A stretch of 64,000 nt of DNA from Mya arenaria. Its lineage: Eukaryota > Mollusca > Bivalvia > Myida > Myidae. The notes beneath the pieces are model-generated. The model was not told where the DNA came from and searched no databases. It saw nothing but the letters and a program-made list of their open reading frames with translations. The stretch spans positions 20,507,945 through 20,571,944 of the forward strand of contig NC_069129.1 of the NCBI RefSeq assembly GCF_026914265.1, written 5' to 3'. Shown piece after piece: positions 1 through 64,000 of this stretch. Position numbers and translations under genes: made by a program. Numbering within the stretch: the stretch's first letter is position 1; every line of letters begins with the position of its first letter.

Positions 1-2757
1 CAAAATATTCAAACTTGTTAATAACGGGAGATTTCAATCTACATTTAAATGATGACAGCAATGCGGTAACTGATTTCAAAAACTCTCTTTTTGCTATGGG
101 ACTAGAGCAACACGTCGACTTCAGTACCAATACTGGTGGAAACTGCTTAGACCTGCTCATTACGGAAACAGTGAATGGTGTTGAGGTTCATTCATGTAAA
201 CCGGGTCCATATATCTCTGATCATTGTGTAGTAAAGACAGTTCTTAGAATCAAAAAAGAAAGCATAACAAGCAAAACTGTATCCAGTAGGAACTTTCGGG
301 AAATTAACCCATCAACTTTCTCAAATGACCTCGGCAAAATTGATATAGACGAAACTGGTATAAATGATTTTGTTGACAAATTTGAACAAGAGATCACACA
401 AGTATTAAACTGCCATGCACCACTTATTGAAAAAACTAAAATATGTAGAAAACCTAAACCATGGTTTAATGAACATATACAGTCTCTCAAACAGCAGACC
501 AGAAAGTTAGAGAGACTATGGCGCAAATACCGCGAAACTCAACAGTTTGAAGCATTTAAAACATCAAGAAACAAATATAATTGTGAAATTAACAATGAGA
601 AGACCAGAGTTTTGACCGAAAGGGTAATTAATGCAAAAGGTGACTCAAAGAAACTATACTCCTTGGTGTCTGAGTTGACAGGAACTAAGTCCGACAATCC
701 TATGCCACCAAGTGAATCTGACACTGTTCTTGCTGAAAATTTCGCTGACTTTTTCATAAACAAAATTGATAAAATACGCAATTCGCTGAAAAACTATGCT
801 AGTTTCCAACCACAATGTAAGGATGTTCCGCATATTGAACATTTTGAAGAGTTAAACCAAAATGAAATAAATAAGCTTATATGCGAACTCAACACAACAT
901 CATCTGAATTAGATGTTCTGCCAACACACATCTTAAAGCAATACCTTAGTAACCTATTGCCAACTATTACAACATTAGTAAATTTATCTCTTAAACACGG
1001 TGTATTTCCGGTCAAATATAAACAGGCTATCGTGAGACCTCTTCTTAAGAAAACTGGACTTGATCTAGAACTTGCTAACTACAGACCAGTAAGTAATCTA
1101 TCATTTCTATCAAAACTTGTTCAAAACAGTTCTGCTAAGACTCAACGCACACGCAGACAAACACAACCTTTTACCAAAACATCAGTCAGCATACAGGCGA
1201 CATCATTCTTGTGAATCGGCACTTCTGCGACTTGGCAATGATATTCTTGGTGGAATGGAAAGACAAGAAGTCACCGCCTTGATTGCTATTGATCTTAGTG
1301 CTGCCTTTGATACTGTTGATCACACCATTTTGGTAGACGTACTTCATAATCAGTATGGAATGTGTGGTACTGCGTTGAATTGGCTAGAGTCGTATCTAAG
1401 ACCACGGAATTGTAGAGTTAGTGTTAATACATCTCTATCATCACCCCGTCCATTAGAATGTAGCGTTACCCAAGGAAGCTGTTTGGGTCCCTGGCTATAT
1501 CTAACCAATGCCGGTACTCTGTTTGATGTCATTCCTCCGTCGATTTCGGTGTACGGGTTCGCTGATGATCATATCGCCCACAAATGCTTTAGTCCAGCGT
1601 CTCCAATACATGAACAGCAAAATATTCACGAACTAGAAACATGTGCAGTTACGATCAACAAGTGGATGAACGCAAACAAACTAAAAATGAACACTTCCAA
1701 AACAGAATTCATTATGTTTGGCAGTAAGGCTCAACTAAATAAATGTGTCACTACAAATATAGATATTGCTGGTGATGCTGTACACCGAGAAAGCTGCATT
1801 AGATACTTAGGTGCCTATCTTGACGAAACCTTATCCTTTAAGGAACACGTGAAGCGTAAATGCCGCACTGCAATGTTGAACTTTTTCAGGGTGAAGTGTA
1901 TACGAAAATATTTAACCAGAGCTGCAACCGAAATCCTTTTACTTTCACTTGTTATCTCTCATTTGGACTACTGTAACCTTATATTGTATGGTATTTCTGA
2001 GATAGAGTTAACCAAAATGCAGCGCATCCAAAATATGTGCGCAAAATTAGTTCTTAACCGAGGCAATTATGACGGGGCCAAGCAAGCTCTCTTTGATCTG
2101 CACTGGCTGCCAATAAAGACTAGAATCAACTTCAAGATATTGACAGTTATGTTCAACTGTGGCACTGGTAGGGCTCCTGCTTAATTGACTGAGTTATTGT
2201 CTGAGAGTGTAAGTCGTAGACAAGGATTAAGATCAGCTAGTGACCCTGGTATCAAGTATGATGTACCATTTAACAAGAGAACAAGGTTTAACGATAGAAG
2301 TTTTTGCACAATCGGACCAAAACTATGGAATAGTCTGACATTGTATATCAAGCAGTCAGTGTCTATTGATGTGTTCAAGAAAAACCTCAAAACTCACTAT
2401 TTTACACAGTTTTATGACTTGTTTTAAAACCGACTCCGATAAGAAATGTCTGATATTATATTTGATTTTTTAGAGTCTTAGAGTTTGTTTATTTTTCATT
2501 TTTTATCGGTTGCTTTGACCAATTATGTTTTTACTTCATGTACATATATTACTACTTTAGTCAATTACAATCTAATGAATGTTGCAAGTTTTAATATATT
2601 ATTGTTTAACTGCTTTATATTGTCTTATATCAAAATATGTTCAAATATTATGTTGGATTTATAGAGTATGCATGTATTGTACAACGCCATTGAATATTAT
2701 GTATAAAAATAGGCGTTTAATCAAATAAACACGTTTAACGTTTAACGTTTATCTTAC
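1..2757 (+). mobile_element. CR1/L2-like non-LTR retrotransposon (LINE), 5'-cut by window edge
   Basis: The element runs in from the left edge. Visible in order are the end of an AP-endonuclease domain (ITGDFNLHL, then YISDHCVV), a linker, a reverse transcriptase with the FADDH catalytic motif at 1558-1572, a C-terminal region, and an AT-rich 3' UTR. It ends near 2757 in a short tandem tail of the 7-mer GTTTAAC, repeated about three times. Short tandem tails instead of poly(A) are typical of the CR1/L2 group, which also fits the protein. The 5' end and any target duplication lie outside the window. The 3' end falls within about 15 bp of the segmental-duplication boundary at 2772. Confidence 0.85.
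15..2427 (+). pseudogene. Degenerate LINE ORF2: endonuclease C-terminus plus reverse transcriptase
   Basis: Three open stretches in two frames cover one ancestral protein. The first, 15-1214, carries the endonuclease end, the linker and the start of the reverse transcriptase (QAIVRPLLKK, ANYRPVSNLS). The second, 1117-2184, carries the RT core (IAIDLSAAFDTVDH, VTQGSCLGP, YGFADDH). The third, 2185-2427, carries the C-terminal segment (FNDRSFCTIGPKLWNSL). One frameshift lies near 1115-1130, and one in-frame TAA at 2182-2184 sits where relatives have a sense codon. The catalytic FADD is intact, but the copy cannot encode a full enzyme. The lesions are few, so the insertion is moderately old, not ancient. 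Confidence 0.85.
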
Positions 2758-3151
2758 GGCAGTTATATGCCACCATACTTTCGCTTTATCCATCCAAATA
2801 ATGTATATTTGCCTACTGTCTGGGTTAAATGGGAGGGCTGAGATTAGAATAAACCTTTTAAGCAAAAGATAATGTTTAATACATTCCGGTTGGCATATTC
2901 ATGAAAAAGATATATGTTGCAATAATGTACATTATTTTGTGTAACCATGTTTTCAAGATTGAATGAGTTGTGTTTGCCTAAGCACCCAAAATTGCTTACA
3001 TTGATAAGTATCCACATTTCCAAAAATGAATAAAAAGATATAAGAACAGTTTAAAATAAATCATACTAAATAAAAAAATACGGATTTGCATATTGATAAA
3101 CAGTGTTTTTTGCTGACAGAGAACATAATCACATTCCCCAACAGCATAACA

Positions 3152-3436
3152 TTAGGAACTTCTCGGTGTCATCATTTCAGCCACTAGCTCTGGTAGAAAG
3201 CATAAAATAACATTGTCACTCCTTAGGTTCTTGATTTTATAACCAAATATTGCATGCACATTTTGGTCACACATGTTACAGTTGATTAAACTTAACAGAA
3301 TCACTATCTCAGCATTGTTCTCCAAAGTGAAGTCAATGGCAAAAGCATGTAAGCCATCACTACGGTATAGGTTGCGTAATCTACAAGTACATATAATCAC
3401 AACTAACATAACAAAAAAAAAGATGCATAGCACCAA
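3152..3436 (-). other. Open frame in duplicated 3' flank, copy A; status unclear
   Basis: A 94-codon minus-strand frame lies downstream of the copy A B-box gene. Its central part (for example IVILLSLINCN, MCDQNVHAIFG) corresponds to a 73-codon frame at 9441-9662 in copy B (IVIMLSLIHCN, LCDQNVHHSFG). The match may only reflect DNA-level similarity of the duplicates. Replacement changes are common and the two frames end at different places, which argues against strong protein constraint. I do not recognise the sequence. It could be a decayed 3' exon, 3' UTR or chance. Confidence 0.2.
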
Positions 3437-3544
3437 TAAAAATAGAAGAAAAAATGCAAGTAGATCACCAAAAAAGGTATTTACTTCAATGATAACTTGT
3501 TAAGTATACATGTTTTCGAAAGACATTATTGTTAGTCAAAACTT

Positions 3545-3766
3545 ATCTAATTTTACAACGAATGTAAAACAAGCTATTGCAACATATATTAATCACTCTC
3601 TTTGGCACGATGTTTCGCAAGAGTGTGGGGTAAACCGGAGTACCAGGAGAAAACCCACTAGTCCGGCTTGGTGACCACAAACCAAACTCACATGCGCCCA
3701 GGCCGGGAATCGAACCCAAGTCGGGTAAGTGAGAAGCGAGTGCGCTAACAACTGCGCTAACCGAAC
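3545..3766 (-). mobile_element. tRNA-derived SINE (family 1)
   Basis: Read on the minus strand, the element starts with a tRNA-like head containing box A TAGCGCAGTTG and box B GGTTCGATTCC. A conserved body follows (GGTCACCAAGCCGGAC, then GGTTTTCTCC and CTCCGGTTT). The tail ends in TTGTAAAAT-like sequence. Related copies lie at 13280-13515, 16470-16620, 26055-26205 and 49700-49895. The central motif resembles the shared core of metazoan tRNA-SINE superfamilies. It sits in the part of copy A that copy B lacks. Confidence 0.85.
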
Positions 3767-3779
3767 AATCAATGCTAAA

Positions 3780-5000
3780 CATAATTGTTGATAATATTGT
3801 TATAATTTTATTTGCTTTCTGAACACACTTAACTGTTATGTGTAAAATAAACTTTAAAACAATTTATTATAAATATCATCGGAGTTATGTAATCATAGAA
3901 AGGCAATCTCTATTGTAAAGCTCAAGTTTAGGGAAACAAAACATTAATGCATTAATTTCCTTGATACATGATAATAAGAAACAATAAACGACGTTGTTTA
4001 GATCAAATGTGTTTTTGCTGTTTTTCTTCCTTTCTCCATAAAGAATCTTTTTGTATTAATTTAGTGAATTTTTGTTATTGATATAACTACCGTAATGTTT
4101 CTCTCAATGAATTAATATCCGTAATATATGAAATTCAAAACTGTTCTAACTAGCAACATAGGAGTTAAAAAAGATCATAGTCATTAGGTTTATACATTGA
4201 TCTGCGTCATTTACGAATATGATTTTGTATTATCTATTCGTATATACGTTTTAGACCTTAAGCTCGTTGTTCAACTGAATTGTCTTGTTCACTAACAGTA
4301 TGTCCAAACAAACTTCAAAGCAAATGTATATGCTTCGGATTCAAGCCTTTACCAACAAGAAGGAGACAATTTTCAAAATAAAAATAAATCGCAAGATGTC
4401 GTCAATATTATATACACTTATATTCATAACGATATTTCATGTTTTAAGACTTCTGGAAAATATACGTATATTGGGCACGGTTACATTAAGAAATTTGGAG
4501 GATTGGCATAGTCTGCTGAAAGGTCATTTTGTTATCAAAGAAATCCACAAGTTGAGCAGCATTAAGGGAACATGTCAGAATCTTGGATGTCCTTAATTGT
4601 CTTAACTATCTCTCAGTTATAAGAAACATATTTTATGTTTAATATGTATATAGAAAAAAGCGTTAATAATCTGCTGTTGATGAGTGTAGATTGTCGGAGA
4701 TCATGGCGGATAGCAACGGGCAGCTGATAAATCCCGCCTAATTTGGATGCTGATTGGTCAGTCTGGTATAGACCTGTTAGTTTGACTGGCATGTCAATTC
4801 AACGGGAATAAAACGAGTATCCATTATGAGGGAGTAATATGGAATTTATTCTTTTGACATTTGCAAAACAGCAATTTAGCTAAATGTTAGTTTTTTAATA
4901 AAAAAATAAGTGCGTATGAGATTGAGAAACTTATACAAAATTGTTAAAGTACCTTGTAACCTTTATCTATTCGGGGAGACGCCGTATTAAAAAACAAAAT
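3780..5000. other. Copy A-specific insert, no recognisable gene
   Basis: This AT-rich DNA between the SINE and the MITE is absent from copy B. The longest open frame, 4285-4596 plus (103 codons), matches no family I recognise and has no codon or splice support. Nothing else can be assigned. Confidence 0.5.
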
Positions 5001-5354
5001 TTAAAGCTGCACTCTCACAGATTGAACGTTTTGACAACTTTTTTATTTTTTGTCTTGGAACGAGCCAATTTTTGCGAAACTCCATGGAAAACAGTGATAT
5101 AAGACTGCTGACAAAACATTAGATTGCAGATCTTTATATTTAAGGTCAAAATGAATGTTTTATGCATTTTTCTTAAACCGTTAGTACACCATAAAACATT
5201 GTTTTTCGAACAGAAATATACAAATTTGCGATCTAATATTTGGTCAGCAATCTTTTATCATTGGTTTGCAGATATTTACGCAAATATTTGCTTTTTCCAA
5301 TATTTGTTTTTAAAAAGTTGTAAAAACAGTAAATTTATGAGAGTGCAGCTTTAA
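5001..5354. mobile_element. TTAA-flanked palindromic MITE, family 1, copy 1
   Basis: The element begins TTAA-AGCTGCACTCTCACAG and ends CTGTGAGAGTGCAGCT-like, then TTAA at 5351-5354. The interior is also largely self-complementary (TATAAGACTGCTGACAAAA against a matching inverted segment). TTAA target duplications are the hallmark of piggyBac-type transposition, so this is probably a piggyBac-mobilised MITE. Two more copies are at 34007-34296 and 47904-48252. Confidence 0.8.
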
Positions 5355-5640
5355 ACAAAAACAACATTATTCAGGACCGTTATAATTTGAAACTTCTTTA
5401 TCAATTAAAGCATAATATTTCTAAAACACACTGTACTTCACATTTTATCGTGCAACGTGGAAAATATCGAAATCGTTTGTCTGCAAATCATAAACTTGTC
5501 CCTAGGTTACAGCTACATTTTGGTCAATATCATATATAGTCCTGGGCGCCGACTAATGTAAAATTGCATCAACAGCAAAGTAAATGTCCGCAATAATCTG
5601 CCAGTAGGTCGAATGGTTTCCTCTAGAATATATTCGTAGT

Positions 5641-7308
5641 CTACAATTGATACACATAAACAAAATCGTTTTCCCCGCCAACATAGAGAAGCCGATCCAC
5701 AGCATTATAGTCAATTGCCACAACGGGGAAATCCAAAGGCTCTGACAACACGCTGGAAACGTGACCACTTCGGTAGACCCGGTAAACATTCTTGTTCGTC
5801 CAACTTGCAACCAGGAGGGAATCTTCAAGCACTCGTATATTCTGTGGGGACTTCAGCAGCTCTGAGTGTGCAAATAGTTGTACTGTGCCATCATGCTTGA
5901 TTTCAACAATAGACTTATATCCTGAAACAAACAATGATCCAGTGGTTTTGTCGACAGTTGAAAATGAATCAGAATAATGATATGGAGAAATGAGCGATTC
6001 ACCATCTGAATTTTTTGTTGGCAACAAGTCTTTGTTTACGATTCTGTATAGCTTTCCGTCAAGGGTATGCTCAGTCAGCTGTAACGGATTTCCTCCAATG
6101 ACTTTTAAACATTGGTTGTAATGTTCTATTGTACGACATGTGGATATATTTTCAATTGCGCTCCTGCTTTTCAATTTCAACGTTACGGTATTCTTTTGTG
6201 CCTGAAGATGAACAATTTTACTATTTTTAGACATAAATATTCGGTTAAGCACAGATACAGTATTGTGATCTCCAACACTCAGCTGCACAAATTCACCATC
6301 TGCTTTCGTTCTTGACATAACTGCACCTCTGTCAGTGTCAATCAGGCTTATTATGCTGCAGTTTTTGTAAGCAACAACCACATGAGTTTTATTCAAACAA
6401 ATTATAACACTTATTTTGGTTTCTTGACTTTTGTCTGAATTGTTTACGTTTATCCTTTTCAACAAAAAGGGTGGTGTTGTAATGTTGATAAGGGACGTTG
6501 CTAAATGTTTGACATTGACAACCCTGTATCGAGTAATCTGGCTTTTACTAATGGAGGCACGGATATACTCGTCCATAACTGGCAACTGATACTTTGTTGA
6601 TTGCATAAATAGCAACCAATTCATATTCTGATCAACCGTTTTGAAATCATTCACATCTGACAGCCATTCATCAAGCTGTGTAATTGTACTCTCACATGCA
6701 GAAATAACCGAAGCCAAGTAAGCGCTGTCCGCTGCTTTCATTCCACCCAATTTGTTGGTAACAAAACGAATGCTATTTTCATAACAACAATTTACATCAC
6801 TGAGGTTTGACAATGCTCGTTGTTTTTCGCACTCCCATTTCTTTTTAAAGCTTTACATATATTCACAAAATGACTCAAATTCTTCTTTTTTAAACCTGCT
6901 GATATTTTTCAAGTCTTTGCAAGCCACATGTCCAATACTGAGACACCTATCGCAACAAAACTGTCTATGCGTTTCACAATAAGAAACAACAACATTCCTA
7001 TCGTGGATCTGGCAGACCAATGGTGAAATATCATCTTTCCTGTCGCTTTTATTTTCTTTAACTGAGTCAGGTACCTCATCTGTACTACACAACTGGTGCT
7101 TTCTCATTGGGCGGGGTCTGCAGTGGCTGTAAAAACACGTTTCGCATAAATAGTCTCTACAATCCAGGCAATATCCCTTTGCCTTCAAATATTTTCCTTC
7201 TTCATTGCAGGGTTCACACACTTCTTCATGTTTTTCTTCTTTTGCTTCGTTTTCCATAAGCTCAGAACTTAACAATAAATGCTGACATTCCGCCATATTT
7301 TTCTCCAA
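5641..7308 (-). pseudogene. B-box/coiled-coil TRIM-like gene, copy A, with internal stop
   Basis: This single-exon frame of 556 codons is collinear throughout with the open gene at 9757-11394. It has two B-box zinc fingers (CEPC...CLDC...CETC...H; CQIH...YC...CC..C...H), a basic coiled-coil region and a C-terminal beta-propeller-like part. One in-frame TAA at 6850-6852 follows FCEYM, where copy B reads ATG-AAA-TGC. No other stop or frameshift is present, so the lesion is young. The remaining upstream frame (6853-7308, 151 aa) would still encode both B-boxes alone. The downstream 390-aa frame begins at a Met in SNLSD (6813). Alternatives are a dying pseudogene, a B-box-only product or a sequencing error. 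No RING finger precedes the B-boxes in either copy. Confidence 0.8.
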
Positions 7309-9027
7309 CTTTCGATATACGTTCTGAACGGTTTAAATGAGTAACTTGATAACACTGAGACATTGATTTTAGAAACCGATTTTTTTTAACAGTCCTGAGC
7401 AAATGAGATCGAAACTGATCAATATCTAATAACGTTAATGAGATTCAGATCAGTCGTTATCATCCGAGTGACAGACTTTGTTATCCGTAGGAGTTGTCCT
7501 TTCGATAAAACATATGCTCAAACGACAATAACATAATGATTAAGCACACTGCACTAGACTCAACTGGAGGACCGTTAAAATGCTTACGGAAGAAAATATA
7601 TTCTAGGGACTTTTTATTTACGCAACTCAATGCGACTTCAATATCGGGAGAACTACTTAAATTACAATCGATAGTAGTTAGTTCCCTATGATCAAAACAG
7701 GGAACCTCAATTTTGAGTCAGAAAATTGACAAAAATAACAATTTGATTTTAAAAAAGGATGCATATGTTTATATAAAGACAATTCAAAAATAAACACAAC
7801 TTATCGTTTATAATGGACTTATATGCTCTGAACGAGATACATATATTAAATAACATAATAAATGCATGCATTATCAAACAAACGAAAAGAAATATGGCAT
7901 GATAAATGCATAGGAAAATATACTAATGATATGATGAGATATACAATTGCAAACAGAAAGATAACACAATATCGCAAAATAAATGCATTTGTAAAGAAAA
8001 TGTTTATGCCAAAATAAAGAGAGACTAAATGCTTTTGCGAACAAGCAAAATGTTACGTTGTCAAGATAAACTTATTTGCAAGCAACGACTTGAAAAAGGT
8101 TTTCCATCATAATTACAAATAAAAGGTGGTGAAAATAGAACTTGTACGATATCTACTTATTATAACATGTGTATCGACATTATCTTAAAAGCAAACAATT
8201 TATCATATAAATATGCAATCAATGATATATCATTAACGATCACAGAATCATTATATTCATCGTTTGAAATATTGCTAACTTATGCTTACATGCAAGTTAT
8301 AATTGAAAACAAATTTTTGAACTTGGAAAATGGTTTTTAATCCAATATTAATCCACATTTGTTTTACACATTCGACCTTTCAAGTATTTGTATTCATGCC
8401 CGGTTCAAATAAAAAAAGTTGGCGCATTAGCTGTTGTTATTAGGAACATAACTGCATAAATATTTTTTTATTGATTTATTTTTGTAAAATGTGTTACCAT
8501 TCTGTAACGACAACAACCGCCAAACTTCTATTCACTCATGAATTGATTTCATTTAATGAGTCATTTAGAAACTCGCGCATGCGCTCTGATTTACGTTAAT
8601 GCATTTTCGGGTTTTCCTGTTGAAAACTATATTATGTTTTGTTCTAAACGATTAGTCGGCAGCGTTTTATACCTGGCATGCCAACTCAATCATTAAGACG
8701 ACCCAAAATAAAGTAACTATTACGTATTACAGCAGTTTCTAACATGTTTCGTTCCCGTTTATTAATTCGATTTGAAAATGAATGCGGACTGTTTCTAAAC
8801 GAATTTTATTTCAATGCGATGGTAAAAGCTTTCTTTCATGCACATAAGGTGTACGTTTTCAAGTCATAAAAGATTCATACAGCATATCATGTTTGCATTT
8901 TAATGTGGTTCAAACATTCAGCGATGAACATAATACATGTACAAGCGTACCGGAAATTACTCCCTTGTCGTTCAATATATCAAAAGGTACTCTTTGATAG
9001 ATACAGACATTCCAATATAATTTCAAT
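7309..9027. other. 5' flank of copy A plus unshared spacer
   Basis: Bases 7309-8440 match 11395-12495 (upstream flank of the B-box gene), including ACTGGAGGAxCGTTAAAATG and GGCGCATTAGCTGTTGTTAT blocks, so the promoters were duplicated with the genes. Copy B has lost part of the segment matching about 8220-8330. Bases 8441-9027 have no match in the window and show no gene. Confidence 0.7.
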
Positions 9028-9440
9028 ACCATGTTGTCGCTTTATCCGTCCAAATAATACGGAAGGGTGAGATTAAAATAAAACATTTAAGCAATTGTTT
9101 ATGTTATGTCACATTCAGGTTATCATGATCATAAAAGATATATGTTGCAATAACGAACATCATCTTGTGTAACCATGTTTTAAGATCCAATTGAGTTGTG
9201 TATTGTCTAAGAATCCCAAATCGCTTACATAAATGTGCAAGTATTCACACGTTCAAAAATGAATAGAAATATAAGAACAGTTTGAAAACAATCATAGTAA
9301 AATCGTACTATATTTAAAATAGGATTTGCATTTTAATAAAAAATATTGTTTCTTTGCTGACAATGAACATAATCACATTTCCCAATAATCAATAACATAT
9401 CATTAAGAACTACTCGGTGTCATCATTTTAGGCACTAGCT

Positions 9441-9662
9441 CTAGTAGAAAACATATTTAACATTGTTATTCCTTCGTTCCTTTATTTTAAAACCAAAACT
9501 GTGATGCACATTTTGGTCACACAAGTTACAATGAATTAAACTTAACATAATCACTATATCTGCATTTTTCTCCAAAATCGAAGTAAAAGGCGAATCCATG
9601 TATGTCACATAGTTGACCACTCTGGCATATTGTACGTAACCTACAAACGAACTTAATGACAA
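9441..9662 (-). other. Open frame in duplicated 3' flank, copy B; status unclear
   Basis: This 73-codon frame is the counterpart of the one at 3152-3436. See that entry for the comparison. No start context, signal or family is recognisable. Confidence 0.2.
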
Positions 9663-9756
9663 CCAACATACTAAAACATCGAATCGACAGCAAAGTCGAT
9701 GTCCATAATAAGTCTGACAATACGTCGACTAGGTTTTCTCTAAAAATGTTCGTAGT

Positions 9757-11394
9757 CTACAATTGATACACATGAACAAAATCGTTTTCCCCGCCAACAT
9801 AGAGAAGCTTGTCCACAGCATTATAGTCAATTGCCACAACGGGAAAATTCAGAGGCTCTGGCAACACGCTGCACACGTGACCACTTCGATAGACGCGGTA
9901 AACATTCTTTTTTATCCAACTTGCAACCAGGAGTGAATCTTCAAGCACTCTTATGTTCTGTGGGTCGTTCAGCAGCTCTGAGTGTGCAAATAGTTGTACT
10001 GTGCCATCATGCTTGATTTCAACAATAGATTTACGTCCTGGAACGAACAATGAGCCAGTGGTTTTGTCAACAGTTGAAACAGAATCAGAATAAGGAGAAA
10101 TGAGCGATTCACCATCTGAATTTTTAGTTTGCAAAAGGTCTTTGTTCACGAGTCTGTATAGATTTCCGTCAAGGGTATGCTCAGTCAGCTGTAACGGTTC
10201 TCCTCCAATGACTTTTAAACATTGGTTGTAATAATCCATTGTGCGATAATGATATCCTTCATGCATTTTACTCATGCCTTTCAATTTTAACGTTTTATTT
10301 GGTACCTGGAGATAAAAAAATTTAGACCTCCATCTGTCCTTAAGCACAAATACATACTTGTGGTCGCCAATACTCATCTGCACAGGTGTGTCAGCTATTT
10401 TATGTCTTGATGTAACTGTATCTATGTCAGTGTCAATCAGACTTAACATGTTGCAGTTTTTGTCAGCAACAACCACACGAGTTTGATTCAGACAAATGAT
10501 ATCGACTATTTTGGCTTCTTTACTTTGGTCTGAATTATTGTTCACGTTTATTCTTTTCAACAAAAAGGGCGGTGTTGTAATGGTGATAAGAGAAGTTGCT
10601 AAATGGTTAACATTGGCAGCCCTGTATCGAGTAATCTGGCTTTTACTAATGGATTCACGGATATACTCGTCCATAACTGGCAACTGATACTTTGTTGATT
10701 GCATAAATAGCAACCAATTCATATTCTGATCAACCGTTTTGAAATTCTCCACATCTGACAGCCATTCATCAAGTTGTTTAATTGTACTCTCACATGCAGA
10801 AATAACCGAAGCCAAGTAAGCGCTGTCCGCTGCTTTCATTCCACCCAATTTGTTGGTTACAAAACGAATGGTATTTTCATAACAACAATTTACATCACTG
10901 AGGTTTGACAATGCTCGTTGTTTTTCGCACTCCCATTTCTTTTTAAAGCATTTCATAGATTTACAAAATGACTCGAATTCTTCTTTTTTAAACCTAGTGA
11001 TATTTTTCAAGTCTTTGCAAGCCACATGTCCAATACTGAGACACCTCTCGCAACAAAACTGTCTATGTGATTCACAATAAGAAACCACAACATTCCTATC
11101 GTGGATCTGGCAGACCAATGGTGAAATATCATCTTTCCTGTCACTTTTATGTTCTTTAACTGAGTCATGTACCTCATCTGTACTACACAATTGATGCTTT
11201 CTCATTGGGCGGGGCCTGCAGTGGCTGTCAAAACAAGTTTCGCATAAATAGTCTCTACAATCCAGGCAATATCCCTTTGCCTTGAAAGAGTTTCCTTCTT
11301 CTTTGCAGGGTTCACACACTTTTTCAGTTTTGTTTTCTTCATTTCCCTTAAGCTCAGAACTTGTGCTTAACAATAAATCCTGACACTCCGCCAT
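9757..11394 (-). CDS. B-box/coiled-coil TRIM-like protein, copy B (RING-less)
   Basis: This is an uninterrupted 545-residue frame in one exon. Residues 27-70 form a type-1 B-box (C27, C30, C43, C46, C51, C54, H58, H67). Residues 95-126 form a second B-box (C95, H98, C107, H110, C115, C118, H123). Residues about 127-260 are charged and helical, as in a TRIM coiled coil. Residues about 260-545 show repeated hydrophobic strands (SIVEIKHDGTVQLFAHSE, SLLVASW, KNVYRVYRSGHV, KLLYVGGENDFVHVYQL), like an NHL/beta-propeller end. There is no RING, so it is probably not a ligase by itself; relatives act as adaptors in signalling or innate immunity. Intronless TRIM-like genes are expanded in bivalves. The start ATG is supported by copy A, whose homologous MAEC begins four codons inside its frame. 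Exact function is unknown. Confidence 0.85.
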   Translation of the reverse strand: MAECQDLLLSTSSELKGNEENKTEKVCEPCKEEGNSFKAKGYCLDCRDYLCETCFDSHCRPRPMRKHQLCSTDEVHDSVKEHKSDRKDDISPLVCQIHDRNVVVSYCESHRQFCCERCLSIGHVACKDLKNITRFKKEEFESFCKSMKCFKKKWECEKQRALSNLSDVNCCYENTIRFVTNKLGGMKAADSAYLASVISACESTIKQLDEWLSDVENFKTVDQNMNWLLFMQSTKYQLPVMDEYIRESISKSQITRYRAANVNHLATSLITITTPPFLLKRINVNNNSDQSKEAKIVDIICLNQTRVVVADKNCNMLSLIDTDIDTVTSRHKIADTPVQMSIGDHKYVFVLKDRWRSKFFYLQVPNKTLKLKGMSKMHEGYHYRTMDYYNQCLKVIGGEPLQLTEHTLDGNLYRLVNKDLLQTKNSDGESLISPYSDSVSTVDKTTGSLFVPGRKSIVEIKHDGTVQLFAHSELLNDPQNIRVLEDSLLVASWIKKNVYRVYRSGHVCSVLPEPLNFPVVAIDYNAVDKLLYVGGENDFVHVYQL

Positions 11395-13270
11395 ATTATT
11401 TCTCCTACTTTCGATTTACGTGCCGAACGGTTATGACTTGATGACATTGAGACATTGATTTTCGAAACCGACTGTTAAACAGTCCTGATCAAACGAGATC
11501 GGAACTGATCAATATCTAACATCGTTTATGAGTTTTAGATTAGTCGTTATCATCCGAGTAACAAACTTTGTTATCTGTAGATTTTGTCCTTCCGATTAAA
11601 CATAAGGCCACGACATTAACATAATGACTAAGCACACTGCACTAGACTCAACTGGAGGATCGTTAAAATGCTTACGGAAGAAAATATACTCTGTGTATAA
11701 ATTTACGCAACTCAATGCGCCTTCAATATCGGGTGAAAATATTAACTTCAGAACTTCATGCACTTTTAAAATCGATAGTAGTTACTTACCTATGATCAAA
11801 ACAAAGTATCTCACATTTGAACCAGTAAATTATGTCTAAAAATCACAATTTGATATTAAAAAAGAATGTTTATATAAAGACAATTTGAAAATAAACACAA
11901 CTTAACGTTTATAAGGGATTTATATGCTCTTTTTTCCTTTGAACGAGGTACATATGTTAAATAACATAATAAATGCATGTATTATCAAACGAACGAAAAG
12001 AAATATGACATGATTAATGCATGTGGAATTATACTAATGATATGATCAGATATACATTTGCAAACAGAAAGATAACACAATATGGCAAAATAAATGCATT
12101 TGTAAAGATTCTGTTTATGTCGAAAGAAAGAGAGAAAAATGCATTTGCGAACAAGCAAAAATGTTACGTTGTCAAGATAAACTTATGTGCAAGCAACGAC
12201 TAGAAAAGGGTTTTCCAACATAATTACAAATTAAATGAGACGAAAAAGAACGTGTACAAAATCTACTTATTATAACATGTGAATAGACATTACCTTGAAA
12301 GCAAACAATTTATTCTATAAATAAAAAAATCAGTGATATATTATTAACGATCACAAAATCATAATATTGATCATTCTTAATGAATTGTTTTTAATCCAAT
12401 ATTAATCCACATTTGTTTTACACATTCGACCTTTCAAATATTTGCATTCATGCCCGGTTCACGTGAAAAAGAGTTGGCGCATTAGCTGTTGTTATAATTA
12501 AACTAAGGATATATATATTTAATAATTTCTTTTTTTAAGTTAAACCATCAAGATGTCTTAAGAATAAGGCCCCCATAACTAAAGAGGCCAAAGAACGGCC
12601 TACACAATCTGACCACATGCACGATTCCTATACTGCAATATAATGCAACTTTCATACAAGTACAGTTGAAGAACAAAAATAGCACAGTCAAGAACGACAC
12701 AACGAACAACAAAGCAGCAGTAATGATTTAAAAGTTAACAATGGTGACATTAACAACGTTGTTAACTTTAACTTTAACAATGTTCTAAAAACATCGGCCC
12801 AATGCCAATACATTACACCAAACCAGTAAAGTAAAAGGAAACAGCTCAAAATCGAACAGATTGAACGAATGAATATAGTTATCATCCCAACCATTGGAAT
12901 CAGCTTAGACCATATATAATAACTATCTTGTTTAATACAAAGGCTGCCTTTTCAATTGTTAGAGGTGAAAGGTTTACGATTAGTGTATGAACATATATGT
13001 AAGGATGTAAATTTATTAACCAAAACGGAAATCCTGATTTCGTATAAGATTGCTCGAGTGATAATTAAAGTATTCAAAGTGGTTTGCAGTTATACAATTC
13101 ACTTTTACACATACATTAAATAAGTCTAGCACCATTTATTAGCAGCATATGTCTCTACCGTTATATGTTGCTTTGTTGAACTGTACAATGCATGTTCTTT
13201 TATCTAAAATAGCCTCGTTCTCATTGTGCATTAGTCTTTCTGATATGCTCATGATGTAATGCTATCATGA
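11395..13270. other. 5' flank of copy B and spacer
   Basis: Bases 11395-12495 are the duplicated upstream region of the B-box gene. From 12496 to 13270 I see no gene. A 68-codon minus frame at 12688-12894 overlaps simple TTAAC/GTTAA-rich sequence and is not credible as a gene. Confidence 0.6.
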
Positions 13271-13279
13271 ACAGATGGG

Positions 13280-13515
13280 TTGTCCGGTTAGTTAGTTAGT
13301 TTCTCACCAAGGCAACCCGGGTTCGATTCCCGGCCTGGGCGCATGTTAGTCTGGTTAGTGGTCACCAAGCCGGACAAGCGTGTTTTCTCCGGGTTCTCCA
13401 GTTTCACTCTCAACACAAGACCACACTCTCGCGTAACATCGTGCCAACAAGAGTGATTAATATCAGTTGCAATAGCTTGTTTCACAATCGTTGTAAAATT
13501 GAATAAAGTTTAAAC
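13280..13515 (+). mobile_element. tRNA-derived SINE (family 1), 5' head rearranged
   Basis: Box B GGTTCGATTCC lies near 13320 and is followed by the family body GGTCACCAAGCCGGAC, GTTTTCTCCGGGTTCTCC and a tail ending TTGTAAAATTGAATAAAG. The box A side is replaced by a short GTTA run, so the head is damaged. Confidence 0.8.
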
Positions 13516-14174
13516 TAACAATGTTCGTAAATATAAAAAAAATGAAACTTGAATGCATATATCATGCAGTTAAATTTAGAATGTTATGTAACCCACACCA
13601 TATAATATAAGTATAATATATATATGTATGTATTATACATACACAATATAATCATGTTATTTTCTTAAAGGCACATACTCTCTTTTCATTATCAAACGTT
13701 TGAACTTGTTACTATTTACGAACAAAGAAACTTATTACTGGCTGCATTAGCCCTTTTGAGCAGTTCTTATAAGCCGTCTGGCTTAAAGCAAAGCTAATCC
13801 GAAAAAAATGAAAACGTTCAAAAGTATGTTCAAGTACCCTACATACTAATAAAAAAATAATATAAACCGGAAACAGTTGATCATATCACGTCATAATAAC
13901 GCTAGAAAATCACTTTAAAAAATAAAACCGGCCGGAAACAGTTTAACATATGACGTCATGATATACCATGCAGTATAAAACAGTTGTACACTTATTTAAA
14001 GCTGTTTAGTATGACACAATATTCACAGTTAATAAGTAAAAAAGTCTATAAATAATTGAAAGCAAACAACGTTCGCTCCAACTTTTACAAATTCTCCCCA
14101 AATTACAAATTGTGTGCATGTGTTAAATATTTACACCTCCACTTCAATTCCTTAAATGAACTGCCTTTCGGCAA
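13516..14174. other. AT-rich spacer with TA-type microsatellite
   Basis: Bases 13600-13651 are a degenerate TA/GTAT microsatellite. Around 13870-13970 a short block containing CCGGAAACAGTT and a TGACGTCA-like palindrome is imperfectly repeated. No gene is evident. Confidence 0.4.
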
Positions 14175-14200
14175 TTGCGTTCATCAATCGATGAACGCAA
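14175..14200. repeat. 11-bp hairpin related to the larger palindrome downstream
   Basis: TTGCGTTCATC and GATGAACGCAA form a perfect 11-bp stem around the loop AATC. The stem shares the word ATTGCGTTCAT with the arms of the palindrome at 14539-14692. Confidence 0.6.
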
Positions 14201-14538
14201 CATCTTCGGATAACAATATACATGATAACTATTGATCTTGTTATTGTTTGTATCGTGTCAGCAGGTCCCGTAAAATATAAATCAACAAGAAGTGTAAAGT
14301 TATTATTTAAACGTTTTATTGCCAAAAGTGTTTGATTTTTACGTTTGAAAGTGATTTCAAGTGGTTGATCTTTTTACGTGTTATTGTGAGGTCAATTGAA
14401 AAAAAATGTTTCCTGTAACAGTCGGGCTGTCCTATTTACAGAATGGGTAAGAAAGGATTACTGAAAAGTAATCCGAATTGAAATGAAGTATCTTTTTAAC
14501 GTTTCTTGAATAAAATAATGAACTAATGGTGTAAATAT

Positions 14539-14692
14539 AAGGAATGAATTGCGCGGTTGATGTCATTATCGGGGATATGAACGCAATTGGGCTGGTCAAA
14601 GTACGCGTGGAGTCCATCGGACTCCACACACTTAGACCAGCCCAATTGCGTTCATACCACGATAATGACATCAACCCCGCAATGCATTCCTT
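14539..14692. repeat. 154-bp near-perfect palindrome, arms about 75 bp
   Basis: The arms meet at ATC (14616-14618), with GTGGAGTCC and GGACTCCAC immediately on either side. Matching outward blocks include GGCTGGTC/GACCAGCC, GAACGCAATTG/CAATTGCGTTC, TTGATGTCATTATCG/CGATAATGACATCAA and AAGGAATG/CATTCCTT. A few mismatches break the stem. The word TTAAAGGCACAT, read on the minus strand at about 14876-14887, resembles a MITE end. The palindrome may thus be the core of a larger minus-oriented element, but its other end is not clear. Confidence 0.85.
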
Positions 14693-15104
14693 AAATAAAA
14701 CCTTACTCAGATGAATGTTACTATTGCCTAGTGGATTAGTGCCCGTATAAGGACCGAATGGACCCAGGTTCATTTGTTCTATTATTTTATAAACTTTAAT
14801 CATTTTATGTAACAGCACATCACATTGATATTTTTTTCTGATATATATTTTATTTAATACTTTCAAAATTGCAGCTAATGTGCCTTTAAAACTCAAAGCA
14901 GATCTTGAAACACTAGTAAGTTATCACTTGGACTTTACTCACAAAAAGCGGAAGGCCAAACCAGGATTTCCTTACAGGAAAACATATGGCAAGCACTCGT
15001 GATAAATATTATCATTCACCAAGTCCGGGTTTTTAGTGAACATGTTTAATGTGATTTATTATTTTAAATAATAACATATTTTTAATAAAAAAATATTTGT
15101 CAAA

Positions 15105-17345
15105 ATGTCGAGTGCGTGCTATTGCTTTTTGTGGATAGTTCTTTTTCTGGTGTTTGGCGCACCATCCGGACTGCCTATTCCTGGCGGAAATGGCACGTGT
15201 ATGGCTAATCTCAGAACTTGTATGTATTGTATAGTTTATATTTATTTTCACAACGTATCTTTATATCAGATACGATTTTTTTAAATTAATGAAACGAAAG
15301 CTGCTTGTTGGATTAAGTCATTTCATGAATGACGAAACACTGACATTACCCAGCATTTGAAACGTTCGGTTGTGTCGTAGGTTGACAAGCGTTGGCTGAA
15401 CACATTACTGTTACACTTTCGTGGTTATTTTTGTTAATTCTCGTACCAAAATGTATCAGCCAAATGAAAAGAAAACATATCAACACGAACATTTTACATT
15501 TGTTCTATTTTTAGTGGAAATGACGAAACATTGCTCTAAGGAGGAACACGTCGAAAGCGCCGTTGCCATTACACTATCCAAACACCAGTTCAAGGTGATT
15601 TCCGCGTGTCTTAATTGCTCCTTTACCATGGTGACGCGAGCAGACCACGTGCTTGTGGCGACACTCTACAGTTTGGGCACCGAGACTGGCTCTGATGGGA
15701 AATGTGATAAAAACCGGCTAGATGTTTACAATGGACGCAAGGTGAACGACTCGAGAATCCTTTCTGGTAGGCCGACGAAAAGTTACGTGTATAATTTGAA
15801 CAGTGATCGCAATGACATAAACATTAGAACCAGATATTTCTTTTTCTCTTTTATGTTTCGAGATACGGAACAAAAAGACGATTGTTATTTCGTCTTTAGA
15901 AAAACCATCCCTACAACACCAACATTTGTATATCTTACTGAGAAAACAAATCATTCTGTTGTTGGTTTTTATTGCTTATATTTGGTATAAACGAGACTCA
16001 TTGACTCGGTATAAGTTACGAAGTAAGTTATACGTTTTGCACAATGTTATACATGTAGTTATATTCATTATTCTGACTCTTGAAACATACATATTTTTAC
16101 AGTTTAAGCTAAACCATTCTTTTAAGGTAAAACCGGAATCTGTGGGTGCAAATTTCCCGCCAAGAGTGAATTCCAGTCTACAGAAAATGCACTGACAGTC
16201 CGACTGTTCACTCCGTGCAACAATAGATCAACACACGGAGAACTCGTGCTGGTTGTATCGTCAATCCCTAATGGTAAGATGACCATAGTATCTTACCATA
16301 CCAAGTAGTTTTACGACCAATCTAAAGTCTGACTTGATCCAGATCACAAAAGCAAATGACTAACATCATTGATATTATATGACTTTTACAAAATGTGTTT
16401 AAATGATAGAGCAATGTTCACGTAATACAGATTTGTTCACCAACAATGCCCTGCTAGAAAGAAACCTTCAAGTGGTGTGTGGTCACCAAGCCGGACAAGC
16501 GGTTTCCCAAACAGCAGGAGACCACACGCACGCGTTAAATTGTACATACGAGAATTCAATATAATGTTGTAATAAAGTGTTTCAAAATCATTGTAAAAAA
16601 TAATCAATTTAAACTTAAGCAAGCCTAAACTCAGCCTTTTAACTGTTGGTAGACTTGGTCCAGAACTTCTCATATTGTTTGAGTTAAACCCGAATTTGAC
16701 GACGGCTCTCATTATGTGCATGTCTCAACAAGCATGTTTAGTTTCGTACGTCTAACGGTGACAAGCTTATTGTTGACGTACACAGAGGAATACATGCGTG
16801 AACGAATAAATCAGAGGAAATGTATAGCGACAGCATAGTGATAGTATTTTGTCAATTCAACACGATAGTGGATTCAGTGACGGTGTCATAGCAATTTACA
16901 CTTATTCCAGATTTTTTTTTGCTGCAATGGCATACATTTTATACTTACTTCAATTCCAGAACTCTACAATCGTACAGAGTGTCCAGGACAGTTTAAGTGT
17001 CTCAGTGGCGAGTGTATTGACAAGAATCTCGTCTGCGACGGTACTCCCGCTTGCAAGGACAAATCAGACGAGACTAACTGTACCGGCGCGCGCAACCACA
17101 CGTGCGCTGGAAAATTTGAATGCGGAAACGGGAAATGCATCGACAAAAATCTCGTTTGCAACGGGAAGAATGACTGCACGGATAAGTCGGACGAGAAAGG
17201 ATGCCATGGAAACAAGCATACGCTGATGTTTGTACTAATAGGCATTGCTGGTTTGGCTGTTATCGTGTTGGTCATCATCCTCATCGTGCTCTGCTGTCGA
17301 TATTGTTGCCATGGATATGCATCAGCGTATAGAAGGCTTGCGTGA
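15105..17345 (+). CDS. CUB-like / LDLa x2 / single-pass membrane protein, paralogue 1
   Basis: Four exons (15105-15219, 15515-15766, 16127-16273, 16960-17345), joined by phase-1 introns at GT-AG sites, encode 299 aa. Residues 1 to about 21 are a hydrophobic signal peptide. Residues about 44-171 are CUB-like, with RLDVYNGRKV, LSGKTGICGC and STENALTVRLF matching the usual CUB strand pattern. Residues 179-212 and 220-253 are LDL-receptor class A modules, each with six cysteines and the calcium-site SDE. Residues about 259-282 are a membrane helix (IAGLAVIVLVIILIVL), followed by a short Cys-rich tail ending SAYRRLA. Phase-1 introns around modules are typical of exon-shuffled ectodomains. The likely role is a small cell-surface binding or co-receptor protein; the ligand is unknown. 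The tandem paralogue is at 17824-20312. A candidate AATAAA lies at 17617. Confidence 0.85.
16271..16299 (+). promoter_or_regulatory. Perfect hairpin over the exon 3 splice donor of paralogue 1
   Basis: ATGGTAAGAT (16271-16280) and ATCTTACCAT (16290-16299) are exact reverse complements with a 9-base loop. The 5' arm contains the exon end (through 16273) and the GTAAGA donor. In pre-mRNA this would pair the U1-binding site. Paralogue 2 lacks the second arm. Confidence 0.6.
16470..16620 (+). mobile_element. SINE family 1 fragment (headless) in intron 3
   Basis: GTGGTCACCAAGCCGGACAA is followed by a degenerate body and a tail with TTGTAAAAAATAATC. The tRNA-like head is missing. It lies within intron 3 of the first CUB-LDLa gene. 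Confidence 0.65.
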
Positions 17346-17616
17346 AACAATTGTTGCAATGACTTAGACTCATAATAGTTATTTTAAGCGTTTTGATTAT
17401 ATATATATTATGGAAATGCAGAAATCATAACCATTGAAATAGGATGCAGGGAAGCTATACCAGTAGAACATCTTGGACACATAATTCTTTTTTCCACACT
17501 GAGTTCCTGATACGTTGCGATATCGGATAAAACATCAGATCAGTGTCAGTTCCTTGTCGTTTAAAAAAAAATAAAAAAATAAACCGTTTTAATTATTATA
17601 TTTACTATAATGCTAC

Positions 17617-17622
17617 AATAAA
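17617..17622 (+). terminator. Candidate polyadenylation signal of CUB-LDLa paralogue 1
   Basis: AATAAA lies 272 bases after the stop codon, in AT-rich sequence before the next gene begins at 17824. Confidence 0.45.
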
Positions 17623-17823
17623 ATACTTTGTTTCTTATGGTTCCGTAATAAATTGAGAAAATATATACATATATATATCAGCGGAACCCGTCAATTCAAT
17701 ACAGGATTTCCTGAAATTTCCACTCGAGATAAATATGTACATTTACATGTAAGTATTAATTTTGTCGGTTGATATGTATAGTGATAAAACATGACATATT
17801 GTTAAGGGTTAATATTTATCAAA

Positions 17824-20312
17824 ATGTCGATTGCATGCCATTTATTTTTGTTGGTAGTTCTGGTTTTGGGTGCAACATCAGGACTTATTCCGGGAGGAAA
17901 TGAAACGTGCATGGCTAATCTAAAAACATGTATGTATTCGTATTTTCCTAAATTTGTTTTATGTCATACAGGATTGCAAAAATAACCTATACTATTGATA
18001 AAATACCAACAATAACAGTATATTGCATTTATAACACTACTAAATTACACCTCCGCAAGGGTACTTTGCACGTGGAAATATTCGGAATCCCTAGCTATTT
18101 TTTTTTAAATACACAGTTTTTGTCGGAAGAGCCAACCTGTCTGAGTGTAAAGTTTTAATGTAATAGCTATCTTGTGTCAAAAGTAACATAGGTGAAACCT
18201 CCGTTTCCGGCCGAAAAGGGATCGCTAACCAGTAGATTGTTTTGTTGCTTTAACATGTTACTAAAATATCATCATGTTTCATTTTGTTTCTTTTTTAATT
18301 TAAATGTGTTTGTGTAATAACTTGAGGACAAATGAATAAAAAAATAAGCAAATATTTTGTTACATCTTATTTTTTTCAGTGGAATTGACCAACCACTGCT
18401 CTAAGGAGGAACATGTCGAAAGCGCTGTTGCCATTACACTATTAAATCACCAGTTCCGGGTGATTTCCGCGTGTCTTAATTGCTCCTTAACCATGGTGAC
18501 GCGAGCAGACCACGTGCTTGTGGTGACACTCTACAGTTTGGGCACCGAGGCTGGCTCTGATGGGAAATGTGATAAAAACCGGCTAGATGTTTACAATGGG
18601 CGCAAGGTGAACGACTCGAGTAGCCTTTCTGGTAGGTCCAGGCAAAGTTGCAAGTGGATTGTCAATGCGTCTACTTATACAACTCTTACAACATCAGCCG
18701 TTTGATAACGAGTACCTCTCCAGGGACACAGCTTCCTGACGGTCATGTAGGTTCGGCGTACACTTTCCCCGCTAAATCGAACTAATATAAATGCAGTATA
18801 TATAGAATTTAGGTTATAATTCAGGTTAAATGTTCGGAAATCTGTGAAGGAAACATAAAGAAAAAAAATGCCACCGAACACACGTCATTTTAAGACAAGC
18901 CAAATTACCCGATTTAATTTCCTAAATACACGATTTGCATGAGCAAAGCAAATACGATGGTGGACTTTCAATTGTGTGCGACAGCGTCAAAATATGATGC
19001 AGCTCGAACCGACAGGAGGAAACCGTGACTGTATACTTTCGATGGCAATCCTTTTAAATGTTTGGCGTAAATAAAAGTTACCAAGTAACATCATAATTTA
19101 CCCAATCTCATTAAAATCATATCGTGACGTTCACTTCATTTCATTACGTTATGTAACATAGCGTAACGTCGTGAAGCGTGTATTGGGGATCTGATATTAA
19201 TGAGATTGTAATTTACCATGACTTACAATTCGTAAGCTCAGGTAAAGCAGACACAACTACTTCTATTTTCATTTGGAGTTCGTCTTGCACTGAACCCTCA
19301 TTATATCTATAGCTGTATTACTGACCACTGATGTTTTATTGAAGGTAAACCTGGAATCTGTGGATGCAAATTTCCCTCCACGAGCGAATTCCGATCCACA
19401 GAAAACTCACTGACGGTCCGATTATTCACTCCGTGCAACAATATCACAACACACGGAGAACTCGTGCTTGTGGTGTCCCCAATCCGTAATGGTAAGGTGG
19501 ACACAGTGTATGTAAACCAACGATCTCAAGTTCTTTTTACAAAATATGTGTAAATGATTTAAGCGGTAATGAATTCACCAATTGTTCGTAAACCAATCTC
19601 CTACGCAGTGACCTCCCCTGACAAGCAGAACCACGAGCATTTCAGCTATATAAACTACAATATAAACTGTTTTTAGACGTTTTTTCTTCTCTTTGTTTGG
19701 TATTTTTTTGTATTAAATTTCGATTTTTTACGGTGCATGAATGTTAAAATACATTTTTTTTATCAAAATTGAAGGTAATTTACATATTTTACCGATATGG
19801 TATATGGTCACGTGATTAGTTTTGTACATGTTACCGAAAATATTTGAAGTTTGAAGTACTCGTATATGTATGGTGTTCAGATATATCCGTTCTGCCAGTT
19901 GGTAAACTGAGTTCGAGTAATAAATACTTAAATTACAGAACGCTACAATCTCACAGAGTGTCCAGGAAAGAACCGGTGTCTCAATGGAGAGTACATTAAC
20001 AAGAATGTCGTCTGCGACGGTACTCGCGCTGGCAAAGTCAGATCAGACGAATCTAAGTGTAACCACAAGTGCGCTGGGAAGTTTGAATGCAGAAATGGGA
20101 AATGCATCGACAAAAATCTCGTCTGCGACGGCAAGAATGACTGCGCAGATAAGTCGGACGAGAACGGTTGCCATGAAATAAAACACCATCGGCTTTCCAC
20201 ATTTATAGGATTGGCTGGTTTGGCTGTTATTGTGTTGGTCATCATTCTCGTTGTTCTCTGCTGCAGATTCTATTGCCATGGATATGAACCAGCTTACATG
20301 AGGCTTACGTGA
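17824..20312 (+). CDS. CUB-like / LDLa x2 / single-pass membrane protein, paralogue 2
   Basis: Four exons (17824-17929, 18380-18631, 19345-19491, 19939-20312) encode 292 aa. Exons 2 and 3 have exactly the lengths of paralogue 1 (252 and 147 bp) and the same phase-1 joins. The order is signal peptide, CUB-like domain (RLDVYNGRKV, LSGKPGICGC, STENSLTVRLF), two LDLa modules, membrane helix, and a tail ending PAYMRLT. The second LDLa keeps six cysteines and CDGKNDCADKSDE. The first LDLa has lost two: CI becomes YI, and PACKDK becomes RAGKVR. These are cysteines 3 and 5 of the module, while the frame and splice sites stay intact. The gene starts about 480 bp after its neighbour and probably arose by tandem duplication. 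Ligand and pathway are unknown. Confidence 0.85.
19103..19208. mobile_element. Short MITE in intron 2 of CUB-LDLa paralogue 2
   Basis: CAATCTCATTAAAATCA at the left matches TGATATTAATGAGATTG at the right as an inverted repeat with one or two mismatches. The interior is also partly palindromic (ACGTTATG/CATAGCGT). It is 106 bp long and is absent from the matching intron of paralogue 1. Confidence 0.6.
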
Positions 20313-20450
20313 ACCAATTGTTACAATGACAAGACTTTTTCATAGTTATGTTGAGTCTTTTAATGAATGCTTACACGAGAGCAGCATAACAAGTGATGTA
20401 GGCTGCTGTGAAGCTATAGTATATTCACATTAAGTGAACATTGGATAATA

Positions 20451-20456
20451 AATAAA
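20451..20456 (+). terminator. Candidate polyadenylation signal of CUB-LDLa paralogue 2
   Basis: AATAAA lies about 140 bases after the stop codon and within a GGATAATAAATAAAG context. Confidence 0.5.
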
Positions 20457-20712
20457 GCAGGTCTTCTCCAGACACGACTCGTACATTTAAGTGTGCATTG
20501 GTTTGAAGAACATATACAAACAAGAGATTGTTTTTTTTTGTAAAAGCGCTTGTCTCCCCTATTGTGTGGTCGTAGCTGAGAAAAAATAAATGATGGTGAT
20601 GAAATTTGTAATTTTGGACTGGACACGAACCAACAGTGAAGTTTGGTTTATTCACCCGTATTAAATAGTGAAGAGAAAAAGTGTTGGAAAATGTAAACAA
20701 AGTTTGCATTGT

Positions 20713-22180
20713 ACGAAGTTCCTGGGCGCAAGCGTTATTCATTTAGTGATCGGAAACCATTTTTCAGCTCAAGGTCATCGTGACATTGACCTACTGATCA
20801 CAAAATCAAGAGGGATCATCTACATGACGAACTTGCATACCAAGTATTAAGTTCTTGATTTCAAGTGTTGTTTAGTATCTGAGCGGTAACTGTTCTTCAT
20901 CTCAAGGTCACGGCAACCTTGACCTTTGACCTACTGATCTCAAAAACAATAGGGTTCATCTACTAGTCATGACCAATTTGCATACCAAGTATGAAGTTCC
21001 TGGGTGCAAGTGCTGTGTAGTTATTTAGCGGAAACCGTTTCCTCACCTAAAGGTCACGGTGACCTTGACCTACTGATCTCAAAATCAATAGGAGTCTTCT
21101 ACTAGTCATGACCAACTAGCATACCAAGTATTTCGTAATTAAGCAGAAACCATTTTAGCTTAAAGTCACCGCCAACATGTGTTTACCTTGACCTTTGGAT
21201 CTTAACATCAATGGGGGTCATCTTCTAGTCATGAACAACCAGCATACCAAGTATGAAGTTCCTGGACCCAAAGGATCTTTAGTTATCGAGCGGAGACCGT
21301 TTCTTAACCTCAAGTTCACAGTGACCTTGACCTTTGAGCTACTGATCTCAAAAACAATAGGAGTCATCTCATAGTCTTGACCAACTTGCATACCAAGTAT
21401 GAAATTCCTGGGTGCAAGTGTTCTTTAGTTATTGAGCGGAAACGGTTTCTTCACCTCAAGAACACGGTGACCTTGACCTTTGACCTACTGATCTCAAAAT
21501 CAATAGGAGTCATCTTCTAGTCATGACCAAGTTGCATACCAAGTATGATGTTCCTGGGTACAAGCGTTCTTGAGTTATTGAGCAGAAACCATTTTTAAGC
21601 TTAAGGTCACCACCAACTTATCGTTTTTTACCTTAAGGTAACCTTGACCTTTTGATCTGAAAATCAATAGGGGTCATCTTCTAGTCATGAACAACTAGCA
21701 TACCAAGTATGAAGTTCCTGAACCTAAAGGATCTTTAGTTATTGAGCGGATACCGTTTCTTCACCTCAAGGTCACCGCGACCTTGACCTTTGATGTACTG
21801 ATCTATAAATCCATAAGGGTCATCTACTAGTCATGACCAACAAGCATACAAAGTATGAAGTTCCTGGGTTCAAGCGTTCTTTAGTTATTGAGCAGAAAAC
21901 ATTTTTAAGCTTAAGGTCACTGCCAACATATCGGGTTTTACCTGAAGGTAACCTTGACCTTTGACCTTTTGATCTCAAAATCAATAGGGGTCATCTTCTA
22001 GTCATGAACAACTAGCATACCAAGCATGAAGTTCCTGAACCCAAAGGATCTTTAGTTATCGGGCGGAGACCCTTTCTTAACCTCAAGTTCACAGTGACCT
22101 TGACGGTACCTTTGAGCTACTGATCTCAAAAACAATAGGAGCTATCTAATAGTCATGACCAACTTGCATACCAAGTATTG
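20713..22180. repeat. Diverged satellite, about 148-bp unit, ten units
   Basis: The phrase CATACCAAGTATGAAGTTCC recurs with spacing of about 120-170 bases (near 20836, 20984, 21122, 21243, 21392, 21536, 21703, 21847, 22017, 22168). It is followed each time by GAGCGGAAACCGTTTC-like and CAAGGTCACGGTGACCTTG-like segments and then CTGATCTCAAAATCAATAGG. Units are diverged and of uneven length. Two alternating flavours are visible: one with TTCACCTCAAGGTCA, and one with TTAAGCTTAAGGTCACC plus CTGAACCCAAAGGATC. Fragments of the same family recur at 51885-51975. Confidence 0.85.
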
Positions 22181-24325
22181 CAATAATATTTCAATAAATT
22201 ACATTTTTATTGTCAATTTATAACACATTTTTTTCAAATATTGTACAAATGGTTTACAAATAATTACATGTTCAAGACAGAGGAAGGTTAATGAATGAGA
22301 AAAAGATGAGAAATATTGAGCAAATGTCATTCCTAACAGCATGACCTACACACTAGATAGCCAGAATACTTTACAGAATTAATACATGGTACAGATATTA
22401 CACACATTACAGACTTTACACAGAGTATGGACATTACTGTGATAGACAATCTAGTTAAGCATCACAAAACAAGTAAAAGAATCTGTCATCTTTTTTTTTA
22501 CTTCAAATAATATTGAAGCAAAATGTTTTTGACTATACATGTGCATATTTTCTCGGGCAACATTAGTTCAAAACAAGACCCCACAAAAAACATTGGTAAA
22601 AAGTTTTATTTGTACCTGTAATAAATGTTTTTCGAGTGATGGCCAATGTTTTGCAAATGTCAACGCCAATGACAAACTAATAGTGTTAAAACCAATAACT
22701 TATTACAGACTACTCCTTTACAAAGATATGAAGAATACAGATATTGCAAAAAACATGATATTGATAATTGCATCTAAGCAAGCATAACCTTCAACGCCCC
22801 TGAGCACAGCTATTTCACAGCTGATCTACGGTTAGATTTGAATACAAAACAGTAGATATGCAATAGAATTAATCGTATAGGTTTTTCCAGTAAAGGATTG
22901 GATCACTTGCACACTGTCACAATCATTGCATTGATGCTAAAAATCAGTTCCGGGAAACAATTCATGACAAGATAGAGACGATGAATTGACAATGGTGCAT
23001 TTAAACAAGACACACATTCTGCATATCAATAAAACACAGATGACAGCATAAACGAAAAAGACAAGAAAGATATAACTATTGAATAGAATGTTTCCAATTA
23101 AAGTTTTCAGAGAATAAGACATCGATGATTGAATACTTGTGATATAACAGATACTCAGGATTATATGTTTTCTACGACACCTATGAAATAAATCTTACAA
23201 TGAAATCAACAAATATCCTAATAAATTTGCAACACAAAAGGCATATTTATTGTAATATGAACTGAAAATGTTGTTTTTGAGGCGCCGCCTTCGAAAACTG
23301 ATGTCTCCCCTACTTAAACTAGAGCTAAGTTAAAGGAAGATGGGGGTTAAATATTATAGATTTTACATTATTTAAAAAAATTAATTAGTATTTAAGTGTC
23401 TGGACAAATAAATTATCAAAAATTAACAATAGGAGATAACTTTACAATTGTGTGCCCCAGAGTTAGAGTTCTTGTAAGGTGCATAACTTCACACAGGTAA
23501 TTTCAATCAATACCTTCAAGTACTTCTCGATGTCTGCTCCAGACAAAATTTCATTGAAGAAAAAGAAGAAAAATGACAAATACAGTATGTCTCTCTTTCA
23601 TTTGAATGGGAGAAATAAACAGTCACAAGCATGATGTAAATGTACAATATGAAAATGTCCTGCCAAAAGCAGATTTAAAATATGCTATAATGATCGATGA
23701 ATATACAGTCAATAAGGTTTGCATAGTGGCGTTAGATTGTTAAAGTGACAATCATATTCAAAATCAATACATACACATGTATATTGTATTAACTGAAGCT
23801 TTCTTTCAAATTTAACTAGGTATCCTTTATAAGAACTATTATTTATGACATTTTGTCATCCTTTTTTTAAATATTTAAACAAATGTTTTCATTGTGGTAA
23901 ATTTTATTTGGGAGTACGAGTGCATGTTTCGTTTTTACAGATTTTGTTTACTTCAACTGTTTTTGTTCTTTAAAATTGTAATATAAAAAACGGTAATTTT
24001 CAGGCTGATATATATATATGCCATCAAATGATGTCAATGAAGATTTCTTAGAAGAAAAAAATCTGTTACTTTTACAAATTTGAAATGTTATCAAATGTTC
24101 TGAATTATTAAGCTAAACAAAATGTTCCAAGTCACACAGTGACAAGACCGTACTAAATAATTAAGCTCCTGAACATTTGAAAAAAATACATATTTATATT
24201 TTACATATCACATAAAGTCATGAACAATGGTGTACAGACGCGACAGAACATAACGACATCATTGTTTAAACTAAGGACTGAACATGTTCACATGATGTAT
24301 AGATTTTCCTCTTATCAATTGTCCT
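22181..24325. other. Intergenic DNA between satellite and UBE2C 3' end
   Basis: No coding sequence is credible here. It may include a long UBE2C 3' UTR on the minus strand: AATAAA on that strand occurs near 23246-23251 and 22206-22211. A TA microsatellite lies near 24010. A MITE occupies 23740-23930. Confidence 0.4.
23740..23930. mobile_element. TTAA-type MITE, family 3, internally shortened copy
   Basis: It begins TTAAAGTGACAATCATATTC and ends GGGAGTACGAGTGCATGTTT. It matches the ends and scattered interior of 61029-61422 (TTTGGTATCCTT-like, GTGGTAAATTTTATTTGGGAG) but lacks about half of that copy. Confidence 0.65.
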
Positions 24326-24751
24326 TTAAGGGAATAGACACCAGATAATACAATTGCCAGAAAAACAAGAAAATATGTCAAAAACTTACCTGTACATAAA
24401 ATTGATATCATTGCGTACAACTCATTGATTCTTGCTTTCTGATGTATTACATCCCAATGACACATGTACCTTTCACAGTTTTTGCCTTTTTTTCCAATTT
24501 CAAACATAGGTTTGTCTACCAAATAAATACCTTAGTAAATGAAAAAATAGCGTCCGTATATAAATCTGTACTAATAACATGACACACACTATAAACTAGG
24601 AAAGCGTAATGATCTATTTTTAAACCGGTTAACTCTGCCGAAACAGTGTGTTAATTTGAATCATACTAGCTTGTATTGACAATTTTAGGCTTGTTATGCA
24701 GAAATAATGTATTCACTGATTTTGGGACCATCTGGTGTCTAGTCCCTTTAA
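24326..24751. mobile_element. TTAA-type MITE, family 2, just downstream of UBE2C
   Basis: TTAAGGGAATAGACACCAGAT at the left matches ATCTGGTGTCTAGTCCCTTTAA at the right as an inverted repeat bounded by TTAA. The terminal word ACACCAGAT and the AGGGACT start are shared with 59714-60143. It ends 25 bp from the UBE2C stop codon, so it probably forms part of the 3' UTR. Confidence 0.75.
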
Positions 24752-24775
24752 TCCCGTACATATCAGTATTCAGAA

Positions 24776-27700
24776 TCATGAATTTCCAGCCGCAGCGTTA
24801 CTCTTGTACTTCTCCAGCAGAACTTTCTTATATTCTGTCTGATTGGCCCATAACTCAGCAGCTTGTGCATTCAGTGGACTGTCATTGTTTGGTTCTGAAA
24901 ATAATAATGCAATGTTGATTTTTTAAATAGAATTCTGGGAATCGTATGCGTCAGTCAGATGTAGAGAGTGCCAGTCGTTTTGAAAATACAAGGGCCTTGG
25001 TTGGGATAATATGCCAGTAAGTATTAATGCAAAGTTTTGTAAAGATTGGAGAAGAAATAGTGGAAATGGAAGTTACTCTGCTGAAGACGTTACTGAAAAC
25101 ATTGTCCTTTTGTTACAGCCATACTATGCAGAAGGCATTATTTTCATTTACTAGTAGGTGAAAACAGTGGTGACTCTCTGAGAGGAATGGTTTACCAGGT
25201 TATTTCTATTAATTTGTAAATGAATAAATTTTCATTTTTTTAACATAAAAAACATGCTGTCTTTTTCTGCGATTCACATGAAAGTCGCACTAGAAATCAT
25301 GCTTTTGACATGTTAAATATAAAAGACAATTAAAGTTCAATTCAAGTTGATCAACTTCTTTAAAATCATCATGTTTGTATCAGTAATGTGTATCACTTAT
25401 ATTTTTACCAGGGGCTTTGCAGGGGTTTCAAATTAACCCAGGGCTCAAGGAGGTGAATAAAAAAGCCAGTTGGTGTCGGTCAACCCCTATTTCCCAATAC
25501 AATTAAAAAACCAAACTGAGTTCAAAATTCCCAATAAATATTTTGAAAACAAATGATTCATTTGGCCCAAAACAAAAAAGGTTGAGGGGTTTTGTCACAT
25601 CAGATTATATAAAGCAATTGTTGATTTATAGATCACATATTTCTTGACATTTGTTCATTAACTTTGATGTAATATCTTGACTTTAATTCCCAATTTGAAG
25701 GTAATGGACCATCTTCTCAAAATAGCCAAAAAAGCCCCGGTATGTCTTGGTACCAAAAAGTAACCGTATAAAATTGTTTGATCCCCCCTAAGCTGGAAGT
25801 AGTAGATAAACACACCTCCGAGTAAGCTTTGAAGTGAGATGAGGATAGTTCGCACATCGTACAGGGCAGACCATTTCTCCTTGAGGATGTCGAGGCATAT
25901 ATTTCCGTGGTTGTCTACGTTTGGATGGTAGCATGGTGTCTCAAATTTCACTGTCGGGGCATGGTAAGGGTAGCCACTTGGAAATTCAAGTGTCAGTTTA
26001 AAGCTAAGACTCTCGTATACCTAAAAATATAAAATATAATAATTTCAGTGGTTTTCTTCACCAAGTCTCCCTTTGGCATATGTTAATTGAGTGTGTGGAG
26101 GAACTGGTGTCGTAAAGAAAACCAACTAGTATGTCTTGTTGACAACAAATTAAACTCACTTGCCCAAGAGCTGGGAATCAAACCTTGGATGCTTATCTGA
26201 CAACCATTTGATTTTATTGTTGTTTTTTAACAGAACTCAGAAGCTACACGTATCATATTACCATGAAAAACATTTATAATTTAATATAATATAATATAAT
26301 GAACTATCGAAAATCTTAAACATGATCAATTCCTAACATAATCAAAGAATGGCTTAAAATGACACATGGACAAAACATAAATTAAGAATGCAAATGAATG
26401 GAATATAAACATAAAGAGTTTGTAGACCCTATTTCTATTCACGTCCAATTCATTTAAATATTTCTCATTAATTTACTTCAAATAATTCAGGTATAGCTTA
26501 ATGTTGAGTCTACAAAATTAGCACTTGTGTAAGGCCGTAGATGGTCAGATGCTTTTGGTGCCAAAAATTTCATAAAGCAGGGCTTGTTAAATATTTCTTT
26601 GCTAACTGAAGTATAAGAATTCAGACATTTTTATTTAAAAGCTTTATCTTGATGACTGAAGTCTAATCATAAGGATAAACATACTGTTCCATTTGGTCCG
26701 GTTAAAGTACCAATCCATTTGAATAAATTGTCACCATCTGGAAATGCAGTGATCCCTGGGTCTCCCGACATCTGAAACGTCATCCGATGTTTATTACTTT
26801 TTTAAACCAAATTCAACAATTCACAAATGTTTAAGCATCTGTTATCGTATTTAGTTTAAAGTAATCAAGATCTGAACAAAATGTCTTTCCATGTAATTTG
26901 AAGTGTAAATCATATTAATTAAAGTAAAAACCCAATTCAGATGTATGTCATTGTGATAATACAAATGATTATTCCCAAATAAATCTATTAACTAATTTGA
27001 TGATACATGTATCTTATACTACATCTTTGCACAATTTTATACAAACCAAAACATCTTAACATCCTAGAATTCTATTAATCAGATGGAGAGCTTGTCGCAT
27101 CATTTTTTGGTAAAGCCTCTTAAAGTTGTATTAGAGTTCGTGACAGGAAATCAAAGCACAGCTCCAAAATGATGCTCAGAAAAGTAATTCCTTTGTGTCT
27201 GCCGTGGTTTTCAGGTGAAAGACACACAATAAACACAGACATATAAAGTGAATTAAATTTGACAAGTTCAGTGAACAAGATCACAAGTACACAGTAGAAA
27301 ACACAGACGATACTGCTCAGATTGGCGGACCATACGGCCCAGACTGTAGGACGGTACTGATCAAAAGACTATAAGGTCCAAATTAGTTCACCGACCTGGG
27401 TCATATTAGTCACTAATCTTGGTTGTTTCATATCAGCCGATCTGGTCCATATGGTCTGCTAATCTGAGTGACCCATATTGTCGAAATTAGCACAAGGCTG
27501 AATTTTGGCAGACTTGTCCAATCTTTTTTTAATTTGAAGAAAATCATTAGCATTAATCGGGTCACGGACACTACGGACCATGGACACTACGGACCATGGA
27601 CATAACGGACCAGATTTAGGGACATTACGGACCAGATCTAGGGACATTACGGACCATCTTCAAAAACTTATGGACCATGATTTATAATGTTTTTAAACAT

Positions 27701-29943
27701 TTTTTTTTAATTTATTCACTCATTGGTCTTAAATTTGTTAATAAATACTTTAATATAATTGCTCAGTATATGACAATTATCTTTAATGTAACTGAAAAAT
27801 CCCATGAAATTCCAATGTTAAACATTAATGTATTTTTAATAAAATATTATAATAATGTGAATAATAACGAACGAAATATGTGTTTATCTTATAATTGTAA
27901 ATGTGAATATTAATGTTTTCATATGTGATAAATTGCTTTCTGAAATAAACTTTCGATCGTCATATTTGTTTGTTTTCCGTTTCATCTGTTTCAATTGAAA
28001 GGTTCAGTGAAAGTGCGCAGTCACAATGGGTTTTCACACATTTATGATTGCCAATTAAAGGTTGTCAATATAATGTTTGTTTCTTTTGTAATATACCGCC
28101 GATAATTACGGGTACAATTATACCTAATAAACACTAATTAAGGCAACAGAAATTGCCAGTTTTAAACATCAGTTTGCAAGAATTGCAACAAACACTGATA
28201 TGTTCTTATATGTGCTCGATTTATTTTGGGAAATAAACTGTTTTGGAAAATATTTCTGCTCGATTTATTTTGGGAAATAAACTGTTTTGGAAAATATTTT
28301 TTCTGTTGCTTTTAACTGATTTTACTGCCAATCTTTCAAATTTGGTCCGTAATGTCCCTAAATCTGGTCCATAGTGTCCCTAAATCTGGTCCGTAATGTC
28401 TGGTCCGTAATGTCCATGGTCCGTAGTGTCCGTAATTCCATTAATCTAATTTCCATGTGTGATCTTACCAACAGTGTGCGTAGCTCTTGTTGCAATCTGA
28501 AATGAACAAAAAACACAAATGTAGCTTATCAAGTGTCATCAGAGGAAAGACAATGTTTGCCTGACCTTTGTGTTGTTCAAACCAAAGGCCTTTGGTTTAG
28601 TCTAAAATATTAGACGTGTTATACGGGATTCTTCCAATCCCTAACGTCTAAACGGGAATGTGCAAAAAAAACGGGGGTGTTTTAAAAATATTGAAATTGT
28701 TTTAAGTGAAGTATTTTATGGTTGAAATTGATCATAAAGAGTTATATTCATATTTTACCATGTAAGTGAAATGCTATTTTGCACTAAACAAGCATTTAAT
28801 GCATTAAAACAAGTCGTTTACCTTTCCAATAAAACGAAAGTTGACTGACACAGAAAACAATTATGCGAAGGGGAACAACTCGATACAATCGTAATAACTC
28901 GGCCTCCTCCGACAAAGCTTCGAGATAGACCTTGTTATACAATCATAACAACTCGGCCATGGCCGAAATGTTCCGAGCGATTTAAAACTGTGCCCTGAAA
29001 CCTTGCAGGTGCCCTTCATGTATATATCGTTATGTTATGACAGAATGAAATGAAGAAAAGCCGTCAAACTCATAATTATAAGTTGGATATTTATTTTTAG
29101 TGTACGGAACTAATATAAAATAACATTATCTGGTAATATTTCTTGTTTTTATGATATTTTATAGACGCTATATGCTTTAACCCGGAATCCTGATTGGAAC
29201 AACTACCCACTTTCGATACTAAACAATTTGTACGTGAAGGATTTGCCATATCAAAAATCTAAAAAAAATCCGCCAACGTACAATAATTTGGACTACCTTT
29301 GGTTCAAACCACAAGCATTTCTCATGATTATTTTTACCTTCTATTTAACCTACAGATTAAATAGCAACACAGTGTAAAAAAAGATCCTGAGAAAACCCTG
29401 TGGTTTCAGCAGATCTAAGTCTTTTAAGATGCAATTTAGTAAAACATGCGGGACACGATTTTCTCATAATAACTTTCAGTGTAACATTACCTTTTTTGAT
29501 TAAGTATCATGTAGACAAGTGTAAAAGTATTTATTTAGCCAATACTGCTGGTGGTTACTTTGAATATTTATACAAATTTATTTTAACTTTGAATAATAAA
29601 GTAACGTTTGTCAGATAAATATAGAAACTGCAGTGGTATATAAACAAAATAAAGAAGAAAAATACACAATTTCTTACGATATCAAAACAAAAATACTAAT
29701 ATTAACTTTATTCTGTTTTAAAGGTCTAAAGATTGTTCGAGAAATTGTGGTAATCAAATTAAACTTGCATATCGAAAATGACGACCTCCTTTGTATTTTT
29801 TCTACCATTCGCGAAAATATATGACAAAATATTTGTACTTACCGTTTGCTCACAGAATGAGTTTCTTTGGAGTTCATTGCAATTTTCCCTTTATCTTTAG
29901 GCCTTTGATTACTCGTACTGGGGTCTATGTTTTGTTCTGACAT
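24776..29943 (-). CDS. UBE2C: Ubiquitin-conjugating enzyme E2 C (UbcH10 orthologue)
   Basis: Five exons in transcript order (29943-29843, 28496-28469, 26771-26685, 26020-25816, 24894-24776) splice at GT-AG sites into 179 codons plus stop, the same length as human UBE2C. The E2 works with the anaphase-promoting complex, adding ubiquitin to mitotic cyclins and securin. Residues 1 to about 34 are the variable N-terminal extension ([16 protein letters not shown]). [16 protein letters not shown] begins the UBC fold. [16 protein letters not shown] carries the HPN motif and the catalytic Cys in [22 protein letters not shown] is diagnostic of UBE2C. The tail ends [10 protein letters not shown]. Exon 2 is only 28 bp. 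Intron 2 holds two inverted-repeat elements. The start ATG at 29943 gives the expected family length. Confidence 0.97.
26055..26205 (-). mobile_element. Old SINE family 1 copy in UBE2C intron 3
   Basis: Read on the minus strand, GGTTTGATTCCCAGCTC (box B) is followed by diverged GTGAGTTTAATTTGTTGTCA and ACTAGTTGGTTTTCT, matching the body of the copy at 3545-3766 at lower identity. Confidence 0.55.
27316..27468. repeat. 153-bp inverted-repeat element in UBE2C intron 2
   Basis: CTCAGATTGGCGGACCATAC at the left pairs with the right-hand segment GTCTGCTAATCTGAG plus TCTGGTCCATATG. The arms are about 28 bp with a few mismatches. The GGACCAT word is shared with the larger element at 27559-28438, 90 bp away. 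Confidence 0.6.
27559..28438. mobile_element. Non-autonomous DNA transposon with 8-bp target duplication
   Basis: A perfect 8-bp duplication CATTAATC (27551-27558 and 28439-28446) flanks 880 bp with terminal inverted repeats. Each end carries ACGGACACTACGGACCATGG followed by several direct copies of GGACATTACGGACCAGAT. The interior has no coding capacity and contains a 45-bp tandem pair (GCTCGATTTATTTTGGGAAA, starting at 28213 and 28258). An 8-bp duplication fits the hAT superfamily. It lies in intron 2 of UBE2C. Confidence 0.75.
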
Positions 29944-29986
29944 GGCGATCCCGAATAATTTACAGAAAGTTGCGATTGTGTTTTCT

Positions 29987-30028
29987 TTTAAATTAAGCTC
30001 TTCACCCTCATATAAATTTTTATCCAAT
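29987..30028 (-). promoter_or_regulatory. Possible cell-cycle promoter elements upstream of UBE2C
   Basis: A CCAAT pentamer lies at 30024-30028 on the plus strand, and TTTAAA, a possible weak CHR-type word, at 29987-29992. The two are about 32 bp apart, upstream of the UBE2C ATG. CCAAT plus CHR at about this spacing is known for mitotic genes of other animals. Both words are common in AT-rich DNA. Confidence 0.25.
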
Positions 30029-30460
30029 CAACTGCCAGTGCATGAAAAATATTTTGTTGTGGAAATTGCAGGGGTAAATTTCGGTACATTGCAATCAATG
30101 ATTTCTGAGGTATGTTTTCAGTGAAAATAATGAAATAGAAGTTAGCTGTTATCTTTAGTCAAGTTTTTTAGCATATCAATTTCTTTTAGCACAATTTCCC
30201 TCACTTGACACTGTCATATATATACCAGTATAGATTTTCTAAGTTTTTATCCACAGGGTTTGCACGGTCTATCTATCTCTGTTTAATGTCAACTCCTCTT
30301 CCGAGTGTTACTGACATTACGGTCGGTGGAATTACCGAAATCATGGTATATACTGAAATCACCTTTCATTTTCATAGGTATACGGTATATCGTTTTCTTT
30401 TACAAAATACGCCTGGATTTAATACTTTATTGTGTTCGAATGTTGTTCTCGGTACCATAA
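30029..30460. other. Intergenic DNA upstream of UBE2C
   Basis: No gene is recognised. Bases 30205-30522 hold an open frame that runs into the G-rich tandem repeat and has no support. Confidence 0.4.
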
Positions 30461-30865
30461 TTGTTGGAGGTTGGAGACGGGTGGAGAAGTCAGAGGAGGG
30501 GTGGGTGTGGGGGTCGTGGTGACTAAAACCCGGGACCCCCTTTCATTTACATAAGTTCATACAAAAGAAGAGTATACTAGGAGGTATTTGTTGGAGGTTG
30601 GAGAGGGGTGGAGAAGTCGGAGGAGGGGTGGGGGTGGGGTTTGGGTAGACTAAAACCCGGGACCCCCTTTCATTTACATAAGTTCATACAAAAGAAGAGT
30701 ATGCGAGGAGGTTCTTACGCGGTTGCTTCAAAACTGCATTGTGTTTATGGCTTGTATGCCGTAGTTGTTCGTGGTTGGAGAGGGCAGTGGGAGTCAAATG
30801 AGGTGGTGGGGGTGAAAACCCGGAACCCCCTTTCATTTTCAAAAGTACCCACAATAGAGTATGCG
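30461..30865. repeat. G-rich tandem repeat, about 128-bp unit, two full plus one decayed
   Basis: Units start near 30461, 30588 and 30765. Each has TTGGAGGTTGGAG, a GGAGGGGTGGG run, ACTAAAACCCGGGACCCCC and TTTCATTTACATAAGTTC. The first two are nearly identical; the third is diverged. The second unit contains a G-quadruplex-type run at 30624-30645. Confidence 0.85.
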
Positions 30866-33800
30866 ACTTGGTTTGTATGAGTTTATTAAACTGGCTAGAG
30901 GATGGGAACAGAGAAATTTTTTAAAACAGTTACCTCAATTACTGCGAATTAATACTTTGCAACGTGGCATATAATGTTGACTATACGCAGGGAAAATCAA
31001 AGAAATGAACGTGGTATATATGCTTTTATTGCAGGGTATAGTGAAAAATAAATTCAAGAGATAATGTCTGTAAGGAAAAATCGATGCAAAGCAGTCTGCA
31101 AAATACGTGTGGTTGGTAGTGTAGATACCGGTATGTTTTTTGCATATGAGTTTTTTTGTGCTGAATTCAGTGTTCAAACAATATGTTATCTACGTTTCTA
31201 TGTTACTAAAAGCATGATTCAGGAAATGTCGATAAATGATTAAATCTTGCCTTTTAATTCATCAACTTTGAACAGCGTTGCTAACATGATTGAGATATAA
31301 ACAGAATATTACATTACTATCAAAACTATCACATGACAAAACTGTGTGCTACCCGTGAGAGCAGTGCTGATAGAGTTTGCTGGAATACTGGTATGCTTTG
31401 GCCAAGATCTACTTTATTCCGAAATAATTTTAAACAGTAAAGTATATTTATCTTAAGTATTTAATTTGATTGAATGGATAATGCATTTAAGCTCTGCACC
31501 CACTCTTTAAACTGTCAAGAGGGAAAGTGGCTCCGTTCTACACCAGTAGGAATGAATAAACATGGACATGTAAAATAAACTTGGCAGGAATTCATTTTTC
31601 AGTGGTAAGAATTATACAGCAATTCCTTGACTACTGGGTGTGCAAATAATTTCAAGGTATATTCTGTCAGATTTTAAGCATATTAAATTAAAATTAATTT
31701 GTTTTTAATTAATTCTAATCAGAATGTTAAACGCAATGTTCATGTTTTTATAATCATACACGTACATGTTCCTCTGATATCTCTCATTGTAAACTGTAAA
31801 GTTTTGTGTACCCTGAAGCTATGATAGAAGTTTGAGGACAGACTCAGATGCTTTTATCAACATGCATGGTATAATGCAGGGTTTCTGAAAATAAGGGCTG
31901 AAATCAGGATTCAGAAGTTTCAACTTCAGTTTTGTGTATCCTGAAGCTATGATAGAAGTTTGTGGACAGACTCAGATGCTTTTATCAACATGCATGGTAT
32001 AATGCAGGGTTTCTGAAAATAAGGGCTGAAATCAGGATTCAGAAGTTTCAACTTCAGCCTATTGTACATTTGTTAAAAAAAAAATATTTTGCAAGCCTCT
32101 GACATCACATCAAGAACAGTAGGAACTAGGAAGTACCTTGAAATTAATATAAATGGCTTCGGAAACAATCTCAAAAGGCCGGCCCAAGCCTTGGGCTTGA
32201 ATCTCTCATACCCCTGGCTATTTTTCAGGATTGAAAATGTTCAGCTGTTAAACCCCAGATATTGAAATAAAATTTATTTATGTATATTGAAAACAAACTG
32301 CTGTAAAATCAAAACAGTTTATATATATTATAATATATCATACCTTTTAACTTTGAATGGAATTTGCAAGAAGGAATGATTAAACACAGTCATTCTAATA
32401 AATAGACTAAAGTATTAGTTGTAGAACTAATTTGATGAATTTATCATTATTGAATGTATTTAGATTTTGTTACATCATAAAACTGATGTTTGACACTGTG
32501 ATTTTGCATTCAAGTTAAAATGATTATACTCTAAACATTCATTATCTATTATCTGTATGCGCTGCAAGTAGGATTATATGCACATGTACATGTATACTGA
32601 CCTGTGAATGGTAAAATGGGGATGTCCTGGTTTTGGTCATAGTTTTAATAATAAATCTGAAAATATAGAACACGTTCTAAATAGTTTTTGTATTTATATT
32701 CTTGAAAAAAGGTAAAGCCAAATGTTTTCTTTAGTGTATTAACATTATAGTGCATGAAATTTTAAATATTTAAAGGTGAAAACAACATCTACTGTATAAT
32801 ATTTTATATTCTTAACTTGAGTGTATAAATGGTATGATCTTTTAAATATTGAAAGGTATAAAACACATCTACTGTGTAATATATTGTAATTTTTATGTAT
32901 TTTTTAATATAAACATTAATATAGCACCTGAAATGCTTATTCTCAAGCTGAGGGTTAAATCTAGTATTTTTTGAAACCTACCATCCATTTAGTATAATAT
33001 ATATATATATATTATTTCACACGATTTCACATAATGCATTATATATAATATGAAATTAAAATACAATCTTTTGTTTTATGTATTACAAGTTATCATCATC
33101 CCTTAGTTCTCTAAATTAAGTTTATTCAATTTCTTAACTTAAAAGTAAATACAACTTTAAATAACAAAACTAGTAACATAACCAATAAATTTGTTTGACT
33201 TTGTTAGAAGTTTAAAATTAAAACTACCTATATTATTCATATTGCATATATATATGTACATAATGATATTTAACAAATCTATTTTTATATTTCAGATCCT
33301 GAAAAGTCATTGTGGATTAGTGCATAGCGGTGTTACATTGTATTACAACTGATAATATCCAGATATATTATTTATGTCAAGTGCCGGTATTGACAAACTT
33401 ACTGAAGTTTATGCCTGACTGAATTACTGATATAGTTATGCAACAACAAATATGTATATTGAAAACAAGTCGAAATTATAGCACACTTAAGTATAATTTG
33501 ACAATAGATGACTTTGAATGCTATAAGTAGTAATACAAAAATCAAGGAGTAAGTGAACTGTGAAGGGCAGGAATCAACATAATGGTTATAGAGAGTTTGA
33601 ACATTATGGTTAGATCTATAGAAATTGTGAACAGGTTCTTAAAATCAACAGCAGCAGACAAATGTTAGTGAAGAATAAAATACAACTCCAGCAGAAACTT
33701 AAACGTGTTTAAGCACACTTGTTGTGATACAGTAAGAAATGATATGTTAGTTGATAATATATAAAAAAAACTGTTTTCAAATATTGTGTGTCAATTTAAA

Positions 33801-33870
33801 AAAAATGTCATCAACTAACTGAAGAATATACTGTATAAAAGTGTTAAGATTTTGTTAGAGTGAAGACAGT
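30866..33870. other. Intergenic DNA upstream of glutathione synthetase
   Basis: No coding sequence is recognised. It holds the tandem duplication at 31800-32055, an imperfect 80-bp repeat near 32762-32890 (TTTAAATATT.AAAGG with ACATCTACTGT) and a TA microsatellite near 32995-33012. A 5' UTR exon of GSS probably lies in the last few hundred bases, but I cannot place it. Confidence 0.4.
31800..32055. repeat. Recent 128-bp tandem duplication
   Basis: Bases 31800-31927 and 31928-32055 are the same length and differ at only about two positions (GTACCC/GTATCC and TTGAGG/TTGTGG). The unit reads AGTTTTGTGTAxCCTGAAGC through CAGAAGTTTCAACTTC. Confidence 0.95.
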
Positions 33871-36800
33871 ATGTCAGCGACTGCTTTAAGCCTCTCTGGT
33901 AGGACGTTGGGTGCCGGAGAATTGCAGAGAATCAAAGAGAAGGGAAAGCAATGGGCGGTGTTACATGGTAAGCTGAAAATATTTATACTTGACTTCATGA
34001 CCTTTCTTAAAGCTGAACCCTCACAGATTTACCGTCTTTTATTTTTTGTTTTTGAATGAGCCAATTTTTGAGTAAATATGTAACAACCAGTGATATAAGA
34101 CTGCTGACAAAAGATCGGATCACAGATTTTCATATTTCTGTTCGAAAAATCAATTTTTGAACATAAGATAAAAACCTGCCATCTTATTTTAGTCAGCAGT
34201 CTTATATCACTAGTACATGCATTTTTCGCAAAAAATGGCTTGTTCCTAAAATAAAAAAGCTGTCAAAACGTTCAATCTGTAAGAGTGCAGCTTTAATTGA
34301 TTTTATATCATTATTAGGCTCTATTTCCAATATTTTGAAAAATATATTTTTCTCAATTTATGTGTAAAAACTGCCAATGAATTTACTTTGAAAAACATGG
34401 TCAATTTTGAAGAAAAAAATCACAAATATAAGGCTTTGATCTCTTATCTCTAACAATTTTTTATGTGTATGTGACAGTGTTACAGTTTAGCAGTCATGGT
34501 TCAAATTTGAATGTATTTCTATCATGCATGAACAAACATAATTATCCTTGATATTTTGTCTTCATTTTTTTCCCACCTTCAATGGTTTACCCGAGTGTAT
34601 GACTTTGCATTAATTCATCATAATTTGCATTTCATTTTTGGCTTCACTAGTACATAATACGAGACATCTATTCATGTAATGTATTTATTTCACCTTTCAG
34701 TATGATAAGTTTGTATGGATAAATGTATACAAAATATAGAACATATACTCTTCAAAATAAGTTAAGGACCTCAAAGAGAAACTGATCAATCTTAATTATA
34801 AGGCATGCATATCTGTATAATATAATTTTATATAATATAGTAATTCTTTACATTTGGGGCATCAGTTTAAATTGTACCACCTTAAATTCAACATTATTTT
34901 ATACTTTTTTTCCACTGGCAGAAAATATGTTATGCTTAATGTATATTTGGCAAATAGAATATGGAAACCTGTGTTTTATAAACTTTCAAAAATATTTGAA
35001 AGAATTTGTTAGCATTTAATTTTCTTAACATGTTTCTGTTATACAGCACAGGGCTTCCATTAAGAATTTGAAACTGGAAGTATGAACTTCCAGTCAATCA
35101 ATTTTGGAAGTTTTACACTGAAATGTGGAAGTTTAAGTCTCCCGAATACAATATCTTTTTCAACTATTTTTCAACAAGTACATTAAAAATCTAATAATTT
35201 GCAACTTTAACTTGCCAAAATCACAGACTTATATTGTATTAATTCATTTTACTTAAACAGTTAAACTGATTGAAATTGTGACCATAAAAGTAATATTGAC
35301 AAAAGGGTTTGAATTTTGAAATTCCAAGCTTTCAACTTTGGAAGTTTTCTTCAAAATTATGGAAGTTTTTGTACTTCCAAAGAATCATATTTGGAAGTTT
35401 TAACCCATTTCTAAGGAGTAATATACTTCCAAACTTCCTTTAACGGAAGCCCTAACAGCAACAGTTAATTTAACTTAGACAATGATTTTCCTAACACTTG
35501 CAATGAAATTAAACAAAAGAAAATTACATTGAGCCCATGTTCTAGCCAAATCTTTAAAACATTTTTTAAAGCTGTTTTTATTTACAATATTAAATCTCAA
35601 AAAATCTATGTTGAAGGTCACATGTATTTGAGTATGCGCAATTTTTCATGAAAGTCTAGTTGGTGCAGTTTTAGTTTGAAGGTTTTTTTTTCTAGTATTT
35701 TGGAAAAATGATCTATATCTTTGGAATTGGGAATTTTCAAGTCATTTTTTTACAGTATTTTTAAATAGTTGTGTAGGTTTAATACACTCAAATATCTTTT
35801 TACCATTGTGGGTTTTTTAGACCTTCGAACAATATACTTCAATTTACTATATTGAAAATTGAAATTCATTACTATGACCACGAACCTATAAACCTTCAAA
35901 CATATTCATTGCTTATAATACATGTGACAAGCCAGTCCTGACGGAAATTAATGGAGATCGCAGATTGAATTACTGGCAGTAATTGCTGAGTGCAGGCTTT
36001 GATTGTGGGTAGATTATTATTCATTATCATTTCACAGATATCAGGCAGTTTTCAATCCATGGTTTATAGGTCCGTGCCTTAATACTGCATGTAGTGTTGT
36101 CTCCATGGAGGGTGACAGGCGGTCTAATGATATTTATTGATGTGGTGTGCAGTTGGCCTTAAACACTGAACATCCCATATCAGGTTTATGTTCGTGGTCA
36201 AGAAAAAAATGTGTAATTGGCAAATATTGCAAGGCTGGTAGGATTCATAAATGAGTGAATAATATTTTGATTAGGTGCAGTTAATTATATTTTTTATTTC
36301 ATATCATTTTAATCCTCAGCTGTGGTTATGCGACCCCAGAATGATCCAGGTTCAAAGTCACATGTTGAATATGCCCCGATGACATTATTCCCGAGCCCAC
36401 TGCCACGAGGTGTCCTAGCAGAAGCAAAGGCGTTACAACCCTACTTCAACCGGCTCATACACCAAGTGGCACATGACCATGAGTACCTTTGGCATTGTCT
36501 ACACAAGTAAGTGAACGTCTATTTAATTCTATTAGGTTCTATTGATTTGGGCTATGGGACACTGCCTACAAAGTTACAAACTAGGTGTTGACTGTACTGT
36601 ACTGTTTTATATAGTCCCCTAAAATATCAGTTATATTTTTATTTTTATTTTGTTAGTTTGTATTTTGTATGTTCAAAAAGCTTTAAAGCTTTATACTGAA
36701 TATAACTTGAACACTATTCCCCAATGATGAAAATATTGTTCGTACATAAAGCCTAATATTTATTTCTAGCTAACATGTACCTACCCTTCCTGCTATTGAA

Positions 36801-39800
36801 CAAAATGTATCTACAATCAACTTCAAAATGTACCTTTTGAGTTTTTTTGTGCAATTCTATACAGAAATGTCCATGGTCATATTGTATACATTACAGTGTG
36901 GTAAAGGTGGATGACTATACTCGCAGACTCTGGGACATCTATACCACAGTCAGGAAGGAGGGCAGTGCCCAGGTATTGCATAAAAGTTTAAGTTTTATTA
37001 CATATTATTCGTCTGTTTTTCTAAGAAAAAAAATATAATGTTGGTTTAACCACAACTTGTAGACTACTAGGATGTCTATAAAACAGTCAGGTCCAAGAGC
37101 AGTGCTCAGGTTGGGCCTTAAAGACCACAACATTTGGTTCGGGATACCCGACCCTTCACAAAATAGTTGTTGTTGTTGTTGAGTTTATAAAGGTCTGCCC
37201 GCGCCCTATAATGGCTGCATTATGGCTTGACCCTGTCACATCCCCAAGTGTGACTAAAACAGAAGTTTGAAGCCAAAGGGGGAGTTTTACTCCCATCGGT
37301 TGATGGGATATTCGCCAAAGGAGTTATTTTGTATCCAAAGTGCCCAGAAACCGGCGATTCACGAAATAGGCGCCAACCCTACAGTTTTATAGTCAGCTGG
37401 TAAAACAAGATATTTAAAAAATAAAATTAAGTGTGTGTTTTAAAATGCAGTTTAAACCTTTTATGCTTTACACAGAAGATTACTTCAATACCATTTTGCA
37501 ATGATGATAATAATGTTCTTGAATTAAACCAATAAAAAAAAACAACCTACCCTTCCTGTTTTTGAAAAGATGAAACTTTAACCAAACCATTTATTTTTTT
37601 GGCCTAGGCATCAGAAATGTTGCTTTAGTAGATTGTCAACTTGTTGGTTTTAAGAAGCAAATAAGTTTTGGTTTTGTTAAAGCTTAAATTGGTGTCTTTA
37701 TTGTTGTTGTCACTGTTGGTGTCTTGCTAAAATTTTCGTTTTTGCACCGCCAAAATTATTGAAGATTTTCATGAATCTCATGTTCACCTTGACAATATGC
37801 ACATGTGTATCAAATCCCCTAATATCTCTGGCTAAATATTTGTTAAAAATATGTCTCTTGTTGAAATATGAAACTGAACGAGTGTTGGCATCTAATTGCT
37901 ATGGTCGTGAAAGCTAGTCGGTTTTTTGGAAGTAAAAAAGTTCAGGCACAAAACATGTAAAACTGTATATATCGAAATGAAGTTTTGTACATTTCTTGGG
38001 TACATTGTGAATAATTTATCACTCATAATCAAGCCTTTTTTTCTTCATAATTATTATATACATGTAATATGATTGTAAAATTCCTTTATATCAAGCTAAA
38101 ACTAAATTGAATGAACAATATCTGATAATTATTTACAGCCGTTGAGTCTGGGATTGATTCGTAACGACTTTATGTTGGACGTCAAAAGTAGCTGCTGTGA
38201 AATTCAGGGCATGCCACAATGTCTTGAGCTTCGCCAGATAGAAATCAACACAATCGCATCAAGCTTTGCTGGCCTAGCTTCGGGAATCTGGAAGGTACAC
38301 AGGTATATGATAGAAAATGCTAATTTTTTAGATTTATCTGAAAGGTGTCTGCCATTTTAAGCTCACATGGCCCCAATTTCTTGACACTTTTTAAGCTTAA
38401 CTGGCTAATGTAGCTTATTTCAATTTCAAAAATATATATTTCAATTTGATTTTAATAAATGAAAAAAGGTTTATTATAATTTTTAATATCATGAAAATAA
38501 TTCACATTCAAAGTAAAAAAAACTCTTACTGAAGTAAATATAGCTCAAATTATAGAAAACAAAATTAGTGAGCTTAGCTTAATCATGTAAGAAAGAACTT
38601 GAAAAGTTTCGTGAAATTTGGGCCTGATTTTAGTACTTTGTTTTGAATATCATAATGAGTCTTCTAGATGGTGTTTAGAAGAGAGGTCCGACTAAATTAT
38701 GCATAACTTCCATGTTTTTATTGGCATGCCTTTATATTGCAGGTTTACAATGGCACAGGCTGGCATAGAATGTAAACCAGAACAGGTAGGCCACTTTTAT
38801 TTGGATAAAGAAAAAAATATAAATGATTTTATGCTTTTCAGTAAAACATCATGATATTTTCACTGCTGATATTTTCATGGCTGATATTTTCATGGCTGAT
38901 ATATTTACTGCTCTTACACAGCTTGGTTTCTGTTGTTTAACAAAAGAATCACTTTATCAGTGTTGACTTTGCCAATATTTTTTTTAAAGGAATACATGAA
39001 TAAGACTCTATCTTTCTCAAAAAAAATATATAATTTTTTTTTAATGCTATTTAAATCAACACTTTCCTTGAAATTTAAGTAAGAAAAAACAACAACAGAA
39101 AAATTGATGAACAAATCAAAATTAATTCACTGGTGAACATTGAAAATTATATTTTCCTCCACTCATAAAAAGTTTGCTATCAGAGATTACTTGTCAAAAA
39201 TAAATTTGGATCCTACACCAAATTCTGTGAATATTCTCTGTATTTTTCATGAATTTTATATTTTTATCGCTGCATGAAATTTATTTCCCTTGACATAAAT
39301 GTCAAGGGAGAAAAATTACATCTAGACTGTCTAAGAGGGCTGGTTTGCCCCTGCAGTTAGCCACCCTGGACAGTGTTTTACCGCAATATAGACCTTTCTT
39401 TTGGGGTCAATGCAATATCGTACTGAAGCAACATTAAAATTTGTATGGCTTTGACATGTTTGCATTGAACCTATAAACTGACATTTTACCTGCAGTTCCA
39501 TATAGAGAACATATTTGTAGAGAAATTAAAAGGGGAAAGTGATTTCTCAATGTGTTATATTTCTTTCAGATACCGGTAAATGCACCTGCTGAAGGCATTG
39601 CGAAGGGTCTGTTGTCAGCATGGGAACACTATGGCAATCAGAGGTTTGTGTTGATCTAATTACAGTCATATGTTAATACTGGTCCTAGAAGGTTCATCCA
39701 AAGGAGGTCATTTTCTCGTGACCTTTTTGTCAGCCAATCAGATGTTTACTTACAACAAGTCTGTATATATGCGATAGAGTTAAATTTAGCCAATATTTCA

Positions 39801-42800
39801 CTGGGATTCCAAATGTGATTTGAATATTTAAAATAAAACCTTTGAATATCTGCGATGTAGGTTCGAATCTTGCTTCATTTTTATGTAAAAATATATAAAA
39901 AAACAACAACATTAAAAGCACACTTTTGCCAGTCAATTTGTGTATGATTTACATTTTTTTTAACATTGATGTAACCTATTATCCAATTAACTCCAAAAGA
40001 ACACAGACTATCAGTTGTGCATAATTTCTTATAAGCTGAGCTATAAAAAGCATATTTATAGTTTAACAAGTTCCAACGGGTTGGAGTCAGATTTTATCTT
40101 AAGTATATTAAAGATTATATTTGTAGTGTTATACCCCCTGAAAAATCCCAAATAACATAAAAATGTTTTGTTCTGCAGGGCTACTGTTCTCGTTGTAGCC
40201 TCACTTTTAAACTTGTTTATGTATGTCAAATAATATTTATAGTATGTTGATTTGAAATCCAATGGAAAATGCCTCTGATGAGGATATATACCCAAATCAT
40301 CTTGTCATGTTATTTGCTTATAAAATAATGTCTTTTTCTTTAACATAAAAGGTTTTTTGCCTTTTTTTAGCAACAAATCCATCATTGATTGATAATTTTT
40401 TTCCAGTGCATCAGTTTTATTTGTTACAATGGAGGTTGAACGGAATGCCGTGGACCAGTGGTGGCTGGAGTCCCAACTGTTCTCGCTAAGCCACAATGTG
40501 TGTGTGCGATACACAACACTACAGTATGCATACGAACATGCCACGTTGACAGATGATAAAAGATTATTGCTGTAAGAAGTTTACTTATTAAGATTTTGAG
40601 TATATTGTAAGTAATGAATTATTTTATTCTATTTTTATTGTTTCTGTAAGTAGTACAGTGGAACCTCGCTAAACCGGATCTCCACAAAACCGGAATCCTC
40701 GGGATACCGGACTTTTTTCAGAGTCCCGATTTTTCCCTTATACTTTTCAATGTAAAATAATCCCCACAAAACCGGAACCTCGGAATTCCGGATACCGGAC
40801 TAAAAAATCGAGAAAATTTGTTAGTTGTCAACGTAATTTTACCTCGCAAAACCGGACGTTTATTTGTTCAAACATGTCAAAATGATTTTGTGTATTAGGA
40901 ATTCGCGAATCGCGTGTCACTTTGTCACTTTGTTTTGACAGCCGGAGCGTCGTTAAATATTGCACCTTTGATGTTGTGATAACTCGATAATCGATAATGA
41001 TGATTCCGCTGTGGATTGACTGCCGCGCGATAATCAAACGTTAATCAAACTTGTGAAAATAAAAATTGATTGAGACATTAATTTGTTTGTTGTAGATAAT
41101 AAAGAACTAGAAACGGTTATTAAGTGATCATTTTGGGGGGTTGTTTTATCTAAAGACTTCTATGAGTGAATCAAATTAGAGCGGTGCGTTGATTAAAATA
41201 TCAATATACTTAACAAGCATTAAATTACGCGAGTTGTTTTATTTTTTTTTGACTCGGAAAAAAGATGATTATAAAAACGCAGAAATATGTTTATCACTTT
41301 TGCATGTGCTTTAATCATGTCTCAACCTCCGTCTAAACTTACTCCGTACATCAAATCCTCACTAAACTGGAATCCTCACTAAACCGGAAATTTTCCCCGG
41401 TCCGGACCTTGTCCGGTTTAGTGAGTTTTCACTGTAAAATGTTGAGTATTTTAAGTCCTGTTACAAAATATAATGTCGCAAATAACTCCAAAAATATTCC
41501 CCCTTAACTTATTAAACTTATTAGGAAATGTTGGTCAGCATATTCCATACATGCCATATCCCCCGGCGGGGGGAAAAATCCCTCGGAATTTCGACCCATC
41601 CCCTGGTCCCCAGGACCATGATGACTAAGTCCAAAAATTATTGTATTTTGAGTGTATTTCTGTATTTATTCTTATATTATAAATGCAGATATTGCGTAAA
41701 TTTTCGTCGCGCATCCCCTGGTGTTATATCAAAGTCCCCTGGAATTCAGACAAAAATCCCCTGGGAAGCCTCTCAGAAATATGGCATGTATGATATTCAA
41801 TTCAATTGTGCACCTTTTGTGACATATCGCAGTGTCTAGCAAGAATTATGGCCCTTTAATAAATGAAAAAAATGGTCTTTAAAAAATGTGTTACATATAG
41901 CTCTAAAGGTATTGCACCTTCACTGATGAAACTTCATAGGAATGTTTGTCTGCTTTGTGAGTGCCAAATCTTATTTACATTCCACTTGGTCCAACAAGAG
42001 TTATTGCACCTGACCAAGTAAATATCACAGATCTGCAAGATCTTGTTTGGCATGTAACACCTAAATTATTGTAACTACTATAATGAAACTTCCTAGGAAC
42101 GTTAGTCAGGATGTGCTTTTGTGCACCTGCCATATCTTTCATTAATAAATTCTGCAACTCAACATTTAACCATTTCTTTGTCAAGGCGGTGTCTGGTGTT
42201 TTTCATCATACTGTGATAGCTGTAGTGTTTTTTCTCAATGTAGCAACCCTAACTAGTAGAATACTGATTTAAAATCACGAGTTGATATGAATATGTGGTT
42301 TAATTACAGTGATGGAAATGAAATTGCTGTGATATACTATCGGGATGGCTATGCACCCACACACTACCATTCAGAAAAGGTAATTTAACAATTATACCGT
42401 AATAATTATAAGCACCCTCTGAATTCCATTTCCATTTTGGTAATTGGAAAGGTTATTCTAAAGAGGAACATTCTGATCAGATTTGCTGTAAAGAGCAATG
42501 TCTATCTCATGTAGAATTGTATTTGTTATTTAAACGTTTCACAGGTGTGACTTGAACACATCAGAAAATATTTTAACTATCACGGTCACTTACCACACAG
42601 TCTTCATAAAATGCACCTGACCGAATGCCCGAGGTTTAATGAAAATGTTTTGAGTCTATTGAAATTCAGTTGCTGCAGGCCCTTTTGGCCTGTACTTTGT
42701 TCATTGTACGGTAACAGTTAAAACAACTGAAATAACCTAAAAGTATGAGTTTAATTATTCCACATGCTCAATTGGTATGTGCTCAAAAAATCATTTCACA

Positions 42801-45800
42801 TACACAGAACTCATTCGGTAGACCTCAGTTTATTTCCCAGTCTGGCAGCAATTTTGTGACAATGTTTTATTGAATGTGATGAGACATGTATATTTTATCC
42901 CAAAGTTCAAGCTCAACTTTAGAAAACTTGCTGAGTTGAATATTTTTGTGTTTTGAGCTTGCCTGTTTTTTTAAAGAAAAAAAGATTGTCAGATTCTCTG
43001 TGTCCTTGTCGCGAGCATTGTGCGAAGACCTCAACTTGGCCATAACTCAAAAACCTAATCAAGATATTTGAATGAAACATTATGTACACACTCCCACATG
43101 TATAGCAAGTTTCATAACTCCGGCTTTAATAATTTTTCTATTTAATAAATAGAGTTGTGCCCCTTTTTGACTGAAAAAACAACACCGATGAGTGTTTCAC
43201 AGTGCTCATGTTACTTTATAATCCAGGAATGGGATGTCAGATTGATATTTGAGAGATCAAAGGCAATCAAGTGTCCATCCGTCCACCTACAATTGGCCGG
43301 ATGCAAGAAGGTGCAACAGGAGTTAGCCACCCCTGGTGCTGTCGAGAGGTTTATTAAAGACAGGGAAGTGTGTAATGGAATCAGGAACACATTTGCTGGG
43401 CAGTACACATTGGATCAGGTGAGATTTTGGCCCGAATTTCTTGAAACATCTTTTTTTTAGAACTGATTAAGCTAGGCTTGCTATTTTTGTTTTGGTATAA
43501 TTTGTATGTGTATTTACATTCTTAAGTGGTTTTGGACTATGAAATATTATTATCGTTACGATGATCACGATTAACTAATTTTCATTTAGTTAAATCAAGA
43601 TTAAGTAAGAAATTGGATTAATATAAAAAGCCTCTTAAGCTTTAGAGTAATTGGGGCCTGGTGCTTCTGTGTCTTAATACAATTTAACGATTAGTATTTA
43701 AAGTGTGCACTGTTGATTGATTGAACAATATTTCAATATACTTAGTAGGTGACCATTTCATCAAGATTCTTGGAAGTAATTTTGCATTTTCAACAGTAAT
43801 ATTGCACTGTTCTTAGGTTTGAGAGTATTTCTAAGATGCTTGATAATAGCATTATTTATTTTTTTATAAATCCATGTATCAGTACTCAGCTTTCCGCCAC
43901 CAAAGCAAAAAACAAGCCAATAGCAAATACTGTACATTAAATACCCCCACAAAACCATCCCCAATATGTAACAAATTTATTAAATAAATAGTCAATAATG
44001 TTATAAATTACAAAGGTAATTATACTTTTGCTTTGTAAATTTCATACTTATTTACACTGCATATTTTGATTATGTATAGGGCCCAGAAGGTGACGCAAAT
44101 GCAAAGATGGCCATCAACGATCCCAGTCATTATGTACTCAAGCCTCAGAGAGAGGGAGGAGGTATGTGTTAGGATTAGTTGGGCTCAAACCTCAGAGGGA
44201 GGGAGGAGGTATGTGTTAGGATTAGTTGGGCTCAAACCTCAGAGGGAGGGAGGAGGTATGTGTTAGGATAAGTTGGGCTCAAACCTCAGAGGGAGGGAGG
44301 AGGTATGTGTTAGGATTAGTTGGGCTCAAACCTCAGAGGGAGGGAGGAGGTATGTGTTAGGATTAGTTGGGCTCAAACCTCAGACGGAGGGAGGAGGTAT
44401 GTGTTAGGATTAGAAGGGCTCAAACCTCATAGAGAGAGGGAGGAGATATGTGTTAGGATTAGTGGGGCTCGAACCTCATAGAGAGATAGGAGGAGGTATG
44501 TGTTAGGATTAGTGGGGCTCAAACCTCATAGAGAGAGGCAGGAGATATGTGTTAGGATTAGTGGGGCTCAAACCTCAGAGGGAGGGAGGAGGTATGTGTT
44601 AGGATTAGTTGGGTTTAAACCTCAGAGGGAGGAAGGAGGTATGTGTTAGGATTACTGGGGCTCAAACCTCATAGAGAGAGGGAGGAGATATGTGTAAGCA
44701 TTAGATGGGTTTAAACCTCATAGAGAGAGGGAAGAGGTATGTGTTAGGATTAGTGGGGCTCAAACCTCATAGAGAGAGGGAGGAGATATGTGTTAGGATT
44801 AGTGGGGCTCAAACCTCAGAGGGAGGGAGTAGATATGTGTTAGGATAAGTGGGGCTCAAACCTCATAGAGAGAGGGAGGAGGTATGTGTTAGGATTAGTG
44901 GGGCTCAAACCTCATAGAGATGTAGGAGATACGTGTTAGGATTAGTGGGGCTCAACCTCAGAGGGAGGGAGGAGGTATGTGTTAGGATTAGTGGGCTCAA
45001 ACCTCAGAGGGAGGGAGGAGATATGTGTTAGGATTAGCGGGGCTCAAACCTCATAGAGAAAGAGAGGAGATATGTGTTAGGATTAGTGGGGCTCAAATCT
45101 CAGAGGGAGGGAGGAGGTATGAGTTAGGATTAGTGGGGCTCACCTCATAGAGAGAGGTAGGAGATATGTGTTAGGATTAGTGGGGATCAAACCTCAGAGG
45201 GAGGAAGGAGGTATGTGTTAGGATTAGTGGGGCTCAAACCTCAGAGGGAGGGAGGAGGTATGTGTTAGGATTAGTGGGGCTCAAACCTCATAGAGAGAAG
45301 AAGGAGATATGTGTTAGGATTTGTGGGGCTCAAACCTCATAGAGAGAGGGAGGAAATATGTGTTAGGATAAGTGGGCTCAAACCTCAGAGGGAGGAAGGA
45401 GGTATGTGTTAGGGTTAGTGGGGCTCAAACCTCATAGAGAGAGGGAGGAGATATGTGTTAGGATTAGTGGGGCTCAAACCTCAGAGGGAGGGAGGAGGTA
45501 TGTGTTAGGATTAGTGGGGCTCAAACCTCAGAGGGAGGGAGGAGGTATGTGTTATGATCAGTGGGGCTCAAACCTCAGAGGGAGGGAGGAGGTATGTGTT
45601 AGGATTAGTGGGGCTCAAACCTCATAGAGAGACGGAGGAGATATGTGTTAGGATTAGTGGGGCTCAAACCTCATAGAGAGAGGGAGGAGATATGTGTTAA
45701 GATTAGTGGGGCTCAAACCTTACAGGGAGGGAGGAGGTATGTGTTAGGATAAGTTGCGCTCAAACCTCAGAGAGAGGGAGGAGATATGTGTTAGGATTAG

Positions 45801-48800
45801 TGGGGCCCAAACCTCATAGAGAGACGGAGGAGATATGTGTTAGTATTAGTGGGGCTCAGAGGGAGGGAGGAGGTATGTGTTAGGATTAGTGGGGCTCAAA
45901 CCTCATAGAGAGAGGGAGGAGATATGTGTTATGATTAGTGGGGCTCAAACCTCATAGAGAGAGGGAGGAGATATGTGTTAGGATTAGTGGGGCTCAAACC
46001 TCATAGAGAGAGGGAGGAGATATGTGTTAGGATTAGTGGGGCTCAAACCTCATAGAGAGAGGGAGGAGATATGTGTTAGGATTAGTGGGGCTCAAACCTC
46101 ATAGAGAGAGGGAGGAGATATGTGTTAGGATTAGTGGGGCTCAAACCGTAGAGGGAGGGAGGAGGTATGTGTTAGGATTAGTTGCGCTCAAACCTCAGAG
46201 GGAGGGAGGAGGTATGTGTTAGGATTAGTGGGGCTGAAACCTCATAGAGAGACAGAGGAGATATGTGTTAGAATCAGTGGGGCTCAAACCGCATAGAGAG
46301 AGGGAGGAGATATGTGTTAAGATTAGTGGGGCTCAAACCTTACAGGGAGGGAGGAGGTATGTGTTAGGATTAGTGGGGCTCAAACCTCAGAGAGAGGGAG
46401 GAGATATGTGTTAGGATTAGTGGGGCTCAAACCTCATAGAGAGACGGAGGAGATATGTGTTAGTATTAGTGGGGCTCAAACCGCATAGAGAGAGGGAGGA
46501 GATATGTGTTAGGATAAGTGGGGCTCAAACTTTAGAGGGAGGGAGGAGGTATGTGTTAGGATTAGTTGCGCTCAAACCTTAGAGAGAGGGAGGAGGTATG
46601 TGTTCGGATTAGTGGTGCTCAAACCCTTGAGCTATTAAATGAGAAGCAGACACCTGTATAACTAAAAACCAGCACCTTGTAGTTGCGTTTCTACCTGCCT
46701 GTAACCATAAATGACTTCATTTTTTACCTGAATCTTGCAATTCTTAAAAAAAAATTTTTTGAGAGTATGTGTTCCAAATAATGCCATATATATATATGTT
46801 TCTTGGTACCGAGTATTCTTTAATAAGCCCCTGAGTACTTCATATCAAAACATGGGGCTTAGTAATAATGAAGTAGTCAGGGTTCTCAATAAGTTTTAGT
46901 TAAACTAGCCCTCATATAAAAGTAACTAGCCAACTAGGGAGGCCTGGAAAAGTTTCCCGAGTGAGAGATTAATTTCGAGCATTCTTGGTCATTCTAAAGG
47001 CATTTTTGAGCACATTTTTAAATTGCAATTACATTATAAAAAATTCCTGTAATTGTCACATAATGCACTGGATACAAGTTCTACAGCTCATGTTTAAAAC
47101 TGACATCAAACTTGAAACTATGAAAGGCACATTGATAAATGAAAATTGAATAGGCACATTGTTAAAGAAAAATTGAAAAGGCTCATTGATGAATGAAAGT
47201 TGGAAAGGCACATTGCCTAATGAGAATTGACAACAAGAAAGGTACAAGATAAAAAATTAAACCAAGTCAAATCTGAACCAGCCTAATTGCCATTTGAACT
47301 GTCCATTTCAGCCAGCAGCCAGTTCTTGTTGAGAACCCTGTATAATATGTTTGTAATGAATGTTAGATAAGAAAACTAGGCACATTAGACATAAGATGGT
47401 TGTCAACAATCTAGGACAAGCTTAACCAGGTTTTTCTTCCAACTCATGAGACAACATTTTGTGGTAATATGATATATATATATACTGGTGTATATGTTTT
47501 TTGTTGTTGTTTCTTTAAACTAAAATTCACTGCTTATATCTTTAAAAATGAAATATATCTGCAGGGAACAACATCTATGGAGATGAAATAGCAGAAATGC
47601 TGCAAAAAATGGGAAGTACAGAGGAAAGGAGCGCTTATATTCTGATGGAGCGAATATTTCCATGGCCTCAAAACAACCATTTATTGAAGGAGGGAAAACC
47701 ATGTGACCTTTTGGAGGTCATTAGTGAGCTTGGAATTTACGGAGTTTATCTAGGGTAGGTACTTAACACTGACCTAGAATAAATCAATTGATTGCTTTTA
47801 GCTTGTGTTTCGAGGAAAAAAAGTCCACTATGTAGTGTTATAGCCTTGGCTTAGTTGTCGTAGCTGTGAGCGTCAATGAGTTAAAAAAACTTAAACCCTG
47901 GCCTTAAAGCTGCACTCTCACAGATTTACCGTTTTTACAAACTTTTTTATTTTTTGTCTTGGAATGAGCAAACTTGCGTTAATTATCTGCAAACCAGTGA
48001 TAAAAGACTGCTGACAAAAGATCAGAACGCAGATTTTCATATTTCCATTAGAAAATTGATGTTTTATGGCTAAAAGAGTTACTAACGGTTTAAGAAAAAT
48101 GCATAAATCGTATATTTTTGAACTTAAATATAAAAATCTGCGATCTAATGTTTTGTCAGCAGTTCTACATGCTTTTTTGCATGAATTGGCTCGTGCCAAG
48201 ACAAAAAATATAAAAGGTAGCAAAACGGCCAATCTGTGAGAGTGCAGCTTGAAGGCATAACAAATTATATGTTTGTTTCTGGTTTCATCGCCAAAAATAA
48301 TGTGTGGGTAGATGTCAAAAACCCTTTATTTTTTATTTTTTAAAAGAAAAAAAATCAAACAATTTTTTATGTCAAATTAAAAAAAAAGATCGATATTAAA
48401 AGGAAAAATATAACACCCTTTGCCAGAGACAATGTGCATTAGCAACAAAGACTTTATTTTTGGCTTTTAAATTTTTTGAGTTATGCCTCTTTTTGGTGAC
48501 ATTTGTTGGTGATTTTCCCACAGCTTTCTTGTTCATTAATCAAAATTATATGCTATCATTTAAAAACAATTTTATCGGAGTAAAGAGATTGGTACACATA
48601 AGTACAACACATTGTTACATTATGTTAAACATTTAAACGGGCAAAGTGCCAAGTGGACATTTATGAAAAAAAATAATGAGTACTTTATTTCAGTAAAAAC
48701 TTAACAAAGTATTTTTTAAATATCCTAGCTGGCACACCTTGAAATTAATTTTATAAGAAATTTTGTCAGTACATTTTTTAGAACCTTATATTTTAATATG

Positions 48801-49401
48801 TATATTTTACTCAGATGCTTTGAAGAAATTAGTTATTATAAGGTATTGTATTTTACTGTGTTGCTAAATGGCTTTTTTCTGAGCTATCATGGCATTTTGG
48901 CATTGAAGAAGTAGAGAAAAGTAGGGAAATTTAAGGAGTTTGTGTGCAATGTCTTAAATGAAAGGTAAATGAATATACTCCTCAGGCCCTTATTTCTCAA
49001 AACTTCTTAAGCTTAACAGACTTAAGTAACTTATTTTAATTAGCCAAAATACATATTTGATACATATTTAAATATTGAAAAATGAAAAATGGTTTATTCG
49101 GATTGTCATAAAGATAATTCCTATCTAAAGTATAAACACTCTTAAAAAGGGTAAATATCACCCAAATAATTGGAAAAAAATAGTGAGCTTAGCTTAATCC
49201 TGTCATAATGGACTAGAAGTTTAGGCCAGATGTCAAATTTTGTATTCTAATTATTTCAGATCAGCTGAGGAAGAGTTGGTTAATGAAGAAGTGGGTCATC
49301 TCCTTAGAACTAAGGCTCATACAGACAATGAGGGTGGAATAGTGGCGGGGTTCGCTACCATAGACTCACCACTCATTGTAGAGGCACCATGTGTAAAATA
49401 G
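33871..49401 (+). CDS. GSS: Glutathione synthetase
   Basis: Twelve exons (33871-33967, 36320-36506, 36897-36972, 38139-38302, 38743-38785, 39570-39643, 40407-40571, 42310-42379, 43227-43418, 44080-44161, 47565-47754, 49260-49401) join in frame at GT-AG sites into 493 aa (human 474). The enzyme joins glycine to gamma-glutamylcysteine using ATP, the last step of glutathione synthesis, in the cytosol as a homodimer. Family motifs are present: YAPMTLFPSPLP, the metal/ATP-binding QIEINTIASSF (E155, N157), EIAVIYYRDGY, LAGCKKVQQEL, the glycine-rich loop LKPQREGGGNN (about 376-386), YILMERIFPWP, ISELGIYGVYL, and HLLRTK with the substrate-binding Arg at 463. The first ATG gives an N-terminus slightly longer than human. 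Introns are loaded with MITEs, and intron 10 opens into an exon-derived minisatellite. Confidence 0.97.
34007..34296. mobile_element. TTAA-flanked palindromic MITE, family 1, copy 2 (GSS intron 1)
   Basis: TTAA-AGCTGAACCCTCACAG at the left and CTGTAAGAGTGCAGCT-TTAA at the right, with internal arms TATAAGACTGCTGACAAAA and its complement. It starts only 39 bp after the exon 1 donor. Confidence 0.8.
35049..35454. mobile_element. MITE with CAGGGCTTCC ends (GSS intron 1), hAT-like
   Basis: CAGGGCTTCCATTAA at the left pairs with TTTAACGGAAGCCCT at the right. ACAGCA flanks both sides, a possible remnant of an 8-bp duplication. The interior is unusually rich in TGGAAGTTT and its complement, at least seven times. 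It is non-coding. Confidence 0.6.
38369..38624. mobile_element. GGCCC-ended MITE, copy 1 (GSS intron 4)
   Basis: GGCCCCAATTTCTTGACACT at the left and AAGTTTCGTGAAATTTGGGCC at the right form the inverted ends. The subterminal words TTTTTAAGCTTAAC and TTAGTGAGCTTAGCTTAATC recur in the copy at 48985-49227. Confidence 0.7.
40656..41434. mobile_element. Pogo/Tigger-like MITE (GSS intron 7)
   Basis: The element is flanked by TA on both sides. It begins CAGTGGAACCTCGCTAAACC and ends GGTTTAGTGAGTTTTCACTG, an inverted repeat of about 24 bp. Both subterminal regions carry repeated AAACCGGAA words. It is 779 bp long and shows no transposase. TA duplication and CAGTxxAACCTC ends are typical of pogo/Tigger relatives of Tc1-mariner. 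Confidence 0.75.
41546..41792. mobile_element. MITE with CATACATGCCATAT ends (GSS intron 7)
   Basis: CATACATGCCATATC at the left pairs with ATATGGCATGTATG at the right. The interior is rich in ATCCCCTGG. It is 247 bp long and non-coding; superfamily unknown. Confidence 0.65.
43429..43660. mobile_element. GGCCC-ended MITE, copy 2 (GSS intron 9)
   Basis: GGCCCGAATTTCTTGAAACAT starts 10 bp after the exon 9 donor. The right end reads AAGCTTTAGAGTAATTGGGGCC. The interior is diverged from copies 1 and 3. Confidence 0.6.
44162..46620. repeat. Minisatellite made of the GSS exon 10/intron 10 junction
   Basis: About 50 abutting units of about 47-52 bp fill the start of intron 10. The main unit is GTATGTGTTAGGATTAG, then TGGGG, then CTCAAACCTCAGAGGGAG and GGAGGAG. 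Its last 25 bases match the last 25 bases of exon 10 (44137-44161) at 23 of 25 positions, and its first bases are the authentic intron start at 44162. A second unit class reads CTCATAGAGAGAGGGAGGAG followed by ATATGT instead of GTATGT. The frame of the exon is visible in some units (LKPQREGGG translated at several places). A run of nearly identical second-class units lies at about 45890-46140. Confidence 0.95.
47904..48252. mobile_element. TTAA-flanked palindromic MITE, family 1, copy 3 (GSS intron 11)
   Basis: TTAA-AGCTGCACTCTCACAG at the left; CTGTGAGAGTGCAGCT followed by TTGA (a changed TTAA) at the right. The internal segment AAAAGACTGCTGACAAAAGA matches copies 1 and 2. Confidence 0.8.
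48985..49227. mobile_element. GGCCC-ended MITE, copy 3 (GSS intron 11)
   Basis: GGCCCTTATTTCTCAAAACTT at the left and AAGTTTAGGCC at the right. CTTCTTAAGCTTAACAG and AGTGAGCTTAGCTTAATC match copy 1. It ends about 30 bp before the last GSS exon. Confidence 0.65.
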
Positions 49402-49699
49402 ACAATGAAAGCTCATACCTGAAAAACAAAGATGGAATAGCTGTGTGTGTGTCAATTGCTGGGGTGGGATGGGAGAGGGTTGGGTTGCTCTTAGTATGAG
49501 TGGATGATTTGCAATTACAGTTACAAACTGCTCAATGTGGAGATGCAATGTGTATAGAAAATTGAGGGCTCAGGTGTAAAATAATTATATAATCACACAT
49601 ATCTCTTTTTTTGCTTATTTATTTATTTTGCTTTGTAAGTTTCTCTTTTTCTGGAGACGAAACAGGGTAATGTATAGGTGATTTTATTCAGCATATATT

Positions 49700-49895
49700 T
49701 TAGTTTAAAGTTTAATCCAACGAAACAAGTTATTGCAACTTATATAAGTTACTCTGGTTGGCACAAGGTTGCGCGTGAGTGTTTTATTGTATTGTTGGGG
49801 AAACCGGAGTGGCTGGAGAAAACACACTTGTCCGACTTGGTGACCACGAACCATACTCACATGCACCCAGGCCAGGAAATCGAACTCTGGTCGCC
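49700..49895 (-). mobile_element. tRNA-derived SINE (family 1), head partly lost
   Basis: On the minus strand, GAGTTCGATTTCCTGG (box B) is followed by GTGGTCACCAAGTCGGAC, GTGTTTTCTCC and CACTCCGGTTTCC and a tail near 49705. The box A side is missing. Confidence 0.75.
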
Positions 49896-51884
49896 TACAT
49901 TTTACTTTTATTGGCTTGCCTGTTTTATGAAGTAATAACACTATAATTAGTTGGAGATGTCGGTGTTGTATTTAAATAACCATTATGCCTCCTTATAACT
50001 ATTAAAAGCGTTGGCATTAATTTTGCTTATCATTCTTTTTTTTTTTTTTAGATCATTCAGATGAAAAAAAACTGTTGTACATGTTTTTTTTTAAACTGCA
50101 AGCTGTCTATAGAATGCAGTCTCATTTTATATGGTCAGATAAGGAAAAGATATATTTGTGTGTAATGTGACCAAAATGCTTGTTTTAATGATAAAACATC
50201 GTCAATCGGGAGCTGTAATGGTAATCATCGTTTAAAGCATTGTAAATATTATTTTATGTTATATTATTTTTCTTTTACATTGTTTGTGCTTTTTAAGTCT
50301 TCAGTATTGGTATGTAATGGGCATTATAATCACCACCCCTCTTAGAAGCAGATTGTTTCATAATTAGCGAGATATTACAATATTTACAATAGCATTGAAG
50401 TTATTGTAAAACACAGTCTTGAAAGTGGCTTGTAAAGATTTTTAAATTTTGCATAAGGCCATACCAAATTTATTTCTACGGTATGTTGAGCATCAGGTTT
50501 TAGTTTTAAAATCTACCTACCTGGTAGGTATGAAACGAAGCACCGTAGAAAACAACAACAATAAATGTATTTGATAGCATTTGATAACGAAAGCATCATT
50601 ATACATTTACAGCTAAAAAATTTAGATGCTGAGGCCACAATTGAAAAACATTTGACCCACAGTTTGATGGGTGGATAGGTTAACAGGTTATTTTACCATG
50701 CATTCAAAAAGTAAAACCAGCCGTGTTTACTTAACATGTTTGTGGCCAGTGTTTGCTGTTTGGTTTCCTGCTTGCAGTGTATTTGCTGAGTTCCAACAGG
50801 GAAACAAATCAAAACAGTTTGCTTACGTTAGACAATAATTTACCATACAAGGTCCCTAAGGTTGACATATTGTGACCAAACTTGGGATGTAGGAAGAATT
50901 TATGGAGACCTTTTTTGGGGGATTGCATTTGGGGACCCTAGGGTCAAGGTCAATGTCACCTACCGTAAAATAGAAAAACGTGTGAAACTGAATCTCACAA
51001 CATTTTTTCTGTCAATCATCGAAAAACCTGGTTTTGTGCATTGTGGTGTTTCTTTTTCTCTTTCTTACCTCAAAATTCCACAATGAAAATAAAATTAAAG
51101 AATTAAAATAACCAATGGGGAGGCAAAGTAATATTCCGGGTAGCTGGTAAGGCCGAACCAAACAAACTTTTAATTTTGGCCTCATGGTATAATTAAAATA
51201 TAAACTACTAATTGTGGCCTCATGGTATAATTTAAAGATATATTTTCAAACCGGCATTATTATCTCCTAATTATTATTTAGCTCTATAAAATCATTTTCT
51301 TTGCATAATTAAGAGTTTAAAGAAATGTTGTTTTTTATTCTGGATGCTGAAAACATAACTGTTGGATTATGCAAAACAGTGAACCAATTTTGCAAGCTGA
51401 TAGATTTCATTTTTTTTTAGATGTATCAAGATAAAGCTATTCAGTATCTTTTCAAACAATAAATATTTAACGATAATCAGAAGGTGTAACTACAGTTTAT
51501 ATTTTTAACATTATAAAGCTACTATAAATTGTATGTATTATTTAGTGTAAAATCTTGCATGCTACTTTTGCAATTTCCTATAAAGCATTTAATTTTCAAA
51601 AAGACATATTTTAAACAAATTTTTTAAGATATTTTTGAGTGAGTGCAGACTATGACAAGCATACATATTCTTAAAAGGCAAAAGCTAAGCTAAAAAGGGA
51701 GGTCATATTTTTCCAAATTTAAATTTCTTTCTTGAAAACAAAAATAAATCGAATAAAACATTGACTCAATTTATTTTATATAAAAAAAATAAAATAAAAT
51801 GCTGTTGACTGCAAATTTGATCAGTCGGCATGGTCTGTAATTGTCACACTTCATTTTCTGATCTATTATGTTTGATCAACTTTT

Positions 51885-51975
51885 TTTGTTAAGTCCATAA
51901 ACTTGGTATACACATTGGTCATGATCAGAAGATGGGGTCAATAGGTCAAAGGTCATGGTGACCATCGTGACCTTT
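51885..51975. repeat. Fragment of the GGTCA-rich satellite family
   Basis: AACTTGGTATACACATTGGTCATGATC-type sequence is followed by AGGTCAAAGGTCA (51943-51955) overlapping GGTCATGGTGACC (51951-51963). It is the reverse-orientation counterpart of the units at 20713-22180. Confidence 0.6.
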
Positions 51976-52740
51976 AATGGAAAATTGATTGGCATTCATG
52001 AAAGGCCACACATCCAATTTGAGGAATCCCATTTTCTTATTTATCTTCTTTGTATATTATTATATTTATAACCTGATTGAGGTGACATTTCAGTGTATCA
52101 AATAAATGCCTTGGTATGTAAAGACATATTTAAGATTTTTGTTTGTTTGCATTGATTTGGTTCTGTTTTAAATTCATTGTTAATTTATCCATTTTACATT
52201 TTATCACTCTGACAGCATAATACATATGTATCTTTTACTTATAGACATTTATTTTGTTCGGATGTTATAGCGTCATTTCTTCTTTGCTCTGGTTATTGTA
52301 TAATTGTGTTTAAGAAGGAGGCACTTGGATCAATTAAAGCTCAAAATCTCATGTATTTTATTATTTAAAAGTCAATTATAAGCTTATATTTTGGTTTATT
52401 AAGAAGTCATGGTTTTGCGAAAGTCATTGAGTCATCAATTTCAACACTGATGTGCAAATACCTTGGACATAATTACTCAAAAAAACAACATTTCAACAAA
52501 CTTCAGTGAAAAAACTTGTGAATATTTTGTTCATTTTTTTTTCATGGTGCTTTTTTCCATCTATGATAAATTGAATGTTTTGTGTGAAGCAAGCATACTT
52601 GAATATTAAGTTTGATTTGTGATGACCTGATGACCTGTTTCTGTTACTGATTGTTAAGAATATGTTTTAATTGATGCACATGTATTTGTTCTATACAAGA
52701 AACAATAAATAAGTATATTATAGCTCAATGTTTTGTTCTT

Positions 52741-54569
52741 TATTATTGGTTTACACAACTTGTACAAATAACTTTAATTCCTTACAATAGATTACATATA
52801 TATGGTCCTTTTTAGCTTACCAGCTTTTGTGATTGGTCTATGTCCGGCATCGGTCAGTTGTCTTCAACAGTTTAACATACATCTAAACTGCCTGGACAGT
52901 TTTGATGCAACTTCACAGGGATGTTCCTTGGGTAGTGCCCTTTTAAAGTTGTTAAAAGATATGAATTCTACGAAGAGCTCTGATTGCCATGGCAACTGAT
53001 GGAAAATTTAAAAATCTTGACAAAAACATGAGGCCAAGATATTTGGTTTGTAACCTTGTCTAGTGGTCCTGTAGCAAGATAGTTCAAATTAAGCCTGAAG
53101 GGTCACATGTTTTACGTCAAGATATCTAGGCAAATCTTTAATAATCATCTTGTCTGAAACCCGAGACCCATGATTTTTTGTATGTAGCATAATAAAGTAG
53201 TCTTCTACCAAGTTTGTTCAAATTATGCCCCTCGGGTCAAAACTGGCCTCACTCAGGGGGTCACAAGTTTCATATAGGGAAATATATGTATATTTGTGCC
53301 CCTTGGGTCAAAGCTGACCACACCCCAGAGATCACATGTGTTTTTTAAACTTATATAGGAACATGTTGGTTCTTATATGACTGTGACCTTTTGACCTACT
53401 TACTAATTTTCAAAGCCACAGCAATAAAACTTGGACCATATTTAAATGTCTGGTTTACAAGGAAAAAGTTGAGGTTACATTATCATAGCCTTAGTTTTGT
53501 TGTGCAAAAACTTGAACCATGGCCATAACTAGAAAAAGTTCAAAGATATTCACATGCAATGGAGTGCATGCGTTGCAAGAGACAATATGCAAATGTATAG
53601 TGAGGCCCATACATGAGTAATGCCTTTTTGATTTAAAAACAGACAAGCCTTTGTATCCTCTTGTGGCACTCTTGTTTAAAAACAATGTTCTTAATAAGAA
53701 AAATAATATCCATCATGAGTTTCTGGTCTGTATAAGCAAGCCTTGTTACTGTCTTCAGCACAGGTCAGATTTTTCTATCCAGACCAGAAAAACAGGATTA
53801 TTATTTTTTTTTTATTGCATGGTACTTAAAATTACTAATTTTTGGAAAATTTGATATAGAAAACTCATTTAGGCCAGTGTTATGGACCTTAATATACCTG
53901 TGCGTATTGTCTCTGGCAACAGGTCTACCAAGTTTCATTTGAATGTTTTGAATGGTTTGGGAAATATGGCCAATATTAAGTTTTTTGCACAAATATGAAG
54001 CAGTGGCAAACATGAACAAGAACACCTCAACCCTTTTCTTCAAAAATAGACGAGCCGAAAAAACCCATCACAAATTAAAACCATCCTTCAGTAACAGTTG
54101 AATGACAAAGCAATAAAGATTTCACTTTTGCACTTGAACAAATGAACAACAAACAAGTGACACTAACAAAACATAGTTTATTAAAATATTATAGATGTAC
54201 AAATAATGATAAATAAGCCGCTTAACAAATAGTCACAACAAATTAAAATTTTATTTTAACACAACAAGAGAATTGAGGTATAAATTCAAGCCTTTTTTGC
54301 GTATGCAGAACAAACTCTATTATAAGTTGTACTACCAGCACTCATTTTATTCTAAGGATTACCGCCAATTATTCTGGTAAGGAAATATACATGTGTTAAA
54401 GGAACTATACAATTCTGTTTTATACTATACTGGCCTTAATCAAGGCAATACTTATTAGACACAATCAATGCTTTGTTGGATCAAAAACAATAAAACTAAA
54501 TTTCGAATATGGAGTATCAAAAACACATTAATCAATTCTTATTATTGTCATAGACTTAAATGTTACTGA
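52741..54569. other. Intergenic DNA with diverged interspersed repeats
   Basis: Bases 52800-53420 contain GTGATTGGTCTATGTCCGGCATCGGT-like, CTTGGGTCAAAGCTGACCACA-like and CTGTGACCTTTTGACCTACTT-like blocks that resemble a diverged interspersed repeat. Bases 53990-54050 carry CTTCAAAAATAGACGAGCC, also seen near 55765. The short frames here (52802-52999, 53801-54043) are not credible genes. Confidence 0.4.
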
Positions 54570-54739
54570 GGGCTTTTCCAGTAAAACATATAACCCCTGG
54601 GGGAATAATATATGGGTGGGTGTCTATTTTCGCTAATTTGGACCCAAAAGGGTAAATTTGCTCATGTAGAGGGGTGGCATAATATTAAATTGCCTTCCCC
54701 CCCCCCCCCCAGGGGTAATATGTTTAAATGGAATAGCCC
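54570..54739. mobile_element. 170-bp MITE with inverted ends and an internal poly-C run
   Basis: GGGCTTTTCCAGTAAAACAT at the left pairs with ATGTTTAAATGGAATAGCCC at the right, continuing inward as ATAACCCCTGGGGG against a long C run followed by AGGGGTAAT. The inverted repeat is about 34 bp. The C run near 54700 may be imprecise in length. Confidence 0.7.
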
Positions 54740-55180
54740 AGAAAATAAAGGTTAACCATTAGGTTCTATAACTCTTTCAATAGTCAAATTTTAATTGTGG
54801 TCCTTGGCATTATTGAATGATTAACATATATATGTCATAGATTCTGGTTTATTATGTATTGTATTTCTGTACCAGTTTCTTGACAGATTGACAAATATGG
54901 CCGAGAGACCTCAAACTTGGTAGGCAGATTTGAGGTCAGTGGGTCAAGGTGAAGGTCAAAGTTGATGAACACTAGTTGTCATCTATTATTAACAATAACC
55001 CATAAATTATCCAAAAATACCTTGTACAATGCCTTGTAATGATATGTTAGGAGAAGACTTAGGTGATCCCTAGTAAAATTTGAGAACTTTGGTATACATG
55101 TTTATATGTACTTAGCTTTTGATATATAATTTAAATACACACATCCATTGTCTTATTTTTGGCCTTTCCGATTACTCGTT

Positions 55181-55280
55181 TCTAAGGGAGGCTACTCCAT
55201 TCTCTACTTCTGAGGAGTACATTTCTCTCATTTCTAAGGGAGGCTACTCCATTCGCTACCTCCGGGGAGTACATTTTCGC
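55181..55280. repeat. 52-bp tandem pair
   Basis: TCTAAGGGAGGCTACTCCAT recurs at 55181 and 55233, followed by CTACTTCTGAGGAGTACATTT and its diverged match CTACCTCCGGGGAGTACATTT. Confidence 0.8.
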
Positions 55281-55617
55281 AAGATGGCAGTCGCAGACAA
55301 TGAAATCACTGGGGCATGCATATCAATGTAATACAAGTAAAAACCAAACATAAATGAACATTGGTGATAGATTATATTTCAGGAGTGAAATACTCACTTA
55401 CCAAATTCACAAGTTAAAATAAATGCAATCAAACACTGAAACAAATGTCATTTTTTTTAAAGCCTTAATATAATGTTTAAAGGACATGTCATTGGTACAT
55501 ATACATGTATACTGGACTTGTGTAGCACTACAAATAACTTTAAAACCAAAAAAGTAGTAAAAAACACTGATACATATCATCTTAATATACTTAAATGTTA
55601 AAAGAATGAAATGCAAA

Positions 55618-55795
55618 TATAACAAGAGCACCGCGGAGTGGGTGCCAACGCTCGTCTGAGTTATGAGGTAAGGTTAAAGTTTTTGGACGACGACGCAGAC
55701 GCAGACGCAGACGCAGACGACGCCGACGACGCCAAGGCTATCACAATAACTCGACTTTTTTTCTTCGAAAAACAGACGAGCTAAAAATGAGCGAA
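55618..55795. repeat. GC-rich interspersed repeat with GACGCA microsatellite
   Basis: AACAAGAGCACCGCGGAGTG is followed by GCCAACGCTCGTCTG, then a GACGCA/GACGAC run at 55687-55732, then CAAGGCTATCACAATAACTC and CTTCGAAAAACAGACGAGC. The base composition is unlike its AT-rich surroundings. I recall similar sequence as dispersed repeats in mollusc genomes; its class is unknown to me. Confidence 0.5.
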
Positions 55796-57002
55796 GTTGG
55801 TAAACATGATCATGCTTATAATATAACATAGGTGTGAGCCGCTGACCAAGTCATGAGTATAATCCTATCGCTACAACCTGAATTTAACACACAAAGTTGT
55901 CTAACAAATAATAATTGAAATGCTTAATTTTCTGAGGTTAATCTTATTGCCCAATCACATTGAATGTGTTGATACAAATGAATCATGTTTAAATTTCTCC
56001 TGATTTCACATTTAAATGATTGATTTGGGTAAATAAATGTCATACGTCAAATATGTTAAATATTATTAGTACTTCACTGTTGTCATGTGTCAAACATTTT
56101 AATACCATTAATACTTTAATATCATTATGTATGAGTATATATAGAGGATGAGCTTTACTTGATGTTTGATTCATCAATAAAATTAATATATATTTTTTGG
56201 CTAACTATGCCTTCCCATTCAATTTTATTGCATCTGTCCAGACCTGTAAAGACATTTAGTATAAAGAAACTTCATTTATGTCAAAATCTACTTAGTATGA
56301 GTAAATTATTTTACAAATGGTAAACAAATAATGCAATTTGTTAACTACTTACAGGAAAAAACCTTCGAATTGTCATTCAAATTCAATTGTTCAAAATATT
56401 TCAAATAAAGCTTCATACATGTAATCTACAAGGATATGAGCATCTCAATTTTTATGTGAAAACTTTGTATCTCGAGTTATGAAAAAACTTAGTATCCTGA
56501 TTTTTGTGAGAAATTTTTTTAAATTGATTATTGTGAGAAAACTTTGTATCTCGTTTTTTTTTATATCGATTTTTGTGAGAATTTTTTTTATATCGATTTT
56601 TGTAAATATTTTTTTTATCACATTTTTTTTTGTGAGAAAACATTGTACCTCTATTTAGTGAGAAACATTTGTATCTTGATGTATTTTGTTTTTGTGCAAA
56701 CTTGAACAAAACCCCCATATAAAACTCCCCATCCTTTTAACATAATTATTTTAACAGATCTCCGGTCACAATAATTTAAAACTACTGGCACACTGTACAT
56801 CTAAGTTGTAAACTGTATGAATCATCATTATTTCTGTATAAGAATACAAGTTGCCCACATTGCTAGGCAAGTATACATGTGCATGTGTTTATTATATAAC
56901 TATAACATGAACTTTTCTAAATCTCTACCCTCTGTAAATAATAACATAAATACATGAGCCTTATTCTTTATATGACACTACTGTTCATTAAGTTTCTATA
57001 TA
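55796..57002. other. Intergenic AT-rich DNA with a degenerate short repeat
   Basis: Bases 56450-56705 repeat TTTTTGTGAGAAAACTTTGTA-like units with T-run length changes. On the minus strand an AATAAA at 56888-56893 could serve the PH-domain gene. No coding sequence is seen. Confidence 0.4.
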
Positions 57003-57177
57003 CAGTCAATCCGCATTGGCTCGAACTCACTTGGCTCCATTTCCTTGTCGGCTCAAACTGGATGTAAAGGACTGATTTCTTTCAACTGAATGTGAGCAAT
57101 CTCAATTAGATCGACTTTTCTGAGACTCAAGGTATTATTGCCAGTCACTGTGAATTTGAGCAAATGGGGTTCAACTG
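57003..57177. mobile_element. Short pogo/Tigger-like remnant
   Basis: After a TA, CAGTCAATCCGCATTGGCTC matches in inverted form the right end GAGCAAATGGGGTTCAACTG. The arms are about 26 bp with several mismatches. It is 175 bp long and non-coding. Confidence 0.6.
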
Positions 57178-57383
57178 AACTTATTTGAAAATTGAATTCT
57201 CAAAAATTCAGTTCACAGCATCATCCAGAGCGCATCCAAACCATACCTGTATACATGAATTATAATAGTTTAACTTGCGTAGGAGATTCTGATAAAAAGA
57301 AACACTTATTTCCTAGTTACGCCGAAAGTTCTTTTAATCAAAACTACCGAAACTGCCAAAACTGCCACAACTTCCAAAACTAC

Positions 57384-60300
57384 TCATAGAGCTCCAACTG
57401 CCGCATCGACCCATGCCAAACATTCCAAACGGACTGCCAAAAAACCACCCATGCCACCACCCATCATACGACTGGCTCCATACCCCAGTGCCGCACCACC
57501 AATCAGACCTAGAAATAATTGGACATATTTATATTGTGAAGACCATTAAATTGATGACAGTTTATAACAACATAAGTGTCACTTAGCAAACACCAATGCT
57601 GGTCTGTTTATAGTCTGTAAAACTAATCACTAATATAAGGATGGTTCCATCATATGTCAGTGTTTTGTTCCACCGTCATTGGAATGGAGGCGGCCTTGAT
57701 AGGGGGAAAATAGTGTTGTTTAGACAAAATGTCGACAAAACTTGTTTTCAAACCTTTTATTTAAAACACCCTGACCCCAGAGTTTTTGACACAAGTTCCT
57801 TGTTACAGGTCTGGGACAGAATTTGCAGGAAAACAATTCAGCAAAGTTGCAGTTTGTATGAATCTCCTGGGTAAGCCTGCTGCAAACCAGGTGGGGCAAA
57901 ACATTGATAGATGCATAGCATATCACCGATGTATAGCTATCCATGACTCTTCAGAGCTCACCTATCTTTATCATGTTGTAGGACCTTAATATTAAATGCA
58001 TCTTATCATCTGCTTATCTTGTTCCAATCCTAACTTACCTGCAGCCATTTTGCCTGTATTACTGCCCATAACTCCTCCAAGGCCACCTTTCTTTTTCCTA
58101 TGGTGATCAGTGGCATACGCAACATTTTGTTGCGGGCCCTGGGCATACCCTCCTGCATAGCCCTGGGGTGGTTGCTGATACCCATAGGCTGGAAAATAAA
58201 CGTTGCATTTACAACAAAAAGGTGTTTGTATAATAATAATATGACCACTGTGCACTGCTATGTCAGTAACATGTGGTATAAAGAACAAATGCATTGTTGA
58301 TGATTGTGACCACCTGAGCCGCCAAGTATAATCGGTCAAATACAACATACCAGAGAAGTTTCATGGTCCCAAGTCAAACTGTTGTTGAGATTTTTTGCAA
58401 ACAAGTTCAACCCATTATGCAATAAAAAATAGCAATATTATTGTCCTTACATATATATATACCAATACGTATCACTTCTGTTTCCTTATTATAATACCGG
58501 GGTATCAATTATTTCACACATCCCTATTCACTGACTTTACTTACGTTGTTGCTGATAACCTCCGTACTGCTGTTGTGGGTAACCCTGTTGCTGTGGATAC
58601 CCTTGTTGCTGTGGATACGGTTGTTGCTGGGGGTATCCCTGTTGTTGTGGGTACCCCTGTTGGGGTGGATAAGGGCCGGGCTGACTTGTTGGTGGAGGAC
58701 CGGGGGCTGTAAATAAACAGATGAGGTAATGAACTAAATCAATGAGGTTATACGCCATATAATGTGCTTCTGATTTTTCTGTGGCTCCTGATAAGGTTTG
58801 TGCTTAGAGGGAACCTGGTTGTGAATAATAAGGGCTGAGTTGACTGAATATAACGATACTTAAAAGCGCACTATATACATGTAATTATCTGTATGAAGTA
58901 AGTTATTCCAGTAAAAGAGTTAATATTCCAGTCCAGAGAGTTTATTTGGATGAAAAATATCATAGTTCAGTAAGAAATGTAGCATTTCAGTAAATACAGA
59001 CATGGAACTATTTTACAAAGGCTATCATTAAAATTCAAAGCTCTACCATATCCTCCAAAACCTATGGGTTGAGGCATAGGCATGCCTCCAGGAGGTGGCG
59101 GGCCTGGCTGGTAGCTGTAAGGAGGTGGGGAATAAACCCCTTGGGGGTGCTGGGGCTGGATAGGACCCTGAGGCTGAGGCGGTGAGGGGCCAGACTGGTT
59201 GCTCTGGGGTCGGGAAGGGAGCTGGAAAATAAAGGGGCCATAAGTTAGTACTAATTTCTTTTGCTCAACTGTGACAAAAGCTGATAGCTTACAGAAGCAG
59301 GTTCAAGTCTGCTTCCCTGTGAGACACCAGTACAACCGTCAGTTTTAAGAGGCCATGAGAATATACCTCTACTGGGGATCAAACCCACAACCTCTTGGGC
59401 GAGAGGCGGATACCACTATCACTTGACTTTAGATTTTCTGTTAATGGCCCTCTTGGTGGAGAGTGATTGACAAAGTTTGAGAAAACAACTCAACTACATT
59501 AGTGTGAGCATGATTTACTAACTTCCTATTCATTTGAAAACTTCATATATATGCGAAAAGTTGGAATGATGTAAATACAATTATAAACATGAGGAATGCA
59601 TTGCTTTAGACATGACTGCAAAGGGCCTTTGTGCATACCATACATGCATTCATAAACAGATCAAGTTTTGATGACATTCAGGACATAATTTTACATTATT
59701 CATTTAATCATCTTTAAAGGGACTGTACACCAGATTGGCACCAAAAAACATTTTTCTGTAACCAATCTCAGGACAAGTATTTAATAAAATGGTTTACTCT
59801 TTGATATCATAATTGTAAAAAAATACCAAAATGTAAAAAAAAATCGAGTCGAAAACCGGGTTCGAACCGGGGTCGCCAAAATTGCAGCCCAGTGTTGAAC
59901 CACTGTGCTACGAAGGAATACTCTCAATGGTTGGAATATTTAAGCTATATACCTAACTTGGTAATATCACGTGATAACATCGACTAGCCAATCTTTTTTA
60001 ATGGAAAAATACCAAAAAACTATGTGGTACTTCAGTTAGTAAGTTTCAATGCATTGTACACATCCATACCAAGTTTATGTCAGTTTTCGACAATTTTCTT
60101 TTTTTCTCTCGCTATTTCATCATACGGAGTACAGCCCCTTTAAAGCATACATTGTAAACACTTATCAACAACCAATTTTCTATAAATATTAAAAGTAATA
60201 CTTACAGTAGAAATGATTGCTGACATCCACTCACTGAAAAAATACAAGAATAAGGATTACTTTTTAATAATGCATTTTTCCCCCTTATTTTCAAACATAA

Positions 60301-63300
60301 AAGAAATGTTCTTGTTCCTCATAATTCAAAACTACATGTACAGGTAAAAATAAACATACAGGAAAATTGGTTTTATATTTTTCAAACAGAAATATTAATG
60401 AATTTTGTATTATGGTATCAAAAAACAGTTAACACATTATATTGTCGTTATCGTCTGTATTGACGTGTAATATCTTTTTCTAAATACTTTTAAGGCCAGA
60501 GTTTTTTGTGTTTTTTTTTTAACTGCTTACCCACTTTTAGCAATTATAAAATAAATAAATTCAACTTAATCTGTAAAATTTCAGATCTCAGAATGATGAC
60601 TGTTTTCTCATTTATGTAAAAAATCATTTTTTGTATAGATCAAATTAAAGGCAACAATTAAATTTCTAAGTTTTGTGGCCAAAAAAGAAGAAATCAGATG
60701 AAAAGAGGAAAATTGGCATCACTTAATTCTTACTGTGAGTAATACATAGCAAAATGATTCATACTGTAACTGCTGCTCATTGTTCATAAGGAAGTAGTGT
60801 GGCTTTGCTTTATGGCTTGGTTTCTCGGGGACAGCTATCAAACATGAGATGCTCGACCCTGAGGGCAGCTGAGGAATGTCTTTGAAGTTGTTCTGTACAT
60901 GCTCCCCAAATGCAAAGTGTTTGCATACATTCTGAAATGATAAAAAAGCGTCCATGGCTGTTTTTTTTTCATGATTTTGTAATTGAAAATGTTGTGAAAT
61001 TCATTTTAAATTCTTAAATGAAAATACATTAAAGTGACACTCTTATTCAAAATCAGTACATACACATATATAACAAACATAAACTTTGAGTGATAAACCT
61101 TTAACTCACTCAAACTTTATGTTTGTTTTTACCGTACTAAATAATGCATTTATGGAAAATATTAATAAATGATAACAAGATCGTAACTGTGTACTTACTA
61201 TGTGAAAACGCAAAAATATTAAATGATTGGTGAGTGCTAAAGATTTACTCTGATCTACTATTGTTTCATAAGGTAGAAATACCATGTTTTCTGCACCTTT
61301 CTTTCAAATTAAACTTGGTATCCTTCATAAGTACCACTGTTTTCGACATTTATTCATCCTTTTTGGTATAGAATTGTATTAATTGTGGTAAATTTTATTT
61401 GGGAGTAAGAGTGCATGTTTAAGTCTATCTTCATGATTTTGTTACATTGAATATGTTTTGAAGGTTTGTTTTAAATTCTTAGATGAAAATAAATGAAGCA
61501 TATCCTGAAAATATGTCAAAAAATGTGTTGTATTGAATTGTGTGCGACATGAATTGTCACTATCAAGATGAAAATACACGTATTCGTTAGGAATGCTGTG
61601 ATGAATTACTATATAATTATACAGCAATTAGCAATTGCAAAACAGAACATTTTAAAATGTCTTTAGTTGGTGACAGGTGTTTACTGAGTAATTAGTATTT
61701 ACAGCAGATATTTTTCAATAATAAATTAAACATAGACTTAGTTCAAATCAGATAATTTATAAAATACAATGTGTCACATCAATATTATTTTATATAGATA
61801 ACACAGAAATGAGCATTAACCAGATTGTTATAACTCTCTTAAGTCTAAAATAACTTCAGTTCAGTTAATACACAGTTGATACACTACCGTAAATGTGTAT
61901 ATAGGACACACTTTCCCCCTGGGTTTTACTTAATTGCAACAGGTTTAAACATACAATGTATTCATCGACAACTGTTTTTAAATGAACAGAAGAAAAGTAA
62001 GGTGTTATGAGGACTTGCTAATGTTTTTGCAAAATGCATCTTTTTTATGACACAAATAAAGTTTCGCAAATTGTTAGAAGTATGAAAACTAATATAAAAA
62101 TACCCAAAGCAGCTGGAACCTTTCAGCAGATGTTGATATTTGCTCAAATATTGTCTTCGATAAACTAACCCTTTTCATAAGCGTTATTAAGGCTAATGGT
62201 CATTTAATTACAGCTTTCTGTGATTGGTTGATGTACATTATCACGTGATGTTATCAATGTATTGTTAATAGGTCGAAATACCCTTCACTTTTTTATACAA
62301 GTACAGGAGGACTTGTGGTGAAGGCGTCTGTTTTCTATTTTTTTGTTGACTTGACTGGTGCGTGTTCGCACCCTACTAAAATCAAAATACATTTTTATTC
62401 TAAAATTTTCTGCAGTTTCAATATCATAGAGTAAAATAATTATTTAATAAGTGTTTTCAGATGCATGACCGGGAAAAGTAATTTTAATCCAAAACATGAG
62501 AAAAAAACTACTGATCCTGCCCAAACAGGAACATGTTTATTAATGAAAAATACTTTTTACAATAAATATCTGTATTTGCTTCAAATCATTCTTTTTTAGA
62601 TTATCCCAACAATTTTATTTAGCTGGGAGTCAGTGTCACCCTTATGCTTGACAAATTACAGACCTCTGGTAACTAAATAGTATGTCAAAATAAATGGTTT
62701 ACACTTAATGGAAGGGATACGCATTAAGCTCAGAATTGGAGTCCCTAGCTTGAATCCAGTCCATGAATCTGCCATTCTTTCTTAACCTTTTAATATATAC
62801 TTACTTTCATACAAATCTGTACTTTTGCTGTCATGTCGCCTTTTTTCTTGTATGCCAGGAGATTGCTGTCAGAGTAAAGCTTCAGGTAGACGTCATTCCA
62901 ACCACCTGAGAACAAACTCTCTGTAAAACACAAACAAATAAATAATCAAGCCTCAAATATCCCTTCCACAACGAGATGTGTTTTCAACAAGATTCATGAT
63001 TTCTAAGTTTGAAATTTAGGTTTGAACATTTCTGTAATTATCTAACAAATACATTACATGTATATACAATAAATGTGCAATAACTGCATATAGAAATAGA
63101 AGCAGATATTGAGTTTTTTTGCACTTACATGGCGATATAATGTATTAATTGTTATATATATGTAAAATAAAGTTGTTAACTGTACTATCTTTATTTTTTT
63201 TTACTTTTTACAAAGCTGGTAAAGATCTGTAGTGCATGTGGGTAAGAACAAGCCACCTTGTTAACTTAATAGGTTGAAAATTGTGCATGTGTCACAAGAG

Positions 63301-63512
63301 TTTGGGTTCAAGCAACATACTGAACACTTTTTTATCTTCATTTAAGCCAGCACAATTAGACAGAGACGAGAGTGCATAAAAAAGTGACATGTAGTGACTG
63401 AAATCGACGGCAATGTTTATTCTATGTCCAGTATCTATTTTTATACTTTAGTACAAAAGAACTGTTACTTACTGCTATGTCGTTTGACATAGCCTTCTTT
63501 CACCACCGACAT
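57384..63512 (-). CDS. PH-domain protein with Pro/Gln/Tyr-rich and Gly-rich tail (evectin-like?)
   Basis: Eight exons in transcript order (63512-63473, 62920-62805, 60931-60765, 60233-60206, 59221-59047, 58706-58545, 58188-58039, 57508-57384) join in frame at GT-AG sites into 320 aa. Residues 1 to about 117 form a PH domain (MSVVKEGYVKRH, GGWNDVYLKLYSDSNLLAY, and the C-terminal helix LHEWMSAIIST with its conserved Trp). Residues about 118-230 are disordered and rich in P, Q, Y and G, including six YPQQQ-type repeats in exon 6. Then come basic HHRKKKGG and a Gly-rich hydrophobic stretch (GLIGGAALGYGASRMMGGG). Layout and length recall PLEKHB2/evectin, a lipid-binding endosomal protein, but the tail differs. 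In exon 8 a run of six T (57439-57444) shifts the frame. A seventh T would give a GSFGSFGSF tail ending at 57334. Confidence 0.85.
59300..59428 (-). mobile_element. tRNA-derived SINE (family 2), PH-gene intron 4
   Basis: On the minus strand, GATAGTGGTATCCGCCTCTC (box A region) and GGGTTTGATCCCCAGTAG (box B) lead into GAGGTATATTCTCATGGCC and GGTGTCTCACAGGGAAGC. The head is tRNA-like, but the body differs from family 1. Confidence 0.6.
59714..60143. mobile_element. TTAA-type MITE, family 2, with tRNA-like insert (PH-gene intron 4)
   Basis: TTAA-AGGGACTGTACACC at the left and GAGTACAGCCCCT-TTAA at the right. The first word and ACACCAGAT match the element at 24326-24751. A tRNA-like block lies inside at 59845-59913. 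Confidence 0.75.
59845..59913 (-). other. tRNA-like segment inside a MITE
   Basis: On the minus strand, TAGCACAGTGG (box A, 59900-59910) and GGTTCGAACCC (box B, 59858-59868) have tRNA-like sequence and spacing. The acceptor stem does not pair convincingly, so a working tRNA is unlikely. It could be an RNA polymerase III promoter carried by the element. Confidence 0.55.
61029..61422. mobile_element. TTAA-type MITE, family 3, long copy (PH-gene intron 2)
   Basis: TTAAAGTGACACTCTTATTC at the left matches GGGAGTAAGAGTGCATGTTTAA at the right as an imperfect inverted repeat bounded by TTAA. The shortened copy is at 23740-23930. An inner hairpin ATAAACTTTGAGTG/CACTCAAACTTTAT lies near 61077-61122. 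Confidence 0.7.
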
Positions 63513-64000
63513 TGTTGTGTAATGAACAACAAACTATGAGGTCTTGAAGTGTTCAAAATTAGCACAAAACTTGAATTCCTATTTTTACGTCGCCTGGCTT
63601 GTTACAATTCCAAGTAGTAGTGTAACTACTGCAGTGTTAAAACTTTGGCTTGTTGATTCGAAAAATTTATGACTGGTCCGTTACTTATTGCGCAATACTT
63701 TATCTGCAAAAAAGAGAAAAAAAACAACAGAACATTAGTCAGTCACAAATTGATTTGTCTGCAACATATTTACAAATGGAGCTGTTCAACTAACGAATAT
63801 CAAAATATTGAAAAAAGAGCAAGAAAGTAACATATGTGACAAGACACAATCATTTATCAATATCAGTTAATTTCTTAGCAAACAATTATGAAACATTCTG
63901 GAATGGTCGAACTTCGTGTGATAATCAATGATACATAGAAAAACTTATTCCATTATTCATATACATATTTATACATGTTAGAGATGAAATTTTAAAATAT
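63513..64000. other. Upstream region of the PH-domain gene
   Basis: No coding sequence is seen. It presumably contains the 5' UTR and promoter of the minus-strand PH gene; no clear core element is recognisable. Confidence 0.3.

Follow-up and report, generated by a model that had tools for sequence, protein, structure and literature searches.

A minisatellite built from an exon/intron junction of the glutathione synthetase gene in Mya arenaria

The glutathione synthetase (GSS) gene of Mya arenaria carries, directly at one of its 5' splice sites, a minisatellite whose unit consists of the end of an exon joined to the start of the intron that follows it, a likeness which goes well beyond chance. 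In all likelihood this is a neutral array of the type that has been called "mirage", which expanded from a duplicated exon/intron junction and is normally spliced out together with its intron. The coordinates of the features are collected in Table 1, where positions are those of the window, that is, of the whole stretch of 64 kb of DNA that was analysed (GC content 34.4%).

Table 1. Features of the GSS gene and of its junction-derived repeats in the window
Feature	Position	Strand	Remarks
GSS exon/intron junction, parent copy	36919..36986	+	exon end 36972, GT 36973
Diverged copy of the 36972/36973 junction	37055..37123	+	GT 37110, 137 bp downstream; 72-75% identity
GSS exon	44080..44161	+	ends in phase 1; parental exon half of the array unit; PF03917, 2hgs, frame
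Minisatellite of about 52 units, most of them 47 or 49 bp long, across the exon end and the intron start	44137..46625	+	Tandem Repeats Finder, core matches
Left array edge CTCAAGCC, inside the exon	44137..44144	+	
True 5' splice site GTATGT	44162..44167	+	assigned from the frame: on splicing to 47565 the GSS reading continues
Five exon-proximal donor-to-donor units	44162..44396	+	98.3% alike, all GT
In-frame TAG	44170..44172	+	reached on later-donor use or intron retention
Five-unit block (units 30-34)	45592..45832	+	96.3% identical to the block 13 units onward
Second copy of the five-unit block (units 43-47)	46212..46452	+	against 45592..45832, 96.3%
Right array edge CTCAAACC, in the intron	46618..46625	+	7/8 identical to the left edge
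Next GSS exon	47565..47754	+	acceptor AG 47563-47564; end at the nearest GT in the frame range, tentative

The glutathione synthetase gene

The GSS gene lies on the + strand of the window, where tblastn with human GSS as the query identified ten coding blocks, arranged in order between 36313 and 49371. The first of these starts at human residue 28 and the last continues to the stop codon. The central part of the gene corresponds to Pfam family PF03917 (E 1.8e-50) and to the solved structure of human GSS, 2hgs (E 8.3e-47). The exon at which the array begins, numbered exon 10 in the original prediction, is the eighth tblastn block when counted from the one at human residue 28. This exon terminates in KPQREGG plus the first base of a further glycine codon, and when it is spliced to the exon from 47565 the frame is kept and the reading continues as in human GSS. 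The acceptor of the intron sits 0.9 kb past the array.

In the next GSS intron a MITE-like stretch was observed (47901-48256), with 54-nt inverted arms that are 78% complementary and lie 248 nt apart.

Extent and unit of the array

The original prediction, made from the sequence of this stretch, had placed about 50 repeats at 44137-46620, immediately after the true donor at 44162, and this is borne out by Tandem Repeats Finder, which reports 51.9 copies with a period of 47 (44147-46625) and, in a dimer form, 26.1 copies with a period of 96 (44137-46625). It had also described the unit as the end of the GSS exon joined to the real start of the intron. The junction register indeed matches, and the junction core GGAGGTATGTGTTAGGATTAG is found at no more than three mismatches in 52 units, all of them on the + strand and within the array (mean of 0.00 core matches in 100 shuffles). 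The distance from donor to donor could be taken for 51 complete units and is 47 bp in 24 of them and 49 bp in 22, with lengths of 46 (n=3), 50 (n=1) and 40 bp (n=1) in the others; a typical unit is composed of about 25 last exon bases and about 22 intron bases. A search of Rfam gave no match at the gathering score.

The predicted match between the final 25 bases of the exon and the common unit was recovered as well, with 23/25 bases identical in exact register. The chance check for purine-rich sequence was run and a chance match was rejected, since the best of 200,000 composition shuffles of the exon bases gave 19 and none came to 23. Among the 18,432 synonymous encodings of LKPQREGG, the mean identity was 18.75 and 146 reached 23. 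When the 25 exon bases are compared without gaps to the 25 bases ahead of each of the 51 later donors, the identity ranges from 9 to 24, a wide range that results largely from a two-base insertion in about half of the units. Moreover, the last 19 exon bases are found again exactly at 45765 and 46385 within the array.

These results bear on the alternative that a pre-existing satellite or mobile repeat landed by chance beside the exon and resembles it merely by being purine-rich. The unit is purine-rich and animal genomes often contain satellite-like arrays; nevertheless we regard this origin as hardly credible, given that the match runs in exact register through the donor at a level absent from the shuffles, and that the exon half encodes a peptide conserved in human GSS. 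In addition, the 21-base core has no match at up to three mismatches in the rest of the 64 kb window, for which reason a dispersed repeat was rejected.

Two classes of units

The donor dinucleotide is GT in 26/52 units, the true donor included, and AT in 26/52. The nonamer GAGGTATGT is common to 25 of the 52 units, again counting the true donor, which leaves 24 exact decoys. It had been proposed that the spliceosome faces dozens of near-identical donors; the many copies are there, but with AT in 26 of the 52 units the usable decoys come to about half that number.

A TA insertion in the exon half is present in 25 of the 51 later units and is strongly linked to the AT donor (Fisher p 1.7e-7): 22 units with the insertion have AT and three have GT, while among the 26 without it four have AT and 22 have GT. 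As for the 16-mer haplotypes of the 51 units, CAGAGGGAGGGAGGAG occurs 14 times, CATAGAGAGAGGGAGGAG 13 times and the exact exon type twice, the others being variants. Either main class can be read as a single step away from the exon sequence CAGAGAGAGG, and both classes are therefore most simply derived from the exon. On our own reading the AT donor looks like one shared change and not like many separate donor losses. Two lineages may have descended from an exon-like unit, one with AGA changed to AGG and mostly GT, and another with the TA insertion and mostly AT. That the copying went from the exon to the array is suggested by the conservation of KPQREGGG in human GSS together with this reading of the unit variants.

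Turnover of the array

The identity of the units over all pairs has a mean of 83.9%. Arranged by lag, the mean is 84.5% at lag 1 and 86.9% at lag 13; neighbours are barely above the overall mean, so that adjacent single-unit growth is not the rule over the array as a whole. The match of units 30-34 to units 43-47 is among the best of all offsets scanned. The five exon-proximal units are probably the most recent local expansion, and their near-identity, seen in one sequence, gives a hint of recent change. The first six donors, including the true one, are all GT (p 0.011, or p 0.023 for the five later ones, by counting), a run at the exon edge which is only mildly unusual and is accounted for by recent local copying. 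The dynamics of the array are those usual for the turnover of a minisatellite, and its recent growth lies at the exon edge.

It could be argued that a few real copies were inflated through misassembly. Tandem arrays are difficult to assemble, one amphioxus mirage is said to look aberrant in the draft genome (PMC3087553), and the copy number may be wrong for the five near-identical proximal units and for the repeated blocks. However, the units differ from each other to the extent given by the mean pair identity, which makes a false expansion of the whole array unlikely, and we consider an artefact of assembly very improbable.

Donor choice and splicing

The prediction that the use of any later donor would lead to a stop at 44170-44172 was confirmed by translation for 25/25 later GT donors. 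Since all of them leave this stop, a correct GSS needs the first donor, and the frame and the protein would have this donor in normal use. The array offers a natural experiment in which the spliceosome has to choose between two dozen donors that share one nonamer and lie in almost identical exon contexts, and in which a wrong choice in GSS is directly readable as a stop.

Such an arrangement could also be a regulatory decoy array, whose later donors are used to a measurable extent, giving stop-bearing and decay-prone messages, and whose length or make-up sets the level of GSS. The 25 later GT donors all leave the in-frame stop and 24 of them carry the identical nonamer, which would suit this role. 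A further argument comes from the human IFI6 (6-16) minisatellite, where downstream repeat units likewise offer extra splice donors; two of them are described as used and as encoding isoforms (PMC4526556), whereas in GSS no later GT donor escapes the stop. Moreover, the nonamer is a middling match to U1, with a predicted energy of -6.6 kcal/mol, where the consensus has -11.8 and the AT form -0.6. Local folding does not predict the true donor to be more accessible than the later GT sites, of which 5/25 at 37 C and 3/25 at 15 C are as closed or more; as it shows no advantage, a structural marking of the true donor was rejected.

The same role might be read into the donor core, +2 to +10, which is little varied, with three rare changes in 459 cells versus 27 in 612 at +11 to +22 (a change was called rare when the base was present in fewer than 8 of the 51 units). 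Nevertheless, two of the core changes fall in the 26 AT units and one in the 25 others. Selection for donor function was rejected as the cause of the conservation, because the dead AT units conserve the core equally and donor use does not explain it, and the best-window test of core conservation is weak (p 0.038, with the width chosen afterwards). In addition, splicing in amphioxus is said to be apparently undisturbed by mirages (PMC3087553, PMC3902484). Taken with the points in its favour, this makes a regulatory decoy array unlikely.

Positions 44163-44171 (+2 to +10) and their equivalents in the later units thus show low variation, also where the donor is dead, and no explanation was found for it.

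Another duplicated donor junction within GSS

A second and older two-copy duplication of a donor junction is present in the same GSS gene and is new here. It was found first by a repeat search and is matched by 0/5000 shuffles; in a self-BLAST of 35500-50500 the pair 36919-36986/37055-37123 has an E value of 0.001 and is one of the four pairs outside the array whose members are separated by less than 2 kb. The junctions of the coding blocks were submitted to a uniform test, in which a 55-base window was compared to 1.5 kb of sequence towards the intron and the splice sites were set at a GT or AG close by. Copies unmatched in 2000 shuffles were obtained for two of the nine donor-bearing blocks, those ending at 36972 (39/55) and at 44161 (42/55). 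Two of these nine blocks have an uncertain donor, for which 2 and 8 candidates were tried, and the lowest value there was reached by 189/2000 shuffles. A comparable copy was found by the same test at none of the ten acceptor sides, two of which were tried with 3 and 7 candidates (lowest 158/2000); with the raw tblastn starts the lowest acceptor value was 57/2000, at 36313.

A more far-reaching proposal is that donor-side junctions are recurrently duplicated in the genome, that at the array the selected donor keeps reseeding live decoys next to the exon, that splicing ranks identical sites by position alone and that the length of the array is a heritable dial on GSS output. Taken as a whole, we judge it quite unlikely.

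The exon that ends at 36972 is flanked by a 65-bp repeat pair (36677-36741 and 37454-37518), the copies of which are 77% alike.

Proposed origin of the array

Under the preferred reading, that of a neutral array grown from a duplicated junction, the array needs no regulatory role. According to one published model (PMC3389668), slippage or unequal crossing-over duplicates a stretch of DNA that has direct repeats of 5-10 bp on either side. At its birth, the junction segment between near-direct repeats (CTCAARCC) would have been duplicated through slippage or unequal exchange, and later growth would have followed through further rounds of unequal exchange or conversion. Expansion next to the exon would copy the real donor, which is selected, and so place fresh GT decoys nearest the exon. 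The first donor would normally be used and the entire array would leave with the intron; occasional splicing from a neighbouring donor would give a truncated, decay-prone message.

The second donor-junction duplication in GSS was counted as support for this account. Birth between direct repeats would also account for the AAA of the units where the exon has AAG. The edges of the array are 7/8 alike, a picture that any partial end unit yields, and because any non-integer copy number leaves such a unit, direct-repeat edges are weak evidence of origin.

Comparison with known systems

The array had been thought to be without any described case of this kind, a claim that does not hold, as it is preceded by the amphioxus mirages (PMC3087553, PMC3902484) and by human IFI6 (PMC4526556). 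Mirages are boundary-spanning tandem duplications reported in Adh3 and in the globins BflGb6 and BflGb9 of amphioxus (PMC3087553); a later paper adds troponin C and compares repeats of PGBD5 (PMC3902484). Their units are described as 10-72 bp long in Adh3 and 150-160 bp in the globins (PMC3087553), with splice signals on many but not all units and homogenisation inside the cluster (PMC3087553, PMC3902484). The GSS unit likewise extends across an exon-intron boundary, placed here from the frame, is mostly 47 and 49 bp long, and has the splice dinucleotide in many but not all copies (26/52). By these features of boundary, unit length and splice dinucleotide, all read from the sequence, the GSS array is a mirage.

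Some differences set it apart. BflGb6 has six and three units in its two haplotypes, compared to about 52 in GSS, and the GSS array, in contrast to the amphioxus mirages, has lost GT in half of its units and belongs to a different gene in an apparently different lineage. It therefore stands out by its copy number with respect to the globin mirages, by its half-dead donors and by the in-frame stop. Boundary minisatellites are rare but already named, and the GSS array is a striking new example of them. Together with the second junction duplication it suggests that they are not limited to amphioxus, where the name was coined.

Other systems are related to a lesser degree. Introns gained when AGGT-bearing exon segments are duplicated in tandem also involve exon copies that carry splice sites (PMC4974935), whereas the GSS intron already has its own acceptor and no new intron is claimed here. 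Tandem repeats have been reported at exon-intron boundaries of human paralogs (PMC2812944). A survey of intronic minisatellites and splicing in C. elegans and the intron repeats of earthworm metallothionein are only loosely alike. Our literature searches found no mollusc paper on splice-site repeats of this sort; the matches listed for bivalve glutathione synthetase included no such case, and those listed for mirages included the amphioxus papers, with no mollusc mirage among them.

Other features of the window

Further repeats were observed at a distance from the GSS gene. At 27552-28445, short GGACATTACGGACCAGATCTAG-like tandem arrays form facing inverted arms, 67 and 45 nt long, which are 88-89% complementary and lie 668 and 804 nt apart. 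Another tandem array, with periods of 146 and 310 bp, occupies 21198-22178.

On the minus strand, two frames of B-box type that are alike by eye were found at 9757-11415 and 5641-7332. The former is a single open frame whose PF00643 score is exactly at the cut-off, and the latter consists of two adjoining frames in the same register with a stop between them. A reverse transcriptase frame (PF00078, E 1.2e-19) is located at 1093-2184.
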